Origin: Sulfitobacter mediterraneus
GTDB lineage: Bacteria > Pseudomonadota > Alphaproteobacteria > Rhodobacterales > Rhodobacteraceae
NCBI RefSeq assembly: GCF_003054325.1
Contig: NZ_QBKU01000010.1
Span: forward strand, 1-64,000
Direction of reading: 5' to 3'
Length of the DNA stretch: 64,000 nucleotides
The notes beneath the pieces were generated by a model, which did not search any database, was not told the origin of the DNA, and worked only from the letters and a program-made list of their open reading frames with translations. The translations under genes were made by a program, and so were the position numbers. Positions 1 through 64,000 of the stretch are shown here, one piece after another (the stretch's first letter is position 1; the number at the start of each line of letters is the position of its first letter).

Positions 1-113
1 CGCCCGCAGATGTCTACTTCGGGCGTGACAAAGCCATTCTAAAACAACGCGAAAGGATCAAACGCAAGACGCTCGAAACGCGACGCTTGCATCACGGCAA
101 ACACGCCGCATAA
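1..113 (+). CDS. transposase C-terminus, IS3-like DDE integrase core (partial)
   Basis: Read in the frame starting at base 3, the sequence encodes about 36 residues and ends at TAA 111-113. It begins PADVYFGRDKAIL and continues with a basic tail containing RERIKRKTLETRRL. This ending is typical of IS3-family orfB transposases, which cut and join element ends with a DDE active site. The catalytic part lies upstream of the window, so nothing can be said about integrity. Confidence 0.7.
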   Translation, partial: PADVYFGRDKAILKQRERIKRKTLETRRLHHGKHAA

Positions 114-190
114 TCACACTAACCAGATGAGCCAAACTCTCACTTAGTTTAAGCCGCTCTTGGTTCCAAAATCCCTGACGACGGACAGTC
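1..190 (+). mobile_element. right end of an IS3-like insertion sequence (partial)
   Basis: The window opens inside an insertion sequence. The last 36 codons of a transposase are followed by about 75 bp of non-coding sequence. The tail contains TGACGACGGACA near 172-183, which resembles terminal sequence of IS3-family elements. The exact outer end is uncertain, and no second copy of the end is in the window to define the inverted repeat. It marks the left side as a site of past transposition. Confidence 0.55.
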
Positions 191-488
191 TGTGGATGAC
201 GCCGAAAATGGCTGCTGCGCCACTCGAAGCGCGAGACTAAGCTGGGCGCTCCGCGACCGATCCGACACATGCATGCAGCGGTCCAACCGAACCGGACCAA
301 CAATGACTGCGAAGAGAAGCTTGACCCGGATGAGAGACCTGATCCCAAAGAACGGAAACAAGACGATGAATTGAACTTGACCCAAACGCCCGATTAGAGA
401 AGCGGCCAATCGCCAATCCGCTGGTCATAACAGGCACGCCCACCTACCATGCCGACAAAGTTCACAGCATGGCTTGGGGCATCTTGGC
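191..488. other. intergenic region, no gene recognised
   Basis: About 300 bases lie between the IS end and the cyclase gene. Short open frames here lack ribosome binding sites and resemble nothing I recognise. The region presumably carries the promoter of the downstream cyclase gene, but I see no convincing -35/-10 pair. Confidence 0.5.
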
Positions 489-2837
489 ATGAATAAACAA
501 CTCAGTGCTGATCTGGCGCGCCTGAAAGAAGAGCTAAACGGCGCGCGGGAGCGACTGGCTGCGACGCAAGAGATTCTGGGAGTTGTCAGCCAGAGCCGGA
601 AAGATGAGCAACCCGTTTTCGAAGCCATCCTAAATAGCGCCACTCAACTGTGTGACGTGCCGGTGGCCGCGCTCATGCTTCTGAACGAGGCGCAAGGCAC
701 CTTTCACATGGCAGCGCATTTGGGAGATTGGAAGGTCCCTGTCGCTACTGAAACCACATGGTCCGTGGACGCGCCACTGCCAGTCGCCCAGTCCTTTCGC
801 GAGGCCCGCACGATTCATGTGACGGATATGAAGGAGAGCACGCCCTATCTGGACGGGGATCCAACCTATCGTCGCATGGTTGATGCCGAGGGGCTGCGCA
901 CTCGGCTTTGTGTGCCGCTACTAATTGGAGGCAAAGCGATCGGGACGATTGTGCTGAGTCGTTTGAAGCTGCAGCCGTTCGATGACGACGAAATCGCCTT
1001 GATCGAAGGCTTCGCGGCTCAGGCGGTAATCGCAATCGAGAACGTGCGCCAGTTCCTCGAGGTTAGGAACCGCTTGGAACGAGAGAAGGCCTCTGCGGAA
1101 ATCCTGAACGTGATCAGCCACAATCGCGATGACGACTTGCCCGTCTTCGATGTCGTTCTGCGTAATGCTGCGCGGCTCTGCGACGCGCAGCTCGCGGATC
1201 TGGATCTTGTGGACGAAGACAGGCAAACCCTGCGCGAAGTTGCGACTTGGGGCCTATCCGAGCGTGTGATCCCTTCGGATCGCTGGGTCTGGCCTCTCGA
1301 CAGCGACTTTCTCCACGTTGCCGCCGTGCGCAATGGCAAGGTCGCACACGTGGCTGACGTGCAGCAGACAGACCGCTACCGCGATGGCGATCCCATGACG
1401 CGTGCGGTTGTAGACGAAGAGGGCATCCGCGCGTTTCTCGCCGTGCCACTCATATCCAGTAAAACTAGCCTTGGCTGTTTGGTGTTGTTTCGGAAAGAAC
1501 CTATCCCATTTACCGAAGATCAGATCGCGCTAGTGAAAACCTTCGCGGATCAGGCGGTGATCGCGATCGAGAACGTGCACCAGTTTCGAGAGGTGCAGGA
1601 GCGTTTGGCGCGCGAGGCGGCCTCGGCAGACATCCTCCATGTCATCAGTCAGTCGCGCGACGACGATGTGCCGGTCTTCGAGACGATCCTTGAGAATGCC
1701 TCGCGGCTCTGCGAGGCTCCGTTGGCCTTCATGAGTGTCGTCACCGAAGACGGCACTGCCTTCCGCGTGCCCACCCATCTGGGCGCAGGCCCCGAGATAG
1801 GCAAGATCTGGAGCCACCAGCTGGAAGCGCTGGACGGCTCGGATCTGACAACCTCACACGCCATCCGCACCCTCAAGGCCATCCATGTCGAGGATCTCTC
1901 TAACGATCCGAACTTTGGAATGGATGATCCGCGCCGCGCCGAGCTGGTCACTCTGGAAGGTGTGCGTTCTTACCTGGTGGTACCCTTGATCAAGGACGAT
2001 CTTTGTTTCGGCACTATCAACCTGTACCGCCGCGAGGTGCGTCCCTTCGCGCCCGATCAGATCGCACTCTTAGAAAACTTCGCCGCACAAGCTGTGATTG
2101 CCATCGAAAACGTCCGTCAGTTCAGGGCGCTGGAACTGCTCAATGCCGAACTTGAAACACGGGTGGAGGATCAGGTGGGCGAGATCGAGCGGATGAGCCT
2201 GCTGAAGCGGTTCCTGCCCACCGCCGTGGCGGACACCGTGGTCTCGTCTGGCTCAGAAGATATGCTCAAGAGCCACCGCGCGCTGCTTGGCGTGTTATTC
2301 TGCGACATCCGCGGCTTCACAGCCTTTTGCGAAACCGCCGAGCCGGAAGAGACCATCGAAGTTCTGCAGACCTACCACGAGGAGATGGGCAGGCTTATCA
2401 ACGCGCATGGAGCAGGGGTCGATCACCGTTCGGGCGACGGGATCATGGTGCTGTTCAACGACCCCATACCCTGCGACAATCCGGCTGGGGATGCCGTTCG
2501 ACTGGCCATCGCGATGCGCACCCGGATGTCCGAGCTGTGCCAGAAATGGAAACGCATGGGCTACCGGTTGGGCTTCGGTGTCGGACTCTCGCTCGGGTAT
2601 GCAACGGTTGGAATGGTCGGGTTCGAAGGCAGGTTCGACTACACCGCCTCGGGCACCGCGATCAACCTTGCCTCACGACTGTGCGACGAAGCCGAAGATG
2701 GCGAAATCCTTCTCAGCCCGAGAGCGGCCATCGCGGTCGAGGACGAATTTCAGATCATGTCGCGCGGAGAACTGACCCTCAAGGGGCTTCGTGAACCACT
2801 GGAGGTTTTCCAACTGGTTGTTGGTGCGGCGACATAA
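489..2837 (+). CDS. triple-GAF sensor class III adenylate/guanylate cyclase
   Basis: Predicted cytoplasmic sensor that would make a cyclic nucleotide when its GAF domains bind a ligand. The 782-residue protein has a short N-terminal coiled coil. Three tandem GAF units follow (roughly residues 35-190, 210-365, 380-540), each introduced by a similar linker (ILxVISxSRDD...PVF). A helical linker then leads to a class III cyclase domain from about residue 595 to the end. Metal-binding aspartates are visible in FCDIRGFT and SGDGIMVLF, and the transition-state Asn and Arg in NLASRL. The position that is usually Lys for purine recognition is His (DHRSGDG), so substrate choice is uncertain. An in-frame TTG at 474 is possible; ATG 489 is chosen because the coiled coil begins there. 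A second cyclase lies 1 kb downstream on the other strand. Confidence 0.85.
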   Translation: MNKQLSADLARLKEELNGARERLAATQEILGVVSQSRKDEQPVFEAILNSATQLCDVPVAALMLLNEAQGTFHMAAHLGDWKVPVATETTWSVDAPLPVAQSFREARTIHVTDMKESTPYLDGDPTYRRMVDAEGLRTRLCVPLLIGGKAIGTIVLSRLKLQPFDDDEIALIEGFAAQAVIAIENVRQFLEVRNRLEREKASAEILNVISHNRDDDLPVFDVVLRNAARLCDAQLADLDLVDEDRQTLREVATWGLSERVIPSDRWVWPLDSDFLHVAAVRNGKVAHVADVQQTDRYRDGDPMTRAVVDEEGIRAFLAVPLISSKTSLGCLVLFRKEPIPFTEDQIALVKTFADQAVIAIENVHQFREVQERLAREAASADILHVISQSRDDDVPVFETILENASRLCEAPLAFMSVVTEDGTAFRVPTHLGAGPEIGKIWSHQLEALDGSDLTTSHAIRTLKAIHVEDLSNDPNFGMDDPRRAELVTLEGVRSYLVVPLIKDDLCFGTINLYRREVRPFAPDQIALLENFAAQAVIAIENVRQFRALELLNAELETRVEDQVGEIERMSLLKRFLPTAVADTVVSSGSEDMLKSHRALLGVLFCDIRGFTAFCETAEPEETIEVLQTYHEEMGRLINAHGAGVDHRSGDGIMVLFNDPIPCDNPAGDAVRLAIAMRTRMSELCQKWKRMGYRLGFGVGLSLGYATVGMVGFEGRFDYTASGTAINLASRLCDEAEDGEILLSPRAAIAVEDEFQIMSRGELTLKGLREPLEVFQLVVGAAT

Positions 2838-3016
2838 CAGGGAACATCGGCAAGGCTTCCCATACGCCTCCTCTGGGCTCTCTGCCGTCATCCGACTCTT
2901 TCTGTCAGGTTTCGCTGCCCGACGGATGCCTGAGCGACGGCACTGCAGGACGAACCGGTCCTTGAATTTGGGTTCGTGCCACGTCAAGCTCTTTAAAGTT
3001 TATGGGGTGACTTGGC

Positions 3017-3658
3017 ATGTTGGAAGTATGGGGTCGGAAAACTTCATCGAATGTACAGGCCTTGATGTGGTGCATCGGAGAGCTGGGCTTGAAATACGTC
3101 CGTCATGATGCGGGAGGTATCTATGGCGGTACTGATAGTGACGACTTTCTCGCCATGAACCCAAACGGTACCATCCCTGTGCTGAGGGACCCGAACCTCG
3201 GGCCGCTTTGGGAAACCGGCGCAATCTGTAGATATCTCGCAGCAAGGTATGGCAGTGATAGCTTTTGGCCCGGTGATGTGGTCGCTCGGGCTGACGTTGA
3301 TCGATGGGCAGAGTGGGCCAAGCTCAACGTTGCTATGGCCTTCACGGTACCGGTCTTTTGGCGTGTCGTGAGAACTCCAATGGCGCAACGCGATCAAAAG
3401 ACTATTCAGACGGCAGTCGATGCTCTGGAACAAAAGCTGTCAATTGCCGATACTGCTCTTGCTACGCGTTCCTTTATCGTAGGCGACGAACTCACACTTG
3501 CTGACATACAGTTTGGTCACATTCTTTTTCGGTATTACGATATCGGGATACGCCGTGCCGACTTGCCGAATGTGCAAGCCTATTACAAAAGTCTCGCCGA
3601 ACGGCCCGCCTTCCGAGAACACGTAATGCTCTCCTACAACGAGTTGAAAGTAGATTAA
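3017..3658 (+). CDS. glutathione S-transferase family protein
   Basis: Probable cytoplasmic glutathione S-transferase of 213 residues, the normal length for the family. The N-terminal thioredoxin-like domain (1-80) contains the cis-proline segment NGTIPVL and the glutathione gamma-glutamyl contact motif ETGAICRYL. The C-terminal helical domain contains the N-capping box region SFIVGDELTLADIQFGH. The likely catalytic Ser/Thr is near the N-terminus (GRKTSSNVQ). The substrate cannot be deduced. The gene stands alone between two cyclase genes, 179 bp after the first, and convergent with the second. Confidence 0.88.
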   Translation: MLEVWGRKTSSNVQALMWCIGELGLKYVRHDAGGIYGGTDSDDFLAMNPNGTIPVLRDPNLGPLWETGAICRYLAARYGSDSFWPGDVVARADVDRWAEWAKLNVAMAFTVPVFWRVVRTPMAQRDQKTIQTAVDALEQKLSIADTALATRSFIVGDELTLADIQFGHILFRYYDIGIRRADLPNVQAYYKSLAERPAFREHVMLSYNELKVD

Positions 3659-3751
3659 CTCCAAGCTTTGTGTGCTGTGCCTTCCAGGCGACGTCCGCTT
3701 CGGGCGGCGGTTTCAACGGGTCGACGCACCAATGACCGCAGTGCGGAAAAC

Positions 3752-3766
3752 CGGTCGATCGCTGCG
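3752..3766. repeat. 15-bp sequence shared with 27478-27492
   Basis: CGGTCGATCGCTGCG occurs here, in the non-coding gap 3659-3899, and again at 27478-27492 in another gene-free stretch. The flanks are only loosely alike. It may be a remnant of a dispersed degenerate element. The rest of the gap 3659-3899 shows no gene. Confidence 0.4.
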
Positions 3767-3899
3767 CACGCCTGGGATGTCTCAGATGCGGGACGAAGAT
3801 GCCGTTGCGTGCTATTTTCTATCGGTCAGAGCCGACGTCGACCGCCGGAATTTCCGAGCGTTCCGACAACCGGCAAATAGCAACCATTGCGTCAGAAGA

Positions 3900-6800
3900 T
3901 CACTGAAGTTCGCGCAACAACGTTTTGGCCGCAATAAGATCTGGCGTTTCAAACCCCTCTGAAAACCAACTGAAGAGTGGGACCAGCAGTTCATGGGCTT
4001 CTTGTTGACGTTCCGCGCTTTGCCAAAAGCGGCACAGGCTGATCGCAGCTCGCAGTTGGAGGCTTTTCGCATCCTGCTGCTGAGCGATGTCCAGTGCATG
4101 TTGATAGGCGACTTCTACGTCATCAGCGGCAGAATTGTTCTGCTCGAGCAGTGCTCCCTTTAGACGCAACGTTTCAGCCTGCCAGCGGGTTTCTCCGGTC
4201 TTTTTGATCAGAGCCTCAGCTTCTGAGACAACCTCAATTCCTTCGGTAAGCAAGTTGGCTCGGAACAGCGCGTCACCTAGAAGGGCCAAGAAATAGGGGC
4301 GTCGCATACCCGTTCCGGTTGCTTGCCAGGCTTTGAGCCCCCTTTGGATGGTTTCGATCCCGAGGTTGCTTTCGCCGGACGCCGCCGTTGCCCACCCCAA
4401 GAGTACGGTTGCCTGTGCATGGAAACTCTCGAAACCATTCTTTTCACACATGTCGATGGCAACCTGGGCCTGATGGCCTACGGTGTCTATCTCCAATCGA
4501 TACTGATAGACCTGAGCCATGAAATAGTGGGCCATGGCGAGACTGAAGGGGTGGGCAATCTTGTTCGCCAGAGCGACTCCGTCTTCGGCCTTTGCCGCGG
4601 CTTGCTCCGGATATCCCAGCAAAAAGAGAGCCTCGGATGCCGTGGTTTTGGCGCAGACTCCGGGATCATGTCCTCCATATGTGAAGGCATGATTGCGGTG
4701 TTTTTCGAGATCGTACAAAGCGTCGCCTTCGATCAGGTGACTTTGACTTTCGAGATTGTTTCCAACAAAGAGTTGCGTTGTCCAAGCCGCATGGTGGGCT
4801 TGCAAAAGATAGTCCACATTTTCCTTTTGCTTTTCGGCCAGTGAGAGAACTTCTTGGGTCGCTGATTGCGCCAAATCGATTTGCCCACGTTGTTGATAAA
4901 CAAGCCACAATCCCCAAGCAGCCTGATAGGATTGCGCAGCGCCACCGGATGACTCGCAAAGTTCTCTGGCCCTTAAATACATCTCCTCAGCTTCGGCCGC
5001 GGCCAACCCCTTGATCGACATCAGCGCCGGACCCAAAGCAAGGCGGAACTCAAGCTCCTGCGCATCGCGATCCGGGGAATGTGGCAGCGTTCCCAAAATG
5101 TCGAGCCCGGTGTTAAGATGTGCAATCGCCTCCAGGTTTGCGGATCTCTCAATGGCCTGTTGGCCGGCTTTGAGCCAATGGGGAACCGATTTTTCGGCAA
5201 GCCCTGCTTCGTTGAAGTGATAAGCCACAAGCTCCGGCTGATTGTGTGTCAAACTCGCAAACTGTTCATCGAGCGTTTCTGCGACCCTTTGATGGAGAAC
5301 CTGGCGGTTTCGCTTCAGCAAAGATTGATAGGCTACCCCCTGAACCAGCGCATGTTTGAAAGTATAGACAATGTCCGGTGGCACGCCTCGTCGCGACACT
5401 AGCTCCGCATCGACCATCGCATCCAGAGCAGCGGTTAGTTCTTTTTCCGGTTTGGATGCGACCACCGCCAATAGTTGATGTCCAAAATCCCTGCCGATTA
5501 CCGAGCCAATCTGAGCAACCTCTTTTGCAGTTCCCAGTCGATCCAGCCGTGCCATAAGAGAATCATGTAAGGTCTCCGGAATCTCTGTTGACCCTGCTTC
5601 GCCCTCAGCTTCCGCGACAGATCGTGCCAGTTCCTCAACGTACAACGGCACGCCGTCTGCCCGTGCTACGATCTGATCAATAACGTCTTCTGAGAAACCG
5701 GCGCCCCCGGATATCTGGATGATCTGCTTGCTTTGAGCACGACTTAGCCGATTCAGGGAGATCGATGTGACATGTGAATTTGCCGCGCCCGAAAGGGAAT
5801 TCTGCTGGCGGTCGGTTGCCAGTATCAGCACCGGGATATCGGCGACATGATGGGCCAATAGATCCAGAAAATCCCGTGTGGTGGGATCGACCCAGTGCAT
5901 ATCTTCGACGACAAACAGAACTGGCTTGAACTGGGCCAGCGCCAACACCTGATTCAACAGCGCCTTGGTTATACCTTCGCGGCGGCGTTGCGGGGTCAGA
6001 TCAAGTTTGCCAAAGCGCGCTTCTACTGGCAGCGACAGAAGAATTGCAAACCACGGGGCGTCGTCCGAGGTATCCTGACCGGACAAACGCAAAAGGTTCT
6101 CAAGCTTGTCCAGTTTTTTGTTGGCGTCGTCCGCACTCAGGAAACCGGCGGCCTGCTCAAGTCGTCGCACAATTGGATAATAGGCACTGTTGGTGTGGTG
6201 AGGAGAGCAATTGTAGCTCAATCTGAAATGCTCGTCGTCAGCGATAGCATCCAGCAACGCGCGTACAATGCGGGACTTGCCTATACCGGCTTCTCCGGAC
6301 AACTCTACAATTTGGCTTTCACCCTGTTTTGCGAGTTCCCATCTTTCCAGCAACAACCCCAGTTCATGCTCCCGGCCCACAAGGGACTCAGGCGTCACAC
6401 CTTGTCTCGCTTCAAAGCGGTTTTCCACTGTTCTAGAGCTTGCCACACGCCATGCCTGAACAGGTTCGGAAAACCCCTTGAGTTCCTGGGCACCAAGAGC
6501 CTCCCATTCAAACATTGAACCGATAACCCGACGCGTATTGCCGCTGACCACCACTTCTCCAGGTTCGGCAAGTCCCTGCAGTCTCGCCGCCAAATTGGGT
6601 GTCTGCCCGGTTACGGCCTTGGCCTCGCGGCCAGATTTGCCGACAAGATCGCCTACAACAACAATCCCTGTGGCAATGCCAACACGCGCCTTCAATGGCT
6701 CCTGTCCGCTGACAGATAGCTTCTCGACTTCTGCAATCGCGTCCAAGCCCGCGCGCACGGCTCTTTCTGCCTGATCTTCGTACGCCTGCGGCCATCCGAA

Positions 6801-7226
6801 ATAGGTCAACACCCCGTCGCCAAGATACTTCGCAATGTGCCCACCATAGCGTGTCGCCGCGCCGGCGACTGCGTCCTGATATCGACGCATCACTTCCCGC
6901 AAATCTTCAGGGTCAATTTGTTCGGATAACGTGGTGGAACCGACAAGATCACAAAACATGATTGTCAGCTGACGACGCTCGGTGGCATTGCTTTGACCAG
7001 CTTCGTCTAAGTCGGGCTCTTTAGCAACAACGGTAGCAGTGGCGCTTTCCTTCTGATTGAGAGCGCGTTGGAAACGTTTGCGCGGGCCCATCGGCAGACC
7101 CAGCTCCTTCAAATCGTCTTCCGTCAGATCGTGAAGTTCATGAACTGTAATTTCGTTCTCGATAAATACGTCGCTGTATTTCTCAAGCCCATTTTCTTCC
7201 AGCCATCGAAGGATACTGTCTGCCAT
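3900..7226 (-). CDS. SAM domain-class III adenylate cyclase-AAA ATPase-TPR protein
   Basis: Large multidomain signalling protein of 1108 residues, predicted to couple cyclic nucleotide synthesis to an ATPase scaffold. A SAM domain (about 1-60) is followed by a cyclase domain (about 85-260) with metal aspartates D93 (FCDLVGST) and D137 (YLGDGVL). It also has purine-contact K133, N211 and R215 (NLAARL). A predicted ATPase of the AAA/STAND type starts near 283 with P-loop GEAGIGKS at 311-318. Its Walker B-like strand VLFVVEDMHWVD follows. TPR-like helical repeats fill about 650-1100. All catalytic residues I looked for are present. No partner is obvious in the neighbourhood. This architecture is common in alphaproteobacteria and its ligands are generally unknown. 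Confidence 0.9.
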   Translation of the reverse strand: MADSILRWLEENGLEKYSDVFIENEITVHELHDLTEDDLKELGLPMGPRKRFQRALNQKESATATVVAKEPDLDEAGQSNATERRQLTIMFCDLVGSTTLSEQIDPEDLREVMRRYQDAVAGAATRYGGHIAKYLGDGVLTYFGWPQAYEDQAERAVRAGLDAIAEVEKLSVSGQEPLKARVGIATGIVVVGDLVGKSGREAKAVTGQTPNLAARLQGLAEPGEVVVSGNTRRVIGSMFEWEALGAQELKGFSEPVQAWRVASSRTVENRFEARQGVTPESLVGREHELGLLLERWELAKQGESQIVELSGEAGIGKSRIVRALLDAIADDEHFRLSYNCSPHHTNSAYYPIVRRLEQAAGFLSADDANKKLDKLENLLRLSGQDTSDDAPWFAILLSLPVEARFGKLDLTPQRRREGITKALLNQVLALAQFKPVLFVVEDMHWVDPTTRDFLDLLAHHVADIPVLILATDRQQNSLSGAANSHVTSISLNRLSRAQSKQIIQISGGAGFSEDVIDQIVARADGVPLYVEELARSVAEAEGEAGSTEIPETLHDSLMARLDRLGTAKEVAQIGSVIGRDFGHQLLAVVASKPEKELTAALDAMVDAELVSRRGVPPDIVYTFKHALVQGVAYQSLLKRNRQVLHQRVAETLDEQFASLTHNQPELVAYHFNEAGLAEKSVPHWLKAGQQAIERSANLEAIAHLNTGLDILGTLPHSPDRDAQELEFRLALGPALMSIKGLAAAEAEEMYLRARELCESSGGAAQSYQAAWGLWLVYQQRGQIDLAQSATQEVLSLAEKQKENVDYLLQAHHAAWTTQLFVGNNLESQSHLIEGDALYDLEKHRNHAFTYGGHDPGVCAKTTASEALFLLGYPEQAAAKAEDGVALANKIAHPFSLAMAHYFMAQVYQYRLEIDTVGHQAQVAIDMCEKNGFESFHAQATVLLGWATAASGESNLGIETIQRGLKAWQATGTGMRRPYFLALLGDALFRANLLTEGIEVVSEAEALIKKTGETRWQAETLRLKGALLEQNNSAADDVEVAYQHALDIAQQQDAKSLQLRAAISLCRFWQSAERQQEAHELLVPLFSWFSEGFETPDLIAAKTLLRELQ

Positions 7227-7322
7227 TGACCATCGCTCCTAATGACAACCTACCATCAAAATCGTAGAAATCTGCAGATATTGCGATCGTTCCTGAATTG
7301 ATGTCCCGGAGCGAACCCGACT

Positions 7323-7955
7323 TTATAGTCTGATCATCCTAAAATAGGAAAACTTCTGCTCTCTTCCTTGGGGGGTAAGATGTATTTCACCAACCTCTTC
7401 AATCAATTGAAAGCCATCGCCCAAGACGGCGAGAAGTTTCGATGCGTCGTATTGCACAACCTCTAGTCCGCTGCATTTCTCCGGCCCACCAACTGAGAAA
7501 GTAGCAATAATGACATGACCGTTAGTAGGCACTGACCGTTTCAAGACTTCTACATATTTCTTTCGTTCCAATCGTTTCGTGAGAAAATGGAAAACCGCGC
7601 GATCATGCCAAAGAGAGTAGACATTCGGCGGCTCAAACGAGGTTATGTCGGCCGTATACCACGCGATCCTACTGGAAGCGGCACTCATCCTTTCTCTCGA
7701 AAGCTCGATTGCCGCGGACGAGATATCCAGAACAGTCAAATTCGCATAACCGCGCGATGCCAGACAGTCGACAAGCGTGGACGCACCACCGCCTACATCA
7801 ATGATCGGATCTGTCTTTTTGACACCGCTGTTTTGGACAAGTTGAATTGAGATCGTTGGCTCTTGCTGAAACCAGCTTACCGCCTGAGGATGATTGGTTT
7901 GATAGACCCGTTCCCAGTGGCTGCTTGTATCTGACCTACGAACGCGTTTCGCCAT
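7323..7955 (-). CDS. class I SAM-dependent methyltransferase (TehB-like)
   Basis: A 210-residue class I methyltransferase. Motif I (PIIDVGGGAST, about 56-66) binds S-adenosylmethionine, followed by an acidic residue ending strand 2 (LTVLDIS). A motif IV-like strand is seen in VYSLWHDRAVFHFL. The fold and the W..RAVFHFL segment resemble TehB-like methyltransferases, but the substrate is unknown. It lies 96 bp downstream of the large cyclase gene on the same strand and may be transcribed with it. Confidence 0.82.
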   Translation of the reverse strand: MAKRVRRSDTSSHWERVYQTNHPQAVSWFQQEPTISIQLVQNSGVKKTDPIIDVGGGASTLVDCLASRGYANLTVLDISSAAIELSRERMSAASSRIAWYTADITSFEPPNVYSLWHDRAVFHFLTKRLERKKYVEVLKRSVPTNGHVIIATFSVGGPEKCSGLEVVQYDASKLLAVLGDGFQLIEEVGEIHLTPQGREQKFSYFRMIRL

Positions 7956-8917
7956 AAGGTATTATACGCCTTACCAGCCACCAACGCAACCATGCAGCCG
8001 GCTCAAAAACGTTGTTGCGGAAACGGTTGGGTCTCACTCCGTTTTCTAGCCTATCGTGCTAAGCATCACGAACGACTGCCATCCAACATTGGCGACTAAT
8101 GCTGCGGCGGTCCCCAAGGTCGACTATGGGCTGATTGTGTTGAAAAACTCGACGCAGCGAAATTTGGTCCAAAATTTTGGAACATTCTCCCTGAAGACTG
8201 GGCCTCATGAAAAGATGTTTGCAAAAGCGGGCTGTCGCGGGAAAAAGTTCTCTGAATTTGACCGTTCCGGGTCGGACACCGAGTTTTTCAACACAATCAG
8301 CTCCGAGCGGCCACCTGACGCTTTTGATCGGGTACTTTGTTGATGAGCGGCCGCTTTCGAGCTTGCCCGATGCTCTCGTTTGCGCCTGCCGCAATTCGAA
8401 GCTTGTTGCGTCGGTCCCCAGGCCACTCGGACGCTAAGTGCAGACACCAGCCATTCGTCACCGGAGGTCGACCGGCCGCAGTGTCCGCTCTCCGGTCCTT
8501 GATGCGTCGTGTAGCGAATGACTGAAGAGCGGGACAAACCCGGCTTTCGCCGCAGTCGCACTAATGGCCGGTTTCGCCAGATTGCGTATGAGGCGAAAAA
8601 GACAAGCTGGGAAGCACTGCTCTACTACCGTCATATAGCCAATGCTAATTATTTCTTTGCGGTGACGAAATCCGCATTTGAACCCACATAAGCGCGCTTT
8701 TTGTTTCATCTGACGAAATTGGCAGCGCAGCAATTCGAGATGTTCAGTGAAAGCCATGCTTTCCCGGGAGAGTAACGACACTTATTAGTAATTTATGATC
8801 TTATTGTTGGAACCTGTATTTCTGTAACGGTTGAGTTTTGACGCTCAACGTCGCAGCAGTGCTCATCTTATGGAATTGACCTTCATTCGGCAGTGCTTTC
8901 GGGAATTGCTGCGCCCA
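7956..8917. other. 962-bp gene-free region with MITE-like element and degenerate sequence
   Basis: No convincing coding sequence is present on either strand: open frames are short, lack ribosome binding sites and have no recognisable motifs. A 176-bp element with long terminal inverted repeats occupies 8128-8303. The remainder (about 8304-8917) looks like degenerate intergenic DNA. It separates the signalling genes from the metal/redox island. Confidence 0.6.
8128..8303. mobile_element. MITE-like element with 22-bp perfect inverted repeats
   Basis: The sequence 8130-8151 is the exact reverse complement of 8280-8301 (22 of 22 bases). With one mismatch the match extends to 8128-8151 against 8280-8303. 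The ends read inward as GRGCTGATTGTGTTGAAAAAC. Ends of the form TGATTGTTGAAAAA are typical of IS5/IS1182-like elements. The 128 bp between the repeats has no open frame of note, so this looks like a non-autonomous miniature element or internally deleted IS. No clear target-site duplication is visible. Confidence 0.7.
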
Positions 8918-9478
8918 CTATCCGAGGGTCAGCACCATGTCCCCTGAGAGCGACAGCGGTGGAATGTACAGATTCTCGGGCGCCGGACCTTTGCGAATCC
9001 GCCCAGCCGCGTCGTAATGTGAGCCATGACAGGGGCAGAACCAGCCCCCGAAATCCCCCGCCCCGTCCCCCAGAGGGACACAGCCCAGATGCGTACAGAC
9101 ACCGATCATCACCAGATAAGCCTCGTAACCCACAACGGCGCGATTCTCATCGCTTGCCAGCGCATCGGCAGGCAGATTGGGGTTGCGCGCCTGGCTGTCG
9201 GGCAGGTCAGTGACCACATCTGCCCGGGCCTGACCAATCTCTGCCTCTGTGCGATGACGGATAAAGACAGGTTTTCCGCGCCAGTTGACGGTCAATTGCG
9301 TTCCGGGCGCGAGACCGGAGATATCGACGGTGATTTGTGCCAGAGCGCGGACATCGGCGGAAGGGTTCATCTGGTTCACCAGAGGCCAGAGCGCAGCCCC
9401 AGTGGCCACGACCCCCGCCCCGGCCGTTGCGAAGTACAGGAAATCCCTGCGCGCGGTATCCTCTGACGCTTCCATCAT
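8918..9478 (-). CDS. petA: Rieske iron-sulfur protein of cytochrome bc1 type, solitary copy
   Basis: 186-residue Rieske 2Fe-2S subunit as in ubiquinol-cytochrome c reductase, acting at the periplasmic face. The N-terminus has a twin-arginine motif ([13 protein letters not shown]10-R11) that doubles as the membrane anchor. The cluster ligands are all present: C128-T-H130-LGC133 and C148-PC-H151-GS. Length matches family members. Unusually, no cytochrome b or c1 gene is adjacent. It follows the His-rich periplasmic protein gene by 102 bp on the same strand and sits inside a copper/cytochrome island. It is therefore either a second petA or a displaced one. ATG 9478 or 9475 may be the start. Confidence 0.9.
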
Positions 9479-9484
9479 GGGGCA

Positions 9485-9515
9485 TGTGTCTGTGTCTCCA
9501 GCGCGGGAAGGTCAA
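9485..9515 (-). promoter_or_regulatory. possible degenerate CueR-type promoter upstream of petA
   Basis: On the minus strand TTGACC (9515-9510) is followed by a 19-base spacer beginning TTCC and containing TGGAG, then GACACA (9490-9485). The -35 and first half-site match the three clear CueR-type promoters in this window, but the second half-site and -10 are poor. The predicted start of transcription would fall at the petA start codon. Weak candidate only. Confidence 0.25.
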
Positions 9516-9580
9516 GGCGCGAGATGTAACGTTTTGTCAGCGCACCTCTCTACGGCCAACAAACAAGTCGTTTCGGCGCA

Positions 9581-10105
9581 TCAATGGTGCGGGGCTGCGC
9601 CTTTTGCCATCATGAGGTGGTGCTCCTGGTGATGCGCCCCGATGGTCATCAGGCCAAAGAAGCCGAGCCCCTGTATCTGCGCGGCATCGCCATCGACACT
9701 GAGCCCCACGCCATCGTCGAGGTCCTCTGTCACAACGTCCCAGCCGGTCTCGGCCGCGAGAAAGGGGGCATGGGCGGGCACCATGGCGCGGATGGCCTCG
9801 AGAACACGGGGGGTGCCCCGAATCTCGAACCGGGCCCCTTCCGGTCGCAGGGTGCGGGTGACCACGGCATCCTTAGTCAGGAGATCCATATCGATCAGAT
9901 GACGGCGCAATCCGTCGATATCGACCCGCTCCCAATCCGTCTCGGGATCGGCCTGCAGGATCGCAACGATTTCCGCCAGGGCGGCAAAGGCTGATTGCCC
10001 GGTTTCATGGGGACCTCCCATGTCGTGACCGGTCGCGGAATGGGCGTGCTGGGCCGCCACGGGTGCGGCCATCCCTATGGCAAGGAGGAGGGGAATGAGA
10101 CGCAT
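9581..10105 (-). CDS. His-rich periplasmic protein of unknown function
   Basis: 174 residues with a clear Sec signal peptide (about 1-19, ending in VAAQ). The mature protein is His-rich at both ends (HAHSATGHDMGGPH near the N-terminus, HHQEHHLMMAKGAAPHH at the C-terminus), which suggests metal binding in the periplasm. I do not recognise the central domain. The gene is divergent from the Crp/Fnr-type regulator, with an FNR-like box in the 75-bp gap. It probably forms an operon with the downstream Rieske gene. Confidence 0.75.
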   Translation of the reverse strand: MRLIPLLLAIGMAAPVAAQHAHSATGHDMGGPHETGQSAFAALAEIVAILQADPETDWERVDIDGLRRHLIDMDLLTKDAVVTRTLRPEGARFEIRGTPRVLEAIRAMVPAHAPFLAAETGWDVVTEDLDDGVGLSVDGDAAQIQGLGFFGLMTIGAHHQEHHLMMAKGAAPHH

Positions 10106-10164
10106 GGACGGATCCTTCGGTGGGGTGCTGTCGTATTTAGGCTAGCAGGGGCGCGCGCATCGCA

Positions 10165-10182
10165 ATATGATTTCAATCATAT
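10165..10182. promoter_or_regulatory. perfect palindrome, FNR/CRP-type operator
   Basis: ATATGATTTCAATCATAT is a perfect inverted repeat with a 2-base centre. Its core ATGAT-TTCA-ATCAT (10167-10180) has the FNR layout TTGAT-N4-ATCAA with one change per half-site. It overlaps the ATG of the Crp/Fnr-type gene at 10181. For the divergent gene its centre lies about 41-47 bp upstream of a transcription start placed just after a TAAATA-like -10 (10139-10134). That fits activation of the divergent operon and autorepression. Confidence 0.65.
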
Positions 10183-10747
10183 GTTGCCAGATCCCTATGA
10201 TCATATCCCGAGCTCAGCCCTGCGCCCACTTTCCGGCGCGGTTGGCGATGTGGTGTTTCACCAAGGCGACCCCACCCACGGTCTCTATGTCGTGCAGACC
10301 GGACGCGTGCATCTCGAGCGGGTCGGACCAGATGGCGAGCGGTTCATCATCCACCGTGCCCAAGCCGGAACAAGCTTTGCCGAAGCCTCCGTGTTTTCCG
10401 AGGTCTATCATTGCGATGCGGTCTGTGTTGAGGCCGGGGCGTTGATCCGGATCGACAAGGCAGCCATCTTGGCCGCTTTGGTCGACCCGGCGTTTGCGCG
10501 CGCCTATGGCCGTCAGGCGGCTCAACAGATACAGGTGCAGCGACAGATGCTGGAGATCGTCGGCATTCGGCGCGCAGAAGGCCGGGTGATGGCGGGGCTG
10601 GTCGCGGGCCTGCTCGAAGGCTCCGTGATCGAGTTCGCCGCCCGGTTACAGCTAAGCCATGAGGCGACTTACAGGGCGCTGCGAGAGCTTGTGAAGGACG
10701 GGCGGGTCATGAATCCGTCCCGCGGGATCTATCACCTGCGCCCATGA
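10181..10747 (+). CDS. Crp/Fnr-family transcription regulator
   Basis: 188-residue regulator with an N-terminal cyclic-nucleotide-binding-type beta roll (about 15-115, with GDVVFHQGDPTHGLYVVQTG) and a C-terminal winged helix. The recognition helix region reads LSHEATYRALRELVKDG. The Glu and Arg used by FNR and CRP are kept at the right spacing (E-x-x-x-R), and the FNR-specific Ser is Tyr. No N-terminal cysteine cluster is present, so it is not an oxygen-sensing Fe-S FNR. The arrangement is closer to DNR-like or ligand-unknown members. The frame is open further upstream; ATG 10181 is chosen from family length and because upstream codons read through the palindrome. Divergent from the His-rich protein gene. 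Confidence 0.85.
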   Translation: MLPDPYDHIPSSALRPLSGAVGDVVFHQGDPTHGLYVVQTGRVHLERVGPDGERFIIHRAQAGTSFAEASVFSEVYHCDAVCVEAGALIRIDKAAILAALVDPAFARAYGRQAAQQIQVQRQMLEIVGIRRAEGRVMAGLVAGLLEGSVIEFAARLQLSHEATYRALRELVKDGRVMNPSRGIYHLRP

Positions 10748-10752
10748 CCTGA

Positions 10753-11202
10753 TCAGCTGTGGTTCGCGAAGACCGAGGTCACCCCGTCGGAGCCAACAAG
10801 CAAGGTATCAAAAGTGTCTCCGGCCCCGGGACCGGCCATGCCGGGCGAACTCATCGGCATGCCGGGGACCGTCAACCCGCGTGCTACCGGTTGTTCTGCC
10901 AGCAGCCGATTGATGTCAGCGGCAGGCACGTGGCCTTCGATGAAATAGTCGCCTACGACCGCCGTGTGGCATCCAGCCAGTTCCGGTGCGATTTGCAGCC
11001 GATCTTTGAACGCCCAAAGTTGATCTTGATCGACATCCTGCGCCTCGACCGCGAACCCAGCCTGCCGGACATGATCAACCCAGGCGGAGCAGCATCCACA
11101 GGTTGGTGTTTTGAGCACCTTCAGAAGGGATGCCGTGTCAGCGGCAACGGGTAATGCCAGGGTGGCAGCCGCGCCTGTCATCAAAAATGTGCGTCGTTTC
11201 AT
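10753..11202 (-). CDS. DUF411 periplasmic metal-binding protein
   Basis: 149-residue DUF411 protein, a family repeatedly found with copper and metal resistance genes. An N-terminal signal sequence with KRR and a hydrophobic core (about 1-22) directs export. The metal motif TCGCC (C35, C37, C38) and the later GCHT and DYFIEGHVP segments are the family signature. It is the last gene of the TVP38-CDF-DUF411 operon, starting 11 bp after the CDF stop. It converges with the Crp/Fnr-type gene, 5 bp between stops. Probably a periplasmic copper chaperone or scavenger. Confidence 0.88.
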   Translation of the reverse strand: MKRRTFLMTGAAATLALPVAADTASLLKVLKTPTCGCCSAWVDHVRQAGFAVEAQDVDQDQLWAFKDRLQIAPELAGCHTAVVGDYFIEGHVPAADINRLLAEQPVARGLTVPGMPMSSPGMAGPGAGDTFDTLLVGSDGVTSVFANHS

Positions 11203-11213
11203 TGGGAGGTCCT

Positions 11214-12221
11214 CTAGGAGTTGTCAGTGAGTTTAGCGTCGTGCGCCGCGCTGTCGAGCGGGTCTGCATGGGCGGCATGGGTGTCTGCGGCGGCGGGCGA
11301 CACGCGTTGGCCTTCCGGGAGCGTCACATCGAGATCCCGCGCGTGGCGCTCGTCGAGACACTCGGTTTCGAGCTGCAGCGTGACCATGTGAAACCCATAT
11401 TGTTCCGTCAGTCGATGATAGGCCCGGTTCAGCAGGTCCGCGGCCTCTGCGGGCACACCATGGCGGATATGGGCAGAAAATACGTGTTTGCCGCTGGTCA
11501 GTGTCCAGGCATGCACGTGGTGAACATCCAGAACTCCGTCCTGGCCGCGCAGGTCCGCCGTCACAGCCTCGAGATCCGTTCCCTCGGGCGTGCCTTCCAT
11601 GAGAATGTGGATCGCTTCTTTGATGACACCGACGGAGGCCCAGAGGAGAACCACCCCGAAGGCCATGCCGAGGATCGGGTCAATTGCCAGAAAGCCGGTG
11701 AACTCGATCACCAGAGCGGTGACAATGATCAGGAGACTGCCGACAAAGGTCTGGATGATATGCCAGAGCGCACCACGGGCATTCAGATCGTCCTTGCTCG
11801 ATTGCCACATCAGCCCCAGCGAGATCACCTCGGTGACCAGGCCACCGAAGGCGACCCAAAGCATGGGGCCTGTGGCCAGGTGAATCGGATTCCCGAGCCG
11901 CATCGCGCCCATCCCGATCACCAGAAGCGCCATGCCGAGAAGAAAGCCGCCATTCACCAGCGCCCCGATGATCTCGGCGCGGTACCAGCCGAAACTGCGC
12001 GCCGAATCCGCCGGGCGGCGGGCAATGCGCTGCGCGATGATCGCCACCAGAACGCCGCCAACCGCCGATAGGGTGTGAAACGCATCCGACAGGACGGCAA
12101 TCGAGCCGGTCCAGAGCCCCACAGCCAGTTCAATCACGAAATAGACACCCGTCAGCCAGGCGGAGATGACCAGCGCCTTGCCCGACGTGGGCATGTGTCC
12201 GGCGTGAGAATGGGATGCCAT
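11214..12221 (-). CDS. CDF-family cation efflux transporter
   Basis: 335-residue cation diffusion facilitator that would export a divalent metal in exchange for protons across the inner membrane. Six membrane helices are expected across about 15-225. The metal site in helix 2 is seen in SDAFHTLSAVGG, and HIIQTFVGS is at the helix 5 equivalent. A cytoplasmic C-terminal domain has HHVHAWTLTSGKHVFSAHI. The N-terminus is His-rich (MASHSHAGHM). ATG 12221 is chosen; the open frame extends upstream into the TVP38 gene but adds an unrelated tail. It is the middle gene of a CueR-type-promoter operon, so a role with copper is suggested although the family usually handles Zn, Co or Ni. Confidence 0.9.
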   Translation of the reverse strand: MASHSHAGHMPTSGKALVISAWLTGVYFVIELAVGLWTGSIAVLSDAFHTLSAVGGVLVAIIAQRIARRPADSARSFGWYRAEIIGALVNGGFLLGMALLVIGMGAMRLGNPIHLATGPMLWVAFGGLVTEVISLGLMWQSSKDDLNARGALWHIIQTFVGSLLIIVTALVIEFTGFLAIDPILGMAFGVVLLWASVGVIKEAIHILMEGTPEGTDLEAVTADLRGQDGVLDVHHVHAWTLTSGKHVFSAHIRHGVPAEAADLLNRAYHRLTEQYGFHMVTLQLETECLDERHARDLDVTLPEGQRVSPAAADTHAAHADPLDSAAHDAKLTDNS

Positions 12222-12222
12222 G

Positions 12223-12885
12223 TCAGCTCTCTTTCCTTGTAGGGCGGCGTTCGCGCCAAATGGCGAAAAGCAGGGACAATGCGGTAAACCCGCCGAGCGC
12301 GACTGCCGTCCAGGTGGCGGTGCGGGCATCCCCGTTCATGGCCTCGCTTCCGAGATGCGCGAGAAGAAAACTCGCCGGGATGATTCCGGCCAGGGTCGCC
12401 AGCGCGAAGCGCCACAGATGCAGTTTACTCAGCCCGGCCGCATAACTGATCATGTCGAAGGAAAGAAACGGCAACAGCCGGCTTCCGAAAACCAGAAAAG
12501 TCAGGGTGTTCTGCGACCCGAGAAAGTACGGGCCTGTCTTTTGGCCGAAGTGGCGTTCGACGAAGGGTTGGCCGAGCCAACGAGCGAGGAGAAAGGCGCC
12601 GAGTGCCCCGAGTTCCGCACCGAGGACGACAAGTAGCGTCCCGAACGTGTGGCCATAAGCGGCGCCGGCAGCGAGCGCGATCGGGGCGGAGGGCAACGGA
12701 CTAGCAACGATTGCCGCCGTCATGAGCGCGACCACAAGTATGGGCCCCATAAGTCCCGCGGCATCGATCCAGCGGTCAAGGTCCTCACGTTCGGGAAGAT
12801 TGATGTCAAAGCCCAGAACATCCGGCAATGCTAGAACGGAGATCGCGAGCACCAGAAGGAGCAGTAAGGCAAGCCGAAACATCAT
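12223..12885 (-). CDS. TVP38/TMEM64 (VTT domain) membrane protein
   Basis: 220-residue inner-membrane protein of the TVP38/TMEM64 (DedA-superfamily) type. The signature is visible: a hydrophobic N-terminal helix, then PIALAAGAAYG, GAFLLARWLG and SRLLPFLSFDMISYAAGL, with two long hydrophobic stretches near the C-terminus. Family members are often encoded beside metal-resistance genes, with unclear transport roles. ATG 12885 is chosen over GTG 12897. It is the first gene of the operon, 60 bp downstream of the predicted transcription start of the CueR-type promoter. Its stop is one base before the CDF start. Confidence 0.85.
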   Translation of the reverse strand: MMFRLALLLLLVLAISVLALPDVLGFDINLPEREDLDRWIDAAGLMGPILVVALMTAAIVASPLPSAPIALAAGAAYGHTFGTLLVVLGAELGALGAFLLARWLGQPFVERHFGQKTGPYFLGSQNTLTFLVFGSRLLPFLSFDMISYAAGLSKLHLWRFALATLAGIIPASFLLAHLGSEAMNGDARTATWTAVALGGFTALSLLFAIWRERRPTRKES

Positions 12886-12951
12886 GGCCAACCCCACGGC
12901 TGCCTGGCGTCCTGTTCAGAGTTTTGTTGTCTCGCGCCTATCATGAGGCGT

Positions 12952-12982
12952 GACATAGGGCTTCCAGTCGCTGGAAGGTCAA
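12952..12982 (-). promoter_or_regulatory. CueR-type promoter for TVP38-CDF-DUF411 operon
   Basis: Minus-strand -35 TTGACC (12982-12977), a 19-base spacer containing the dyad TTCCAGCGACTGGAAG, and -10 TATGTC (12957-12952). The overlong 19-bp spacer with a centred inverted repeat is the hallmark of promoters untwisted by MerR/CueR proteins. Near-identical promoters precede copZ and copA. Confidence 0.85.
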
Positions 12983-12995
12983 GGGCCAACATCAC

Positions 12996-13016
12996 GTTGA
13001 TACATTTTGCGACAAA
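12996..13016 (+). promoter_or_regulatory. shared box GTTGATACAT-N6-ACAAA, copy 1
   Basis: GTTGATACAT (12996-13005), six bases, then ACAAA (13012-13016). The same 15 defined bases recur at 16548-16568, upstream of the next gene block. This copy lies 45-65 bp before the BNR-protein start codon. It may be a response-regulator site or part of the promoter. Confidence 0.45.
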
Positions 13017-13060
13017 GGAAGTTCGGGTCATTTGGGAAAGATCAATCTATTCTGCGCGTT

Positions 13061-14362
13061 ATGACATGCCGAACGAAAACCAGAGATCATAGACGCTCGC
13101 AGGGCCTGCGAAGCGCGAAGGCTTTGTGCGGGCTCCTTGGTTTAGTGATCGCGGCGAGTGGCTTCGTGCTGCCGCAAGTCGGAACGGCTCAGACGGGTGC
13201 TGTACTTGTCGATCAGGTAGAAGACATTGTTCTGCCGTCGCTACCAGGAGCGCATGAACCGTCTCTTACGAGCCACGATGGCCTGCTCTACATGAGCTGG
13301 CTCGAGCACGAAGGGGATCAAACCAAAGTCATGATGGGCCGCCGGTCCGCGCAAGGCTGGTCCGAACCACGCCTCGTGCATCAGGGGTCCGATCTCTTTG
13401 TAAACTGGGCCGACTTTCCCGGTATCGCACTCTTCGACAATGGCACGATCGCGGTTCACTGGCTTCGTGAAATCGGCCCGTCGAGTTTTGACTATCAAGT
13501 CGAGATCGCGCTGTCGCGCGACGGTGGCGCCTCCTGGAGCGAACCGCTGATCCCCCATGAAGACAGGTCTTTTGCGCAGCACGGGTTCGTGTCGATGCTG
13601 CCTGCGGGTGCGGAGAGTCTGGCCGTCATCTGGCTTGATGGGCGCGCCTATGGTGCCGATCGCAGCGAAGCCTCCACGACGCCTGATGCCATGCAATTGC
13701 GGGCAACGACGCTGATAAGCGACGGCTCTCTCGGCCGCGACGTTGCCGTCGATCTACAGACCTGCTCCTGTTGCCAGACAAGCCTCGCCGCAACAGGGGA
13801 TGGCACCATACTCGCCGCTTACCGAGACCGGACGGATGGTGAGATTCGGGATATCTCCGTCGCGCGGCTGACAGTTGATGGATGGCAAAGGCCCGTGACG
13901 GTTCACAATGATGGGTGGGAGTTGGCGGGATGCCCGGTCAATGGTCCGGCAATTGCTGCGGATGGCCATGACGCGGCCGTCGCATGGTTCACCGGTGCAA
14001 ACGACCTTGCGGCTGTCAAAGTGGCCTTCTCTGACGACGCGGGCCGCAGCTTTGGTGCGCCGGTCCGGGTCGATCTCGGCAATCCCATGGGCCGGGTCGA
14101 TGTCGAACTGCTCGAGGACGGGACCGCGTTGGTGTCCTGGGTCGAATGGACCGGCGGGAATGAAGCGCTCATGCTGTGCCGGGCGGAAAGGGAAATCGGA
14201 TGTGTGGCACAGGAGGTGCTGGCGACAAATTCGGCGGGTGCTTCCGTAAACTTCCCAACCATGGCTCGACTAGGCCGCGACATCTTCATCGCGCGGACCC
14301 AGCCTGACGAGACGGGCGACCGCATCGCCATCCGCCGGGTAAGACTGACGGAGATCGACTGA
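13061..14362 (+). CDS. exported BNR/sialidase-fold protein with CSCC motif
   Basis: 433-residue exported protein, signal sequence about residues 24-45. The body is a beta-propeller with Asp-box repeats (SRDGGASWSEP, SDDAGRSFGAP) as in sialidase-fold proteins. A conserved cysteine patch TCSCCQTS is followed by AAYRDRTDGEIRDI and later GCPVNGPA. This looks like a metal or haem-site signature rather than a sialidase active site, so automatic annotation as exo-alpha-sialidase is probably wrong. ATG 13061 is chosen; an in-frame start at 13007 adds a segment with no signal character. It is the first gene of the plus-strand run, 2 bp before the response regulator. Confidence 0.75.
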   Translation: MTCRTKTRDHRRSQGLRSAKALCGLLGLVIAASGFVLPQVGTAQTGAVLVDQVEDIVLPSLPGAHEPSLTSHDGLLYMSWLEHEGDQTKVMMGRRSAQGWSEPRLVHQGSDLFVNWADFPGIALFDNGTIAVHWLREIGPSSFDYQVEIALSRDGGASWSEPLIPHEDRSFAQHGFVSMLPAGAESLAVIWLDGRAYGADRSEASTTPDAMQLRATTLISDGSLGRDVAVDLQTCSCCQTSLAATGDGTILAAYRDRTDGEIRDISVARLTVDGWQRPVTVHNDGWELAGCPVNGPAIAADGHDAAVAWFTGANDLAAVKVAFSDDAGRSFGAPVRVDLGNPMGRVDVELLEDGTALVSWVEWTGGNEALMLCRAEREIGCVAQEVLATNSAGASVNFPTMARLGRDIFIARTQPDETGDRIAIRRVRLTEID

Positions 14363-14364
14363 CC

Positions 14365-15087
14365 ATGTCCGCCCCGCCACATATCCTGGTGGTCGATGAC
14401 CATGCCGAAATTCGGCAGTCGGTCACACGCTATCTGCAGAAAAACGGGATGCAGGCCACCGGTGCGGGCAACACGTCCGAAATGGATAACCATCTGGGCA
14501 AGGAAACCATCGATCTGATCGTGCTGGATATCATGATGCCCGGAGAAGACGGTCTGGCGGCCTGTGCGAGGTTGCGCCGCGAGCATCGGATGACCCCTAT
14601 CCTCATGCTCACCGCGCTCGGCGAAGATGATGATCGCATCAATGGGCTCGATACGGGGGCCGATGACTATCTGGCAAAACCTTTCAATCCACGCGAGCTT
14701 CTGGCCAGGATCAATGCCATTCTGCGCCGTGCGGGCGATGCACCACATGGCGGCACGCTTGCAGGAAAACGCGCGAGCTTTGCCGGAGTAACCTTTGACC
14801 ATGACGCCGGCCAGGTGACCAAACAGGACGGCACGGCAAACACGCTGACAACTGCAGAAGCCAAGCTGCTGTCGGTCTTTCTGGAACGTCCACGCGCCGT
14901 CATCAGTCGGGATGAACTGCTTGAGTTGAGCGCCGGGCGGATCGCTGGCCCATTCGATCGGACGATCGACAATCAGGTCTCGAGACTGCGCAGGAAGATC
15001 GAACCGGATGTCCTGCGACCGCGGATCATCACGACCGTGCGCAATGGCGGCTATTGTCTGAATTGCGACGTGGATCTGGAGAGCTGA
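14365..15087 (+). CDS. OmpR-family response regulator
   Basis: 240-residue response regulator. The receiver domain (about 5-120) has the acidic pair (VVDDH), the phosphorylatable Asp in IVLDIMMPGEDG, a Thr in MLTALGE and a Lys in YLAKPF. The C-terminal winged helix (about 140-235) contains LTTAEAKLLSVFLERPRAV and a recognition helix near DNQVSRLRRKIE. It overlaps the sensor kinase start by one base (TGATG), so the two are translationally coupled. The position at the head of the copper/cytochrome run suggests it controls that run. Confidence 0.92.
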   Translation: MSAPPHILVVDDHAEIRQSVTRYLQKNGMQATGAGNTSEMDNHLGKETIDLIVLDIMMPGEDGLAACARLRREHRMTPILMLTALGEDDDRINGLDTGADDYLAKPFNPRELLARINAILRRAGDAPHGGTLAGKRASFAGVTFDHDAGQVTKQDGTANTLTTAEAKLLSVFLERPRAVISRDELLELSAGRIAGPFDRTIDNQVSRLRRKIEPDVLRPRIITTVRNGGYCLNCDVDLES

Positions 15088-16526
15088 TGCGCATGGGGTT
15101 TCGCACGCAGATCGCCATCCTCGTTGTGTCGGTCCTGTTCGTCGCGCAAGTCGTCGGTTTTTGGTTATTCGTGGATGAACGGTCTCTGGCAGTACAGGCG
15201 GCAATCGGGAGCGAGGCAGCGGGGCGTGCGGCCAATGTTGCCCGCCTCATCGAAGCCGCCCCACCCGATTTACGCGATGAAATCGTCGCGGCGGCGACCT
15301 CGCCGCTGGTGCGCTTCGAACTTGGTGATACGCCGTCAGTCACACATACACATCATGACGAGAACGGTGCCGTAGAGGCCCGAATTCGCGCGCTTTTGAA
15401 CGATGGTTACAGTCGGGACATCCGTGTCGAGGTCCATGAAATCGAACAGGGTCTTCTCCCGTTGCCGAACCTATCGCCGGAAATGGCCGAGATGCACGCC
15501 GAAATGATGCGAGGACGTTTGGCGGCGATCGAAATGGAGGTATCGATCGCAATCGCGGGTGGCCGCTGGTTGAACGTCGCAACAAGGTTCGAGCGTCCGC
15601 CGATCCAGTGGTCCTGGGCGTCCACGCTGTCATTTGTGCTGACGTCGGTAGTGCTGCTCCTGGCCGTATTCTGGTTTGTTCTGACGCGCTTGACGCGCCC
15701 TCTGAACGAGCTCGCGGCATCTGCGGAGGAATTCGGGCGCGGGGGAGGGCAGGGGTCGATTGCGCCTGTCGGTCCGACAGAAGTTCGGGATCTGACGATT
15801 GCCTTCAACGACATGCAGGCGCGCCTTGCGCGTTTCGTCACGGACCGCACCCAAATGCTTGCGGCACTTGCGCATGACCTGCGGACACCCTTGACAGCAC
15901 TGCGGGTCCGGGCCGAAATGGTAGATGATCCCGAGACCAAAGACGGGATAGCGACATCGCTCGAGGAAATGCAGGAGATGGTCGAAGCCACGCTCGCCTA
16001 TGCCCGCGGCGTGGGGCAAGACGAAGAGTTGCAGAGTCTCGACGTGGCGGAATATCTCTCTGAACTCCAAAAGAGCACACAGGGCGAACTCGATCTGCAA
16101 ATGGGACCCGGGGCGGTGGTCCAGATCAAGCCTTTGGCCATGCGGCGCGCACTGCGCAATCTGATCGACAATGCCCAACGTTACGGGCGCAGCCCCGTTC
16201 TTTCGTGGGATGTGTCTGATGCGGGCGTCGAAATACGGGTCGACGATTTTGGGCTAGGAATCCCTGAAAATCGCATTAGAGACGTGTTCCAGCCCTATCA
16301 GCGGATCGAACAATCCCGATCTCTTGAAACAGGCGGTCACGGGTTGGGGCTCTCCATTGCGCGCAGTATCGTGCTGGAGCATGGCGGTACCATAGACTTG
16401 TCTAACCGCGATGAAGGTGGGTTGCGCGCTCGCGTTGTGCTGCCTCTGACCGGCACGTCCGACGTCGGGGAGCGCTTGGATCGGGGATTTGACGACCCAC
16501 TGCAGGTGCCAGGACACGGGACCTGA
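15087..16526 (+). CDS. sensor histidine kinase (EnvZ/CpxA-like)
   Basis: 479-residue membrane kinase. Two transmembrane helices (about 8-28 and 175-200) enclose a periplasmic sensor region of about 145 residues. That region has His- and Met-containing stretches (THTHHDE, MAEMHAEMM) which could bind copper. Then come a HAMP domain, the phospho-acceptor helix (ALAHDLRTPLTALR) and an ATPase domain with N box (NLIDNAQRYG), G1 (VDDFGLGIP) and G2 (GGHGLGLSIA). ATG 15087 is chosen because it overlaps the regulator stop. The 120 bp after it hold an FNR-like box and start the next gene block. Confidence 0.92.
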   Translation: MRMGFRTQIAILVVSVLFVAQVVGFWLFVDERSLAVQAAIGSEAAGRAANVARLIEAAPPDLRDEIVAAATSPLVRFELGDTPSVTHTHHDENGAVEARIRALLNDGYSRDIRVEVHEIEQGLLPLPNLSPEMAEMHAEMMRGRLAAIEMEVSIAIAGGRWLNVATRFERPPIQWSWASTLSFVLTSVVLLLAVFWFVLTRLTRPLNELAASAEEFGRGGGQGSIAPVGPTEVRDLTIAFNDMQARLARFVTDRTQMLAALAHDLRTPLTALRVRAEMVDDPETKDGIATSLEEMQEMVEATLAYARGVGQDEELQSLDVAEYLSELQKSTQGELDLQMGPGAVVQIKPLAMRRALRNLIDNAQRYGRSPVLSWDVSDAGVEIRVDDFGLGIPENRIRDVFQPYQRIEQSRSLETGGHGLGLSIARSIVLEHGGTIDLSNRDEGGLRARVVLPLTGTSDVGERLDRGFDDPLQVPGHGT

Positions 16527-16547
16527 CCAGGCATTCCTGATGCGGTG

Positions 16548-16568
16548 TTGATACATATCATTACAAAA
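16548..16568 (+). promoter_or_regulatory. FNR-like box and shared box GTTGATACAT-N6-ACAAA, copy 2
   Basis: TTGAT-ACAT-ATCAT (16549-16562) matches the FNR consensus TTGAT-N4-ATCAA at 9 of 10 positions. The same stretch is the second copy of the box seen at 12996-13016. It lies about 90 bp before the L,D-transpeptidase start codon, in the only sizeable gap (16527-16646) of the plus-strand run. It is the probable control point for the transpeptidase-cytochrome-oxidase block. Confidence 0.55.
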
Positions 16569-16646
16569 AACCAAAGCGCCAAACGTTCCTGAAATCTTCC
16601 ATATCCGATAGAAAACAAGGCATTCGACATGGAATGAGGCAGAACC

Positions 16647-17219
16647 ATGCAATCAAGAAACCGATTCCTGATGTCCAGACGCGCGTTCGCGGGCGGTTTG
16701 GGTACAACACTCCTATTTGCTCCGTCCGTTGTTACCGCTGAGACCGCTGAGCCAGTTCGACGGAACGTCTCGTCCTTTCGTACCCACGCTTGGGAAGACC
16801 ATTTCGACACCCTCGGGGTTGGGCTGATCATCTCGGATACGTCGTCGAAGGTCCTCCAGCATTGGACCGCTGACGGAGAGATGCGTCTCTACCCGACGTC
16901 TGTTCCGATCTCGGATGAACTGACGCGGCGCGGCTATACAGAAGTTGTCGAGAAGCGCGAGAACCCGAGTTGGGCGCCGACGCCATCCATGCGCGAACGC
17001 AACCCTGAATGGCCACTGCGCATTCCGGGCGGTGATCCAGCCAATCCGCTTGGCACGCGCGCCCTTTATCTTTCATGGCAGTATTACCGGATTCACGGCA
17101 CGCAAGACACGCGCAAGATCGGCCGTCGCTCATCGAATGGCTGCATCGGTCTTTACAATGAACACATCGAAGAGGTGTTTGATCGCGTCCCGGTCGGCAC
17201 GCAGGTCAAACTGGTCTGA
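16647..17219 (+). CDS. L,D-transpeptidase (YkuD domain), exported
   Basis: 190-residue periplasmic L,D-transpeptidase that would form 3-3 peptidoglycan cross-links or attach proteins to peptidoglycan. The N-terminus carries a twin-arginine-like signal (MSRRAFAGGLGTTLLF). The YkuD core runs from about 55 to 190. The catalytic region is IHGTQDTRKIG...SSNGCIGL, with C166 the nucleophile and the His about 18 residues earlier. The usual Arg two residues after Cys is Gly here. The stop overlaps the next ATG by one base (TGATG), so it is coupled to the cytochrome gene. Being first in a block with copper genes is notable because copper ions inhibit L,D-transpeptidases in E. coli. Confidence 0.88.
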   Translation: MQSRNRFLMSRRAFAGGLGTTLLFAPSVVTAETAEPVRRNVSSFRTHAWEDHFDTLGVGLIISDTSSKVLQHWTADGEMRLYPTSVPISDELTRRGYTEVVEKRENPSWAPTPSMRERNPEWPLRIPGGDPANPLGTRALYLSWQYYRIHGTQDTRKIGRRSSNGCIGLYNEHIEEVFDRVPVGTQVKLV

Positions 17220-17653
17220 TGGGACGATACACTCTCATCGCGGTTGCTCTGACAGCATTGCTGGGCTTGGGTTTTTGGTGGTCGGGACAAGGCGATGTGC
17301 CGGATGTTGCGGCGGGTACAGAAAGAATTGGCCCAGCAATGGTCGATGTCGCAGTGCCGAAGACGCTTTCGGCGAACGCGGAAATCGGCAAAATGGCCTT
17401 CGAGGCAAAATGCGCGGCCTGTCATGGCGCGAATGCGGCCGGACAGGATGGCGTCGCACCTCCCCTCGTGCATAAGATTTACGAACCGAGCCACCACGGC
17501 GACGCGGCATTTCTTCTGGCGGCCAAGAATGGCGTCCGCGCGCACCATTGGCGCTTTGGAAACATGCCCCCTGTCGAAGGCGTGACCGACGGTGATGTGA
17601 AAATGATCGTGGCCTACGTCCGCGAATTGCAGAGAGCGAACGGGATCAATTGA
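17219..17653 (+). CDS. membrane-anchored monohaem cytochrome c
   Basis: 144-residue class I cytochrome c. An N-terminal hydrophobic segment (about 4-22) without a clear cleavage site probably anchors it to the inner membrane. Haem is attached at C65-AAC68-H69, and the distal Met is likely the one in GNMPP near residue 115. A periplasmic electron carrier. It is tightly packed: it overlaps the L,D-transpeptidase stop, and its own TGA is directly followed by the ATG of the small lipoprotein. The electron partner is unknown; the multicopper oxidase downstream is a candidate. Confidence 0.88.
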   Translation: MGRYTLIAVALTALLGLGFWWSGQGDVPDVAAGTERIGPAMVDVAVPKTLSANAEIGKMAFEAKCAACHGANAAGQDGVAPPLVHKIYEPSHHGDAAFLLAAKNGVRAHHWRFGNMPPVEGVTDGDVKMIVAYVRELQRANGIN

Positions 17654-17896
17654 ATGAGTTGGACTTCCGTATCAATTGTGTTGACAACATCTGTCGTCGC
17701 TTTTGTAGCCGCAGGGTGCACGCCGATGGGGCGAGGACCACACCATCAATACGAGCCCACTCATGACCGGGGGCCGCACTACGGATATGGCTCGCTATGC
17801 GCGGAGTACTCAGGGGACTTTGGGCACCGCGGCGGAGGTCCAAACGCGGCACGTGGACCAGTGGCCGAAAATCATCCGTGTTGGGAAGAAACATAA
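17654..17896 (+). CDS. small His-rich lipoprotein
   Basis: 80-residue predicted lipoprotein. A hydrophobic signal with lipobox VAAGC (Cys about 22) is followed by a short mature peptide rich in His, Gly, Tyr and Pro (GRGPHHQYEPTHDRGPHYG), with two further Cys. No known domain. The ATG directly abuts the preceding cytochrome stop and the lipobox is well formed, so I regard it as real. His-rich composition in this setting suggests metal binding at a membrane surface. Confidence 0.65.
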   Translation: MSWTSVSIVLTTSVVAFVAAGCTPMGRGPHHQYEPTHDRGPHYGYGSLCAEYSGDFGHRGGGPNAARGPVAENHPCWEET

Positions 17897-17940
17897 TCCA
17901 AGGTTGGAGCCAGAAAACCTTTTGAAACAAGGAGAAACCG

Positions 17941-18537
17941 ATGCGCCTTAGAATTGTAATGGCTGCGTTTTCGCTAACAACAATTGGCATCGCCGCCTTT
18001 GCCCATTCCGGCGCAACTGGGGTGATGAAGGAGCGGATGGATGCTATGGGCGAAATGGGCGAGGCCATGAAGCGCCTTACGCCCATGTTGCGTGGCCAAA
18101 CCGCATATGACCCGGACGTCGTGCGCAACGCGGCTGACACAATGGTCCGTCACGCTGGCACCCAGATGACCGAGCTGTTCCCGGAAGGGTCAAATGGAGC
18201 CCCGTCGGAGGCGCTCGACGCGATCTGGGAGGATTGGGAAGAGTTTGCTGCTCTGGCTGAAGCCCTACGATCCAGTGCTGAGGGCATGAAGCTGGCCGCG
18301 GAAAATGGCCTTGCCGGCCCCGGGGACATGCCCGGTGGCGGTATGATGGGGACCGGTCAGACCATGATGGGTAGCGGCCAGGGGATGATGGGAACGGGTC
18401 AAGGCATGATGGGTGGCACGCCAGGACAGATGATGACCACCGAAATGCTGGCGGAGATGCCCGTCAATGCCGGGTTCATGGCCGTGACGCAGACGTGTTC
18501 GGCCTGTCATCAGAAGTTCCGGGCTGAGGAAAACTGA
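17941..18537 (+). CDS. cytochrome c'-type protein with Met-rich insertion
   Basis: 198-residue exported cytochrome of the c' (four-helix) class. A signal peptide (about 1-21, ending AFAH) is followed by helices containing GVMKERMDAMGEMGEAMKRL. Haem binds at the C-terminal C186-SAC189-H190, as expected for the class. Cytochromes c' are about 150 residues. The extra length is a Gly-Met-rich insert (about 132-165) built of repeated GMMGTGQ-like units just before the last helix. Methionine-rich loops of this kind bind Cu(I) in other proteins. A strong AAGGAG site precedes the ATG. The family binds nitric oxide or protects against it. Confidence 0.85.
   Translation: MRLRIVMAAFSLTTIGIAAFAHSGATGVMKERMDAMGEMGEAMKRLTPMLRGQTAYDPDVVRNAADTMVRHAGTQMTELFPEGSNGAPSEALDAIWEDWEEFAALAEALRSSAEGMKLAAENGLAGPGDMPGGGMMGTGQTMMGSGQGMMGTGQGMMGGTPGQMMTTEMLAEMPVNAGFMAVTQTCSACHQKFRAEEN
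18343..18417 (+). repeat. short tandem repeats coding the GMMGTGQ Met-rich loop
   Basis: About three to four imperfect units of 24-27 bases encode GMMGTGQT-, MMGSGQ-, GMMGTGQ- and GMMGG-type peptides within the cytochrome c' gene. The repeats are in frame and give the protein a flexible methionine-rich loop, which could vary in copy number by slippage. Confidence 0.65.
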
Positions 18538-18540
18538 CGC

Positions 18541-19446
18541 GTGCGGTTGCTGTTCCGGGGACTCCTAATGGCTGCGACTGTTGGCGTGACGGGAGGCATA
18601 GCCCTCGTTGCATGGCCAATCGGGATCGAGCCGCCTGAGTCACTCGAGGTCCTCGAAGGCGACGTGGATCGCGGGGCATATCTGGCGCGCGCTTCTGGAT
18701 GCATTGCGTGCCATAGCAATTTCGAAGCCGGAGGCGCACCGCTGGCCGGGGGCGCACCGCTTGAGACAGACTTCGGAACCTTTTATCCGCCGAACCTGAC
18801 AACCGATCCCGATCACGGGATGGGAGACTGGACGATCTCCGACTTTGCGCGCGCCGTCCGGCAGGGCGTATCGCCGGAGGGTGAGCCGTACTACCCCACA
18901 TTCACCTATCCGTTCTACGCGCAGTTCTCAGATCAGGACATCGCCGATCTCTGGGCGGCTTTTCAGACCGTTCCTGCGGTTCCGGAACCGTCACCAATTC
19001 ACGATGCCAGTTTTCCATTCGATCAACGTTGGGGGCTGAAGCTTTGGCGGGCCACATATCTGTCGGAGCCGGACACCGATCCGGTTGAAGGCCGCAGCGA
19101 TGTCTGGAACAGGGGCAAGTGGCTGGTAAGAGGGGCTGCGCACTGCGGCGCTTGTCACACGGACCGAAACTTTGCCGGGGCCCGTATTACAGACCGAACC
19201 TTCGCCGGAAACGACAGCCTGCCGGGCGGCAAAAGCGCGCCCTCGATCCTGCATGCGGATTTGCAGGCCGCTGGTTGGGACGCAGACAGCTTGGCCTATG
19301 CATTACGCAGCGGGATCACGCCAGAGGGTGATGTGTTCGGCGGCAGTATGGCGGAAGTCGTGAATTACGGAACGGCGTTTCTGACCGATGCTGACCTTGC
19401 CGCCATGGCCACTTACATCCTGGACAACGACCTGTCCGAGAATTGA
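18541..19446 (+). CDS. diheme cytochrome c
   Basis: 301-residue exported or anchored cytochrome with two class I haem domains: C54-IAC57-H58 and C202-GAC205-H206. The N-terminus has a hydrophobic stretch (about 5-25). The layout (NLTTDPDHGMGDWT after the first haem, later FGGSMAEV) resembles cytochrome subunits of periplasmic alcohol, aldehyde or gluconate dehydrogenases. Those usually have three haems, and no such dehydrogenase is adjacent. The start is GTG 18541, 3 bp after the cytochrome c' stop. A likely electron conduit in the copper/oxidase block. Confidence 0.87.
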   Translation: MRLLFRGLLMAATVGVTGGIALVAWPIGIEPPESLEVLEGDVDRGAYLARASGCIACHSNFEAGGAPLAGGAPLETDFGTFYPPNLTTDPDHGMGDWTISDFARAVRQGVSPEGEPYYPTFTYPFYAQFSDQDIADLWAAFQTVPAVPEPSPIHDASFPFDQRWGLKLWRATYLSEPDTDPVEGRSDVWNRGKWLVRGAAHCGACHTDRNFAGARITDRTFAGNDSLPGGKSAPSILHADLQAAGWDADSLAYALRSGITPEGDVFGGSMAEVVNYGTAFLTDADLAAMATYILDNDLSEN

Positions 19447-19455
19447 GAGTTATCG

Positions 19456-20844
19456 ATGACCCTGAACCTTAGCCGCAGAAAGTTTATCGCCGCAGGTGCC
19501 GCGCTCGCAACGCTTGGCGCAGGGCGTGGCTGGGCAGCCACCCCGATCGACCTGCACACGCGGGTCGCCGATGTCCAGCTTCTACCAGAGAAGTATGGGC
19601 AGACCCGCATCTGGGGTTTTGAAGGAAGGGCGCCGGGTCCGGAAATCAGGGTGGCGCAAGGCGCGCGCGTTCAAAGGCGTCTGATCAATGACTTGCCCGA
19701 CGCGACCTCCACCCACTGGCACGGTATCCGCATCGGCAACGCGATGGATGGAGTTGCAGGTCTCACCCAGGACGCCATCGCGCCCGGTGCATCGTTTCAG
19801 TACGACTTCGTGGCACCTGATGCGGGCACCTATTGGTACCACGCACACAACCGGTCGTTCGAACAGGTAGCACGCGGCCTTCATGGCGCGCTGATCGTCG
19901 AAGAGCCGGAGCCGATTGATATCGACCGTGACGAGGTTCTGATCCTTGACGATTGGCTTGTCGACCCCGAGACCGCCCAGATCGCAGATACCTTCAGGGC
20001 GATGCACGATCTGAGCCACGCCGGGCGGCTTGGCAACTACATCACCACGAACGCCACCTATAACCTCGCACTGCCGGTCAAGCGGCACGAACGTCTGCGC
20101 CTGCGCATGATCAACGCTGCAAATGCGCGCGTTTTTCAGCTGGCGCTCGATGGTCTCGAAGGCTGGATCGTTGCGCTCGATGGCATGCCTCTCGCCCAGG
20201 CAAGGCTGATCGATAGAAATATCGTCCTCGCGCCCGCGCAGCGGGTCGATCTGATCGTAGATGTGACCGCGGAAACTGGTGGCGCCGGACATATCGTGCA
20301 GATCGACCGCAACGAGAGTTTCTCGCAGGTGGCTTTCGAAGTGACTGGAGACGCTACTCGTGCGCGCCGGGACGCTCCCCGCGCGCTCCCTCCGAATGTC
20401 CATGCGATGCCCGATCTGGCCGAGGCCACAAAACTTGAATTGCTCATGCAGGGCGGTGCTATGGGCGGCATGATGGGTGCGATGATGGGCGGGCAGATGT
20501 CGTCCATGCGCGACATGATGCAGTCCGGCAACTTCTGGGCGTTCAACGGAGCGGTCGGCGGCATGGACGGCGCGCCGCTCGCAGCCATATCGCGTGGTGA
20601 GACGGTGCGTCTTAAGATCAACAATGATACGGCGTTCCCCCATGCCATGCATCTGCACGGAATGCACTTTCACGAGATTGCACCTGACGGGAGTCTTGGG
20701 ACGCTTCGGGATACAACGCTGCTGGATCGTGGCGAGGTCCGCGACATTGCGTTCGTGGCCGACAACCCCGGCAAATGGCTGCTGCATTGTCATATGCTGT
20801 CGCACTCAGCTTCGGGCATGATGACCTGGATCGACGTGGCATGA
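19456..20844 (+). CDS. multicopper oxidase (CueO/CopA-like), exported
   Basis: 462-residue three-cupredoxin oxidase, probably exported by the Tat system (SRRKFIAAGAALATL). All four copper motifs are present: THWHG (H87, H89), YWYHAHN (H129, H131), FPHAMHLHGMHFH, and HCHMLSHSASGMM, which gives the type 1 and type 3 ligands. A Met-rich loop (GGAMGGMMGAMMGGQM then MRDMMQ, about 332-358) sits where CueO carries its Cu(I)-binding insert. That supports cuprous oxidase activity in the periplasm. The stop overlaps the next ATG (ATGA). Its placement between cytochrome genes suggests electrons might be passed to or from c-type cytochromes. Confidence 0.92.
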   Translation: MTLNLSRRKFIAAGAALATLGAGRGWAATPIDLHTRVADVQLLPEKYGQTRIWGFEGRAPGPEIRVAQGARVQRRLINDLPDATSTHWHGIRIGNAMDGVAGLTQDAIAPGASFQYDFVAPDAGTYWYHAHNRSFEQVARGLHGALIVEEPEPIDIDRDEVLILDDWLVDPETAQIADTFRAMHDLSHAGRLGNYITTNATYNLALPVKRHERLRLRMINAANARVFQLALDGLEGWIVALDGMPLAQARLIDRNIVLAPAQRVDLIVDVTAETGGAGHIVQIDRNESFSQVAFEVTGDATRARRDAPRALPPNVHAMPDLAEATKLELLMQGGAMGGMMGAMMGGQMSSMRDMMQSGNFWAFNGAVGGMDGAPLAAISRGETVRLKINNDTAFPHAMHLHGMHFHEIAPDGSLGTLRDTTLLDRGEVRDIAFVADNPGKWLLHCHMLSHSASGMMTWIDVA

Positions 20845-21326
20845 ACCGGGGCACTGCCTTTGTCGGGGCTGTTTCTATCGCCATGATTGGAGCGGGGATC
20901 CTTTTCTGGATGGCCAATGCGGCAGGCTCGGATAGCGGGGTCATACCAAAAGACGTGGATATCACCGCGGGCCAAACCCTTTACGTCGAGAATTGTGCGT
21001 CCTGCCATGGTGCCAGTCTGGAAGGGCAGGAGAACTGGCAAAGCCCGGGCGAGGACGGTCGCTTACCGGCACCGCCGCATGACGAGACAGGACACACCTG
21101 GCATCACGCGGATCAGGTTCTTTTTGAGTACACCAAGCTTGGTGGCCGCGCACTGATGGCGGCTCAGGGCATGGAGTTCGATAGCAGTATGCCAGGCTTC
21201 GGGGATCAGCTTTCCGATCAGGAGATCTGGAACATTCTTGGATACATCAAGTCGACCTGGCCCGACCGAATACAGGAAATGCAAGCGGTGCGGACCGAAG
21301 GCGAGACACGGAAGAGGGAAAATTGA
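20841..21326 (+). CDS. membrane-anchored monohaem cytochrome c
   Basis: 161-residue cytochrome c with an N-terminal hydrophobic anchor (about 6-27) and haem motif C52-ASC55-H56. A Met in SSMPGF near residue 122 is the likely axial ligand. ATG 20841 is chosen because it overlaps the multicopper oxidase stop by four bases (ATGA); the open frame continues upstream but lies inside the oxidase gene. Translational coupling to the oxidase suggests the two proteins work together. The C-terminal tail after about 140 is charged. Confidence 0.88.
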   Translation: MNRGTAFVGAVSIAMIGAGILFWMANAAGSDSGVIPKDVDITAGQTLYVENCASCHGASLEGQENWQSPGEDGRLPAPPHDETGHTWHHADQVLFEYTKLGGRALMAAQGMEFDSSMPGFGDQLSDQEIWNILGYIKSTWPDRIQEMQAVRTEGETRKREN

Positions 21327-21327
21327 G

Positions 21328-22056
21328 ATGAAAATACTTTTGAGGCTGGTTTTGGCGTCGATCCTCGTTGTCCCACTTGCCGTTCAGGCCGACGGTCTGA
21401 GCGAAGATCGCGTCAAGGAACTCGTGCTTGAGGCTATTCGCGAGAACCCCGAGATCGTATTGGAGGCGGTTCAGATCATAGAGCAGCGCGAGCAGCAGCG
21501 TCAGGCAGCAGCCGCTGCAACCGTTCTATCCGAGAACCGCAATCTACTGGAAAACGACCCGAATGCGCCGGTGCTCGGCAATCCAGAAGGAGATGTGACA
21601 GTTGTCGAGTTCTTCGACTACAACTGTCCTTATTGCCGCCGCGTGAAGCCGCATATCGAAGCATTGCTGGAAGCAGACCCGAATGTCCGGCTGGTCTATC
21701 GGGAGTGGCCAATTCTGGGCGACGGGTCCGTCTTTGCCGCACGCGCGGCGCTCGCCGCACGCGAGCAGGGCAAGTACGAAGAGTTCCACTGGGCGCTTAT
21801 GGGAATGGCGGGACGGGCGGAAGAAGCTTCAGTCATTCAGATGGCCGAGCAGGTTGGACTGGATGTCGCGCAATTGCGGCGCGATATGGAGTCTCCAGAG
21901 ATTGATGCGCATATCGCAGCGTCGATGGAACTGAGCCGCGCGATCGGTTTCAATGGAACACCATCCTTCGTGATCGGTGATGCCCTCGTTCCCGGTGTCA
22001 TCGAGGCAGAACAGATGATTCGTCTCGCGGAAGAAGCGCGCGCAGCCGGCCAGTGA
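21328..22056 (+). CDS. DsbA-family thiol oxidoreductase, periplasmic
   Basis: 242-residue exported thioredoxin-fold protein. A signal peptide (about 1-19) and a charged helical region (20-75, a Com1/ScsC-like N-terminal extension) precede the DsbA domain. The active site is FFDYNCPYCRRV and the cis-proline loop is NGTPSFVIG. The N-terminal extension is reminiscent of ScsC and BdbD-type proteins, which protect copper-stressed thiols. It is the last gene of the plus-strand run. It starts one base after the preceding stop and converges with copZ, 2 bp between stops. Confidence 0.9.
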   Translation: MKILLRLVLASILVVPLAVQADGLSEDRVKELVLEAIRENPEIVLEAVQIIEQREQQRQAAAAATVLSENRNLLENDPNAPVLGNPEGDVTVVEFFDYNCPYCRRVKPHIEALLEADPNVRLVYREWPILGDGSVFAARAALAAREQGKYEEFHWALMGMAGRAEEASVIQMAEQVGLDVAQLRRDMESPEIDAHIAASMELSRAIGFNGTPSFVIGDALVPGVIEAEQMIRLAEEARAAGQ

Positions 22057-22058
22057 TC

Positions 22059-22253
22059 TTAGACCGGAGCCGCCTCGTATCCCGCAGACTTGATTGCTTC
22101 GATCACGGCCCCGTCAGTTTGGGATGTTGTGACTTCAACCGTCCGGGCATCGAGGTCGGTTGAAACCTGCGCTGTGGGATCGAGAACTGTGATTTCTTTG
22201 GTGATTGCAGCGGTGCAATGGCCGCAGCTCATGTTTGGGACGTGGAATTTCAC
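22059..22253 (-). CDS. copZ: CopZ-like copper chaperone (HMA domain)
   Basis: 64-residue single heavy-metal-associated domain with MSCGHC (C10, C13) binding Cu(I) for delivery to the CopA ATPase. GTG 22253 is chosen. It is preceded by AGGA, gives the standard HMA length, and lies about 20 bases after the transcription start predicted from the CueR-type promoter. Longer in-frame starts would run back through that promoter. Divergent from copA, with both promoters packed in the shared gap. Confidence 0.9.
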   Translation of the reverse strand: MKFHVPNMSCGHCTAAITKEITVLDPTAQVSTDLDARTVEVTTSQTDGAVIEAIKSAGYEAAPV

Positions 22254-22279
22254 ATGAGGTCCTTTCCTGACTTGGGCTC

Positions 22280-22310
22280 GAGATAGGGATTCCAGCAGGT
22301 GGAAGGTCAA
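22280..22310 (-). promoter_or_regulatory. CueR-type promoter for copZ
   Basis: Minus-strand -35 TTGACC (22310-22305), 19-base spacer with TTCCACCTGCTGGAA, -10 TATCTC (22285-22280). Geometry identical to the promoters at 12952-12982 and 22358-22388. The start of transcription would be near 22273. Confidence 0.85.
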
Positions 22311-22357
22311 GTGGAAGTCGGTGAGTGAGGCAAAACAATTTTTCTTCATCTGCCCTA

Positions 22358-22388
22358 TTGAGCTTCCAGTCACTGGAAGCCCTATATT
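22358..22388 (+). promoter_or_regulatory. CueR-type promoter for copA
   Basis: Plus-strand -35 TTGAGC (22358-22363), 19-base spacer containing the perfect dyad CTTCCAGTCACTGGAAG, -10 TATATT (22383-22388). A start of transcription near 22395 gives a short leader to the ATG at 22418 and rules out the longer upstream frame as the protein start. Confidence 0.87.
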
Positions 22389-22417
22389 CGTTGCGAACTC
22401 AGATGAGGCGAACCGAC

Positions 22418-24928
22418 ATGACTCAAAATCCGCAAGTCACTCTTGGCATCGAAGGCATGACCTGCGCGTCTTGCGTTGGTCGTGTGGAAAAGTCCCTTTC
22501 GGCGCTGGAAGGCATCTCCGATGTCTCCGTCAACCTCGCGTCTGAATCGGCACGGCTGTCCGTCAACGACCAGGCCCGTCTGCAAGAAGCCGCCCAAGCG
22601 CTGGAGACGCTGGGCTACCCTGCGCGGACTGCCAGGGTCACGCTCAACATCGCATCCATGTCCTGCGCGTCGTGCGTCGGGCGGGTCGATAAGGCGCTGG
22701 CTGACGTGCCAGGTGTCTTGTCCGTGACCGTGAACCTCGCCGCCGAGACAGCCGTCGTCGAATTCCTTGAAGGTCCAGTCGCGACTGCTGATCTGATGGC
22801 TGCGACAGCTGCCATTGGTTACCCCGCCGAGGTCGCGGAAGCGAACGCCAGCCAGTCGCGCGTAGAACGCAAGGCGGAAGAAGCGGATAAACTCCGCCGC
22901 AACGTCTTCTTTGCGGCGGCTCTGACACTCCCGGTCTTCGTTTTGGAGATGGGCGCACACCTTGTCCCGGCCTTTCATATGGCCATAGCGAACAGCATCG
23001 GGACCCAGACATCCTGGGTCATCCAGTTCGTTCTGACGACGATCGTTCTCTTCGGCCCCGGCAGGCACTTCTTTTTGAAGGGTATTCCGGCGCTGCTTCG
23101 CGGTGCCCCGGACATGAACAGTCTTGTCGCTGTAGGCACAGGTGCCGCTTGGACCTACTCGGTGGTCGCAACCTTCCTTCCCGGCCTGCTGCCTGTGGGC
23201 GTGCGCGCAGTATATTTCGAGGCCGCTGCTGTTATTGTCGTGCTCATCCTGATCGGACGCTGGCTCGAAGCCCGAGCGAAGGGACGGACTGGCGCGGCAA
23301 TCGAGTCGCTCTTGGGACTTCAGGTCCGTACCGCCCGCGTCCTGCGTGATGGTGAGACCGTAGAGGTTGACGTCGATGCGCTCGGCGTTGGCGACACGAT
23401 CCTCGTGCGCCCTGGCGAGCGGATTCCCGTCGATGGTGAGGTCGTTGATGGGACCAGCAACGTTGACGAGAGCATGATAACAGGCGAGCCTGTGCCCGTA
23501 ACGAAAGCCGCAGGCGCAACCGTCACCGGCGGCACGGTAAACGGCACCGGCAGCCTGACTTTCCGAGCGTCACGCGTAGGCTCTGACACGACGCTCGCGC
23601 AGATCATTCGAATGGTCGAAGAGGCGCAGGGCGCCAAACTGCCAATCCAAGGCCTGGTGGACCGGGTAACGCTTTGGTTCGTGCCCGCCGTCATGGCCCT
23701 GGCAGCCCTGACAGTTGTTGTTTGGCTATTGGTCGGCCCTGACCCGGCATTGACCTTTGCGCTGGTGGCGGGAGTGTCAGTGCTGATCATCGCCTGCCCC
23801 TGTGCCATGGGGCTTGCCACGCCGACCTCGATCATGGTGGGAACAGGACGCGCAGCCGAGATGGGTGTTCTGTTTCGCAAGGGAGACGCGCTTCAGGAAC
23901 TCTCAACCGTCAACGTCATCGCGCTTGATAAGACCGGAACGGTGACAGAGGGCAAACCAACGCTGACCTATGTCGTCGTCGCAGAAGGCTTCGACCGCGA
24001 ATCCGTCCTGGGTCTAATCGCTGCCGTGGAGGAGCAGTCAGAGCATCCGATTGCCGAGGCCATCGTCCGAGGCGCGCGCAGCGAAGGCATCACAGTTCCC
24101 TCTGCGTCCGGCTTCCGGTCAGTTACCGGATACGGGGTCGCGGCCATGGTCGATGGCAAAGAGGTCATGGTTGGTGCGGATCGCTACATGATCCGCGAGA
24201 ACGTCGACATCGCGTCCCTTGTCGACACCGAAAAAAATCTGGCCAGCCGTGGTCGCACCGCGCTCTACGCGGCCGTTGATGGCAAGTTGGCTGCCGTCAT
24301 CGCGGTTGCCGATCCGGTAAAACCCGCGAGCCGTGACGCAATTGCCGCTCTCCACGGCCGAGGCTTCCAGGTCGCCATGATCACCGGCGACAAGCAGGAG
24401 ACGGCCGAGGCCATCGCCCGCGAGACAGGGATCGACCAGGTCATCGCGGGCGTGCTGCCGGACGGAAAGGTCGCGGCGCTTGATGACCTAAGGGCAGGGG
24501 GCCGCAAGATTGCCTTCGTGGGCGACGGGATCAACGACGCGCCTGCGCTGGCGCATGCCGATGTGGGCATCGCGATCGGCACGGGCACGGACGTGGCGAT
24601 CGAGTCCGCCGATGTGGTGCTGATGTCAGGCGATCTGCGCGGCGTGGTGAACGCGGTCGAGGTGTCGAAGCGGACGATGTCGAATATCCGCCAGAACCTC
24701 GTTTGGGCGTTCGGCTACAACGTGGCCTTGATCCCGGTTGCTGCGGGTGTGCTTTACCCCGCCTTCGGGTTGCTGCTGTCTCCGGTTTTCGCCGCGGGCG
24801 CGATGGCGCTGTCCTCGGTTTCGGTCCTGACCAATGCGCTGCGCCTGCGCCGTATTGCCCCCGCGATGTATGAGCCGCCAAAGACTGAGACGCCACTCAC
24901 GCAGGCCCAGACCGAACCGGCAGAATAG
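22418..24928 (+). CDS. copA: copper-exporting P1B-type ATPase
   Basis: 836-residue Cu(I) pump in the inner membrane. Two N-terminal HMA domains (C16-xx-C19 in GMTCASC, C83-xx-C86 in SMSCASC) are followed by eight expected membrane helices. The ion-path motif CPC lies in [15 protein letters not shown], phosphorylation occurs in [10 protein letters not shown], the HP dipeptide in SEHPIAEA, and the hinge is [13 protein letters not shown] 22418 is chosen from the promoter position. The gene is followed after 13 bp by the CueR-type regulator, so the copper-induced transcript probably includes its own regulator. Confidence 0.95.
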
Positions 24929-24941
24929 GAGATTGAGCCCC

Positions 24942-25376
24942 ATGAATATTGGAGAAGTCGCGGAACGCTCTGGTATCCCGCCCAAGACCATTCGCTACTA
25001 CGAGGATATCGGTCTTGTTCGCCCGCAACGTAGTGGTAACGGCTACCGGGCCTTTCGCGAGATGGATGTGCACAAGCTTGCATTTCTCGGTCGTGCCCGC
25101 GCCCTCGGGTTTTCAATCGAGGACTGCCGGACCCTGCTCAGCCTCTATGAGGACGAAAGCCGCGAAAGCGCGCAGGTCAAGGCCATTGCAGAGGAACATC
25201 TGACCGCGATTGACGAAAAGATCACGCAGCTTCAGTCGATGCGAGAGACGCTCTCCCATCTGATAAAATCCTGCCACGGCGACCATCGTCCGGATTGTCC
25301 GATCCTGAGCGACCTGGCCGGCGACCCTACAGTCGTGCGCACCGTCTCTTCGCTTGCCAATAAGGCAGCAAAATAG
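24942..25376 (+). CDS. cueR: CueR/HmrR-type MerR-family copper regulator
   Basis: 144-residue MerR-family activator. The N-terminal winged helix (IGEVAERSGIPPKTIRYYEDIGL) binds DNA. A long dimerisation helix (about 80-108) follows, and the metal loop has C111 and C119 with seven residues between (CHGDHRPDC), the spacing of Cu(I)-sensing CueR. It lies 13 bp after copA on the same strand. Three promoters in the window have the 19-bp spacer and dyad this family acts on. The open frame extends upstream into copA, but ATG 24942 gives the family start. Confidence 0.93.
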   Translation: MNIGEVAERSGIPPKTIRYYEDIGLVRPQRSGNGYRAFREMDVHKLAFLGRARALGFSIEDCRTLLSLYEDESRESAQVKAIAEEHLTAIDEKITQLQSMRETLSHLIKSCHGDHRPDCPILSDLAGDPTVVRTVSSLANKAAK

Positions 25377-25381
25377 CCTCC

Positions 25382-25660
25382 TCAATCGCGTGCGACGCTT
25401 CTTGCCGATGCACGCTCGAACGCATCGAGCACCAGCGTCTGGGTGAGGATTTCCGGCAGAGAGATGCCCGACGGGGCTTCTGGCCCGAACACGATGTTGA
25501 ACGGAATGCCGTACCGGCCATGGCGTTCCAGGAACCTCGCAATCTCGTCGTCAGGTCTCGTCCAGTCGGCTTGCATCGCGATAACCGTCTCGTCGCTTAT
25601 CCACCAATACAAACATGCTTGGATCGCGATGACGTCCCGTTCGCTGTTGCGCAACGGCAA
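25382..25660 (-). pseudogene. C-terminal remnant of a DsbD/ScsB-like thiol reductase
   Basis: Only about 65 residues resemble a known protein, from ETVIAMQADWT to the end, including RYGIPFNIVFGPEAPSGI and LPEILT. This matches the C-terminal thioredoxin-like tail of DsbD/ScsB-type reductases, which are normally several hundred residues long. The CXXC motif and the membrane domain are missing, so it is a 5'-truncated relic. The preceding residues, read in this frame, have no family character. It ends 5 bp from the CueR stop. An intact version would have partnered the DsbA-like protein upstream. Confidence 0.7.
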
Positions 25661-25889
25661 ATAGGAAGAAGCTCACATAGTTGATGACAAAGACGACCGG
25701 CAGACCGTTGGTTGCAACCTGTCTAAGAAACCGCCCAAGCGCGGGACCCCCTCCAAGCAATGCAGAACCAAAGCCCGGGGCAAGTAAAACATAAAGAAAG
25801 AGAACTGGAATCAGTGCTGCGAGGCTGAACAGCAGGACGTTTCTCACGAAACGAACACCTGGCATATCCGTGGAAAAGTATCGTTCCAT
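25551..25889 (-). pseudogene. truncated two-helix membrane protein fused to relic sequence
   Basis: The 112-residue frame starts with a plausible protein. It has a short cytoplasmic start, one strong membrane helix (VLLFSLAALIPVLFLYVLLA), a Gly-rich loop and a second helix (GLPVVFVINYVSFFLFAV). After about residue 82 it runs, in a different frame, through the DsbD-like relic and loses sense. I interpret it as the 5' end of a membrane-protein gene joined by deletion to the 3' end of the dsbD-like gene. Not recognised otherwise. Confidence 0.5.
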
Positions 25890-26065
25890 GTGGCTAGGCT
25901 GACATAGCGATCACAGCAAGTCGACCTGCATGCATCTGGCTTGCAGAGAAGGGTCAGTTATCACTCGTGACCGGCATGGTTCGTGTGGTTCACTGGAAAT
26001 GTCTGCATGGCGCGCTTCGAGTTGCTGCCGACGTTACACAAGCGCGTGTGAAACAGACTTTCTTC

Positions 26066-26105
26066 TTGAAATACAATTACATGTAGAATGTACTACTCAG
26101 TAGTA
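26066..26105 (+). promoter_or_regulatory. promoter with overlapping palindrome upstream of second L,D-transpeptidase
   Basis: TTGAAA (26066-26071), 17 bases, then TGTACT (26089-26094). The perfect palindrome TACTACTCAGTAGTA (26091-26105) overlaps the -10 and the predicted start of transcription, the layout of a repressor operator. It lies about 55 bp before the start codon at 26158. The rest of the gap 25890-26065 shows nothing notable. Confidence 0.5.
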
Positions 26106-26157
26106 TGGAGTGCTCCGAGGGTGCGACATCTGGCCAAGACAACTGAGACTGGAACCG

Positions 26158-26820
26158 ATGCTTACGAGACGACATTTCATCGCGACCGGCACGGCGCTTT
26201 TCTCAACGCCGATTGCACCTCCCGTGCTCGCGAGTACTTGGCCGACAGCGTCGCAAAAAGCGGCCTGGGATGCGCAGGTGACACCTGCGAATTTCGATCT
26301 CGAGACCTCGAACCCCTGGGGTCTGCAGCCGCGTTTCCTGCCGCGTCGGGTTGAAGCGCGAGTTGGTCTGACGCCCGGAGACATCCATGTCGATGCAGTG
26401 GCACGGTATCTCTATCATATTGAAGAGGGCGGGACAGCGATGCGCTATGGCGTGGCGATTGCCCGCGGTAATCTTTACGAGCCGGGGACCTACACGATCA
26501 GACGCAAGGTTGAGTGGCCGCATTGGACGCCAACCAAATCCATGATCGAACGCAATCCAGAATACGCCCAGTTCGAAGATGGACAGGAGCCGGGACCAAC
26601 GAACCCCCTTGGGTCCCGTGCTCTGTATCTATTTGTCGGACAGCGCGACACGTACCTGCGAATCCATGGATCGCCGCAGTCGAGGTCAATTGGCGGGCGG
26701 GCGAGCTCTGGATGTGTCCGAATGGTCATGGCGCATATTAACGAACTTTATCCCAGGGTCGCGATCGGATCGACCGCGTATCTTTACTCCGCTGAAGATA
26801 GTGTCACCGCACGCAGCTAG
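26158..26820 (+). CDS. second exported L,D-transpeptidase (YkuD domain)
   Basis: 220-residue L,D-transpeptidase with a Tat-like signal (MLTRRHFIATGTALFSTPIA). The YkuD domain covers about 80-210. The catalytic motif is IHGSPQSRSIG...ASSGCVRM with C186 as nucleophile and the canonical Arg at 188. It is similar in layout to the enzyme at 16647-17219 but not a recent duplicate. ATG 26158 is chosen; an in-frame upstream ATG at 26110 would precede the RR signal with an unlikely extension. It overlaps the convergent small lipoprotein gene by four bases. Confidence 0.88.
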   Translation: MLTRRHFIATGTALFSTPIAPPVLASTWPTASQKAAWDAQVTPANFDLETSNPWGLQPRFLPRRVEARVGLTPGDIHVDAVARYLYHIEEGGTAMRYGVAIARGNLYEPGTYTIRRKVEWPHWTPTKSMIERNPEYAQFEDGQEPGPTNPLGSRALYLFVGQRDTYLRIHGSPQSRSIGGRASSGCVRMVMAHINELYPRVAIGSTAYLYSAEDSVTARS

Positions 26821-27086
26821 GTTGCGGGCTTGACGCAGATTGGATTGCCGCCAGCCGTCCTGAGCGGCAAAGGCGTTGTTTCAACCGGACCCGCATGCAT
26901 GTACCAGTAACAGTTGTCCTCCGGCCGCAGATAGGCGGTCGCGAGGTCCTGGCTTGGTGCTGCCAATTCTACAATATTTACCGGCAGGGGCGGGCGTGAC
27001 GACGCCCCTCGTGAATTCGAGAAAGACTCAGAGCAAGCCCCCAGCGCGAAAACGGTTGTAAGTAGAATCGCGCTTCGTACGTTCAT
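26817..27086 (-). CDS. small lipoprotein of unknown function
   Basis: 89-residue predicted lipoprotein with a signal sequence and lipobox LGAC (Cys 18). The mature part is Pro- and Ser-rich, then contains DNCYWYMHAGPVETTPLPL and a Cys near the C-terminus. I do not recognise the family. Convergent with the second L,D-transpeptidase, their stop codons overlapping. Confidence 0.65.
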   Translation of the reverse strand: MNVRSAILLTTVFALGACSESFSNSRGASSRPPLPVNIVELAAPSQDLATAYLRPEDNCYWYMHAGPVETTPLPLRTAGGNPICVKPAT

Positions 27087-27606
27087 GAACTGATAGTCCT
27101 ACTGGTTGGCTTCATCTAACGGGTCTCTTTCCGTTCTTGCATCCAACGATACACGGCGCAATGCTCAGATAGAACCAGCGGCAGAGATATTCGGTAAATA
27201 TGGATGGAGCTAAATTTATCCGGTTTCAGATTGGAGCGTTTGCGCGGCTATGGAATCCGGCAGTCACAAGCCGACGCTCAGATAATTAGCATAAGGTAGG
27301 ATCTGTACTTCAGCGTGAGTTCACACACACACAACCCTTCGTTCAGCCAACCCTACAGTTGCGATGACCCTTGTACTGGGTCCCGCCATCGGTTGGAGAT
27401 TGCGGGTTTAAATGTCCGTATTGTCCAGATACGGAGCCTTGGTGCACGGCGCAGCATTGGTCACATTGGGCTCTTTTCGGTCGATCGCTGCGTGTGTCAC
27501 GAAGGTCTGGTGGGCTGAAGGAACCGGCCATTCGATCAATTGGTAGTATAGGTCGGTTGACGCGGTGTCGATGCCTGGAGCGGGAGGGACGGATGGAGGA
27601 CGATCA
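27087..27606. other. 520-bp gene-free region before the integrase
   Basis: No credible gene on either strand. It contains the second copy of a 15-base sequence (27478-27492, also at 3752-3766). A small inverted repeat CCGTAT-N7-ATACGG is at 27416-27434. It probably holds the integrase promoter and may include a recombination site, but no repeat was found that would define one. Confidence 0.5.
27478..27492. repeat. 15-bp sequence shared with 3752-3766
   Basis: CGGTCGATCGCTGCG, identical to the copy at 3752-3766. Both copies lie in gene-free DNA. Confidence 0.4.
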
Positions 27607-28239
27607 ATGTCCAATATTCAACTTCCCGCCATCAAACCGAAACCTGGGGCTTGGAACAAGGGGCGACTTATCGGCCAGAAACGCCCACTGCTCGCTAAAC
27701 AGGTCTGGGCCATCCGCGCCCGGCTGGAACTCGCGGGCAACCTCAGGGACCTGGCGCTCTTTAATCTTGCGATCGATAGCAAGCTGCGAGGTTGTGACCT
27801 CGTTCGTCTTAAAGTCACTGATCTCGTTGTCAGTGACCGAGTTCGGGAACGCGTGACCGTTGTCCAAAGCAAGACGCAAAGGCCGGTTCAATTCGAAGTG
27901 TCCGAGAACACCCGCGACTCCATCTGGAATTGGATGTGTCGCCCGGAGATGCTCGGATGTACGTTCTTGTTTCCCAGCCGCTTCCACGACAGGCCGCATG
28001 TATCGACCCGGCAATATGCACGTCTGGTCCGTGATTGGGTGGCCGCGATTGGTCTTGATCCGAGTGGTTATGGCACGCACTCGCTACGACGCACCAAGGC
28101 CGCACTGATCTACCGCAAAACCGGCAACCTGCGCGCAGTGCAGCTTTTACTCGGCCACAGCAAGGTGGACAGCACAGTTCGATACTTAGGTGTCGAGCTG
28201 GAAGACGCGCTGAGTATCGCTGAAAAGATCGACATATGA
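27607..28239 (+). CDS. small tyrosine recombinase/integrase
   Basis: 210-residue tyrosine recombinase that probably lacks the usual N-terminal core-binding domain. The catalytic residues are in place: an Arg in SKLRGCDLVRLKV, HSLRRTK (H-x-x-R), LLGHSKVDST (second His) and the nucleophile in VRYLGV. Small integrases of this type are common in alphaproteobacterial mobile regions. ATG 27607 is chosen; an in-frame ATG at 27565 adds 14 residues of no character. It is followed 194 bp later by the DUF3489-DUF2924-recombinase module. Confidence 0.82.
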   Translation: MSNIQLPAIKPKPGAWNKGRLIGQKRPLLAKQVWAIRARLELAGNLRDLALFNLAIDSKLRGCDLVRLKVTDLVVSDRVRERVTVVQSKTQRPVQFEVSENTRDSIWNWMCRPEMLGCTFLFPSRFHDRPHVSTRQYARLVRDWVAAIGLDPSGYGTHSLRRTKAALIYRKTGNLRAVQLLLGHSKVDSTVRYLGVELEDALSIAEKIDI

Positions 28240-28432
28240 GGATTAAGCGGGCGGCGGCAGCTGCCCGCCATTCCTAGTGTTTGACTGTCGTTTGGTTGTC
28301 GATCTTCCACTGGACTTCCGGGCAAGGGTGAGCGTCACTGACGTCGTTGAACGAATTGAGTCTCCCGCCCGGAACGCCGGGCTTTGGTCAGTACGGGGCG
28401 CAAGAAAGCCCTGCGACCAAGAGGAGACGATA

Positions 28433-28699
28433 ATGACCGAACAACATGCTGCGGCCCTTTCAACCGCCCCCGCGACGTCCAGGTCGGCAAAGCCAGCGGG
28501 CAAGAGTAAGACCGAGATGCTTCACAAGCTGCTAGCGCGCCGCGGTGGGGCAACGGTTGCTCAGATTCAAAGACAACTCGGCTGGCAACCCCACACTGTG
28601 CGCGCGGCGATCTCGCGGCTGAGATCGGCGGGAGCGCTGATCGAACTTGACCGGTCGGGAAGAGTGGCCCGCTACCGCATTACTTCCGGAGGGAGCTAA
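28433..28699 (+). CDS. DUF3489 protein (winged-helix-like)
   Basis: 88-residue protein with a Ser/Ala/Lys-rich start. The helix-turn-helix-like domain reads KTEMLHKLLARRGGATVAQIQRQLGWQPHTVRAAISRL when read in pieces along residues 25-65. This matches DUF3489, small proteins encoded beside DUF2924 and large serine recombinases. A strong GAGGAGA site precedes ATG 28433. The stop overlaps the next start by one base (TAATG), so the module is translationally coupled. Probably an accessory DNA-binding factor; function not established. Confidence 0.82.
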   Translation: MTEQHAAALSTAPATSRSAKPAGKSKTEMLHKLLARRGGATVAQIQRQLGWQPHTVRAAISRLRSAGALIELDRSGRVARYRITSGGS

Positions 28700-29154
28700 T
28701 GAGTTCCGCGGATACCAGCATCGAACTCCAGTGGTTGAAAGAAACTGACGCAGCTATGCTCCGACAGCTTTGGATTGAGGCAAGGGGCTCAGCACCGCCT
28801 CGGACCTTCACGGCACGCCTGATGCGACAGGCGTTGGCTTGGGATGCGCAGGCCACCCTCTCTGGGGGTGAAGCGGCCGGAACGCGTCGAGCATGGAGCC
28901 GGGTTATCCGGGCCCGGACCGACACGCGGTCCGCACAAGCCCAAAGTGGCGCTATGCCTGCCACTGTTGGCAATGGAACCCGCATCCTGAAGGCATGGGG
29001 CGGGGACACCCATGAAGTGGTGATCACAGCGGACGGTGGCGCGATCTGGAATGGTAAAGGCTATTCCTCGCTGTCGGCAGTGGCGCGGGCGATGACCGGG
29101 ACCAACCGCAACGGGCCCAGGTTCTTTGGTTTGCGCGAGGTCGCAAAGCCATGA
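28699..29154 (+). CDS. DUF2924 protein
   Basis: 151-residue DUF2924 protein. The family pattern is visible: an N-terminal helical region with LRQLWIEARGSAPPRTFTARLMRQALAW in successive pieces, then a C-terminal part with GTRILKAWGGDTHEVVITADG, WNGKGYSSLSAVARAMTGT and NGPRFFGL. The last part resembles domains in phage and recombinase-linked proteins. It starts on the stop of the DUF3489 gene, and its own stop overlaps the recombinase ATG (ATGA). Function unknown, but always with mobile recombinases in my experience of the family. Confidence 0.85.
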   Translation: MSSADTSIELQWLKETDAAMLRQLWIEARGSAPPRTFTARLMRQALAWDAQATLSGGEAAGTRRAWSRVIRARTDTRSAQAQSGAMPATVGNGTRILKAWGGDTHEVVITADGGAIWNGKGYSSLSAVARAMTGTNRNGPRFFGLREVAKP

Positions 29155-30839
29155 TCCGCCAGCGCTGCGCCATCTACACCCGCAAGTCGACCGAGGAGGG
29201 GCTGGAGCAGGACTTCAACTCGTTGGACGCGCAGCGTGAGGCCTGTGCGGCCTACATCCTCAGCCAAAAGCATGAGGGCTGGGCAGAGCTCTCTGATCGT
29301 TATGACGATGGGGGGTTCTCCGGCGGATCCATGGATCGACCGGGACTTACACAATTGCTCAAAGATGTGGAGGCAGGCCGTGTCGACGTCATCGTTGTCT
29401 ACAAGGTGGACCGCCTGACCCGGTCGCTGGTGGACTTTGCGAAGATGGTCGATCTCTTTGACGGGGCAGGGGTGTCGTTCGTGTCGGTCACCCAAGCCTT
29501 CAATACGACATCGTCTATGGGTCGTCTGACCCTAAACGTCCTATTGTCATTCGCCCAGTTCGAGCGCGAGGTGACGGCTGAGCGCATCCGGGACAAGGTT
29601 GCAGCTTCCAAACGTAAGGGGATGTGGATGGGGGGCGCGGTGCCAATTGGGTACGACGTCAACGACAAAGCCTTGATTGTTAACCCGGTTGAGGCCGAAG
29701 CGATCCGCACCATATTTGCCGAGTATCTGGCGGCCGGATCGGTACGCGAACTGTCCGACAGGCTCGAGGCGCTCAGCATCGTAAGCAAACGCCGGACAGA
29801 CCGGTACGGGCGCACGACGGGAGGAACGTCCTTCTCACGTGGGGCGCTCTACAACATCCTGCGCAACCCCATCTACATCGGCAAGACCCGTCACAAGGAT
29901 GAGCTCTATGATGGGTTACATGAGGCCATCATTGACGATGCTACCTGGCAGCAAGTGCAGGAACTGCTTGCAAACCACGGTGGCAAGAAGATCGCAACGT
30001 CCCGACGGTCGGCTCGGCGCCTGCTGGACGGGCTGCTCTTTGATTCCGTAGGCCGTCCAATGCGCACGACCTACACCATCAAGTCGACGCGCACGGGCGG
30101 AACAGAACAATCGCGGCGGTATTGGTATTACACATCCAAGCCAACTAGTTCAGACGACCATAGCCGTATCGAACGTTTTCCGGCCGGAGAAGTCGAGCGG
30201 CTGGTTCTCAGTGGGATCATAAACCACTTGGCGGACAAGACCTGGCTGACCCAGCAAATTGGATCGACGGTCGATCTTGATCCACGTTCGCTCCCGGAGA
30301 TCCTCGCGGCGGCGGATGCCTGGTGTGCCCAAGCCGAGGTAATAAATGACGACACAGAATCTCAGCATCTCAACGGGTTGATCGATCGCATTGATGTAAC
30401 AAATGGACGGTTTTTTGTTCAGATCAATCTGGGTGCGTTGCTGTCATCTGAGACAACCCAACATTTGATTCATGCCGCCTTGGAGTTCTCATTCAAGAAG
30501 CGTCAGAACGGTCGGGCGAAGCCGATCGTCATTGCGCCGCCGGATGCACCGCAGCCAGACCGAGACCTCATCAACCTTGTTGCTGATGCGAGAAAGTGGT
30601 GGGCCGAACTTCTTGACGGCAAGTCCAGCACCGTCCGCCAGATCGAAGATCGCGAAGGACTCCGAAGTGGTTCGGTCAGTCGCATCCTGCCCCTGGCCTG
30701 GCTGGCGCCGGATATCTCAACGGCTATTCTCGAAGGCCGTCAGCCACAACATCTCACAGCAAAGAAGTTGCGCAGCCTTCCGGAACTACCGCTGGACTGG
30801 CAAGAACAGCGGAAGATTCTGGGCTTTCCGCATCAATAG
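29151..30839 (+). CDS. large serine recombinase
   Basis: 562-residue large serine recombinase. The N-terminal resolvase domain (1-145) carries the nucleophile S13 in YTRKSTEEG, the motif DFNSLDAQREAC and the Arg pair in VYKVDRLTRSL. A recombinase domain (about 160-270, VPIGYDV through the NILRNPIYIGKTRHK segment) and a C-terminal DNA-binding region follow. Length is typical and no frameshift is seen. Such enzymes move or excise islands by site-specific recombination. It is the end of the three-gene module and lies 186 bp from the 3' end of tRNA-Tyr. Confidence 0.92.
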   Translation: MIRQRCAIYTRKSTEEGLEQDFNSLDAQREACAAYILSQKHEGWAELSDRYDDGGFSGGSMDRPGLTQLLKDVEAGRVDVIVVYKVDRLTRSLVDFAKMVDLFDGAGVSFVSVTQAFNTTSSMGRLTLNVLLSFAQFEREVTAERIRDKVAASKRKGMWMGGAVPIGYDVNDKALIVNPVEAEAIRTIFAEYLAAGSVRELSDRLEALSIVSKRRTDRYGRTTGGTSFSRGALYNILRNPIYIGKTRHKDELYDGLHEAIIDDATWQQVQELLANHGGKKIATSRRSARRLLDGLLFDSVGRPMRTTYTIKSTRTGGTEQSRRYWYYTSKPTSSDDHSRIERFPAGEVERLVLSGIINHLADKTWLTQQIGSTVDLDPRSLPEILAAADAWCAQAEVINDDTESQHLNGLIDRIDVTNGRFFVQINLGALLSSETTQHLIHAALEFSFKKRQNGRAKPIVIAPPDAPQPDRDLINLVADARKWWAELLDGKSSTVRQIEDREGLRSGSVSRILPLAWLAPDISTAILEGRQPQHLTAKKLRSLPELPLDWQEQRKILGFPHQ

Positions 30840-31025
30840 CGCATCCAAGCCTGCCTCAAGACCTCTCGCGCAAATGCGCCACTGAGACTTCTGCCTATAT
30901 CGCGCTGAAATGGCCCTGAACAGAGACGTAATGAGAGGTCACTGCTGCCACTACCCCTCGTAACTCACGGAAAATTAAACACTATCCAGAGAAGATGAGC
31001 CCGGTATGGTTTTGTGGAGACTGAG

Positions 31026-31109
31026 TGGTGGGCGACCCTGGAATCGAACCAGGCGTGCGTCTCCGCGAGGGAGTTACAGTCCCCTGCCACACCTTGCGGC
31101 CTGTCGCCC
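31026..31109 (-). tRNA. tRNA-Tyr (anticodon GTA)
   Basis: Minus-strand cloverleaf of 84 bases with encoded CCA. Acceptor GGGCGAC pairs with GTCGCCC; the anticodon arm has loop CTGTAAC. A long variable arm and T loop TTCGATT are present. The long variable arm and GTA anticodon identify tyrosine. Its 3' end faces the recombinase genes, the usual orientation for an island attached at a tRNA. Confidence 0.95.
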
Positions 31110-31220
31110 ACTTACCTTCTGTGCATTGCACCGAACGTGGAGGCGTGATTACAAGCGACCCTGACAGGCGTCAAGGCGAAAACCGACCTGAGGGCGCGAC
31201 AATTTTTTGAGGATGGCGAA

Positions 31221-31997
31221 ATGAAAAAACCAAAGTGGGTCGTGCAAAAAGAGCAGGACAAAAAAGCCGAGGCAAATGCGACGCTTTGGCTCTTTGGTTT
31301 GCATGCGGTGCGCGATGCGTTGGTGAACCCGGCGCGGGAGAAATTGACGCTGATGGTGACGCCAAATGCGCAGATCAAACTGGAAGAGGCGATTGCGGAG
31401 GCAGGCATCACGCCGCAGGTTGTCGATCCGCGCAAGTTCCATCCACCAATCGACCCCGGTTCTGTGCATCAGGGCGCTGTTCTTGAGGTCAAACCGCTTA
31501 ATTGGGGCCGGTTGGAGGACGTTTGCATCGGCGATTCTGCGCCCCGTGTGTTGCTTTTGGACCGGGTGACCGACCCACATAACGTTGGCGCGATCCTGCG
31601 CTCTGCCGAGGTGCTGGGCGCTTCTGCGGTGGTGGGCACACGGCACCATTCCGCGCCGGAAACTGGGGCATTGGCCAAAACCGCTTCTGGCGCGCTTGAG
31701 CGGCAGCCTTATTTGCGGGTGCGCAATCTGGCCGATGCGATCCGGGCGTTACAGAACATGGGCTATCTGGTGCTCGGTCTTGATGGCGAAGCCACCCAAA
31801 CCATCGAAGCGGCAGTGGAGGGCAAACGCGACCGCCCTGTGGCACTGGTGCTGGGGGCCGAGGGGCCGGGGCTGCGCGAAAAGACCCGTGAAACCGTGGA
31901 TGCTCTGGTACGGATTGACGCATCGGGGCAGTTTGGGTCGCTCAATGTCTCCAACGCCGCCGCAATCGCCCTATATGCCACCAAGGATCATTCCTAA
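31221..31997 (+). CDS. rlmB: 23S rRNA (guanosine-2'-O-)-methyltransferase RlmB-like
   Basis: 258-residue SpoU/TrmH-type methyltransferase. An N-terminal substrate-binding domain (about 25-95, LWLFGLHAVRDAL) precedes a knotted SPOUT domain. Its three motifs are visible: LLLDRVTDPHNVGAILRSAEVLG, ALVLGAEGPGLREKTRE and RIDASGQFGSLNVSNAAAIALY, read as successive pieces. These give the 2'-O-methylation fold acting on 23S rRNA G2251. It is divergent from tRNA-Tyr and followed 9 bp later by the small zinc-ribbon gene. Confidence 0.9.
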   Translation: MKKPKWVVQKEQDKKAEANATLWLFGLHAVRDALVNPAREKLTLMVTPNAQIKLEEAIAEAGITPQVVDPRKFHPPIDPGSVHQGAVLEVKPLNWGRLEDVCIGDSAPRVLLLDRVTDPHNVGAILRSAEVLGASAVVGTRHHSAPETGALAKTASGALERQPYLRVRNLADAIRALQNMGYLVLGLDGEATQTIEAAVEGKRDRPVALVLGAEGPGLREKTRETVDALVRIDASGQFGSLNVSNAAAIALYATKDHS

Positions 31998-32006
31998 GAG
32001 GGCACA

Positions 32007-32318
32007 ATGGGCGGACCAACCAAGATCGCGACCTGCTGTCACTGCGGCAGCAAGGCGGCACTGAAACTGGGCAAAGGACGGCAGGAGCTGTCCTGTGCCA
32101 GCTGCGGTGCGCCCCTGCGCCAGCTCAAGGCGCTGCCTGTGAAACCCGCGCCGCGCCCGGCGGCGATCAGCCACCAACCGGCGCTGCGTGATTTTGCCGG
32201 ACAAGCGCAGCCACAGCGCAAACGCCGGAAAAAGCCCAAAAAAAAGAAGATGTTCGGCGGAAAATTCAAAGATTTCGCCGAGGATCTGTTCGATTTTGTC
32301 GAAGACATCTTTGACTGA
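32007..32318 (+). CDS. small zinc-ribbon protein, hypothetical
   Basis: 103-residue basic protein. Two CxxC pairs (CCHCG near residue 10 and CASCG near 31) form a zinc ribbon. A Lys/Arg-rich run (QRKRRKKPKKKK) and an acidic, Phe-rich C-terminus (FAEDLFDFVEDIFD) follow. The pattern is seen in short conserved hypotheticals of roseobacters; no function is known to me. It is 9 bp downstream of rlmB and probably co-transcribed. Confidence 0.75.
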   Translation: MGGPTKIATCCHCGSKAALKLGKGRQELSCASCGAPLRQLKALPVKPAPRPAAISHQPALRDFAGQAQPQRKRRKKPKKKKMFGGKFKDFAEDLFDFVEDIFD

Positions 32319-32351
32319 AGCCGCGCGGATCGGCGGGATATTGCCCGTTTG

Positions 32352-32514
32352 TTAACAGAATGTTCATCCGCGCCCTGCTACCCCTTTGAAAGCAGCGCAA
32401 GAAACTTACCTTTTGTGTGCAGGCCGGTTTGGAACCACCGGCTGATGCTTTACTGTCCCTCGTTCCGTACCTTCGCGCCCCATTGCCCTTTGGCAATCGG
32501 GGCGCTTTTTTCTT
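32352..32514 (+). ncRNA. candidate small RNA with promoter, hairpin and terminator
   Basis: Between two genes lies a promoter-like TTAACA (32352-32357) and a weak -10 near 32376-32381. A hairpin has stem GCCGGT/ACCGGC and loop TTGGAACC (32423-32442). A strong intrinsic terminator follows (32475-32514). No open frame fills the space. A transcript of roughly 125 bases starting near 32388 would fit. The terminator alone could instead end the rlmB transcript. Confidence 0.4.
32475..32514 (+). terminator. strong intrinsic terminator
   Basis: GCGCCCC-ATTGCC pairs with GGCAAT-CGGGGCGC around a short CTTT loop, followed by a run of T with one C. It lies upstream of the CoA-binding protein gene and ends transcription coming from rlmB or from the candidate small RNA. 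Confidence 0.85.
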
Positions 32515-32539
32515 TTGATGCAAGGGGGTAGGGTGAGGC

Positions 32540-33007
32540 ATGACCTATTCCGATGCCTGGCTGAAAACCATCCTGACCCGCACCAAACGCATTGCTGTGG
32601 TTGGGGTTTCGATGAACCCCGTGCGCCCCAGCTATTATGTGGCGCGGTACCTTGGGCTGCGCGGGTATCAGGTGATCCCGGTCAACCCGCGCCATGCCGG
32701 TGAGGTGCTTTTTGGTCAGACTGTGGTTGGCAGCCTTGGCGAAATCGAAGGCGGCGTTGATATGGTGGATATTTTCCGCCGCTCCGAAGCTGTGCCTGAG
32801 ATTGTGGACGAGGCCCTTGAGGCATTCCCAAACCTACAAACCATCTGGATGCAGATCGGTGTCGAACACGCGGAAGCTGCGGCCAAAGCCGAAGCGAGCG
32901 GTGTCGATGTGGTGCAGAACCGTTGTCCCAAGATCGAATATCAACGCCTGTTCGGAGAGCTGCGGCAGGGCGGCTTTGCCACGGGCGTGATTTCCAGCAA
33001 GCTTTAG
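32540..33007 (+). CDS. CoA-binding domain protein (YccU-like)
   Basis: 155-residue single-domain protein with a Rossmann-type CoA-binding fold as in succinyl-CoA synthetase alpha. IAVVGVSMNPVRPSYYVARYL is the nucleotide loop region, read in pieces. VDIFRRSE and IWMQIGVEH are the typical strand ends, and a conserved Cys is in VQNRCPKIE. Known as YccU in E. coli, cytoplasmic, of no firm function. It converges with hisE (stops overlapping by four bases). Confidence 0.88.
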   Translation: MTYSDAWLKTILTRTKRIAVVGVSMNPVRPSYYVARYLGLRGYQVIPVNPRHAGEVLFGQTVVGSLGEIEGGVDMVDIFRRSEAVPEIVDEALEAFPNLQTIWMQIGVEHAEAAAKAEASGVDVVQNRCPKIEYQRLFGELRQGGFATGVISSKL

Positions 33008-33315
33008 GGCGCGCGCGAAGCTTTCTCAGCGATGCCAGACTGGCTTTGCCGTGTGGCAAGCGTATCCAGCACATCAGACAACGGCACATCCCGTGCGGCC
33101 AGCATCACCAGCAAATGATAAAGCACATCTGCCGCTTCACCCGTGAGGGCGTCGCGGTCGCCTTTGACGGCTTCGATGATGGCCTCCACGGCCTCTTCGC
33201 CGAACTTCTCGGCACATTTCTCCGGGCCTTTGGCTAAAAGCTGTGCGGTCCAGCTGCTGGAGGGGTCCGCGTCCTTGCGGGCGAGGATCGTGGCGTAAAG
33301 ATCATCCAGGGTCAT
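33004..33315 (-). CDS. hisE: phosphoribosyl-ATP pyrophosphatase
   Basis: 103-residue HisE, second step of histidine synthesis, hydrolysing phosphoribosyl-ATP to phosphoribosyl-AMP. MazG-like fold with [14 protein letters not shown] and the [11 protein letters not shown] helix supplying acidic metal ligands. The start overlaps the hisF stop by four bases (ATGA), so it is translationally coupled. It is a stand-alone enzyme, not fused to HisI. Confidence 0.93.
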
Positions 33316-34073
33316 GTCAGCCTCATCGGGATGCCTGCGGCGGCCATATGCGCCTTGGCTTCGGCTATGGTATATTCGCCAAAGTGAAAGATCGAGGCGG
33401 CCAGCACAGCTGAGGCACCACCTTTGGTTACGCCGTCCACCAGATGATCCAAAGTGCCAACACCGCCGGAGGCGATCACCGGCACATGGACCGCATCCGA
33501 AATGGCGCGGGTCAGGGGCAGGTTAAAGCCCTGTTTGGTGCCGTCCCGATCCATCGAGGTCAGCAGGATCTCACCCGCGCCCTTGGCGGTCACGGTGCGG
33601 GCAAATTCGACCGCGTCTATGCCCGTGGGCTTGCGGCCGCCATGAGTAAAGATTTCCCATTTGCCGGGCGAGACTGTTTTGGCGTCAATCGCGCAGACGA
33701 TGCATTGGCTGCCAAATTGGTTGGCGGCCTCGGCGATCACATCAGGGTTGGCCACGGCAGCGGAGTTGAAGCTGACCTTATCCGCACCCGCCAACAAAAG
33801 CGCCCGCACATCGGCAGAGCTGCGCACCCCGCCGCCCACTGTCAGGGGGATATAGCAATGCTCCGCCGTGCGGCGCACCAGATCAAACATCGTGCCGCGG
33901 TTTTCATGGGTCGCGTGAATATCGAGAAAACACAGCTCGTCCGCGCCAGCGGCGTCATAGGCGATGGCGGCATCTACCGGATCGCCCGCATCGCGCAGGC
34001 CGACAAAGTTCACGCCTTTGACGACGCGGCCATCAGCAACGTCAAGGCAAGGGATGATGCGGGTTTTGAGCAT
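33312..34073 (-). CDS. hisF: imidazole glycerol phosphate synthase cyclase subunit
   Basis: 253-residue (beta-alpha)8 barrel HisF, which with HisH makes imidazole glycerol phosphate. The N-terminus [16 protein letters not shown] carries the catalytic Asp 11. The second catalytic Asp lies in [10 protein letters not shown]. Phosphate loops are GGGVRS and ASGGVG. The gene lies 93 bp after hisA, with an intervening GC-rich hairpin, and overlaps hisE. Confidence 0.96.
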
Positions 34074-34110
34074 GGGTGTGGTTTAATCCGCTGTTGTCTT
34101 TGGGGCAAGC

Positions 34111-34155
34111 GCCGGGGGGCTTTGCGCCCCCCGGACCCCCCGCAGAGGTTTTTTG
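34111..34155. repeat. GC-rich intergenic hairpin with TTTTTTGGCC tail
   Basis: CCGGGGGGC pairs with GCCCCCCGG around TTTGC (about 34111-34133). It is followed on the plus strand by CCCCGCAGAGG, a T run and GGCCAAATGAAG. It lies between hisA and hisF. From memory, similar hairpins with this tail are scattered in roseobacter intergenic regions, so it may be a repetitive element rather than a his terminator. Confidence 0.45.
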
Positions 34156-34166
34156 GCCAAATGAAG

Positions 34167-34886
34167 TTAGGGGGCAAGGGCCGAGAGCGCTGCCTTGAGA
34201 TCTATCGCGCCGTCATAAAGAGCGCGGCCCGAGATGGCCCCTTCGATCACGCCGGTTTGTTTGAGGGCGATGAGGTCATCCAGCGAGGACACGCCGCCGG
34301 AGGCGATCACCGGGATCGACACCGCGCGGGCCAGATCGGCGGTGGCCTCGATGTTGGGGCCGCCCATTGCGCCATCGCGCATGATGTCTGTGTAGATAAT
34401 GGCCGCAACGCCCGCGTCCTCAAAGGATTTGGCAAGATCGGTGACCATCACATCGGTTTCTGTGGCCCAGCCTTTGGTGGCCACGCGGCCACCGCGGGCA
34501 TCAATACCGACCGCAACCTGCCCCGGAAAGGCTTTTGCAGCCTCGCGCACGAGATCGGGGTTTTCGACGGCAACCGTGCCAAGGATCACCCGCGCCAGTC
34601 CCTTGTCTAGCCAACCTTCGATGGTGGCCATATCGCGGATACCGCCGCCCAGCTGCGCCGGCACCTTGCATGCCTTGAGGATGGCCTCGACTGGCGCCGC
34701 GTTGACCGGCGTTCCGGCAAAAGCACCATTGAGATCAACCAGATGCAACCATTCACAACCGGCCTCGACAAAGCTGCGGGCCTGCGCGGCGGGATCGTCG
34801 TTGAACACGGTCGAGCGATCCATGTCACCATGTACGAGGCGCACAGCCTGGCCGTCTTTGAGGTCAATTGCGGGATAGAGGATCAT
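34167..34886 (-). CDS. hisA: phosphoribosylformimino-5-aminoimidazole carboxamide ribotide isomerase
   Basis: 239-residue barrel isomerase of histidine synthesis. The N-terminal [16 protein letters not shown] holds the catalytic Asp. The second half has [13 protein letters not shown] with the second Asp, and phosphate-binding GGGIRD and ASGGVSS. Length is standard. First gene of the hisA-hisF-hisE group on the minus strand; hisH and hisB follow the plus-strand DUF2147 pair upstream. Confidence 0.96.
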
Positions 34887-35019
34887 GGTCTGTCCTTATG
34901 ATCTGAAGTTGGGTCCGGTTATGCATGTTGCGGGGCGATTTGCAACGCGACCCAAGGTCAGCCTTGCCTGAAAGGGGGAGGATCGCACAGACTGGCCCCA
35001 GAAAATGGGGAGGAATGAC

Positions 35020-35406
35020 ATGAAAACGATGATCACAGCGGCGCTGTTTGCACTTGGTCTGGCCGGGGGCGCCTTGGCTGATCCTGCGGTTGGAACTTGG
35101 AAAACACAGGTCGATGACGGAGCCTATGCCCACGTAAAGATGGCGCCTTGCGGCGGCGCGGTTTGCGGCAAGATCGCCCGCACGTTCAATGACAGCGGCG
35201 AATACAAATCCAAAAACCTGGGCAAAACCCTTGTTATTGATATGAAAGCCGAAGGCGGCGGCAAGTACAAAGGCAAGGTTTGGCGGCCCTCCAAGGACAA
35301 GATCTATATCGGCAAGATGGCGGTCTCGGGCAACACGTTGAAGCTGTCGGGTTGCGTTGCGGGTGGTTTGATCTGTTCAAAACAGACATGGCAACGCCTG
35401 AACTAA
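35020..35406 (+). CDS. DUF2147 exported protein
   Basis: 128-residue periplasmic protein with a signal peptide (about 1-20, ending ALAD). The DUF2147 beta-barrel-like domain follows: VGTWKTQVDDGAYAHVKM, a Cys-pair segment CGGAVCGKI, and the closing SGCVAGGLICSKQTW. ATG 35020 is chosen at the signal sequence. A paralogue follows 78 bp later after a terminator. The function of the family is not known to me; the cysteines probably form disulfides. Confidence 0.85.
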   Translation: MKTMITAALFALGLAGGALADPAVGTWKTQVDDGAYAHVKMAPCGGAVCGKIARTFNDSGEYKSKNLGKTLVIDMKAEGGGKYKGKVWRPSKDKIYIGKMAVSGNTLKLSGCVAGGLICSKQTWQRLN

Positions 35407-35429
35407 CTTCGGCAAGACATTGAAAGTTG

Positions 35430-35466
35430 AGGCGCAGAAGGGTAATCCTTACTGCGCCTTTTCTTT
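35430..35466 (+). terminator. intrinsic terminator after first DUF2147 gene
   Basis: AGGCGCAG (35430-35437) pairs with CTGCGCCT (35452-35459), with further pairing inside, followed by TTTTCTTTTT. It separates the two DUF2147 genes into distinct transcripts or attenuates the second. Confidence 0.85.
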
Positions 35467-35484
35467 TTGGTGGGAGACCCGGCC

Positions 35485-35892
35485 ATGACCGTCTTCAGAG
35501 TGATCGCTGCCAGTGCATGCGCCGCTGTCCTAGGCAGCGCCGCGCTGGCGCAAAGTGCGCAGGTGGAGGTGCCGCTGGGACTGTGGAAGTCCGAGCCGGA
35601 TCGGCGCGGCATTGTGCTGAATGTGCGGACCAAGCCTTGCGGACGGTCGATGTGCGGACGGGTGGAGCGGGTCAAGGACAGGCGAGGCTATGACACGCCT
35701 TCAACCATGGTGGGGCAAAAAGTGCTCTGGGATCTGAAGCCGCAGCCAGATGGCAGCTTTCTGGGGAAAATGGTGGACAGCCAGGGCAACTGGTTGTCCG
35801 AAACCCGGATTGAGGCGCGTTCAGGCAAACTGCATCTGCGGACCTGCGGGGATGATGGTTGTCAGGATCTGGTCTGGAAACGCCTGCGTTAG
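35485..35892 (+). CDS. DUF2147 exported protein, tandem paralogue
   Basis: 135-residue paralogue of the preceding protein, with signal peptide (about 1-23, ending ALAQ). Domain hallmarks are LGLWKSEPDRRGIVLNV, CGRSMCGRVERVKD and the final RTCGDDGCQDLVWKRL. ATG 35485 chosen. Divergence from its neighbour is large, so the duplication is old. It converges with hisH with stop codons overlapping by four bases. Confidence 0.83.
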   Translation: MTVFRVIAASACAAVLGSAALAQSAQVEVPLGLWKSEPDRRGIVLNVRTKPCGRSMCGRVERVKDRRGYDTPSTMVGQKVLWDLKPQPDGSFLGKMVDSQGNWLSETRIEARSGKLHLRTCGDDGCQDLVWKRLR

Positions 35893-36527
35893 GGCTTCCA
35901 GTTCAGAAAATTGGCAATCAGGCGCAGGCCAGTGGCCTGGCTTTTTTCGGGGTGAAACTGCATGCCCAACATGGTGCCGCGTCCGATGATCGCGGTCACA
36001 TCACCGGCGTAGTCGACATGTGCAAGCCGCTGTGCCTCGTCTTGCACAACCATATGATATGAATGCACAAAATAGGCGTGATCGCCGGTTGAGACACCAT
36101 CAAATACCGCATGTGGGTGGTCGATCACCAGGTCGTTCCAACCCATGTGCGGCACTTTCAGGCTTGGGTCCGCAGGGGTGATTTTGGTCACTTCCCCGCC
36201 AATCCAGTCCAGGCCGGACGTGTCAGAATATTCGCGGCCCAATGTGGCCATCAGCTGCATCCCGACACAGATGCCAAGAAAGGGGCGGCCTTTCACTTCG
36301 ACCGCTTCGACCATCGCATCATATAGCCCGCCAGAGCCTTTGAGCGCGGCCATGCAGGCCGGAAACGCGCCGTCTCCGGGCAGCACAAGACGGTCGGCTT
36401 TTGCCACAACATCAGCATCGGCGGTGACGATCACGTCGCCTGCGCCAACTTCATCGGCCATCCGCTCAAACGCCTTGTGCGCCGAATGCAGATTGCCGGA
36501 TTCGTAGTCAATTATCGCGGTCAGCAT
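35889..36527 (-). CDS. hisH: imidazole glycerol phosphate synthase glutaminase subunit
   Basis: 212-residue class I glutamine amidotransferase subunit that feeds ammonia to HisF. The nucleophile elbow FLGICVGMQL holds the catalytic Cys; the His and Glu of the triad are in GMQFHPEKSQ. The oxyanion region LPGDGAFP is also present. It lies 11 bp downstream of hisB on the minus strand. Confidence 0.95.
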   Translation of the reverse strand: MLTAIIDYESGNLHSAHKAFERMADEVGAGDVIVTADADVVAKADRLVLPGDGAFPACMAALKGSGGLYDAMVEAVEVKGRPFLGICVGMQLMATLGREYSDTSGLDWIGGEVTKITPADPSLKVPHMGWNDLVIDHPHAVFDGVSTGDHAYFVHSYHMVVQDEAQRLAHVDYAGDVTAIIGRGTMLGMQFHPEKSQATGLRLIANFLNWKP

Positions 36528-36538
36528 GCAGCTTTTCC

Positions 36539-37126
36539 TCAGAGGGCGCCTTTGGTCGAAGGAATATCCCCCGATTTGCGGGGATCAACCTCGACCGCCT
36601 CGCGCAGCGCCCGTGCCACGGATTTGAACGCCGCCTCAACGATGTGGTGGCTGTTGATCCCGTGCAGCATATCGACGTGCAGCGTGATGCCGCCCTGTGT
36701 GCCGAACGCCTGAAAAAACTCGCGCACCAGCTCGGTGTCGAAAGTCCCGATCTTGGCGGTGGGAACGTCCACGTTCCAGATCAAAAACGGCCGCGCCGAC
36801 AGATCCAGCGCTGTGCGGATTTGGGCGTCATCCATCGGCAGCAAACAGGCGCCATAGCGGCGGATGCCGCGTTTGTCGCCCAATGCCTTGGCCAATGCCT
36901 GACCCAAGGTGATGCCCACATCCTCAACCGTGTGGTGGTCGTCAATGTGCAAATCTCCCTTGGCGCGGATTTTCATATCAATCAGCGAATGCCGGGCCAA
37001 TTGGTCAAGCATGTGATCAAAAAAGCCAACACCGGTCTGGTTGTCATAAGCGCCGGTGCCGTCGAGATTGATCTCAACAGTGACATCGGTTTCTGCGGTG
37101 GTGCGGGTCAAAGTCGCTGTGCGCAT
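36539..37126 (-). CDS. hisB: imidazoleglycerol-phosphate dehydratase
   Basis: 195-residue monofunctional HisB, sixth step of histidine synthesis, Mn-dependent. Metal-binding motifs [29 protein letters not shown] and the second-half [17 protein letters not shown] are intact. ATG 37126 is chosen by family start; the frame stays open upstream without protein character. First gene of the minus-strand hisBH pair. Confidence 0.96.
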
Positions 37127-37256
37127 GGGGGTCTCCTGCGGTTTCGCGTCCTTATACCAGCGCAGGCGGGCAGGCCAAGGGCAATGGCGCCTACGATCAG
37201 GGATTGCGGCGCATTGGGGCATGTGAGAGTCTGGGCCAAACCAGAATGAGGCTGTT

Positions 37257-37496
37257 ATGAGCACTTGCGTCTTTATCCAGATCCGTTGCCGCCCCGGTTC
37301 GACCTACCGTGTGGCCGAAGAAATTGCCCTGCGCGAAATCCACTCAGAGCTGTACTCCACCTCGGGTGATTATGATTTGCTGATGAAACTCTATATCCCT
37401 AAAGGCGAGGATGTCGGCGTCTATATCAATGATCGTTTGCTGGATATTGATGGGATTGAACGCTCGCTCACCACGATGACATTCAAGGTCTTTTGA
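37257..37496 (+). CDS. stand-alone Lrp/AsnC ligand-binding (RAM) domain
   Basis: 79-residue protein that is only the C-terminal sensor domain of Lrp/AsnC regulators. It lacks any helix-turn-helix. The pattern includes [36 protein letters not shown] and the [17 protein letters not shown] ending. Such single-domain members form oligomers that bind amino acids and may modulate full-length regulators. The stop overlaps the following gene's TTG start. Confidence 0.85.
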
Positions 37497-37843
37497 CCCT
37501 GCGGTGGCCTCTGGCGGCGGCTGCGGTTTTGGCGGCCAGTCTGTCAGCGCATCCTGCCGCTGCCGCGCGCACCTATGAGGGGGAGGAGGCCGCAGCGCTG
37601 CGCTGTGCCAATATGCTGGCTTTGACGGCGGTGACCCTCGCCGGGGCGGACTTGATCGGAGATCAGGAAAAAGAGGTGATGTTGGGGGTGACTGTGCTGA
37701 TCCTTGAACGGCACGTCAGCGGCACGTGGCGGCAAAAGAAAGCCGCGCTAGAGATTGTCCGCGACCGGCGCAGTTTTCCCGATACATTGGATGATTACCG
37801 GCGCAACGCCGCACGCTGTCTGGCGCAATTCCCGATCAACTAG
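37493..37843 (+). CDS. exported hypothetical protein
   Basis: 116-residue protein with a signal peptide (about 1-24, ending HPAAAA). The mature helical domain contains AALRCANMLALTAVTLAGADLIG and a second Cys in NAARCLAQFP. The start is TTG 37493, overlapping the previous stop, since no ATG is available before the signal sequence. I do not recognise the family. Probably translated together with the RAM protein. Confidence 0.65.
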   Translation: MTLRWPLAAAAVLAASLSAHPAAAARTYEGEEAAALRCANMLALTAVTLAGADLIGDQEKEVMLGVTVLILERHVSGTWRQKKAALEIVRDRRSFPDTLDDYRRNAARCLAQFPIN

Positions 37844-37845
37844 GA

Positions 37846-38838
37846 TCAGACCAAATGCACGCCCGGAGTGGTGGCCTTGCGCGCCGCAGCAGAGGCGCGG
37901 CCAAGCTTTGCCTTGCTCTTTTCACGCATCATGGCGCGGCCGATCGCACGGTCAAAGGTCTTTTTCACCCGCTGGTTGCGGCTGGCGTTCGGGGTGATCG
38001 GATTGCCGATCGACACGCTCAGCCCCATTGAGGTGCCGTCATCAAAAAGTGCCGCCCCCTGATCGAGAACCGCATGCACCTGATCTTCGATTTCGGGCCA
38101 TTGCGGTGGCTCGCTGCCCTGCATGATCGACAGGAACACGCCGTCCCCCTGATAGGTCATCAACATATGCGGGCAATCCACCACTTCCGAAATGGCATCG
38201 ACCACCTCGGTCAGCGCGATGGCAAATTCATGGGTCTGGCACCGGGCAAACAGCCCGTCGATGTCTTCGACTTTGGTTGCAAAGATGGTGCAGGCATCCA
38301 ACCGGCGGCGCGACAGCTGCGACAGGTAATTGCCCAGAGAAAAGGGCAAAATCAACTGGTTGAGATGTGAGATACGCACCGGATCAGCCAGATCAAAGGC
38401 ATGGTGGCCCGGTTCTGCCACGATCTGATCTAGCGGATCAAGACGCGGCACAAGGTCCGTGGTTTCTGTCATCCGGCGTGCAACCCGCACCCGTGTGACC
38501 ATCTCTTTGACGTCAAAAGGTTTGGTGATGTAGTCGTTGGCTCCGGCGGCAAAGGCGCTTTCGATGCGTTTGTGATCAGTGACCGAGGTCAGCATCAGAA
38601 TTGGCGTATTGCGATAGCGCGGCAGGGCGCGGATACGCTCGCACAGGGTGATGCCGTCCATCTCAGGCATCTCGACATCCAGCAAAAGGCAATCATATTC
38701 GACATCCGGATCGGCCAGATGGCTCAGTGCGGCAGGGCCATTGCTGGCAAGGGTAATGTCCGGCAAGTCGGCTTGTTTGAACACAAGCGGCAAAAGATCA
38801 AGGATCAGTGGATCATCATCAACAGCCAAGAGTCTCAT
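37846..38838 (-). CDS. response regulator with degenerate GGDEF-like output domain
   Basis: 330-residue protein. The receiver domain (1-120) has intact residues: the acidic pair in AVDDDPLIL, phospho-acceptor in CLLLDVEMPEMDG, Thr/Ser in MLTSVTD, Lys in YITKPF. The C-terminal region (about 165-310) has the general run of a nucleotide cyclase. The place of GGDEF reads YQGDGVFL, and a late SVSIGN matches the GGDEF-domain strand. It is probably catalytically inactive as a diguanylate cyclase. ATG 38838 chosen. Convergent with the preceding hypothetical gene, 2 bp between stops. No kinase gene is adjacent. Confidence 0.75.
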   Translation of the reverse strand: MRLLAVDDDPLILDLLPLVFKQADLPDITLASNGPAALSHLADPDVEYDCLLLDVEMPEMDGITLCERIRALPRYRNTPILMLTSVTDHKRIESAFAAGANDYITKPFDVKEMVTRVRVARRMTETTDLVPRLDPLDQIVAEPGHHAFDLADPVRISHLNQLILPFSLGNYLSQLSRRRLDACTIFATKVEDIDGLFARCQTHEFAIALTEVVDAISEVVDCPHMLMTYQGDGVFLSIMQGSEPPQWPEIEDQVHAVLDQGAALFDDGTSMGLSVSIGNPITPNASRNQRVKKTFDRAIGRAMMREKSKAKLGRASAAARKATTPGVHLV

Positions 38839-39035
38839 TGCGTACCTCTCCGATTTTTTCCCGCGCCTTCTGGCAAGTGGAATGTCATCTTTGCCATCCA
38901 TTAACCCTGAGAAATCGGCGAAATTATGACGCTGATGCCCACATTGCCCGCACATTTGGTATTTTTCGATATGATATATGGCGGCTGTGCAAAATGTTGC
39001 CGATTTGCAAGATCGTTTAAACCGAATTTAAAAAC

Positions 39036-39060
39036 CAAAAAGGCCGCCCGAAGGCGGCCT
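39036..39060 (-). terminator. intrinsic terminator of tRNA-Gly
   Basis: AGGCCGCC (39041-39048) and GGCGGCCT (39053-39060) pair perfectly around CGAA. Read on the minus strand the stem is followed by a run of T. It lies 31 bases after the tRNA-Gly 3' end. Confidence 0.88.
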
Positions 39061-39091
39061 CTTGATGTCCTGTTGGGTGACAGGATCCGAA

Positions 39092-39166
39092 TGGAGCGGG
39101 CGAGGCGATTCGAACGCCCGACCCTAACCTTGGCAAGGTTATGCTCTACCCCTGAGCTACGCCCGC
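39092..39166 (-). tRNA. tRNA-Gly (anticodon GCC)
   Basis: 75-base minus-strand cloverleaf with encoded CCA: acceptor GCGGGCG/CGCCCGC, D arm GCTC/GAGC, anticodon stem TAACC/GGTTA with loop TTGCCAA, T arm GGGCG/CGCCT (one G-T pair) with loop TTCGAAT. Anticodon GCC reads glycine codons. Confidence 0.97.
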
Positions 39167-39444
39167 ATCCTTCGGATATGGGGGGAATACCCATCTGCGC
39201 TGGGGGCCGCAAGAGGGAAAAACAGCCAAACTGCACTTTTTTTAACTGATCCGGTTTTTGTTTGTTTTGGCCGTGTTGGAGGGGGCTGTTCACATCGGTT
39301 TTCTGGATTGTCTGCCGGAGGTGGGCGCAAAAGGACAGGCCGCTGCGGTTCTTTCGAAACACTTGCGCCCTGTTGTTGCCGCGAAAGCGATCGGCGCTTG
39401 ACCTTTGCCGGTATCCATCGTGGCCTGCGCCAAAAGGGGCGCCC

Positions 39445-40692
39445 ATGCAAAAGTCACTGCTTATCCGTTTCATCACTGCCAGCGGCGTGACCAACCTTGC
39501 CGATGGGATTGCCACGGTGGCCTGGGCTTGGCTGGCCTCGCTGTTGACCCGTGATCCTTTGATGATCGCGTTGGTGCCTGTGGCCTTGCGGTTGCCGTGG
39601 TTTGTCTGCGCCATTCCGGCAGGGATCATCACCGATAGGGTGGACCGCCGCAAACTGATCCTGTGGATGGATGTGCTGCGCGGGCTGGCCTTTGTGGTTG
39701 TGGCGCTGGTGCTGTGGTCGGTCACGCCGCTGGTGGATGCGCCGCAGACCGGCACATCTTATCCTGCGGTGTTTGGTATGGTCTTGTTGGCGGCGATGGT
39801 TGTGGGTATCGCGGAGGTGTTCCGCGACAATGCCGCCCAAACGATGCTGCCGGCGATTGTACCGCATGAGGCTTTGGAAAAGGCCAATGGCCGGTTGTGG
39901 AGTGTCGAACTGGTCGGCAATGCGCTGCTCGGTCCGGCGGTGGGGGCGACGCTGATCGCGATAGCCGTGCCCTTGCCCTTTGCCCTTAACGCGCTGGCCT
40001 ATGTCATTGCGGTGGTGCTGATCTGGCAGATGGCTGGTAATTTCCGCCCGCAAGCGCAAACCGACCGCCACTGGCGCCGCGAATTGATGCAGGCCGTGCA
40101 GTTCTTGCGCGGCAATCCACTGTTGCTGGCGCTGGCGTGGATCACAGGCTTTTGGAACTTGCTATACGAGATGGTCGCGATCGGGCTGATCCTGCATGCG
40201 CAGGAAAACCTGAACATCGGGGCGCAAACCTATGGCTTGATCCTTGCCGCAGGGGCGGTGGGCGGCATCTTTGGCGGCTGGTGCGGCGATCCGATCATCC
40301 GCCGGCTGGGCGGCAAACGCACCGCGCAATGGATGCTGGCACTTTCTGCGCCCGCCTTTGCCGGAATGGCCCTTGCACCCGGCCCGGTGGCCCTCGGGAT
40401 TGTGCTGATGCTGTTCAGCTTTACCGGCCTTGTTTGGAACACGGTCTCGGTGTCCTACCGCCAACGAGCGATCCCAGATGCGATGCTGGGGCGGGTCAAC
40501 AGCCTCTATCGCTTGCTGGCGTGGGGGATGATGCCCGTCGGATTGCTGCTGTCCGGGATGATCGTGCGGCTGGCCGAAGCGCCGCTTGGCCGCGATCTGG
40601 CCCTGACCGCGCCATTCTGGGTCGGCACCTTGGGCGCGGCTGTCTTGGGCGCACTGGGCTGGCGTGCCCTGAACCGCTGGTTCCCGACCTAG
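39445..40692 (+). CDS. MFS transporter
   Basis: 415-residue major facilitator with about 12 membrane helices. The helix 2-3 loop motif is seen as GIITDRVDRRKLI. The helix 8-9 region includes GGWCGDPIIRRLGGKRT, the second-half counterpart. It resembles the enterobactin-exporter-like (EntS/MFS_3) group, but the substrate is not predictable. ATG 39445 chosen by membrane helix 1. Convergent with the MAPEG gene (stops overlap by four bases). Confidence 0.88.
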   Translation: MQKSLLIRFITASGVTNLADGIATVAWAWLASLLTRDPLMIALVPVALRLPWFVCAIPAGIITDRVDRRKLILWMDVLRGLAFVVVALVLWSVTPLVDAPQTGTSYPAVFGMVLLAAMVVGIAEVFRDNAAQTMLPAIVPHEALEKANGRLWSVELVGNALLGPAVGATLIAIAVPLPFALNALAYVIAVVLIWQMAGNFRPQAQTDRHWRRELMQAVQFLRGNPLLLALAWITGFWNLLYEMVAIGLILHAQENLNIGAQTYGLILAAGAVGGIFGGWCGDPIIRRLGGKRTAQWMLALSAPAFAGMALAPGPVALGIVLMLFSFTGLVWNTVSVSYRQRAIPDAMLGRVNSLYRLLAWGMMPVGLLLSGMIVRLAEAPLGRDLALTAPFWVGTLGAAVLGALGWRALNRWFPT

Positions 40693-41078
40693 ATCACCGC
40701 ATGGGCCAACAGGCCCAAGGCGGTCACCGCCATCATCAGCAGGGTCAAGAGCATCCCAAGCTGGCGCAACACGATCTTTTGCGGTGTGGCGGCAAAGCCA
40801 AGCGCATGCAAAACGCGCCCCGCCAACAGGGTGAGCCCCATCAGATGCAGCGCCACGGCAGGGCTGCCCATCAACTCGCTCATCACCATCAGCAACAGGG
40901 CCAGCGGCGCATATTCGGCGCAATTGGCCTGCGCCCGCATCCGCTTGAGCAGGTTCTTGTCGCCGGTGTCACCCAGCGACAACCGGTTTGCCCGCCGGTA
41001 CAGGATCACCCGCCAACTGAGACCAAGAAACAGCAAAACAATAAGGGCGGCATAAATCGGCGTGATGGTCAGGGTCAT
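40689..41078 (-). CDS. MAPEG-family membrane protein
   Basis: 129-residue protein with four hydrophobic helices. The MAPEG signature is visible: RRANRLSLGDTGDKNLLKRMRAQANCAEYAPLALLLM read in pieces, and GRVLHALGF. These are eicosanoid/glutathione-metabolism membrane proteins; bacterial members such as YecN have unknown roles. ATG 41078 chosen at the first helix. Confidence 0.85.
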   Translation of the reverse strand: MTLTITPIYAALIVLLFLGLSWRVILYRRANRLSLGDTGDKNLLKRMRAQANCAEYAPLALLLMVMSELMGSPAVALHLMGLTLLAGRVLHALGFAATPQKIVLRQLGMLLTLLMMAVTALGLLAHAVI

Positions 41079-41240
41079 GATCGGGCTCCTTTGCGGCAAC
41101 CCTAACCCGTTTTGCCAAGTGGCCAAGCCTGACCCTGCGTCGCGCTGCCCCCTGCTTCATTTGGCAAGAAAAACTCAAGAGCCCGATCAATGCCAACCGC
41201 ACCCGCAGCGATGGAGCGCCCATGCCCCAATCTCCCCAAA

Positions 41241-41270
41241 GAAAAAGGCCCCAACCGCCGTTGGAGCCTT
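41241..41270 (-). terminator. intrinsic terminator of ctaD
   Basis: On the minus strand AAGGCTCCAAC and GGTTGGGGCCTT form a stem with a GGC loop and are followed by TTTTTC. It begins 22 bases after the ctaD stop. Confidence 0.85.
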
Positions 41271-41291
41271 TGATGTTTTTAAACCGTCACC

Positions 41292-42965
41292 TTAGTGGCC
41301 GGGTTGTTTGTCCCAGTCTTCCTGTTTGGGCAGGATTTCAAAGGTATGCTCTGGTGGTGGGCTTGGCAAAGTCCACTCAAGCGTGTCGGCATATTCGTTC
41401 CATGGGTTGTTGGCTGTGCTGATCGCGCCGCGGCGCAGGGCATAGGCCATGATCCCAAAGAAGAAGATGAAGGAGGCAAAGCTCAGGAACGCGCCCCAGC
41501 TGGACCACTGGTTCCAATAGGCAAATGCCTCAGGATAGTCGATGTAGCGGCGCGGCATGCCCTGACGGCCCAAGAAGTGCTGTGGGAAGAAGGTCAGGTT
41601 GGCCCCGATAAACATCATCCAGAAGTGCAGCTTGCCTGCCCATTCAGGATACATACGGCCGGTCATCTTGGGGAAGTAGAAGTAAACCCCCGCAAAGATC
41701 GCGAACACCGCACCAAGGCTCATCACATAGTGGAAGTGCGCCACAACGTAGTATGTGTCGTGGTAATAGCGGTCCACAGCAGCCTGAGACAGAACGATAC
41801 CGGTCACGCCACCAACGGTGAACAGGAACAGGAAACCGAACGCCCAAAGCATCGGAGTTTTCATCTCAACCGAACCGCCCCACATGGTGGCAATCCAAGA
41901 GAAGACTTTAACCCCTGTCGGCACCGCAATCACCATCGTGGCCAGCATGAAATAGGCCTGCTGGTTGAGGGTCATGCCCACGGTGTACATGTGGTGCGCC
42001 CATACGACAAAGCCCAATGCACCAATCGCGATGATCGCCCAGACCATCGGCAGATAGCCAAAGATCGGCTTCCGAGAGAACGTCGCAATCACGTGGCTGA
42101 TGATACCAAAGCCGGGCAGGATGATGATGTACACTTCCGGGTGGCCAAAGAACCACAAGATGTGCTGGTAGAGAACCGGATCACCGCCGCCTGCTGGATC
42201 AAAGAAGGCAAAGCCAAAGTTACGGTCCATCAGCAACATGGTGATCGCGCCCGCCAGAACTGGCAGGGACAGCAGGATCAACCAGCTTGTGACAAAGATC
42301 GACCAGCTAAAGAGCGGCACCTTGAACAGGGTCATACCGGGGGCACGCATGTTCAGGAAGGTGGTGATCATGTTGATCGCACCCAGAATGGACGAGGCAC
42401 CCGAGACGTGTACCGCAAAGATCGCCAGATCCATCGACATGCCGCCTTCTTTGACGGACAGCGGTGGATAGAGAACCCAGCCCACACCGGACCCCAGCTG
42501 GCCATTGCCGCCGGGCGACAGAACCGAGCAAACAGCCAATGTTGTACCAGCCACATAAAGCCAGAACGACAGGTTGTTCATCCGCGGGAACGCCATGTCA
42601 GGTGCGCCGATTTGCAGCGGCATAAAGTAGTTGCCAAAGCCGCCAAAGAGCGCCGGAATTACCACGAAGAACATCATTAGGATGCCGTGGCCCGTGATCA
42701 AAACGTTCCAAAGGTGGCCGTTTGGCGTACAATCTGCCGATGCATCGGCAAAGAAACGCGCGCCTTCCATACACATGTACTGGACACCCGGATCCATCAG
42801 TTCAAGCCGCATGTAAACGGTGAACGCGACCGAAATAAACCCGACGAGGGCTGATACGATCAGGTACAAAATACCGATGTCTTTGTGGTTTGTTGACATG
42901 AACCAGCGGGTAAAGAACCCGCGATCGTCATGGTGGTCTTGGCCGTGAATGGCTGCGTCTGCCAT
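41292..42965 (-). CDS. ctaD: cytochrome c oxidase subunit I, aa3 type
   Basis: 557-residue haem-copper oxidase subunit I in the inner membrane, terminal enzyme of aerobic respiration. Haem a ligands lie in [11 protein letters not shown] and [13 protein letters not shown]. The Cu-B site is in [21 protein letters not shown] with the His-Tyr crosslink region, plus [10 protein letters not shown]. The K-channel Lys and D-channel [23 protein letters not shown] region are intact. ATG 42965 has an AGGAGG site. Other subunits are elsewhere. Confidence 0.97.
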
Positions 42966-43302
42966 GCGGTGCCTCCTAGATAAAGATTTTTGATACACCA
43001 CGCCTGTTGGCTGACGCGGTGCGCAGTCCCGTTTGTTCTAGTGCGGCTTTCGCTGAGGGGCAATGGGCGGGTTTGCCGCAGGAGCAGGTTATTTTTGTTA
43101 AGTCCGGTGGAAAGCGGGCCGATTTGCCCTGATCTTGGGGGAAAGCATCCGAATGTCCCAAAAGGGCCGGGGATGAGCGGCGCAGAGGCCTGCCGCGGGT
43201 GGGCAAAGCCATCCCAATGATTCCCCGCCCTACGCTGCCCGCGATGACGCCCCTCAATCGGGCCAAAGGGGCATGCGCCAATGGGTCTAAAAGTGCGAAA
43301 GC
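42966..43302. other. 337-bp gene-free region upstream of ctaD
   Basis: No credible gene. An open minus-strand frame here lacks a ribosome binding site and family character. It must contain the ctaD promoter; I see no FNR-type box. Near the pabB stop (43303) there is no clear terminator. Confidence 0.5.
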
Positions 43303-44433
43303 CTAAAGTTGCGCAAAGGCGGATTTGAGCAAGGCCTCGTCATATTCGCTTTGGGCACTGCTGTCATAGACCACCCCGCCGCCCACGTTCAGTCGCGCCT
43401 GACCAGTCGGCCCGCAGATCAAGGTGCGGATCGCCACGTTGAACTCCATCGCCCCGTCCGGCGCGATCCAGCCGATCATGCCGCAATAGGCATCGCGCGG
43501 TGCGGTCTCCAAACGCGCCAGAATTTGCATCGCACGGATCTTGGGCGCACCGGTGATGGACCCACAGGGAAACAGGGCCAGCAGAATGTCGGAAAGCCCG
43601 CAGTCTGGCTTGATGGTCGCCGTGACCTCGGAAATCATCTGATGCACAGTGGCGTAGCTTTCGATTTCAAAAAGCGATGGCACCTGTACGCTGCCGATCT
43701 GGGCAATCCGGGCAAAATCATTGCGCAGCAGGTCGGTGATCATCAGATTTTCGGCCTGATCTTTTTCAGAGCCAGCCAGTTGCGCCCTGAGAGCGGCATC
43801 CTCAGTGCGGTCCGCGCTGCGTTTGATGGTGCCCTTCATCGGCCGCGCCCGCAGTTGCCCGTCCGCAGACAGGGAAAAGAACAGTTCCGGCGAGCGGCAC
43901 AATAGTTTTGTTGCGCCCAGATCGACAAAGGCGCCGTAGGGAACAGATTGCTTTTGCCTGAGTCTTTCATAAAGCCGCCGGAGGCACCCTTCATATGTGG
44001 CGGTGATAGGGAAGGTCAGGTTGGCTTGGTAGATGTCACCGGACTTTAGGAAATCATGAACGGTATCAAAGGCTTCTTTGTAGGTCTCAAAGCACCACTC
44101 TGGCGTGAATGTGCCAAGCCGGGCAGCGTTATCTGCGGGCACCTCAGTCGGAGCCACGACCTGATCAAACACACCAAAGCGCAATAGCGGTTCGTCGGCG
44201 GATGTGTGGTGATCCCGAAAAATATCCGGGGTCAGCGCATAGCCCAATTCGTAGGACGCGCTGCCTGCGAGCCATTTTCCGGCTTGCTGCGCCGCTTCCA
44301 TCGCTTGCAATGCCGGGCCAACCTCATCGGGATACCAAGCCTCGATGATGTCTTCGGGATCTCGAAAAAGAGAACCTGACCCAAGCGGCCCCCGGTCAAA
44401 CAAGACCGATGCCGTCAGCTTGTCTTGCGTCAC
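43303..44433 (-). CDS. pabB: aminodeoxychorismate synthase component I
   Basis: 376-residue chorismate-utilising enzyme for folate synthesis, making 4-amino-4-deoxychorismate with a PabA glutaminase. The core has KSGDIYQANLTFPI, RPMKGTIKRS, ENLMITDLLRNDF, GSITGAPKIRAMQIL and GMIGWIAPDGAMEFNVAIRT, the signature region with the catalytic Lys-type loop. It lacks a C-terminal PabC fusion. Start GTG 44433 directly abuts the stop of the Dabb gene. Confidence 0.92.
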   Translation of the reverse strand: MTQDKLTASVLFDRGPLGSGSLFRDPEDIIEAWYPDEVGPALQAMEAAQQAGKWLAGSASYELGYALTPDIFRDHHTSADEPLLRFGVFDQVVAPTEVPADNAARLGTFTPEWCFETYKEAFDTVHDFLKSGDIYQANLTFPITATYEGCLRRLYERLRQKQSVPYGAFVDLGATKLLCRSPELFFSLSADGQLRARPMKGTIKRSADRTEDAALRAQLAGSEKDQAENLMITDLLRNDFARIAQIGSVQVPSLFEIESYATVHQMISEVTATIKPDCGLSDILLALFPCGSITGAPKIRAMQILARLETAPRDAYCGMIGWIAPDGAMEFNVAIRTLICGPTGQARLNVGGGVVYDSSAQSEYDEALLKSAFAQL

Positions 44434-44760
44434 CTAAAAATCAGCCGCAATGCGCAGATCGCGAAGCGGGCGCACGATATCGATGCAATCTTGGTAGATC
44501 TGGTGGGCGCGGTAGGCGGTCAACGCCGCGTCGTCTTCGAATTCGGCATAGACGATGACGTCAACCTCGTTGCCAAACCGGTCTTCGTTCCGATTGCGCG
44601 ACACTTCAAAATGTTTGACTGACGGGATCTCAGCCAGTTTCGATAGCCCATCAACGATGCGGTCAATGTCATCGGGGTTCTTGGCGCTGAAAAAGACAAC
44701 GTGGCGGATGATTTCGGATCGGGGGTCTTGTTCTGGCACTTGAGTGGTCCTGCGCGACAT
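44434..44760 (-). CDS. Dabb (stress-responsive alpha/beta barrel) domain protein
   Basis: 108-residue small protein with a Dabb ferredoxin-like fold: IIRHVVFFSAKNPDDIDRIVDGL, VKHFEVSRN, VDVIVYAEFEDDAALTAYRAH read in order. These dimeric proteins are of unclear function; some bind haem or small ligands. It is immediately upstream of pabB with no gap, so the two are one operon. Confidence 0.85.
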   Translation of the reverse strand: MSRRTTQVPEQDPRSEIIRHVVFFSAKNPDDIDRIVDGLSKLAEIPSVKHFEVSRNRNEDRFGNEVDVIVYAEFEDDAALTAYRAHQIYQDCIDIVRPLRDLRIAADF

Positions 44761-44912
44761 GGGGAAGGGGGATGGGAAATCTGCCGATTGCCGAAATGGG
44801 GGGTTAGATCAATTGCGCCTATTGCTACAAAATTCTTGACACTGACAAGGGTAAAAAGGGCGGATAGGCGGGCAATTTTCAGGGGGGCGTTTGGCTCAGG
44901 TCTGACCGCAGG

Positions 44913-45593
44913 TTAGCTTGGCAATGTGCAAGCCCCATCCGGTTGCGCATCAAACACCTGATCAAAGGTTGCCCGCAGCGCGACATCGACATCATCCATG
45001 GTGACCGGCAACCCCATATCAACCAGCGAAGTCACCCCGTGCTGGGTGATGCCGCAGGGGACGATGCCGGTGAAATGCTCCAGATCCGGTTCCACATTGA
45101 TACTGATGCCATGAAAGCTGACCCATTTGCGCAGGCGAATGCCAATTGCCGCAATCTTGTCTTCGGCGGGTGTGCCATCGGGCTGTGGCGGCTTTTCGGG
45201 GCGCTGTACCCAGACCCCGACCCGGCCATCGCGGATTTCGCCGCGCAGGTTGAACTGATCCAGCGTGGCAATCACCCAAGCCTCAAGCTGCCGCACAAAA
45301 CAGCGCACGTCGCGCCCACGTGCGGCCACGTTCAACATCACATAAGCCACCCGCTGTCCCGGTCCATGATAGGTGTACTGCCCGCCGCGTTTTGTCTCAT
45401 AAACGGCAAAGCGGTCCGGATCTGTCAGGTCTTCGATCTTGGCAGAGGTGCCAGCGGTATAAAGCGGCGGATGTTCTACCAGCCAGATACATTCCTCAGC
45501 CTCGCCCGCCGCGATTGCATTGGCGCGGGCCTCCATCCAGGCTTCGGCCTCGCGGTAATCGGTCAAGCCGTCTGTTGTGATCCATTCTACCAT
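44913..45593 (-). CDS. lipB: octanoyl-[ACP]:protein octanoyltransferase
   Basis: 226-residue LipB, transferring octanoyl groups to lipoyl domains of 2-oxoacid dehydrogenases. The motif [19 protein letters not shown] is the ligand-binding loop. The catalytic Lys is in [17 protein letters not shown] and the catalytic Cys in GIVPCGI. ATG 45593 chosen over GTG 45599. It stands alone between the Dabb gene and a small membrane protein gene. Confidence 0.95.
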
Positions 45594-45632
45594 GGGCACG
45601 GTCTAGCCTGTCATTGGAGGCGGGGAAAGGGA

Positions 45633-46028
45633 TCAATCGCGGTTCAGGACGGTCTGATCCTGCGCAGGAAAGGGCAGGGATCGACAATAGCCGGGCAAGG
45701 CAACACCATAGCGGACCCAACGCCGCGCTATCATTCTGCGTTTGGAGATACAGACCAAGCCGCCCTTGCGAACCTGCACCAGCCGGTCTGCGGTACGCAC
45801 CAGCCGAGTCCGGCCATCGGCTTCAAACAGAACGACACGATCAGACATATCTTTGCCCGCGACCTGCTGAACATCCAGAACCACCGACCAGCGGTAATCA
45901 ACACTCAACAAAACGCCGTATAGCCCAACCGCAATTGCCAAAAAGAGCCCGGCAAGCCCGAACCGCGCTGCCCAGCCGGAGGGCTGGGTCGGTGAGATAT
46001 TTAAGTTGATGCGCGGGGGCGGTGCCAT
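45633..46028 (-). CDS. single-pass membrane protein, hypothetical
   Basis: 131-residue protein. An N-terminal cytoplasmic tail (APPPRINLNISPT) precedes one membrane helix (about 23-43, FGLAGLFLAIAVGLYGVLL). An extracytoplasmic domain of about 85 residues is rich in Arg and Val, with two Cys. I do not recognise the family. ATG 46028 chosen over TTG 46037. It lies 39 bp upstream of lipB on the same strand. Confidence 0.6.
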   Translation of the reverse strand: MAPPPRINLNISPTQPSGWAARFGLAGLFLAIAVGLYGVLLSVDYRWSVVLDVQQVAGKDMSDRVVLFEADGRTRLVRTADRLVQVRKGGLVCISKRRMIARRWVRYGVALPGYCRSLPFPAQDQTVLNRD

Positions 46029-46111
46029 CTGAACCAAATGCCAAAGCTTTTGGACATTCTTATGACGTCACGGCGCGATCAGTGGCTGTGACCACGCGTC
46101 TGATCTCTCCG

Positions 46112-46789
46112 TCAGGCGGCCTCATCGGTCTCTTGCACCACTTTCATCAGCATTTGCGCATAATTTTCTGCGCCTTGCGCCCCGGTCAGCAGATACTTCC
46201 CCGCAAACACCATCGAAGGCACGCCCGAAATCCCCCGCGAAGTCCAGAATTGCTGTCGTGCGCGGGTTTCCTCTGCATGGCTGCCGCTTTCCAGCACCTC
46301 TGCGGCGGCATCGCGGTCAAGGCCGACCGACTGCGCCGTGTCCAGCAGAACCTCCTGCGTCGAGACATCCTTGCCATCCTGAAAATGCGCCGCAAACAGC
46401 GCCATCTTCAGTGGATGTTGCAACCCGTGTTCCTGCGCCCATTCCAACAGTTGATGCGCGGCAAAGGTGTTTACGATCCGGCTGTCCGGTCCAAAATTGA
46501 AGGCAAAGCCAAGCGACTGTCCCAGATCGATCAGATGTTTACGGTTCTGCGCGGATTGCTCTGCCGAGGCGCCGTATTTCTCAGCGATATGTTCAGTCAG
46601 GTTCTGCCCCTCGGGCGGCATCGCCGGGTTCAATTCGAACGGATGCCACCGAATGTAGGCGCCCACACCGGTCATTCCCAGCGCCTGCTCAAGCTGTTTG
46701 AAACCAACAATGCACCACGGACACATCACGTCAGAGACAATATCAATTTGAAGGGCCGGTGCGTCGGGCTTGGGTGTTTGGTCTGACAT
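46112..46789 (-). CDS. DsbA-family oxidoreductase (FrnE-like)
   Basis: 225-residue cytoplasmic thioredoxin-fold protein without a signal peptide. The active site is SDVMCPWCIVGFKQL, the FrnE pattern. The helical insert and cis-Pro region GVPSMVFAGKYLLTGAQ follow the DsbA fold. FrnE-type proteins act in oxidative stress or polyketide isomerisation. ATG 46789 chosen; the open frame upstream has no protein character. Divergent from the peptidoglycan-binding protein gene. Confidence 0.9.
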   Translation of the reverse strand: MSDQTPKPDAPALQIDIVSDVMCPWCIVGFKQLEQALGMTGVGAYIRWHPFELNPAMPPEGQNLTEHIAEKYGASAEQSAQNRKHLIDLGQSLGFAFNFGPDSRIVNTFAAHQLLEWAQEHGLQHPLKMALFAAHFQDGKDVSTQEVLLDTAQSVGLDRDAAAEVLESGSHAEETRARQQFWTSRGISGVPSMVFAGKYLLTGAQGAENYAQMLMKVVQETDEAA

Positions 46790-46945
46790 GGGAGCCTCAC
46801 ATTTGGGGGGTAAGCGGTGAAGATTGGCACGAAAATGCTGTGTTTCAAGGGCAAAAGCGCGATTTGTGATCAACTTTAGCTTGGCCCCCAAGCAACCTGT
46901 GGTAGCCTTGTTGCCAATAGAGTGATTCAATTTTTGGAGCGGAAA

Positions 46946-48277
46946 ATGTACATTAAAGTCATGACAGGTGCCGTGTTCGCGGCATCATTGGCCCTGCTTC
47001 CGGCGGAACGTGTGGAAGCAGATGCAGGGGATTTCATCGCCGGTGCGATCATTGGCGGGATCGTGGGGGCGAACGCGAAAAAGCAGCGGCGCTCGACCAG
47101 AACCTACCGCAAGAAGTCATCCCGCTCCAAATTGCCATCGACCCAAGAGGGTAAAAGTATACAGGCGTCGTTGAACTATTTCGGCTTTGATGCGGGGACA
47201 GTGGACGGCCAATTGGGCCGCAAGACCCGCAACGCCGTGTCGCAGTATCAGGCCTATCTGGGCTATCCTGTCACGGGCCAGATGTCGGCTTTTGAACAGA
47301 ATTTGCTGATCTCGAGCTACAACCGTGCGCAAGCGGGCGGTTATGTCGTGCAGCAACAGGTCGCTGCCACGCCGGACGGCACGCGCGGATTGTTGAAAAC
47401 CTACCGCGCCGAGATGGCCGGGCAGGCGGCACCAGCCACCGCGCCGTCCACCACCATTGTGGTTGCGCCGCAGCAGGTGCCGCAAACCCAGCAGGTTGTC
47501 ACCGCCGCTGCGCCCTTGTCCGGGGTTGCTGGTTTAGCCAATGCTGTGGCACCTCCGGCGTCCGGTTTGCCCAACTTCATGGGCGCAGGTACGCAGGCCT
47601 CGCTGGCCTCGCATTGCAACACGGTGTCCTTGATCACCAACACCAACGGTGGCTTTACCACATTGGCGACGATGACGGACCCGAACGTCACCCTGAACGA
47701 ACAATTTTGTTTGGCACGGACCTATGCCATCGCCAAATCCGAGGAACTGGTCAGCCAGATCCAGGGGTTCACCCCTGATCAGATTGCCCAGCAATGCGCG
47801 GGCTTTGGCCCCGCCATGCAAGACAAGGTCGCCTCGCTCTCGCTCAAGTCGCGCGATGCAGTTGTGGCGGATGTGTCGTCCTTTGTGCTGACCACCGGCA
47901 TGTCCCCGGCGCAGCTGGCAGGCACCGCGCGGATCTGTCTTGGCGTTGGATATCGCACCGATAATATGGATGTCGCCATTGGATCGGCGCTGTTGCTCTA
48001 TACTATGGGCGAGGGGGTCTATGGCGAATTGATGGGCCACCACCTCAGCCAAGGGTTCGGTCCGGCCAAACGCATCGACATGGCGCAAAGCTGGTATCAG
48101 GCGGCGCTGACTGCCGCCGATACAGGCGCCGCCGCGGTGTTTGTCCCCGGCCAGCCCGAGCGCACCGAACTGCTGCGCCAAGCCTCCATGCGGATGGCAG
48201 GCGCCCCGGCCAGCACATTGCCACAGGTTCAGCCTGCCTCAAGCTCCGGTTTGCCGACCTTTTCGATCAGCGAATAG
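46946..48277 (+). CDS. exported peptidoglycan-binding domain protein
   Basis: 443-residue exported protein. A signal peptide (about 1-26) is followed by a short Gly-rich hydrophobic segment (DFIAGAIIGGIVGANAKKQRR). A peptidoglycan-binding domain type 1 comes next (about 65-125, IQASLNYFGFDAGTVDGQLGRKTRNAVSQYQAYLG in pieces). A Pro/Ala/Thr linker and a helical C-terminal domain of unknown family follow (about 215-420). ATG 46946 has a GGAG site. It is followed by a terminator and then tRNA-Leu. Confidence 0.82.
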   Translation: MYIKVMTGAVFAASLALLPAERVEADAGDFIAGAIIGGIVGANAKKQRRSTRTYRKKSSRSKLPSTQEGKSIQASLNYFGFDAGTVDGQLGRKTRNAVSQYQAYLGYPVTGQMSAFEQNLLISSYNRAQAGGYVVQQQVAATPDGTRGLLKTYRAEMAGQAAPATAPSTTIVVAPQQVPQTQQVVTAAAPLSGVAGLANAVAPPASGLPNFMGAGTQASLASHCNTVSLITNTNGGFTTLATMTDPNVTLNEQFCLARTYAIAKSEELVSQIQGFTPDQIAQQCAGFGPAMQDKVASLSLKSRDAVVADVSSFVLTTGMSPAQLAGTARICLGVGYRTDNMDVAIGSALLLYTMGEGVYGELMGHHLSQGFGPAKRIDMAQSWYQAALTAADTGAAAVFVPGQPERTELLRQASMRMAGAPASTLPQVQPASSSGLPTFSISE

Positions 48278-48304
48278 GCCAAAGCCGACCTTCGAAAAAT
48301 CAAA

Positions 48305-48336
48305 GCCCCGTTGCCCGTTGGCAGCGGGGCATTTTG
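48305..48336 (+). terminator. intrinsic terminator after peptidoglycan-binding gene
   Basis: GCCCCG-TTGCC pairs with GGCAGCGGGGC around CGTT, then ATTTTGTT. It begins 27 bases after the stop codon. Confidence 0.8.
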
Positions 48337-48399
48337 TTGCCGATTGCCTCTTCACAAGCCCTGCATCTTTGTCTAAACGGTGCCCACCTACCACGGCGT

Positions 48400-48485
48400 G
48401 CGGCTGTGGCGGAATGGTAGACGCGCAGCGTTGAGGTCGCTGTGGGGTAACACCCGTGGAAGTTCGAGTCTTCTCAGCCGCACCA
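48400..48485 (+). tRNA. tRNA-Leu (anticodon GAG)
   Basis: 86-base plus-strand tRNA with encoded CCA. Acceptor GCGGCTG/CAGCCGC, anticodon loop TTGAGGT, a long variable arm (TGTGGGGTAACACCCGT region) and T loop TTCGAGT identify a leucine tRNA. The 245 bp after it show no gene. Confidence 0.96.
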
Positions 48486-48730
48486 AAGTTCCTTTGCACT
48501 GCAAATGGACCAGCCCCTTTGAAGTGGTGTGCTGGGCGACAGTTGCTCCGCAGGAGCGATGAGAGCATCTGGTTCTAGAATTGTCCGTTTTCCCGCAGCG
48601 CAAGCACCTCCGAAGGAAGATGCCGCAGCATTTCAATCGGCCAAGCGGAACTCCTCAACCAGCAAAAACCGATGTCTCAGATCCATAGTTGGCCAGCGCA
48701 GCATAGGCTGGCGCGCACCACCCGTTTGCC

Positions 48731-49363
48731 TCAGCGTTGGCCGTCAAAGATAAGGCGTGCAGCAAGCCCGCCAAAGACCATCCCCAAGAAATATCGTGGC
48801 AAATTTGAATACCGTCGCCCCCTTGCAGCAAATGATTTCATCCCGCCAGCAAGCCATATGACCACCCCGTGAACTGCAAAGTCGATGATCAAAAAGACGC
48901 AAGCCAGCACCAGAATTTGAACCGCAATCGCGCCTCTTTCGGGGGCGAGGAATTGCGGAAACAGAGCAAGGTAAAACAGCGCTACTTTTGGGTTTAGAAC
49001 GTTCGACAGAAATCCTTGCCGGAAAATCACCAACAGCGACATCCGGTGATTGGAAGGGGACTGCGGTGCAGAGCCGCCGCGGGCCGCAAACGCTTGCCAT
49101 GCGAGGAAAATAAGGTAGGCCGCGCCCAGATATCTGACCAGATCGTAAGCGTAGGGTATGGCCAGAAACAGCTGCGACAATCCAAGCGCCAGAATAATGG
49201 CGTGGAAGGCAGATCCGGCGGAGACGCCAAATTGGGTCACCAACCCGGCAGTGCGTCCTTGTGCGGCGCTTCTCGCGGCAACCAAGATCATGTCAGGTCC
49301 GGGCGTCACAGCAAGGGCAAGGCTGGCCGCGCTGAACAGCAGCAATGTTTGAAAATCAATCAC
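48731..49363 (-). CDS. LysE/RhtB-family amino acid exporter
   Basis: 210-residue inner-membrane exporter with about six helices. Family signature SLALAVTPGPDMILVAARSAAQGRTAGL (in pieces) and the C-terminal FWLAGG-like segment IWLAGGMKSF are visible. GTG 49363 is chosen: it has a GAGGAGG site upstream and gives the family length. The longer frame runs back through that site. Substrate unknown, typically homoserine, threonine or lysine. Confidence 0.87.
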   Translation of the reverse strand: MIDFQTLLLFSAASLALAVTPGPDMILVAARSAAQGRTAGLVTQFGVSAGSAFHAIILALGLSQLFLAIPYAYDLVRYLGAAYLIFLAWQAFAARGGSAPQSPSNHRMSLLVIFRQGFLSNVLNPKVALFYLALFPQFLAPERGAIAVQILVLACVFLIIDFAVHGVVIWLAGGMKSFAARGRRYSNLPRYFLGMVFGGLAARLIFDGQR

Positions 49364-49537
49364 GCTTGCATTCCTCCTCAAAGGTTTTCTGCTTTCGCCT
49401 TTGAAGTTCATCGCACCCCGGCCCAAAAGTCACGCCTTTAGTTCCTGGTGGATGGACGGCCTGCTTTGCAGTCTACCAAAGGGTGGGGTGTATCTCGGGC
49501 AATCGAAGTTGCGATAACCAGAACAGCAGGCCTTGGC

Positions 49538-50590
49538 TTATCCCGACCGCGCCGCAATCGAATCGCGCGGCACCAGTTCGCACTCCAGTTTTTCTGCCGT
49601 TGGTCCGTGCCCATGATCGTCCGTCCCGATCAACCGCTCGACCGCCCATTCGCCCATCTCGCGATGGGGCAGGTTGACCGTGGTCAGCATCGGCGTCAGA
49701 TGGCGCGAGATCTCTTCGTCGTCATAACCGATCACGGATACATCTTCGGGGATACGCAGACCGCGTTCCTTGAGATATTCGTAACAGCCAATCGCCATTC
49801 GGTCATTCTGGCAGAAAATTGCGGTCGGCGGGTTATCGGCCTCCATCAAAGCTTTGGTTCCGCTGTAGCCCGCGCTGGCCGACCAATCACCGGGCTGCAC
49901 CAGCGCGGGATCAAACGGGATATCCGCCGTGGCCAAGGCGCGTCTGTAGCCCTTGAGCCGATCTTGCGCCGCGCTCATGAAATCTTCGCCCATGATGGTG
50001 CCAATCCGTTGGTGTCCTGCCGCGATCAGGGCGTTGGTGGCGCTTTGCCCGCCAGCGATCTCGCTTGGTACGATCGACGGAGCTTCTGCGGTCTTATCCG
50101 TGCAATTGAGCAAGACATAGGGCCGGTCCAGTGACCGAAGCGCATCGGGCACGGTGATGTCCCGGGTAAAGATACAGGCATAGATAAAGGCCTCGACCCC
50201 GTCCTGCACCATGGCATCAATGATGGCGGGGGCCTTCTTGGGGTCGTTGCCTACCTCATAGATCACCAGCACCGCGCCAGTGTCCTGCAAGGCGTTCTGA
50301 ACGCCGCGGATCGCCATGATCCCTTCGGGACTGGTGGAAAGAGAATCGATCAAGAACCCCACCCGGCGCAGTTCCGGCGCCCGCGTGATTGCGGTGTTCA
50401 GCAATTCGGCCTGCCGGATTTTGTAGCCCATGTTGCGGGCCGCCTCGATGACCTTTTCGCGGGTGTCGGGCGAGATCGAGATGCTTTGGTTGCCATTGAG
50501 AACAATGGAAACCGTTGACTGGGAACAGCCAACCGCCCGGGCAACGTCGCTCATGGTAACTCTTTTTTCGCGGTGGCTTGTCTTGGGCAT
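49538..50590 (-). CDS. LacI-family transcription regulator of the sugar operon
   Basis: 350-residue LacI/GalR regulator. The helix-turn-helix is VTMSDVARAVGCSQSTVSIVLNG (about 11-33, read in pieces), followed by the hinge helix (DTREKVIEAARNMGY). A periplasmic-binding-like effector domain follows (about 75-345). It is divergent from the ABC transporter operon, and a 19-bp near-perfect palindrome lies in the 137-bp gap, so it likely represses the operon until a galactose-related inducer binds. Confidence 0.93.
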   Translation of the reverse strand: MPKTSHREKRVTMSDVARAVGCSQSTVSIVLNGNQSISISPDTREKVIEAARNMGYKIRQAELLNTAITRAPELRRVGFLIDSLSTSPEGIMAIRGVQNALQDTGAVLVIYEVGNDPKKAPAIIDAMVQDGVEAFIYACIFTRDITVPDALRSLDRPYVLLNCTDKTAEAPSIVPSEIAGGQSATNALIAAGHQRIGTIMGEDFMSAAQDRLKGYRRALATADIPFDPALVQPGDWSASAGYSGTKALMEADNPPTAIFCQNDRMAIGCYEYLKERGLRIPEDVSVIGYDDEEISRHLTPMLTTVNLPHREMGEWAVERLIGTDDHGHGPTAEKLECELVPRDSIAARSG

Positions 50591-50664
50591 CAGCCTCTCC
50601 TGACCGGCTATATTTCCTAAACCTAGACCTCAAAAGGTGGTTCATCAAGTCGATTACTAAATAA

Positions 50665-50683
50665 TATTAGTTTAAAGCTAATA
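50665..50683. promoter_or_regulatory. palindromic operator between LacI regulator and sugar ABC operon
   Basis: TATTAGTTTAAAGCTAATA is a 19-base inverted repeat with one mismatched pair, placed 82 bp before the LacI start and 45 bp before the binding-protein start. It sits within an AT-rich promoter region. An odd length with a central A-T is unlike the classic CG-centred LacI operator, but position makes it the best candidate. Confidence 0.6.
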
Positions 50684-50727
50684 GATAATAGTAATGTTGT
50701 CGTACGGCAAACATTAGGGAGGAACTT

Positions 50728-51693
50728 ATGAAACTGAAAACATCACTCGCAACGCTCGCCGCCGTATTGGTGACAACCGCTGCAACCGCTCAGGGGCTGC
50801 CGCCGCTTGAGCAAAAAGACCAATACACTGTTGGTTTTGCACAAACAGAAAGCAACAACCCCTGGCGCATTGCCCAGACCAAAAGCTTTCAGGATACCGC
50901 AGCCAGCTGCAACTGGAATCTGGTTTATACGGATGCGGCCGGTTCAGCGGCCAAACAGGTCGCCGATGTTGATTCGATGATCGCACAGGGCGTCGATGCA
51001 ATTTTCCTGCCGCCGCGCGAAGAGCAGCCCTTGTTGCCAGCGGTGCTGCGCGCCAAGGGGGCGGGCATTCCGGTGTTCCTCGTGGACCGTTCGGTTGATC
51101 CGAACGTAGCCAAAGCGGGCGTTGATTATGTGACCTTCATGGGCTCCGACTTTATCGAGCAGGGCCGCCGCGCAGCGGAATGGCTGATCGCCAATTCCGA
51201 CGGCACTGAAGTGATCGTTGAATTGGAAGGCACCACCGGATCGTCCCCGGCCAATGACCGCAAAAAGGGCTTTGATGACGCTGTTGCAGGCCAGTCCGGC
51301 ATGACAATTGTGGCCAGCCAATCGGGTGATTTTGCCCGCGACAAAGGCCGTCAGGTGATGGAAACACTGCTGCAATCGCATCCGGACGTCACCGTGGTTT
51401 ATGCCCACAACGACGAAATGGCGATTGGTGCCATTCAGGCGCTTGAGGCCGCGGGCCGCAAACCCGGCGAAGACGTGACGCTGGTGTCCATCGACGGCAC
51501 CCGCGATGCGCTGCAAGCGATCATTGATGGCAAGTTGGGCGTATCCGTGGAATCCGCGCCGTTCTTTGGTCCGGTCGCCTGCGACACGATGAAAGCCTAT
51601 GCAGCGGGCGAAGATGTCCCGACATGGGTCAAGGTTGAAGACCGCGTGTTCACCAAGGACAACGCGGCTGACCACATCGGCGAAGCATACTAA
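50728..51693 (+). CDS. sugar ABC transporter substrate-binding protein (YtfQ-like)
   Basis: 321-residue periplasmic binding protein with a signal peptide (about 1-22, ending ATAQ). It closely follows E. coli YtfQ, which binds galactofuranose. Matching segments include VGFAQTESNNPWR, GVDAIFLPP, VFLVDRS, VELEGTTGSSPANDRKKGF, SQSGDFARDKGRQVME and YAHNDEMAIGAIQA. First gene of the operon, high expression expected. A stable stem-loop follows it, before the ATPase gene. Confidence 0.9.
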   Translation: MKLKTSLATLAAVLVTTAATAQGLPPLEQKDQYTVGFAQTESNNPWRIAQTKSFQDTAASCNWNLVYTDAAGSAAKQVADVDSMIAQGVDAIFLPPREEQPLLPAVLRAKGAGIPVFLVDRSVDPNVAKAGVDYVTFMGSDFIEQGRRAAEWLIANSDGTEVIVELEGTTGSSPANDRKKGFDDAVAGQSGMTIVASQSGDFARDKGRQVMETLLQSHPDVTVVYAHNDEMAIGAIQALEAAGRKPGEDVTLVSIDGTRDALQAIIDGKLGVSVESAPFFGPVACDTMKAYAAGEDVPTWVKVEDRVFTKDNAADHIGEAY

Positions 51694-51711
51694 GCTAGGC
51701 AAATGGCAAAA

Positions 51712-51740
51712 CGGACCCTGCGCCTTTGGTGCGGGGTCCG
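51712..51740 (+). promoter_or_regulatory. intra-operon stem-loop after the binding-protein gene
   Basis: CGGACCC and GGGTCCG close a hairpin with further pairing inside around CTTTGG, with no strong T run after it. Hairpins at this place in binding-protein operons usually protect the upstream message from 3' decay and keep downstream expression low. Confidence 0.65.
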
Positions 51741-51760
51741 ACTGAATTTTGGGGGAAAAG

Positions 51761-53287
51761 ATGGTCGATACTCCGGTCCTGAAGATGACCGCAATCCGCA
51801 AGTCCTTTGGCGATGTACCGGCGCTCACAGACGCGGCGCTGACGATCCGCCCCGGCGAGGTCCACGCGCTCATTGGGCAGAACGGCGCCGGCAAATCCAC
51901 GATGATCAAGATCCTCAACGGCGCCTATCGCAAGGACGCGGGCGAGATTGAACTGGACGGGCAGCCGGTGCGTTTTTCATCCCCTCATGAGGCGCAGTTG
52001 GGCGGCATCAGCACGATCTTTCAAGAGGTCAATCTGGTGCACTACCGCTCTGTCACGGAGAACATCGTACTGGGGCAGGAGCCCAAGAAATTTGGCATGA
52101 TCGACTGGCCCAAGGCGCATCGCCGCGCCGAAGAGGTGTTGCAGCGTTTCGGGCTGAACCTCGACGTGCGCCAGCCTTTGCATCATTGCAACATCGCGGT
52201 GCAACAGCTGATCGCCATCGCCCGCGCCGTGTCCTTTGATGCGCGGCTGGTGATCATGGACGAGCCGACCTCATCACTGGACAGTCAGGAAAAACAAGTA
52301 CTGTTTCGGGTGATCCGTGATCTGTCCGCGCAGGGCGTTGCTGTCATGTATGTCTCGCACCACCTTGAAGAACTGTTTGAGGTCTGCGACCGCGTCACCG
52401 TGATGCGCAACGGCGGCATGATCGCCACACATGAGATGTCGGATGTCACCAAACTGGGTCTGGTGTCCGAGATGATCGGCCGCGATGCCAACCAGATTGC
52501 CGAAAGTGGTGCCACTGGATTCGGCAAAACCCACGCAGGCAGCAAGACCGTCGTGCTGGAGTTGCAAAATCTGTCGAACGGAACCAACGTCAAAGACGCC
52601 TCATTGATCGTGCATCAGGGCGAGGTTGTCGGTCTGGCCGGATTGCTCGGGGCAGGGCGCACGGAAACCGTTGCGATGATCTTTGGCGCCGACCACCCTG
52701 CGGGCGGCAATATGGCGTTCAAGGAGCACAGATCCTTTTTCCGCGAACCGGCTGAGGCCATCAATGCTGGCATCGGCTATTGCACCGAAGACCGCAAAGC
52801 CGAAGGGATCATTCCCGGCCTGTCGATCCGCGAGAACCTCACCCTTGCGATGAACCCCCGATTGGCCAAACGCGGCGTGATCCCGCGCATGGCCGAGCGC
52901 GAGATGGTGGCGGATTTCATTGACAAACTCAGCGTCAAATGTGCCGGCATGGACCAGCCCATTCGTGAGCTGTCGGGCGGCAACCAGCAAAAGGTACTGC
53001 TGGCCCGCTGGATGGCGACCCAGCCGGACTTGTTGATCCTGGATGAGCCGACGCGCGGCATTGATGTGGGCGCAAAGCGCGAAATTCAGACCTTGATCGA
53101 AGGGCTGTCGGCGGCGGGGCTGTCAGTTTTGATGATCTCATCTGAGTTTGAGGAGCTGGTCGAAGGCGCAAACCGCGTTGTGGTTTTGCAAGAAGGCAAG
53201 ACGATTGCCACCCTGACTGGCGGTGATCTGAACGAAGACAGCCTGCTTGCCGCCGTGGCCGGTGAGGCAGAAGGCGCAGCATTATGA
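51761..53287 (+). CDS. sugar ABC transporter ATP-binding protein (YtfR-like)
   Basis: 508-residue double ATPase. The first half has Walker A GQNGAGKST, Walker B LVIMDEPTSSLD and a degenerate signature (HHCNIAVQQLIAIARA). The second half has a degenerate Walker A (GLLGAGRTE) typical of sugar-type tandem ATPases, signature LSGGNQQKVLLAR and Walker B LLILDEPTRGID. ATG 51761 has a GGGGGA site; an in-frame TTG lies at 51749. The stop overlaps the permease start (ATGA). Confidence 0.94.
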   Translation: MVDTPVLKMTAIRKSFGDVPALTDAALTIRPGEVHALIGQNGAGKSTMIKILNGAYRKDAGEIELDGQPVRFSSPHEAQLGGISTIFQEVNLVHYRSVTENIVLGQEPKKFGMIDWPKAHRRAEEVLQRFGLNLDVRQPLHHCNIAVQQLIAIARAVSFDARLVIMDEPTSSLDSQEKQVLFRVIRDLSAQGVAVMYVSHHLEELFEVCDRVTVMRNGGMIATHEMSDVTKLGLVSEMIGRDANQIAESGATGFGKTHAGSKTVVLELQNLSNGTNVKDASLIVHQGEVVGLAGLLGAGRTETVAMIFGADHPAGGNMAFKEHRSFFREPAEAINAGIGYCTEDRKAEGIIPGLSIRENLTLAMNPRLAKRGVIPRMAEREMVADFIDKLSVKCAGMDQPIRELSGGNQQKVLLARWMATQPDLLILDEPTRGIDVGAKREIQTLIEGLSAAGLSVLMISSEFEELVEGANRVVVLQEGKTIATLTGGDLNEDSLLAAVAGEAEGAAL

Positions 53288-54285
53288 CGATGACAAAGGC
53301 AACTGACATGACCGGCTCTTCCGCTTCGGGCAAAATGAACTTTGGCCAATTGGCCCGCGACAATGGCACGTTTCTGGCTTTGATCGCGCTAATTTTGATC
53401 AACATGATCATCACACCGAATTTTCTTCAGGTGCAGACCCTTTATGTAAATCTCACCCAGGTGGCGACCATCGCGATTGTGGCCATCGGCATGACCTTGG
53501 TCATCGCGTCGGCGGGCATTGACCTGTCGGTGGGGGCGGTGATGGCCCTGTCCGGGGCATTGGCACCTTTTGTGTTCCTGTCCGAATTTGGCATGGCCAG
53601 TCCGGGGTTGGCGCTGGTGCTGTCCATCGCGGTGGCACTGCTGGCCGGATTGCTCTGCGGGATGTTCAATGGCTGGCTGATCAATCAATTCGCCATTCAG
53701 CCGATTGTGGCGACCTTGGTTTTGTTCATTGCAGCGCGGGGGCTGGCGCAGGTTCTGACCAACGGCAACTTGCAGGTTTTCGACAATCCGGCATTTGAAT
53801 TCATTGGATCGGGACGGGTGCTGGGCATTCCGTTTCAGGCTCTGATGGCGGTTGCCTTTGCCCTGATCCTGAGCTGGGTCGTGCGGCGCACGGCCTATGG
53901 GCGCTATCTGCTGGCGGTAGGGGGCAACGCCAAAGCGGCGCGTCTTTCCGGCATTTCGGTGAACCGTGTGCGCCTTGCCACCTATGCGATCTGCGGCGTT
54001 TTGGCCGGATTTGCGGGCATGGTGGTCTCTGCGATCAATTCGGCCTCTGACGCCAACCAGACCGGGCAGTTGATGGAACTGGACGCAATCGCAGCGGCGG
54101 TGGTGGGCGGGTCCAACCTGATGGGCGGCAAGGCCCCGATCATCGGCGCATTGATTGGCGCCGCGATCATTCAGCTGGTGAAATATACCTTGCTGGCCAA
54201 TGGGGTGCATGACGCGGTGGCGCTGATTGCGAAGGCCGTCATCATCATCCTTGCCGTCTATTTTCAATTCAACCGGTCGGAGTGA
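53284..54285 (+). CDS. sugar ABC transporter permease (YtfT-like)
   Basis: 333-residue inner-membrane permease of the RbsC/BPD_transp_2 family. The signature region TLVIASAGIDLSVGAVMALSG in pieces, GWLINQFAIQPIVATL and VGGNAKAARLSGI, and the cytoplasmic coupling loop VVGGSNLMGGKAPIIGALIGA are visible. It pairs with the next permease as a heterodimer, as YtfT-YjfF do. ATG 53284 overlaps the ATPase stop; an alternative ATG is at 53290. Confidence 0.92.
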   Translation: MTMTKATDMTGSSASGKMNFGQLARDNGTFLALIALILINMIITPNFLQVQTLYVNLTQVATIAIVAIGMTLVIASAGIDLSVGAVMALSGALAPFVFLSEFGMASPGLALVLSIAVALLAGLLCGMFNGWLINQFAIQPIVATLVLFIAARGLAQVLTNGNLQVFDNPAFEFIGSGRVLGIPFQALMAVAFALILSWVVRRTAYGRYLLAVGGNAKAARLSGISVNRVRLATYAICGVLAGFAGMVVSAINSASDANQTGQLMELDAIAAAVVGGSNLMGGKAPIIGALIGAAIIQLVKYTLLANGVHDAVALIAKAVIIILAVYFQFNRSE

Positions 54286-55274
54286 CTTTGATGTTTGGTA
54301 TGTTCAACCGGTCTCGTGATCTGCGCACCGAGGGTGTCTGGATCGCAGTGGTTCTGGTCGTGATCTTTGCGACCCTGCGCTATGACAACTTTATGGGCCT
54401 GTACAATGTGCAGACGTTCTTTGGCTACAATTCCATGTTCATCCTGATCGCACTGGGAATGGCCCTAGTGATCATGACGGGGGGCATTGATCTGTCGGTT
54501 GGATCGGTGGTGGCGCTGTCATCGGTGGTGGCGGCCTACGCCAGCCCCTATGGCATCGAAGTGGCGCTGCCTGCCGCGCTTTTGACCGGGATTGCAGCAG
54601 GGGCAATCAATGCGTTTCTGATCACCAAGATGCGGATTGTGCCGTTCATCGCGACCCTTGCAATGATGCTGGGTGCGCGCGGCATGGCGCTGGTGCTGGC
54701 GGACAACAAATCGGTCTCAGTGGATTGGACTTCGAATTTTACCAAGTTCGGCCTGACCCGTGCCTTTGGGCTTATCCCATGGGCGGTGATCCTGGCGGCG
54801 GTGGTGTTTCTCGCCCTTTGGATCATGCTGGAGCGGACCACCTTGGGTCGCCGCATCCTGACCATCGGCGGTAACCCCGAAGCAGCAAAATTGATGGGGG
54901 TGCCAGTCAACCAGACCCTTGCGATCACCTATATCATTTCGGGCGCCTGCGCCGGGCTTGCGGGTGTGATCCTTGCCTCCGGCTTTGGTGCGGGCCAGCC
55001 GCTCGAAGGGCTTGGCTGGGAGCTTTCTGCGATTGCATCCGTTGTGGTGGGCGGCACTTTGCTGACGGGCGGGGTCGGCTCGATCCCGGCAACGCTGGCA
55101 GGCGCAGTGCTGCTTGGGCTGATCTTCAACATCCTGAATTTTGAAAACGGCCTTGGGGTGATTTCCCTGTCGGCCTATTGGCAGTCGGTCATCCGTGGCG
55201 GCTTCCTTTTGATCGTTGTGATTTTGCAATCCCGAAGCGGCGGCGGCTTGGCCCGGCGGCGCGGCACGACCTGA
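54282..55274 (+). CDS. sugar ABC transporter permease (YjfF-like)
   Basis: 330-residue second permease of the transporter. Family segments ALVIMTGGIDLSVGSVVALSS, TKMRIVPFIATLAMMLGARG, IGGNPEAAKLMGVPVN and VVGGTLLTGGVGSIPATLAGA are read in order. GTG 54282 overlaps the previous stop; ATG 54291 is the alternative start. Its stop is 33 bp before the galactonate dehydratase gene. Confidence 0.91.
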   Translation: MTLMFGMFNRSRDLRTEGVWIAVVLVVIFATLRYDNFMGLYNVQTFFGYNSMFILIALGMALVIMTGGIDLSVGSVVALSSVVAAYASPYGIEVALPAALLTGIAAGAINAFLITKMRIVPFIATLAMMLGARGMALVLADNKSVSVDWTSNFTKFGLTRAFGLIPWAVILAAVVFLALWIMLERTTLGRRILTIGGNPEAAKLMGVPVNQTLAITYIISGACAGLAGVILASGFGAGQPLEGLGWELSAIASVVVGGTLLTGGVGSIPATLAGAVLLGLIFNILNFENGLGVISLSAYWQSVIRGGFLLIVVILQSRSGGGLARRRGTT

Positions 55275-55307
55275 GCTTAACCAGTTGACCCACGACGGAG
55301 CGTTCCG

Positions 55308-56456
55308 ATGAAGATTACCAAACTGACCACCTATATTGTCCCGCCGCGCTGGTGCCTGCTCAAGATCGAAACGGATGAGGGGATCTCCGGCTGGGGTGAA
55401 CCTGTGCTCGAAGGTCGCGCATTGGCGGTCGAGGCGATGGTGAACGAGCTGGCCGATTACCTGATTGGCAAAGACCCCTTGATGATCGAGGACCATTGGA
55501 ACGTCCTTTATCGCGGCGGGTTCTATCGGGGCGGCGGCATTCACATGTCGGCCATTGCGGGTATTGATCAGGCGCTGTGGGACATCAAGGGCAAGGCCGC
55601 TGGCCTGCCGGTGCATGCGCTGTTGGGTGGCAAATGCCGCGACAAGATCAAGATCTATTCATGGATCGGAGGGGATCGCCCTGCGGATGTGGCCCAAAAC
55701 GCGCGGGATGTGATGGCGCGGGGCTTTCAGGCAATCAAACTGAACGGCTGCGAAGAGATGCAGATCATCGATTCAAACGCCAAGATCGACGCGGCGGTGG
55801 CCACCATCGGCACAATCCGCGATGCGGTTGGCTATGATCTGGGCATCGGCATCGACTTTCACGGGCGGGTCCAGAAACCGATGGCCAAAGTGCTGGCTAA
55901 AGAGCTGGAACAATTCCGCCCGATGTTTCTGGAAGAGCCGATCCTGTCAGAAAACAGCGAGGCCCTGCGCGAGATCGTCAATCATGTCTCGACGCCCATC
56001 GCGGTGGGGGAACGGCTTTATTCTCGCTGGGATTTCAAGAAGATCCTGCAAGACGGCTATGTGGATATCATCCAGCCGGATCTGTCCCATGCGGGCGGCA
56101 TCACAGAATGCCGCAAGATCGCCTCCATGGCGGAGGCATTCGACGTGGCATTGGCCCCGCATTGCCCCTTGGGGCCTGTCGCGCTGGCTGCCTGTCTGCA
56201 AATTGATGCGGTGTCGCACAACGCCTTTATTCAGGAACAATCGCTGGGCATCCATTACAACAAGTCCAACGATATCCTCGATTATCTGGTGAACAAGGAT
56301 GTGTTTGCCTATGAGGACGGTTTTGTCAAAATCCCCGATGGCCCCGGATTGGGTGTCGAGATCGACGAGGATTACGTCAAAGACCGTGCCAAGGTGGGCC
56401 ATCGCTGGCGCAATCCGATTTGGCGGCACGAAGACGGAAGTATCGCGGAATGGTAA
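55308..56456 (+). CDS. dgoD: D-galactonate dehydratase
   Basis: 382-residue enolase-superfamily dehydratase converting D-galactonate to 2-keto-3-deoxygalactonate. It is very similar over its whole length to E. coli Dgo[45 protein letters not shown], the metal ligands in GIDFHGRV and FLEEPIL and VGERLYSR, then [23 protein letters not shown] and LGIHYNK. Length agrees. Its stop overlaps the ATG of the SDR gene, so both are coupled. Confidence 0.95.
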
Positions 56457-57235
56457 CCGGCACCGGCCCAGTATGCGATCCGGCCGCGTCTCTGGCCGGA
56501 AAATCCGTCTTGATCACCGGCGGCGGCAGCGGCATCGGCGCGGCCTTGACCCTTGGCTTTTTATCGGCGGGGGCCAAGGTGACAATTGTCCAGAACCAAG
56601 ACGGCAGCGCCTTTTGTGATCAAGCAGAGCAACAAACCGGAACCCGCCCGCATTTCATCAACTGCGATCTGACAGATGTGCCCGCCCTCAAACGCAGCTT
56701 TGCGCAGACCCGCGAGGTGCAAGGGCCGCTTTCGGTGTTGATCAACAACGCCGCCAACGACCAGCGTCACAGCACCGAAGAGGTCTCCGAAGAGTTTTGG
56801 GACTGGTCCCAATCCATCAATCTCAAGGCACAGTTTTTTGCCTGTCAGGCCGCTGTTGCCGATATGCGCAGCATCGGCGGCGGCGCGATCATCAATCTGT
56901 CGTCCATTTCCTATATGATGGGCAATGCAGGCTATCCGGTCTATGTGGCGGCCAAGGCGGGCATCACCGGTATGACCCGTAGCCTCGCCCGTGAGTTTGG
57001 TCCAGATAACATCCGCATCAACGCCCTGATCCCCGGTTGGGTGATGACAGAGCGGCAAAAGACCCTTTGGGCGACCGAAGACGCCGTGGCAGCGCACATG
57101 GAGCGTCAAGCCATCAAACAGGTTCTGATGCCGCAAGATATGGTGGGTCCGGCGCTGTTTCTGGCATCAAACATGAGTTTCGGGATGACCGGGCAGGCGC
57201 TTGTTGTCGACGGCGGCGTGGTGGCCACTGGATGA
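56450..57235 (+). CDS. SDR-family dehydrogenase, probably of galactose or related sugar
   Basis: 261-residue classical short-chain dehydrogenase. The NAD(P) loop [10 protein letters not shown], the NNAAND motif, the catalytic Ser (LSSIS), and Tyr-Lys (YVAAK) are present, and the C-terminal VDGGVV is typical. ATG 56450 is chosen; it overlaps the dgoD stop by seven bases. Position between galactonate dehydratase and aldose epimerase makes a sugar 1-dehydrogenase giving the galactonolactone the most likely role, but sequence alone does not prove it. Confidence 0.87.
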
Positions 57236-57283
57236 CCCGCAACCTCGCATCATCGCCCCTGCGCCAAATAAGAAAGAAAACCA

Positions 57284-58279
57284 TTGGTTGATCACATCGC
57301 AACATCACCGGCCCTTTCAGGGGCGTTCGATCCCATCGAGATTTCGAAGGGGGGGCTGACCGCAACAATCCTGCCGTTCGGGGCCAGCCTACAGGATCTC
57401 AGGTTGGACGGCGTGGATCATCCTCTGGTGCTGGGTCTGGCTGATTCGACGGACTATCAAACCGGCGCGGCTTACTTGGGCGCAATCGTCGGGCGCTGCG
57501 CCAACCGCATTGCGCAGGGGCGCTATGATCTGGCGGGCCAGACCTTTCATACCGATCAGAACTTTCTGGGCCGGCACACGCTGCACGGCGGGGCTGGCAG
57601 CGTCGACAAAATGGTGTGGTCGGTGGTCTCCCGGACCAAGTCAGCGCTCGCTTTGCAACTGCATCTGCCGGACGGCCATCTGGGCTTTGGCGGGGCGCTG
57701 GACGTTCAGGTCCGCTACAGCGTTGAGGCACCGGCCACCCTGCGGCTTGAGATTTCGGCACAGGGGTCTGCCGCAACGCCATGCAATTTCGCGCCGCATT
57801 TCTATTTCAATCTCGATGGGGCAGGCACGGTGAAAAATCACACGCTTGCCATCGCGGCAGAGCAGTACTTGCCCGTGGATGGTGATTTGATCCCCACTGG
57901 CGAGATCGCGGCGGTTTCAGGCACGCCTTTTGATTTCCGCGCGGCGCGGCAGATCGGTGATCATCCGTTTGACCACAATTATTGTACCGCCAAGGGCCGT
58001 GCAAGCTGCCGCCCGATCTGTACACTGGCCGCACCGCAATCGGGAGTATCGATGACCCTGTCCTCGACCGAGCCGGGATTGCAGGTTTACAGCGGCGAAT
58101 TTCTGGATGAACCCGCCGCCAAAACCCTCACGGGGCAAGCTTACTGCCCCTTCGAGGGATTGGCGCTGGAGCCGCAAGGCTGGCCCGACGCGCCGAACCA
58201 ACCCGGCTTTCCAAACGTGATCTTACAGCCCGATGAAACCTATCTGCATGTATCGGAATATGACTTCAGTCGTGATTAG
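57284..58279 (+). CDS. galM: aldose 1-epimerase
   Basis: 331-residue galactose mutarotase-like protein. The core motifs are GAIVGRCANRIAQG, LHGGAGSVDKMVW (catalytic His region), APHFYFNLDGAG (second His), HPFDHNYC and the Glu in FEGLALEPQGWPDAPNQP. It interconverts alpha and beta anomers so that the dehydrogenase gets its substrate. Start TTG 57284 is the only reasonable one. Last gene of the operon, 49 bp after the SDR gene, convergent with the dipeptide ABC operon (9 bp between stops). Confidence 0.9.
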   Translation: MVDHIATSPALSGAFDPIEISKGGLTATILPFGASLQDLRLDGVDHPLVLGLADSTDYQTGAAYLGAIVGRCANRIAQGRYDLAGQTFHTDQNFLGRHTLHGGAGSVDKMVWSVVSRTKSALALQLHLPDGHLGFGGALDVQVRYSVEAPATLRLEISAQGSAATPCNFAPHFYFNLDGAGTVKNHTLAIAAEQYLPVDGDLIPTGEIAAVSGTPFDFRAARQIGDHPFDHNYCTAKGRASCRPICTLAAPQSGVSMTLSSTEPGLQVYSGEFLDEPAAKTLTGQAYCPFEGLALEPQGWPDAPNQPGFPNVILQPDETYLHVSEYDFSRD

Positions 58280-58288
58280 GCGTTGCCG

Positions 58289-59029
58289 CTAGACCGAGGC
58301 CTCTAACAATTGTTTGGAATAGGGATGCGCGGCTTCCATCGCTCGCAATGCCGCGACATCAAGCACTTCGACGATCTCGCCGTCTTTCATCACCGCCAGC
58401 CGGTCACACATATGACCCACCACAGACAGATCGTGCGACACCATCAGATAGGTCAAACCGCGATCCGCCCGCAGATCAGCAAGCAGGTTCAGGATCTCGG
58501 CCTGCACCGACACGTCCAGTGCCGAGGTCGGCTCATCCAGCAAAAGCAGCGCCGGTTCCGGGGCCAGAGCGCGGGCAATAGCAACCCGTTGCCGTTGACC
58601 ACCCGACAGCTGGTGCGGATAGCGAAAGCGGAATTTTTGCCCCAACCCCACATCATCCAACAGTTTGACCACACGGCTGTCGATGTCTTTGAAACCATGC
58701 AAATGTAACGTTTCGCCCAGCACCTGATCCACCGAATGCCGCGGATGTAGGGACGCATAGGGATCTTGAAAAACCATCTGCACGGTTTTGAAGAACGTTT
58801 TGGGCCGGGCCTTGCCGATCTGCTGGCCATCGACCGTGATTGCGCCAGACCAATCGGGCGCTAATCCGGTGATCGCCCGCAGGATCGTCGATTTGCCCGA
58901 GCCGCTTTCGCCGACGAGGCCAAAACTTTCGCCGCGCGGGATCTCAAAACTGGCGCCGATGACGGCATCCACACGGTCGCGGTTGCTGCCGAACCAGACG
59001 TTGAGGTCTTGAACGGTTAACATGCTCAT
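58289..59029 (-). CDS. dipeptide ABC transporter ATP-binding protein (DppF-like)
   Basis: 246-residue ATPase. Walker A GESGSGKST, Q-loop FQDPYASLHPR, signature LSGGQRQRVAIARA, Walker B LLLLDEPTSALD and H-loop VSHDLSVV are intact. It lacks the long C-terminal oligopeptide-type extension but ends with HPYSKQLLEA. ATG 59029 overlaps the stop of the preceding gene by four bases. Last gene of the operon. Confidence 0.93.
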   Translation of the reverse strand: MSMLTVQDLNVWFGSNRDRVDAVIGASFEIPRGESFGLVGESGSGKSTILRAITGLAPDWSGAITVDGQQIGKARPKTFFKTVQMVFQDPYASLHPRHSVDQVLGETLHLHGFKDIDSRVVKLLDDVGLGQKFRFRYPHQLSGGQRQRVAIARALAPEPALLLLDEPTSALDVSVQAEILNLLADLRADRGLTYLMVSHDLSVVGHMCDRLAVMKDGEIVEVLDVAALRAMEAAHPYSKQLLEASV

Positions 59030-59886
59030 ATCCGGCCACTCACACTTGGGGCAGTGGACCATTGCGGATCACGCTGCAACACTTCGAGCCGCTTGCGCGG
59101 TGCATCCAGACGGGGCAGGGAGTTCAGCAAACCACGCGTATAGGGATGCTGCGCCTCGTGCAGTTTGTCGGCATCGCAGACCTCCACAATCCGGCCCGCA
59201 TACATGATCAACACCCGGTCACAGAAATCCGCAACAAGGTTCAGATCGTGACTGATAAAGATCAACCCCATCCCGCGCTCTTTCACCAGCCGGTCCATAA
59301 TATCCAGCACCTGCCGCTGCACCGAGACATCCAGCGCCGAGGTCGGTTCATCCGCGATCAGGATCTCGGGGTTGGGGATCAGCATCATCGCGATCATGAT
59401 CCGCTGCCCCATGCCGCCTGACATCTCATGCGGATAGGCCCGCATAACCCGTTCGGGATTGCGGATCGACACGGCCTCAAGCATCTCAAGCGATTTGGCA
59501 TAGGCCTCCGATTTGGAGGCTTTGGAATGCAGGCGGTAGGCTTCCATGATCTGATCGCCGATGGTCATCACCGGATTGAGCGAGAATTTCGGGTCTTGCA
59601 TCACCATTGAAATCCGCTGACCGCGCACGGCGCGCATGTCTTTCTCGGATTTCTGCATCAGGTCCACACCTTCCAGCTCAATCTGATCGGCCTCCACAAT
59701 GCCGGGCGGGCGGATCAGCCGCAGGATGGCACGGCCAGTCATGGATTTGCCCGAGCCGCTTTCGCCGACAATGCCCAGCCGTTCACGGCCCAGAGTGAAG
59801 GACACCCCGCGCACCGCGTCAAAAACGCCCTGACGGGTGGGGAATTTGACCCAGAGGTTTTCAACATCAAGAAGGTTGGTCATCAT
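59026..59886 (-). CDS. dipeptide ABC transporter ATP-binding protein (DppD-like)
   Basis: 286-residue ATPase. Walker A GESGSGKSM, Q-loop MQDPKFSLNPV, signature MSGGMGQRIMIAMML, Walker B ILIADEPTSALD, H-loop ISHDLNLV, and the C-terminal QHPYTRGLLNSLPRLD typical of the OppD/DppD group. The third signature residue is atypical (MGQR for QRQR). The start overlaps the DppC-like stop by four bases. Confidence 0.93.
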   Translation of the reverse strand: MMTNLLDVENLWVKFPTRQGVFDAVRGVSFTLGRERLGIVGESGSGKSMTGRAILRLIRPPGIVEADQIELEGVDLMQKSEKDMRAVRGQRISMVMQDPKFSLNPVMTIGDQIMEAYRLHSKASKSEAYAKSLEMLEAVSIRNPERVMRAYPHEMSGGMGQRIMIAMMLIPNPEILIADEPTSALDVSVQRQVLDIMDRLVKERGMGLIFISHDLNLVADFCDRVLIMYAGRIVEVCDADKLHEAQHPYTRGLLNSLPRLDAPRKRLEVLQRDPQWSTAPSVSGRI

Positions 59887-60794
59887 TCGCCCGCCTTTGG
59901 ATCAAGCACATCCCGCAGCCCGTCACCCAGAAGGTTAAAGGCGAGGGACACGGTGAAAATCGCCAGTCCCGGCATGGTGGCGACCCACCAGTGATCAAGG
60001 ATAAACCGCCGTCCTTCGGAAATCATTGCGCCCCATTCCGGGCTGGGCGGCTGTGCGCCAAGGCCAAGGAAGCCAAGGCCCGCGGCGGCCAGGATGATGC
60101 CCGCCATGTCCAGTGTCACCCGCACGATCAGCGAGGAAATGCACAACGGCCAGATGTGCTTGGTGATGATCCGCAGGGCGCCCGCACCCTGCAATTTGAT
60201 GGCGCTGATGTAATCGGACGACCGGATCGTCAGGGTCTCGGCCCGTGCAATCCGCGCATAGGGCGGCCAGGCAGTGAGCGAGATTGCCAGCACCGCGTTT
60301 TCGATGCCGGCCCCCAAAGCGGCGACAAAAGCCAGCGCCAGAACAAGCCGCGGAAAAGCGAGGAAGATGTCGGTGATCCGCATCAAAACGGTATCCGTCC
60401 AGCCGCCAACATAGCCTGACACCGTCCCAACCAGCAGCCCGGCTATGGGCGCAATTAGCGCCACCAAAGCCACGATATAAAGCGTAATCCGCGCCCCATA
60501 GATCAGCCGCGACAGGATATCCCGGCCCAGACTGTCTGTACCCAGAATATGCCCCTCTGCCCCAAGCGGGGCCAAGCGGTTGCTGAGTTCCTGCACAAAA
60601 GGATCATGGGGCGCGATCAGGGGCGCCCCGGCCGCAACAACCACGAGCGCGACCAAAATACCCAAGCCAATCATCGCCATGGTATTGGACCGGAACGAAA
60701 GCCAGCCCTGATACAGCGCCGACATCTTGGCGTGGCGGCGCGAGGTGGGTGTTTCCGTCAACAGCCATTCGCGCAACGTTTGTGTTTCAGCCAT
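59883..60794 (-). CDS. dipeptide ABC transporter permease (DppC-like)
   Basis: 303-residue permease with six expected helices. An N-terminal cytoplasmic helix and first membrane helix (IGLGILVALVVVAAGAPLI) are followed by HILGTDSLGRDILSRLIYGAR, the family entry motif. The EAA-type coupling loop is YARIARAETLTIRSSDYI. LGLGAQPPSPEWGAMISEG near the C-terminus is the family signature. It directly follows the DppB-like gene without a gap. Confidence 0.93.
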   Translation of the reverse strand: MAETQTLREWLLTETPTSRRHAKMSALYQGWLSFRSNTMAMIGLGILVALVVVAAGAPLIAPHDPFVQELSNRLAPLGAEGHILGTDSLGRDILSRLIYGARITLYIVALVALIAPIAGLLVGTVSGYVGGWTDTVLMRITDIFLAFPRLVLALAFVAALGAGIENAVLAISLTAWPPYARIARAETLTIRSSDYISAIKLQGAGALRIITKHIWPLCISSLIVRVTLDMAGIILAAAGLGFLGLGAQPPSPEWGAMISEGRRFILDHWWVATMPGLAIFTVSLAFNLLGDGLRDVLDPKAGE

Positions 60795-61868
60795 CTATTT
60801 CGCCCTCGGATCAAAGACCTTGTAAAGCAGGTCAGAGAAAATATTCAGCAAGATGAAGATCAGCCCAACCACCACAGTGCCGCCCAGAACGGCATTCATA
60901 TCTGCGCTGAGAAGGGCCGTGGTGATATAGCTGCCAATGCCCGGCCAAGAGAAAATAATCTCGGTCAGAACCGACCCTTCGAGCAGGTTGGCATAGCTCA
61001 GTGCGATCACGGTGATCAGTTGCACGCGGATGTTCTTGAACGCGTGCTTCCAGATCACATCCCATTCCGACATGCCCTTGACCCGCGCTGTGGTCACATA
61101 TTCGGCGCTCAGCTGTTCAAGCATGAAAGACCGCGTCATCCGGCTGACGTAGGCCAGTGAATAGTAACCCAGCAGAGAGGCGGGCAGGATGATGTGGGAA
61201 AAGGCATCTTTGAACACGTCCCAATTGCCATCGAGCGCCGCATCCACAAGGATCAGCCCCGTCACGCTTGGCACCACATCCACATAAAAAATGCCCACAC
61301 GGCCCGGCCCGCCGACCCAGCCCAGAATACCGTAAAAGACCAAAAGCCCCATCAGACCCAGCCAGAAGATCGGCATCGAATAGCCAACAAGTGCGACAAC
61401 GCGGGCGATCTGGTCGATCCATGATCCTTTGCGCACCGCGGCCAGAACGCCAAGCGGCACCCCAAGGATCACCCCAAAGAAAATGCCCAGCGTGGCCAGT
61501 TCCAAGGTTGCGGGAAACACCCGCGCGATGTCTTCCGAGACGGGTCTGGCATTGAGCAGCGATGTGCCAAAATCCAGATGCAGCACATCCCAGAGATAAT
61601 ATGCAAATTGCACCAGCAGCGGCTTGTCCAGCCCAAGCTGTTGGTAAACGGCGTCATAGGTCGATTGCGAGGCCCTTTCGCCCACAATCGCCAGCACAGG
61701 ATCAATCGGCATGACGCGGCCGATGATAAAGGTGATGAACAAAAGGCCCAGCATCGTCACCGCGATGGAGCCCAGCGTCAGCAATGTGGCCTTGGCAAAA
61801 GGCAGAACATGGCTGGCAAGAGGCGCCCGCGATGGGCGCCTCCCGTTGTTGTCCTCAGAGAGGGCCAT
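60795..61868 (-). CDS. dipeptide ABC transporter permease (DppB-like)
   Basis: 357-residue permease. The first membrane helix (LLTLGSIAVTMLGLLFITFIIGRV) follows an unusually long N-terminal tail of about 28 residues. Later come DFGTSLLNARPVSEDI, FGVILGVPLGVLAA, and the coupling loop YVSRMTRSFMLEQLSAEYVTTARVKGMSEW in pieces. FSWPGIGSYITTALLSAD is the family C-terminal motif. The start abuts the binding-protein stop exactly. Confidence 0.92.
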   Translation of the reverse strand: MALSEDNNGRRPSRAPLASHVLPFAKATLLTLGSIAVTMLGLLFITFIIGRVMPIDPVLAIVGERASQSTYDAVYQQLGLDKPLLVQFAYYLWDVLHLDFGTSLLNARPVSEDIARVFPATLELATLGIFFGVILGVPLGVLAAVRKGSWIDQIARVVALVGYSMPIFWLGLMGLLVFYGILGWVGGPGRVGIFYVDVVPSVTGLILVDAALDGNWDVFKDAFSHIILPASLLGYYSLAYVSRMTRSFMLEQLSAEYVTTARVKGMSEWDVIWKHAFKNIRVQLITVIALSYANLLEGSVLTEIIFSWPGIGSYITTALLSADMNAVLGGTVVVGLIFILLNIFSDLLYKVFDPRAK

Positions 61869-63464
61869 TTACTTTGTCACCTGCCAATAAGCGGCGGATG
61901 TCACAGCCTGACCTGTGGACCAGTTGGTCACATTGTCACGCAGTGCAGATTGTTCGATCTGCTGGAACATAACCACAAAAGGCGAGATTTCGCGGAATTC
62001 CTGTTGGATATCCAGATACATCTGAACCCGCTTGTCCCGGTCGTTCTCGGTCACTGCTGCGGCAACCTTTTCGGTCAGACCGCCCGCATCCCAACCGGTG
62101 CGCCATGCCAGAAGGCCGGTCGCATTGGCCGCGTCAGAGTTGTCAGGGTTGTAGGCAAAGGTGCCTGCGTTGGTCTGCGGATCAGGATAATCCGGACCCC
62201 ATGCCCCAAGGTAGACATCCAGTTCCCGCGCGCGGTAACGGGCAAGAATCTGTTTGGCTGTTCCCACGGTGATGTTGACCTTGATCCCGGCCTGCGCTGC
62301 CGCGTTCTGGAACGATTGACCGATCTCAATACGCTCCTGCGCTTCGCGTACACCGATCTCAACTTCGAGGTTCTCTACACCGGCAGCGGCCAGCAGTTCT
62401 TTGGCTTTTTCGATGTTGTAAGAGAACGGGTTCTCGTCCGAGGCACCCAGATAGGTGGCAGGCAGGAAGTTCTGGTGAATGGTATACTGCCCCTTGAGGA
62501 AGCTGTCGCGCATACCTTCATAGTCGATCAGGTATTTGAATGCCTGACGGACTTCTGGCTTGGACAGCTCAGGATGCTTCTGGTTCAGTGCCAGATACAT
62601 CAAACGGCCTTTCAGCTCGTCCACCACCTTGACGCCATCAGCGCCGGTTGCGCCTGCGATGTCTTCTGGGTTCAAGTTACGGGCAATGTCGATATCGCCG
62701 CGTTCCAGCAGCAAACGCTGCGAGGCGCTTTCAAGCACGTGACGTACGATCACACGCTGCATGGCAGGGGCGCCGCCGTAGTAATCGGCATTGGCTGACA
62801 TTGTGACGCTCTCGTTTGGCTTCCAACCGTCCAGCTTGTAGGGGCCGGAACCTGCGGAATTTGTCTTGAGCCATGTGTTGCCCATGTCGCCGTCAACTTC
62901 GTTGGCCATGACCACTTCTTTGTCGACGATGCCGCCGATGGTCGCAGTCAGGCAGTTCAGCACAAAGGAAGTCGCATAGCGCTTGTCCGTCGTGATCATA
63001 AGCTTGTTGCCGTCTGCGCGGATGGTATCCGCCGCGTTCTCAGGCGTAAATCCGAACTGCGTCAGAATGAACGCAGGGGTCTTGTTCAGGATCACCGCAC
63101 GTTGCAGCGAAAACGCCGCGTCCTCGGCCCGCACCGGATTGCCGGAATGGAACTTGACCCCCTCACGCATCGTAAAGGTGATGGTCATCCCGTCTTCGGA
63201 AACTTCCCAGCTTTCGGCGAGATCAGGCTTGTAGCCCGCGCCCAGATCCAGCGGATCAAGATTGACCAGACGGTTGTAGACGTTGCGGCTGATGTCGGAG
63301 CCTGCAAATTCAAAGCTTTCGGCCGGGTCAACGGTTGTCACATCGTCAATCCGGTGGGCAATCACCAGCATGTTGGCCGGTGTCTCGGCATGGGCCGCAA
63401 AGGACGAAACGCTGACCGCGATGCCAACCGCAGCGCTCGTCAATAATCGGTTAATAACATTCAT
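61869..63464 (-). CDS. dipeptide ABC transporter substrate-binding protein (DppA-like)
   Basis: 531-residue family 5 solute-binding protein with a signal peptide (about 1-26, ending AHAE). Typical segments: VTTVDPAESFEFAGSDISRNVYNRLV in pieces, LAESWEVSEDGMTITFTMREGVKFHSG, AGSGPYKLDGW, VRQAFKYLIDYEGM and DVYLGAWGPDYPDP. First gene of the dppABCDF-like operon. Adjacent to a membrane dipeptidase gene, so the ligand is probably a di- or short peptide. Confidence 0.92.
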   Translation of the reverse strand: MNVINRLLTSAAVGIAVSVSSFAAHAETPANMLVIAHRIDDVTTVDPAESFEFAGSDISRNVYNRLVNLDPLDLGAGYKPDLAESWEVSEDGMTITFTMREGVKFHSGNPVRAEDAAFSLQRAVILNKTPAFILTQFGFTPENAADTIRADGNKLMITTDKRYATSFVLNCLTATIGGIVDKEVVMANEVDGDMGNTWLKTNSAGSGPYKLDGWKPNESVTMSANADYYGGAPAMQRVIVRHVLESASQRLLLERGDIDIARNLNPEDIAGATGADGVKVVDELKGRLMYLALNQKHPELSKPEVRQAFKYLIDYEGMRDSFLKGQYTIHQNFLPATYLGASDENPFSYNIEKAKELLAAAGVENLEVEIGVREAQERIEIGQSFQNAAAQAGIKVNITVGTAKQILARYRARELDVYLGAWGPDYPDPQTNAGTFAYNPDNSDAANATGLLAWRTGWDAGGLTEKVAAAVTENDRDKRVQMYLDIQQEFREISPFVVMFQQIEQSALRDNVTNWSTGQAVTSAAYWQVTK

Positions 63465-63515
63465 TTTTAGAACCTCTCCCGTTCAGTTACGTTATCAAAT
63501 GCACGTGGCTTGGGC

Positions 63516-64000
63516 TTATTGGCCCCAGGTTTTTTCAAGCACACGCATCCAGTTTCCGTGACAAAGTTTGGTCATCAACGCATCGTTGTAACCGTGATTT
63601 GTCATGGCCTGTCTCAATTGGGGCAGCCCTGCACAAGACGTAAGCGCCTCAGGAACAATGGCCCCGTCATAGTCAGAGCCAAGACCCACACGGTCTTCGC
63701 CCAGATGTTCAATCAGATGATCCAGATGGCGCAGCATCTGCGTTAGCGGCACCTCTGCCAACATGCGCCCGTCATCGCGCAAGAAGGCCACCGCAAAGTT
63801 AAGCCCGACCATACCATCGCTTTCGCGGATCGCGGCAAGTTGTCTGTCGGTCAGGTTGCGGCTGTGCGGGCAGATGGCATGGGCGTTGGAATGGGTGGCC
63901 ACCAATGGCTTGGTCGAATGCCGCGCCACGTCCCAAAAGCCGGCCTCGTTCAAATGCGACAGATCGACCATGATGCCCAACTCGTCGCAACGTTTGACCA
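63516..64000 (-). CDS. membrane dipeptidase (peptidase M19), C-terminal part
   Basis: The last 161 residues of a renal-dipeptidase-type zinc peptidase; the gene continues past the window edge. Motifs: the start KRCDELGIMVDLSHLNEAGF with metal region, PLVATHSNAHAICPHSRNLTD in pieces, GLNFAVAFL, and VGLGSDYDGA with a catalytic Asp. It ends 51 bp upstream of the binding-protein gene on the same strand. Probably cleaves imported or periplasmic dipeptides, including D-amino-acid ones in some relatives. Confidence 0.9.
   Translation of the reverse strand, partial: VKRCDELGIMVDLSHLNEAGFWDVARHSTKPLVATHSNAHAICPHSRNLTDRQLAAIRESDGMVGLNFAVAFLRDDGRMLAEVPLTQMLRHLDHLIEHLGEDRVGLGSDYDGAIVPEALTSCAGLPQLRQAMTNHGYNDALMTKLCHGNWMRVLEKTWGQ

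Follow-up and report, generated by a model that had tools for sequence, protein, structure and literature searches.

The described systems closest to the present locus, which lies in a 64,000-nucleotide stretch of Sulfitobacter mediterraneus DNA (the window), each share some of its elements. The pcoABCD/copABCD systems with CopRS have, like the block of genes described below, a periplasmic multicopper oxidase and a two-component regulator, and they share CopC-CopD with a sister variant of the block. However, the oxidase of the block scores 181.3 against a cut-off of 478.95 for the PcoA/CopA family (TIGR01480), the regulator and kinase fall below the cut-offs of the heavy-metal two-component families TIGR01387 and TIGR01386 (128.6 of 279.2 and 113.3 of 292.55), the block has c-type cytochromes and an L,D-transpeptidase, and no CopB is present among the genes identified. 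The E. coli Cue system (cueR, copA, cueO) also has CueR, CopA and an exported multicopper oxidase, but the oxidase of the block reaches 113.4 of the 525 needed for the CueO family (NF008205), and its unit contains cytochromes and is preceded by a separate box and no CueR site. The oxidase of the Nitrosomonas ncgABC-nirK cluster is of the two-domain type. In the available part of its description, this cluster has a multicopper oxidase beside c-type cytochrome genes but is linked to a copper nitrite reductase rather than to copA/cueR (PMC3603346). For cutFOG of Rhodobacter capsulatus, the accessible text describes an alphaproteobacterial multicopper oxidase that protects against copper and whose deletion harms c-type cytochromes under copper, but the operon is given there as cutF-cutO-cutG with no cytochrome gene mentioned (PMC8456105). 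A link of c-type cytochromes to the copper regulon has been predicted in Vibrio from candidate CueR sites, but the available portion of that paper makes no mention of an oxidase-cytochrome block (PMC1526738). The Scs system (ScsBC) has possible counterparts in the DsbA-like protein of the block and in a DsbD-domain protein found in many relatives, but the former matches ScsC_N with 23.6 bits, under the cut-off of 25.8. The literature yielded no account of the arrangement; coverage of subscription papers was thin, so its absence is unproven.

The copper island and its eleven-gene block

The eleven plus-strand open reading frames of the original prediction are all present, with gaps read from the sequence, in block order, of 2, -1, 120, -1, 0, 44, 3, 9, -4 and 1 nt. 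The tight packing that had been claimed thus holds for nine of the ten gaps, which are below 50 nt, the exception being the 120 nt before the L,D-transpeptidase gene. Since this gap carries a conserved box, the eleven genes are probably split into two transcription units, and a single operon covering the whole block is unlikely. The upstream unit encodes a BNR/sialidase-like protein with a CSCC motif (13061–14362; weak match to Pfam BNR_2, 25.9 bits against a cut-off of 31.4), an OmpR-type response regulator (14365–15087) and a sensor histidine kinase with HAMP and HisKA domains (15087–16526). The downstream unit begins with an L,D-transpeptidase (YkuD, 16647–17219) in which Cys166 is conserved, followed by an anchored monohaem cytochrome c (cytA; Cytochrom_C, 17219–17653), a putative His-rich lipoprotein without a Pfam family (17654–17896), a cytochrome c' with a Met-rich loop (Cytochrom_C_2, 17941–18537) and an anchored diheme cytochrome c (two-haem Cytochrom_C, 18541–19446), whose sequence relatives are cytochrome subunits of quinone-linked dehydrogenases. 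It continues with a three-domain multicopper oxidase (19456–20844), a second anchored monohaem cytochrome c (cytB; Cytochrom_C, 20841–21326) and a DsbA-family protein (DSBA, 21328–22056). The four cytochromes carry, in gene order, 1, 1, 2 and 1 CXXCH haem motifs.

The block sits in a mobile copper-resistance island that very probably serves to protect the host against copper. The island is bounded by the 3' end of a tRNA-Tyr gene (31026–31109, minus strand), and next to its end is a large serine recombinase (29151–30839, plus strand) with sub-threshold CcrB-type matches; DNA homologous to the recombinase region is found to the left of tRNA-Tyr in another species. The island also holds genes for a CopZ-like copper chaperone (22059–22253, minus strand; best family scores below their cut-offs), the copper-translocating P1B ATPase CopA (22418–24928, plus strand; TIGR01511, 606.2 bits, cut-off 397) and CueR (24942–25376, plus strand; TIGR02044, 161.7 bits, cut-off 147.4). 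These three genes (22059–25376) belong to the conserved neighbourhood, and the limits first drawn around the eleven genes, correct for those genes, omitted them. On the other side, reading on the minus strand and named after annotated relatives, are a VTT-domain membrane protein (12223–12897), a cation diffusion facilitator transporter (11214–12221) and a DUF411 protein (10753–11202), the latter being a frequent partner, found in 39 of the best 80 of 488 related loci.

Second copies of copper-sensitive functions are carried by the island, namely the L,D-transpeptidase here and Ccm in relatives, and so is a second copy of a Rieske protein. An additional L,D-transpeptidase is encoded at 26110–26820 (plus strand), and the orphan Rieske iron-sulfur protein (petA, 8918–9478, minus strand; TIGR01416, 219.8 bits, cut-off 97.4) is 66% identical to the other copy of the genome (G000:C1). 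Fifteen genomes have ccmF in the island flank, and all 11 of these that were tested contain at least two copies of the gene. According to the accessible parts of the reports, L,D-transpeptidases are inhibited by copper in vitro (PMC11390936) and the Ccm pathway is inhibited by copper (PMC8456105). The L,D-transpeptidases, the Rieske protein, the thiol-disulfide protein and, in relatives, Ccm might thus be spare versions of envelope functions.

Conservation of the core and the exchangeable slot

Among the best 80 of 488 related loci, the oxidase is accompanied by the coupled cytochrome in 78, the L,D-transpeptidase in 77, cytA in 74, copA in 72, DsbA and copZ in 70 each and cueR in 66. The recurring core is transpeptidase, cytochrome, oxidase, cytochrome, DsbA, CopZ, CopA and CueR. 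The neighbourhood is clearly not confined to this genome but conserved over many genera, and together with the adjoining copZ-copA-cueR genes and CueR sites this bears out the copper role originally proposed. Many marine Rhodobacterales carry the block, on plasmids as well as on other contigs; transpeptidase, oxidase, cytB, DsbA, copA and cueR occur jointly in five of six plasmid records, and the sixth is broken by transposases. Two members of the block as first delimited, although present here, are rare in the same 80 loci and hence accessory: a BNR match is found in the flanks of eight, directly upstream of the regulator in only five, and the His-rich lipoprotein in one. In Epibacterium mobile BBCC367 the block is on plasmid 2, and multicopper oxidases and CopZ have been reported from copper-grown cells in the available part of the study (PMC6308992). 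The CueO proteins named PEPIB2_172/173 could not be assigned with certainty to the oxidase of the block, as three are annotated in the plasmid stretch read, so these proteins were not counted as proof.

The oxidase has the domains Cu-oxidase_3, Cu-oxidase and Cu-oxidase_2, all above cut-off, and the ligands H87, H89, H129, H131, H396, H399, H401, H444, C445, H446, H450 and M455 are invariant in 38 sequences, which places it in the multicopper oxidase superfamily with a predicted Cu(I) oxidase activity. Its Met-rich loop is not conserved, with 2–10 Met (median 3) in a dereplicated alignment; such alignments include the window's sequence and leave out much shorter sequences and near-copies more than about 93% alike. 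The translational coupling to cytB that had been proposed is real: the two genes share ATGA here, and in 73 of 78 relatives they overlap by 1 or 4 nt. In a set of 112 oxidase loci, 102 have cytB no more than 200 nt downstream of the oxidase gene. These 112 are the loci, among 148, whose oxidase has at least 150 bits and at least 380 residues.

CytB has four extra histidines (H80, H85, H88 and H89) that are kept in 61 of 61 wider relatives, and a pattern requiring a final Asp/Glu fails in 25 of 60, so the acid is not conserved. Matches to cytB inside open frames of about 490–610 residues were at first suggestive of a fusion with the oxidase, but none was seen in 17 regions read, no open frame matched both proteins, and Pfam recognized the cytochrome domain alone in five long frames. 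In cytA the His pairs H92-H93 and H109-H110 are kept in all 28 wider relatives, 25 by pattern and three by reading, where the pattern failed due to neighbouring residues. The cytochrome c' is assigned by Cytochrom_C_2 (88.6 bits against 26.5) and a C-terminal CXXCH. Its Met-rich loop holds 7–14 Met in 30 dereplicated sequences, and the solved cytochrome c' 1a7v can be aligned to the regions before and after this insert, weakly (5.4 bits) on the C-terminal side.

The cytochrome c' and the diheme cytochrome constitute one cassette, which has been exchanged repeatedly with CopC-CopD in the same slot. The best 80 of 488 loci have the cytochrome pair in 55, CopC-CopD in 10, neither in 15 and both in none, and the corresponding numbers in the 112-locus set are 62, 23, 27 and 0. 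The 15 loci with neither cassette imply that the core works without either. In an oxidase tree of 65 of the 112 loci, near-copies with the same label removed, the c'-diheme and CopC-CopD labels need 11 and 6 changes, or at least 6 and at least 4 by starred branches, where the CopC-CopD count leans on the long branches L278 and L256, both labelled CopC-CopD (L233 is also long). In a sister locus of the same genome, CopC-CopD replaces the two cytochromes, and the two cassettes may be functionally equivalent. The four c-type cytochromes of the original prediction are thus correct for this locus but overstated as a general feature, being just one variant.

Copper control

Three CueR-type operator/promoters are located in the island, one directed toward the VTT-CDF-DUF411 genes (12955–12982, minus strand, 0 mismatches), one for copZ (22283–22310, minus strand) and one for copA-cueR (22358–22385, plus strand). 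The expected number in the 64-kb window is 0.00, and the whole genome has four. The three sites face the VTT unit, copZ and copA, and a direct control of the plus-strand block by CueR is unsupported. A tandem GATACA-type box, the putative site of the response regulator of the block, precedes the BNR-regulator-kinase unit (12999–13014, plus strand), and a tandem GATACA/ATTACA box precedes the L,D-transpeptidase-to-DsbA unit (16550–16565, plus strand). An exact match to the strict box TTGATACATN5KACAAA occurs only twice in the genome; seven further sites have two mismatches, against one for the reversed control. In 1.52 Mb of DNA from relatives, 102 of 115 matches to a loosened box, a pattern derived from the same upstream sequences on which it is counted, are within 300 nt upstream of a transpeptidase or regulator gene, against two matches for the reversed control. 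The loosened box gives 11 matches in the own genome against 8 for the control and is therefore unfit for predicting a wider regulon. The box is absent upstream of 18 of 76 transpeptidase genes, and at 18 loci it precedes the transpeptidase with no regulator in the flank examined. H137, M140 and M141 are invariant in the sensor part of the kinase (24 sequences aligned). Copper control of the locus is well supported, as three of the four genomic CueR-type sites are found here and the tandem box recurs in relatives.

Proposed role of the oxidase and its cytochromes

We propose, with a probability of roughly one half, that the block encodes a cytochrome-assisted periplasmic Cu(I) oxidase and spare envelope parts, which together form the periplasmic half of the island. 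Cytosolic copper should act through CueR on export by CopA and CopZ, as supported by the sites and the gene identities, while periplasmic copper would be sensed by the two-component system, whose regulator is expected to bind the tandem boxes and activate its own unit and that from the L,D-transpeptidase to DsbA. Periplasmic Cu(I) would be oxidized jointly by the multicopper oxidase and cytochromes anchored in the membrane. Copper might be held by the extra histidines of cytA and cytB and by the Met-rich loop of cytochrome c', and its electron handed to haem; cytB might exchange electrons with the oxidase, which would reduce O2. A wiring of Cu(I) oxidation to the cytochromes, originally put forward as an option beside a role of the oxidase as electron sink, is suggested by the coupling, the conservation and the metal-binding type of the residues. 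A possible but doubtful elaboration is that Cu(I) bound by the Met-rich cytochrome c' and by the His clusters of the two anchored cytochromes is oxidized by haem itself, the electrons passing via the coupled cytochrome to the oxidase or the respiratory chain, with c'-diheme and CopC-CopD as exchangeable front ends; detoxification would then be a small electron-transport branch fed by copper.

CueO-type enzymes oxidize Cu(I) without cytochromes, and it is possible, if not the favoured explanation, that the oxidase is a plain enzyme of this kind using O2 alone, and that the cytochromes are copper-tolerant spare carriers or copper sponges rather than redox partners. The complete ligand motifs, the laccase/CueO-type relatives of the oxidase and the resemblance of other island genes to spare copper targets agree with this. 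So does the relative L234, which keeps transpeptidase, cytA, cytB, DsbA, CopZ, CopA and CueR with no oxidase between the cytochromes, indicating that these can serve copper loci on their own. Among 60 wider cytB relatives, 26 have no oxidase in the locus, and in 21 of these CopA is missing as well over a distance of about 5 kb. The other 34 do have an oxidase, but in 7 cases it is just a distant one at 27–32% identity. The near-constant coupling of one particular cytochrome argues against a plain oxidase, as does the same cytochrome neighbour beside the oxidase in the sister locus.

It is improbable that the oxidase is instead a cytochrome c:O2 terminal sink, draining respiratory electrons from the diheme cytochrome, cytA and cytB when copper disables the haem-copper oxidases, with Cu(I) not the main substrate. 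The kinship of the diheme cytochrome to dehydrogenase subunits and the second Rieske protein would fit such a role, as would the predicted fold of cytB, which is similar to CcoP and to the haem domain found in haem-copper nitrite reductase; it is a common class I cytochrome fold, for which Foldseek counted no match at E 0.001 or better. Yet 25 of the best 80 of 488 loci have no diheme cytochrome in the slot, 10 of them having the copper proteins CopC-CopD there. It is very improbable that the oxidase is a laccase for manganese, iron or phenolics that uses the cytochromes as acceptors and whose regulation by copper serves just its metallation: the closest solved relative, 4f7k (E 6.1e-126), is named Laccase, and a cytochrome is also encoded in the MofA operon of Leptothrix, but genes for copper export and sensing are frequent neighbours and CueR sites adjoin.

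If a cytochrome-assisted Cu(I) oxidase with spare envelope parts is what the block encodes, copper detoxification would be tied to electron transfer by c-type cytochromes, which would account for the presence of cytochromes and a cell-wall enzyme inside a copper island. The block also offers a defined gene set for testing the idea that bacteria keep in reserve copper-tolerant forms of the envelope enzymes poisoned by copper.

The copper block and its relatives

Open reading frames and domain searches bear out the eleven plus-strand genes at 13061..22056 with the families of the original prediction: BNR protein, response regulator, kinase, L,D-transpeptidase, anchored cytochrome cytA (17219..17653), His-rich lipoprotein, cytochrome c' (17941..18537), diheme cytochrome (18541..19446), multicopper oxidase (19456..20844), anchored cytochrome cytB (20841..21326) and DsbA. 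The gaps are, in order, 2, -1, 120, -1, 0, 44, 3, 9, -4 and 1 nt, the four cytochromes contain five haem motifs in total, and copZ, copA and cueR come next (22059-25376). CopA and CueR score over curated cut-offs and CopZ matches its own families under theirs. In profile searches the oxidase scored below the cut-offs for CueO and for PcoA; the closest relative with a solved structure is 4f7k, named a laccase. The BNR/sialidase-like protein (13061-14362) bears a CSCC motif.

A scan of genome contigs gave 488 oxidase relatives, and in the best 80 of these a neighbour was counted when any part of the retrieved flanks gave a match of 50 bits or more; the 80 loci include near-copies and some end at contig ends, so that the counts are not independent events. 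The neighbourhood of oxidase (80/80) and cytB (78), proposed along with cytochrome c' for a synteny check, recurs in these relatives, together with L,D-transpeptidase (77), cytA (74) and the copper and thiol genes for CopA (72), DsbA (70), CopZ (70) and CueR (66). Cytochrome c' and the diheme cytochrome are each present in 56 flanks, the kinase in 53 and the regulator in 52, followed by DUF411 (39), CDF (23), Crp (22), VTT (22) and the 9581-type protein (21); Rieske (10), BNR (8, in five loci immediately ahead of the regulator) and the His-rich lipoprotein (1) are rare. The second transpeptidase is counted in 76 loci, mostly by cross-matches. The predicted translational coupling is also found among the 78 loci with both oxidase and cytB, where the overlap is 4 nt in 51 and 1 nt in 22 with script-chosen starts, and when the set was widened to 112 oxidase loci (of 148 examined), cytB followed the oxidase within 200 nt in 102.

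An exchangeable slot

A sister locus on contig C4 of the same genome has a glutaredoxin-like gene, cytA, CopC, CopD, oxidase and cytB, and then Crp and the 9581-type protein. The latter (9581-10105 in the window), which neighbours a Crp-type regulator, is without a Pfam or NCBIfam match and is found beside the island as well as beside this sister locus. CopC-CopD also separate cytA and oxidase in 10 of the best 80 island-type loci and in several chromosomal loci, and the frame of cytA, slot, oxidase and cytB therefore extends beyond the island, with CopC-CopD as one slot filling. In the same 80 loci the slot holds c' and diheme cytochrome jointly in 55, CopC and CopD in 10, neither in 15 and both in none, and neither c' nor the diheme cytochrome occurs there alone; the corresponding numbers in the 112 loci are 62, 23, 27 and 0. 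A quick maximum-likelihood tree was built from 65 oxidases after dereplication, two CopCD rows being long branches; on it the cassette label requires 11 changes and the CopCD label 6, at least 6 and at least 4 of these being forced by starred branches. Such repeated exchange of fillings that are never together suggests, but does not prove, that they are interchangeable in function. On this tree the oxidase of a Porticoccus MAG contig (JAJFKD010000052.1, labelled gammaproteobacterial), whose slot is without the c' cassette, is very near that of a Rhodobacteraceae MAG, which could reflect either transfer or MAG contamination.

Control and boundary of the island

Control is likely in two layers. 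CueR-type sites number three in the window (none expected) and four in the whole genome, those of the window facing the VTT-CDF-DUF411 genes, copZ and copA. Both plus-strand units are preceded by a tandem box (G[A/T]TACA-N4-repeat), at positions 12999 and 16550, and these two are the only exact genome sites of a stricter box. In 1.52 Mb of DNA from relatives, 102 of 115 matches lie at most 300 nt upstream of a transpeptidase or regulator gene (reversed control: 2), an enrichment partly built in because the pattern was loosened on the same sequences later counted. The box stands ahead of 58/76 transpeptidase and 44/50 regulator genes, and for four of the six regulator genes that miss it, it is found ahead of the upstream BNR gene. 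At 18 loci it precedes the transpeptidase gene with the regulator not found in the retrieved flank, indicating either a distant regulator or a weaker link between box and regulator. Metal sensing by the kinase would fit its sensor residues H137, M140 and M141, which are kept in 24/24 dereplicated sequences.

The DNA of G022, a very close genome of the same genus (neighbouring protein 99% identical), aligns with the window from base 31026 on (90.7% over 2113 bp), exactly the 3' end of tRNA-Tyr (31026..31109, minus strand); to the left, in 37.7 kb compared, matches of E 1e-10 or better are limited to three further copies, 47 bp each, of the tRNA end. These copies (17171-17869 of G022 locus L319) have a 205-bp spacing and an intact tRNA alongside, suggesting repeated integration at this site. 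One 90% copy of the tRNA end is located on another contig of the window's own genome, a large serine recombinase adjoins tRNA-Tyr in the window, and a second species has homologous DNA left of its tRNA-Tyr. The window begins where the contig begins, and the island is seen from the tRNA-Tyr end only. Named records show related blocks on plasmids of Roseobacter, Dinoroseobacter, Roseovarius (cytA neither annotated nor matched when sought there), Phaeobacter and Tritonibacter, and one in a Paracoccus plasmid record is broken up by transposases.

The island also carries a second Rieske gene, 66% identical to the first, and, of the eight YkuD genes in the genome, two. CcmF is encoded in the retrieved flank of 15 of the best 80 relatives, and all 11 genomes tested of these 15 have at least two ccmF matches (in one, two of four are pieces); five genomes without flank ccmF have 1, 1, 1, 2 and 1, and the window's own genome has one, outside the window. 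Two papers describe inhibition by copper of L,D-transpeptidases (PMC11390936) and of Ccm (PMC8456105), and such island genes may serve as spare envelope parts.

Cytochromes and copper

The copper ligands of the oxidase are kept in 38 dereplicated sequences, H80, H85, H88 and H89 of cytB in 39, and H92, H93, H109 and H110 of cytA in 36; among wider relatives the four cytB histidines are present in 61/61, loci without oxidase included, and the cytA pairs in 28/28. Cytochrome c' has a loop with 7–14 Met in 30 sequences that is absent from the solved c' shown, and the Met-rich loop of the oxidase is not conserved (2–10 Met, median 3). In the predicted model of cytB (mean pLDDT 84.6) the fold is that of an ordinary class I cytochrome and resembles CcoP, cytochrome cL and the haem domain of haem-copper nitrite reductase.

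A cytB relative is present in 165/296 family genomes. Among 60 loci, one per genome and picked among the matches listed (E about 1e-55 to 1e-39), an oxidase lies within about 5 kb in 34, seven of them with solely a distant one (27–32% identity); 5 have CopA without oxidase and 21 neither. Locus L234 (G113:C75), one of these five with CopA and a natural deletion variant, keeps transpeptidase, cytA, cytB, DsbA, CopZ, CopA and CueR and misses the oxidase. At L214 (514-3437, G303) a cytB-like cytochrome overlaps a Cu ATPase (CopA) gene by 4 nt with longest-ORF starts and no multicopper oxidase is seen in the vicinity, which hints that CopA and the cytochrome form a pair. From these counts and loci cytB frequently, though not invariably, accompanies copper genes, and it is not oxidase-dependent everywhere, which weakens a strict oxidase-cytB pairing and would fit cytochromes with a copper-handling role of their own.

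The original prediction stands in part. Oxidase and cytochromes are side by side here as in ncgABC, where gene neighbours of that kind are already described (PMC3603346), so that the pairing alone is not new; for the copper-island setting, the exchangeable cassette and the box no description was found in the literature searched. From its context the block very likely has a role in copper resistance. Because of the frequent coupling and the metal-binding-type residues we prefer, with moderate confidence, an explanation in which the multicopper oxidase would act as a Cu(I) oxidase assisted by the cytochromes through a putative electron transfer.
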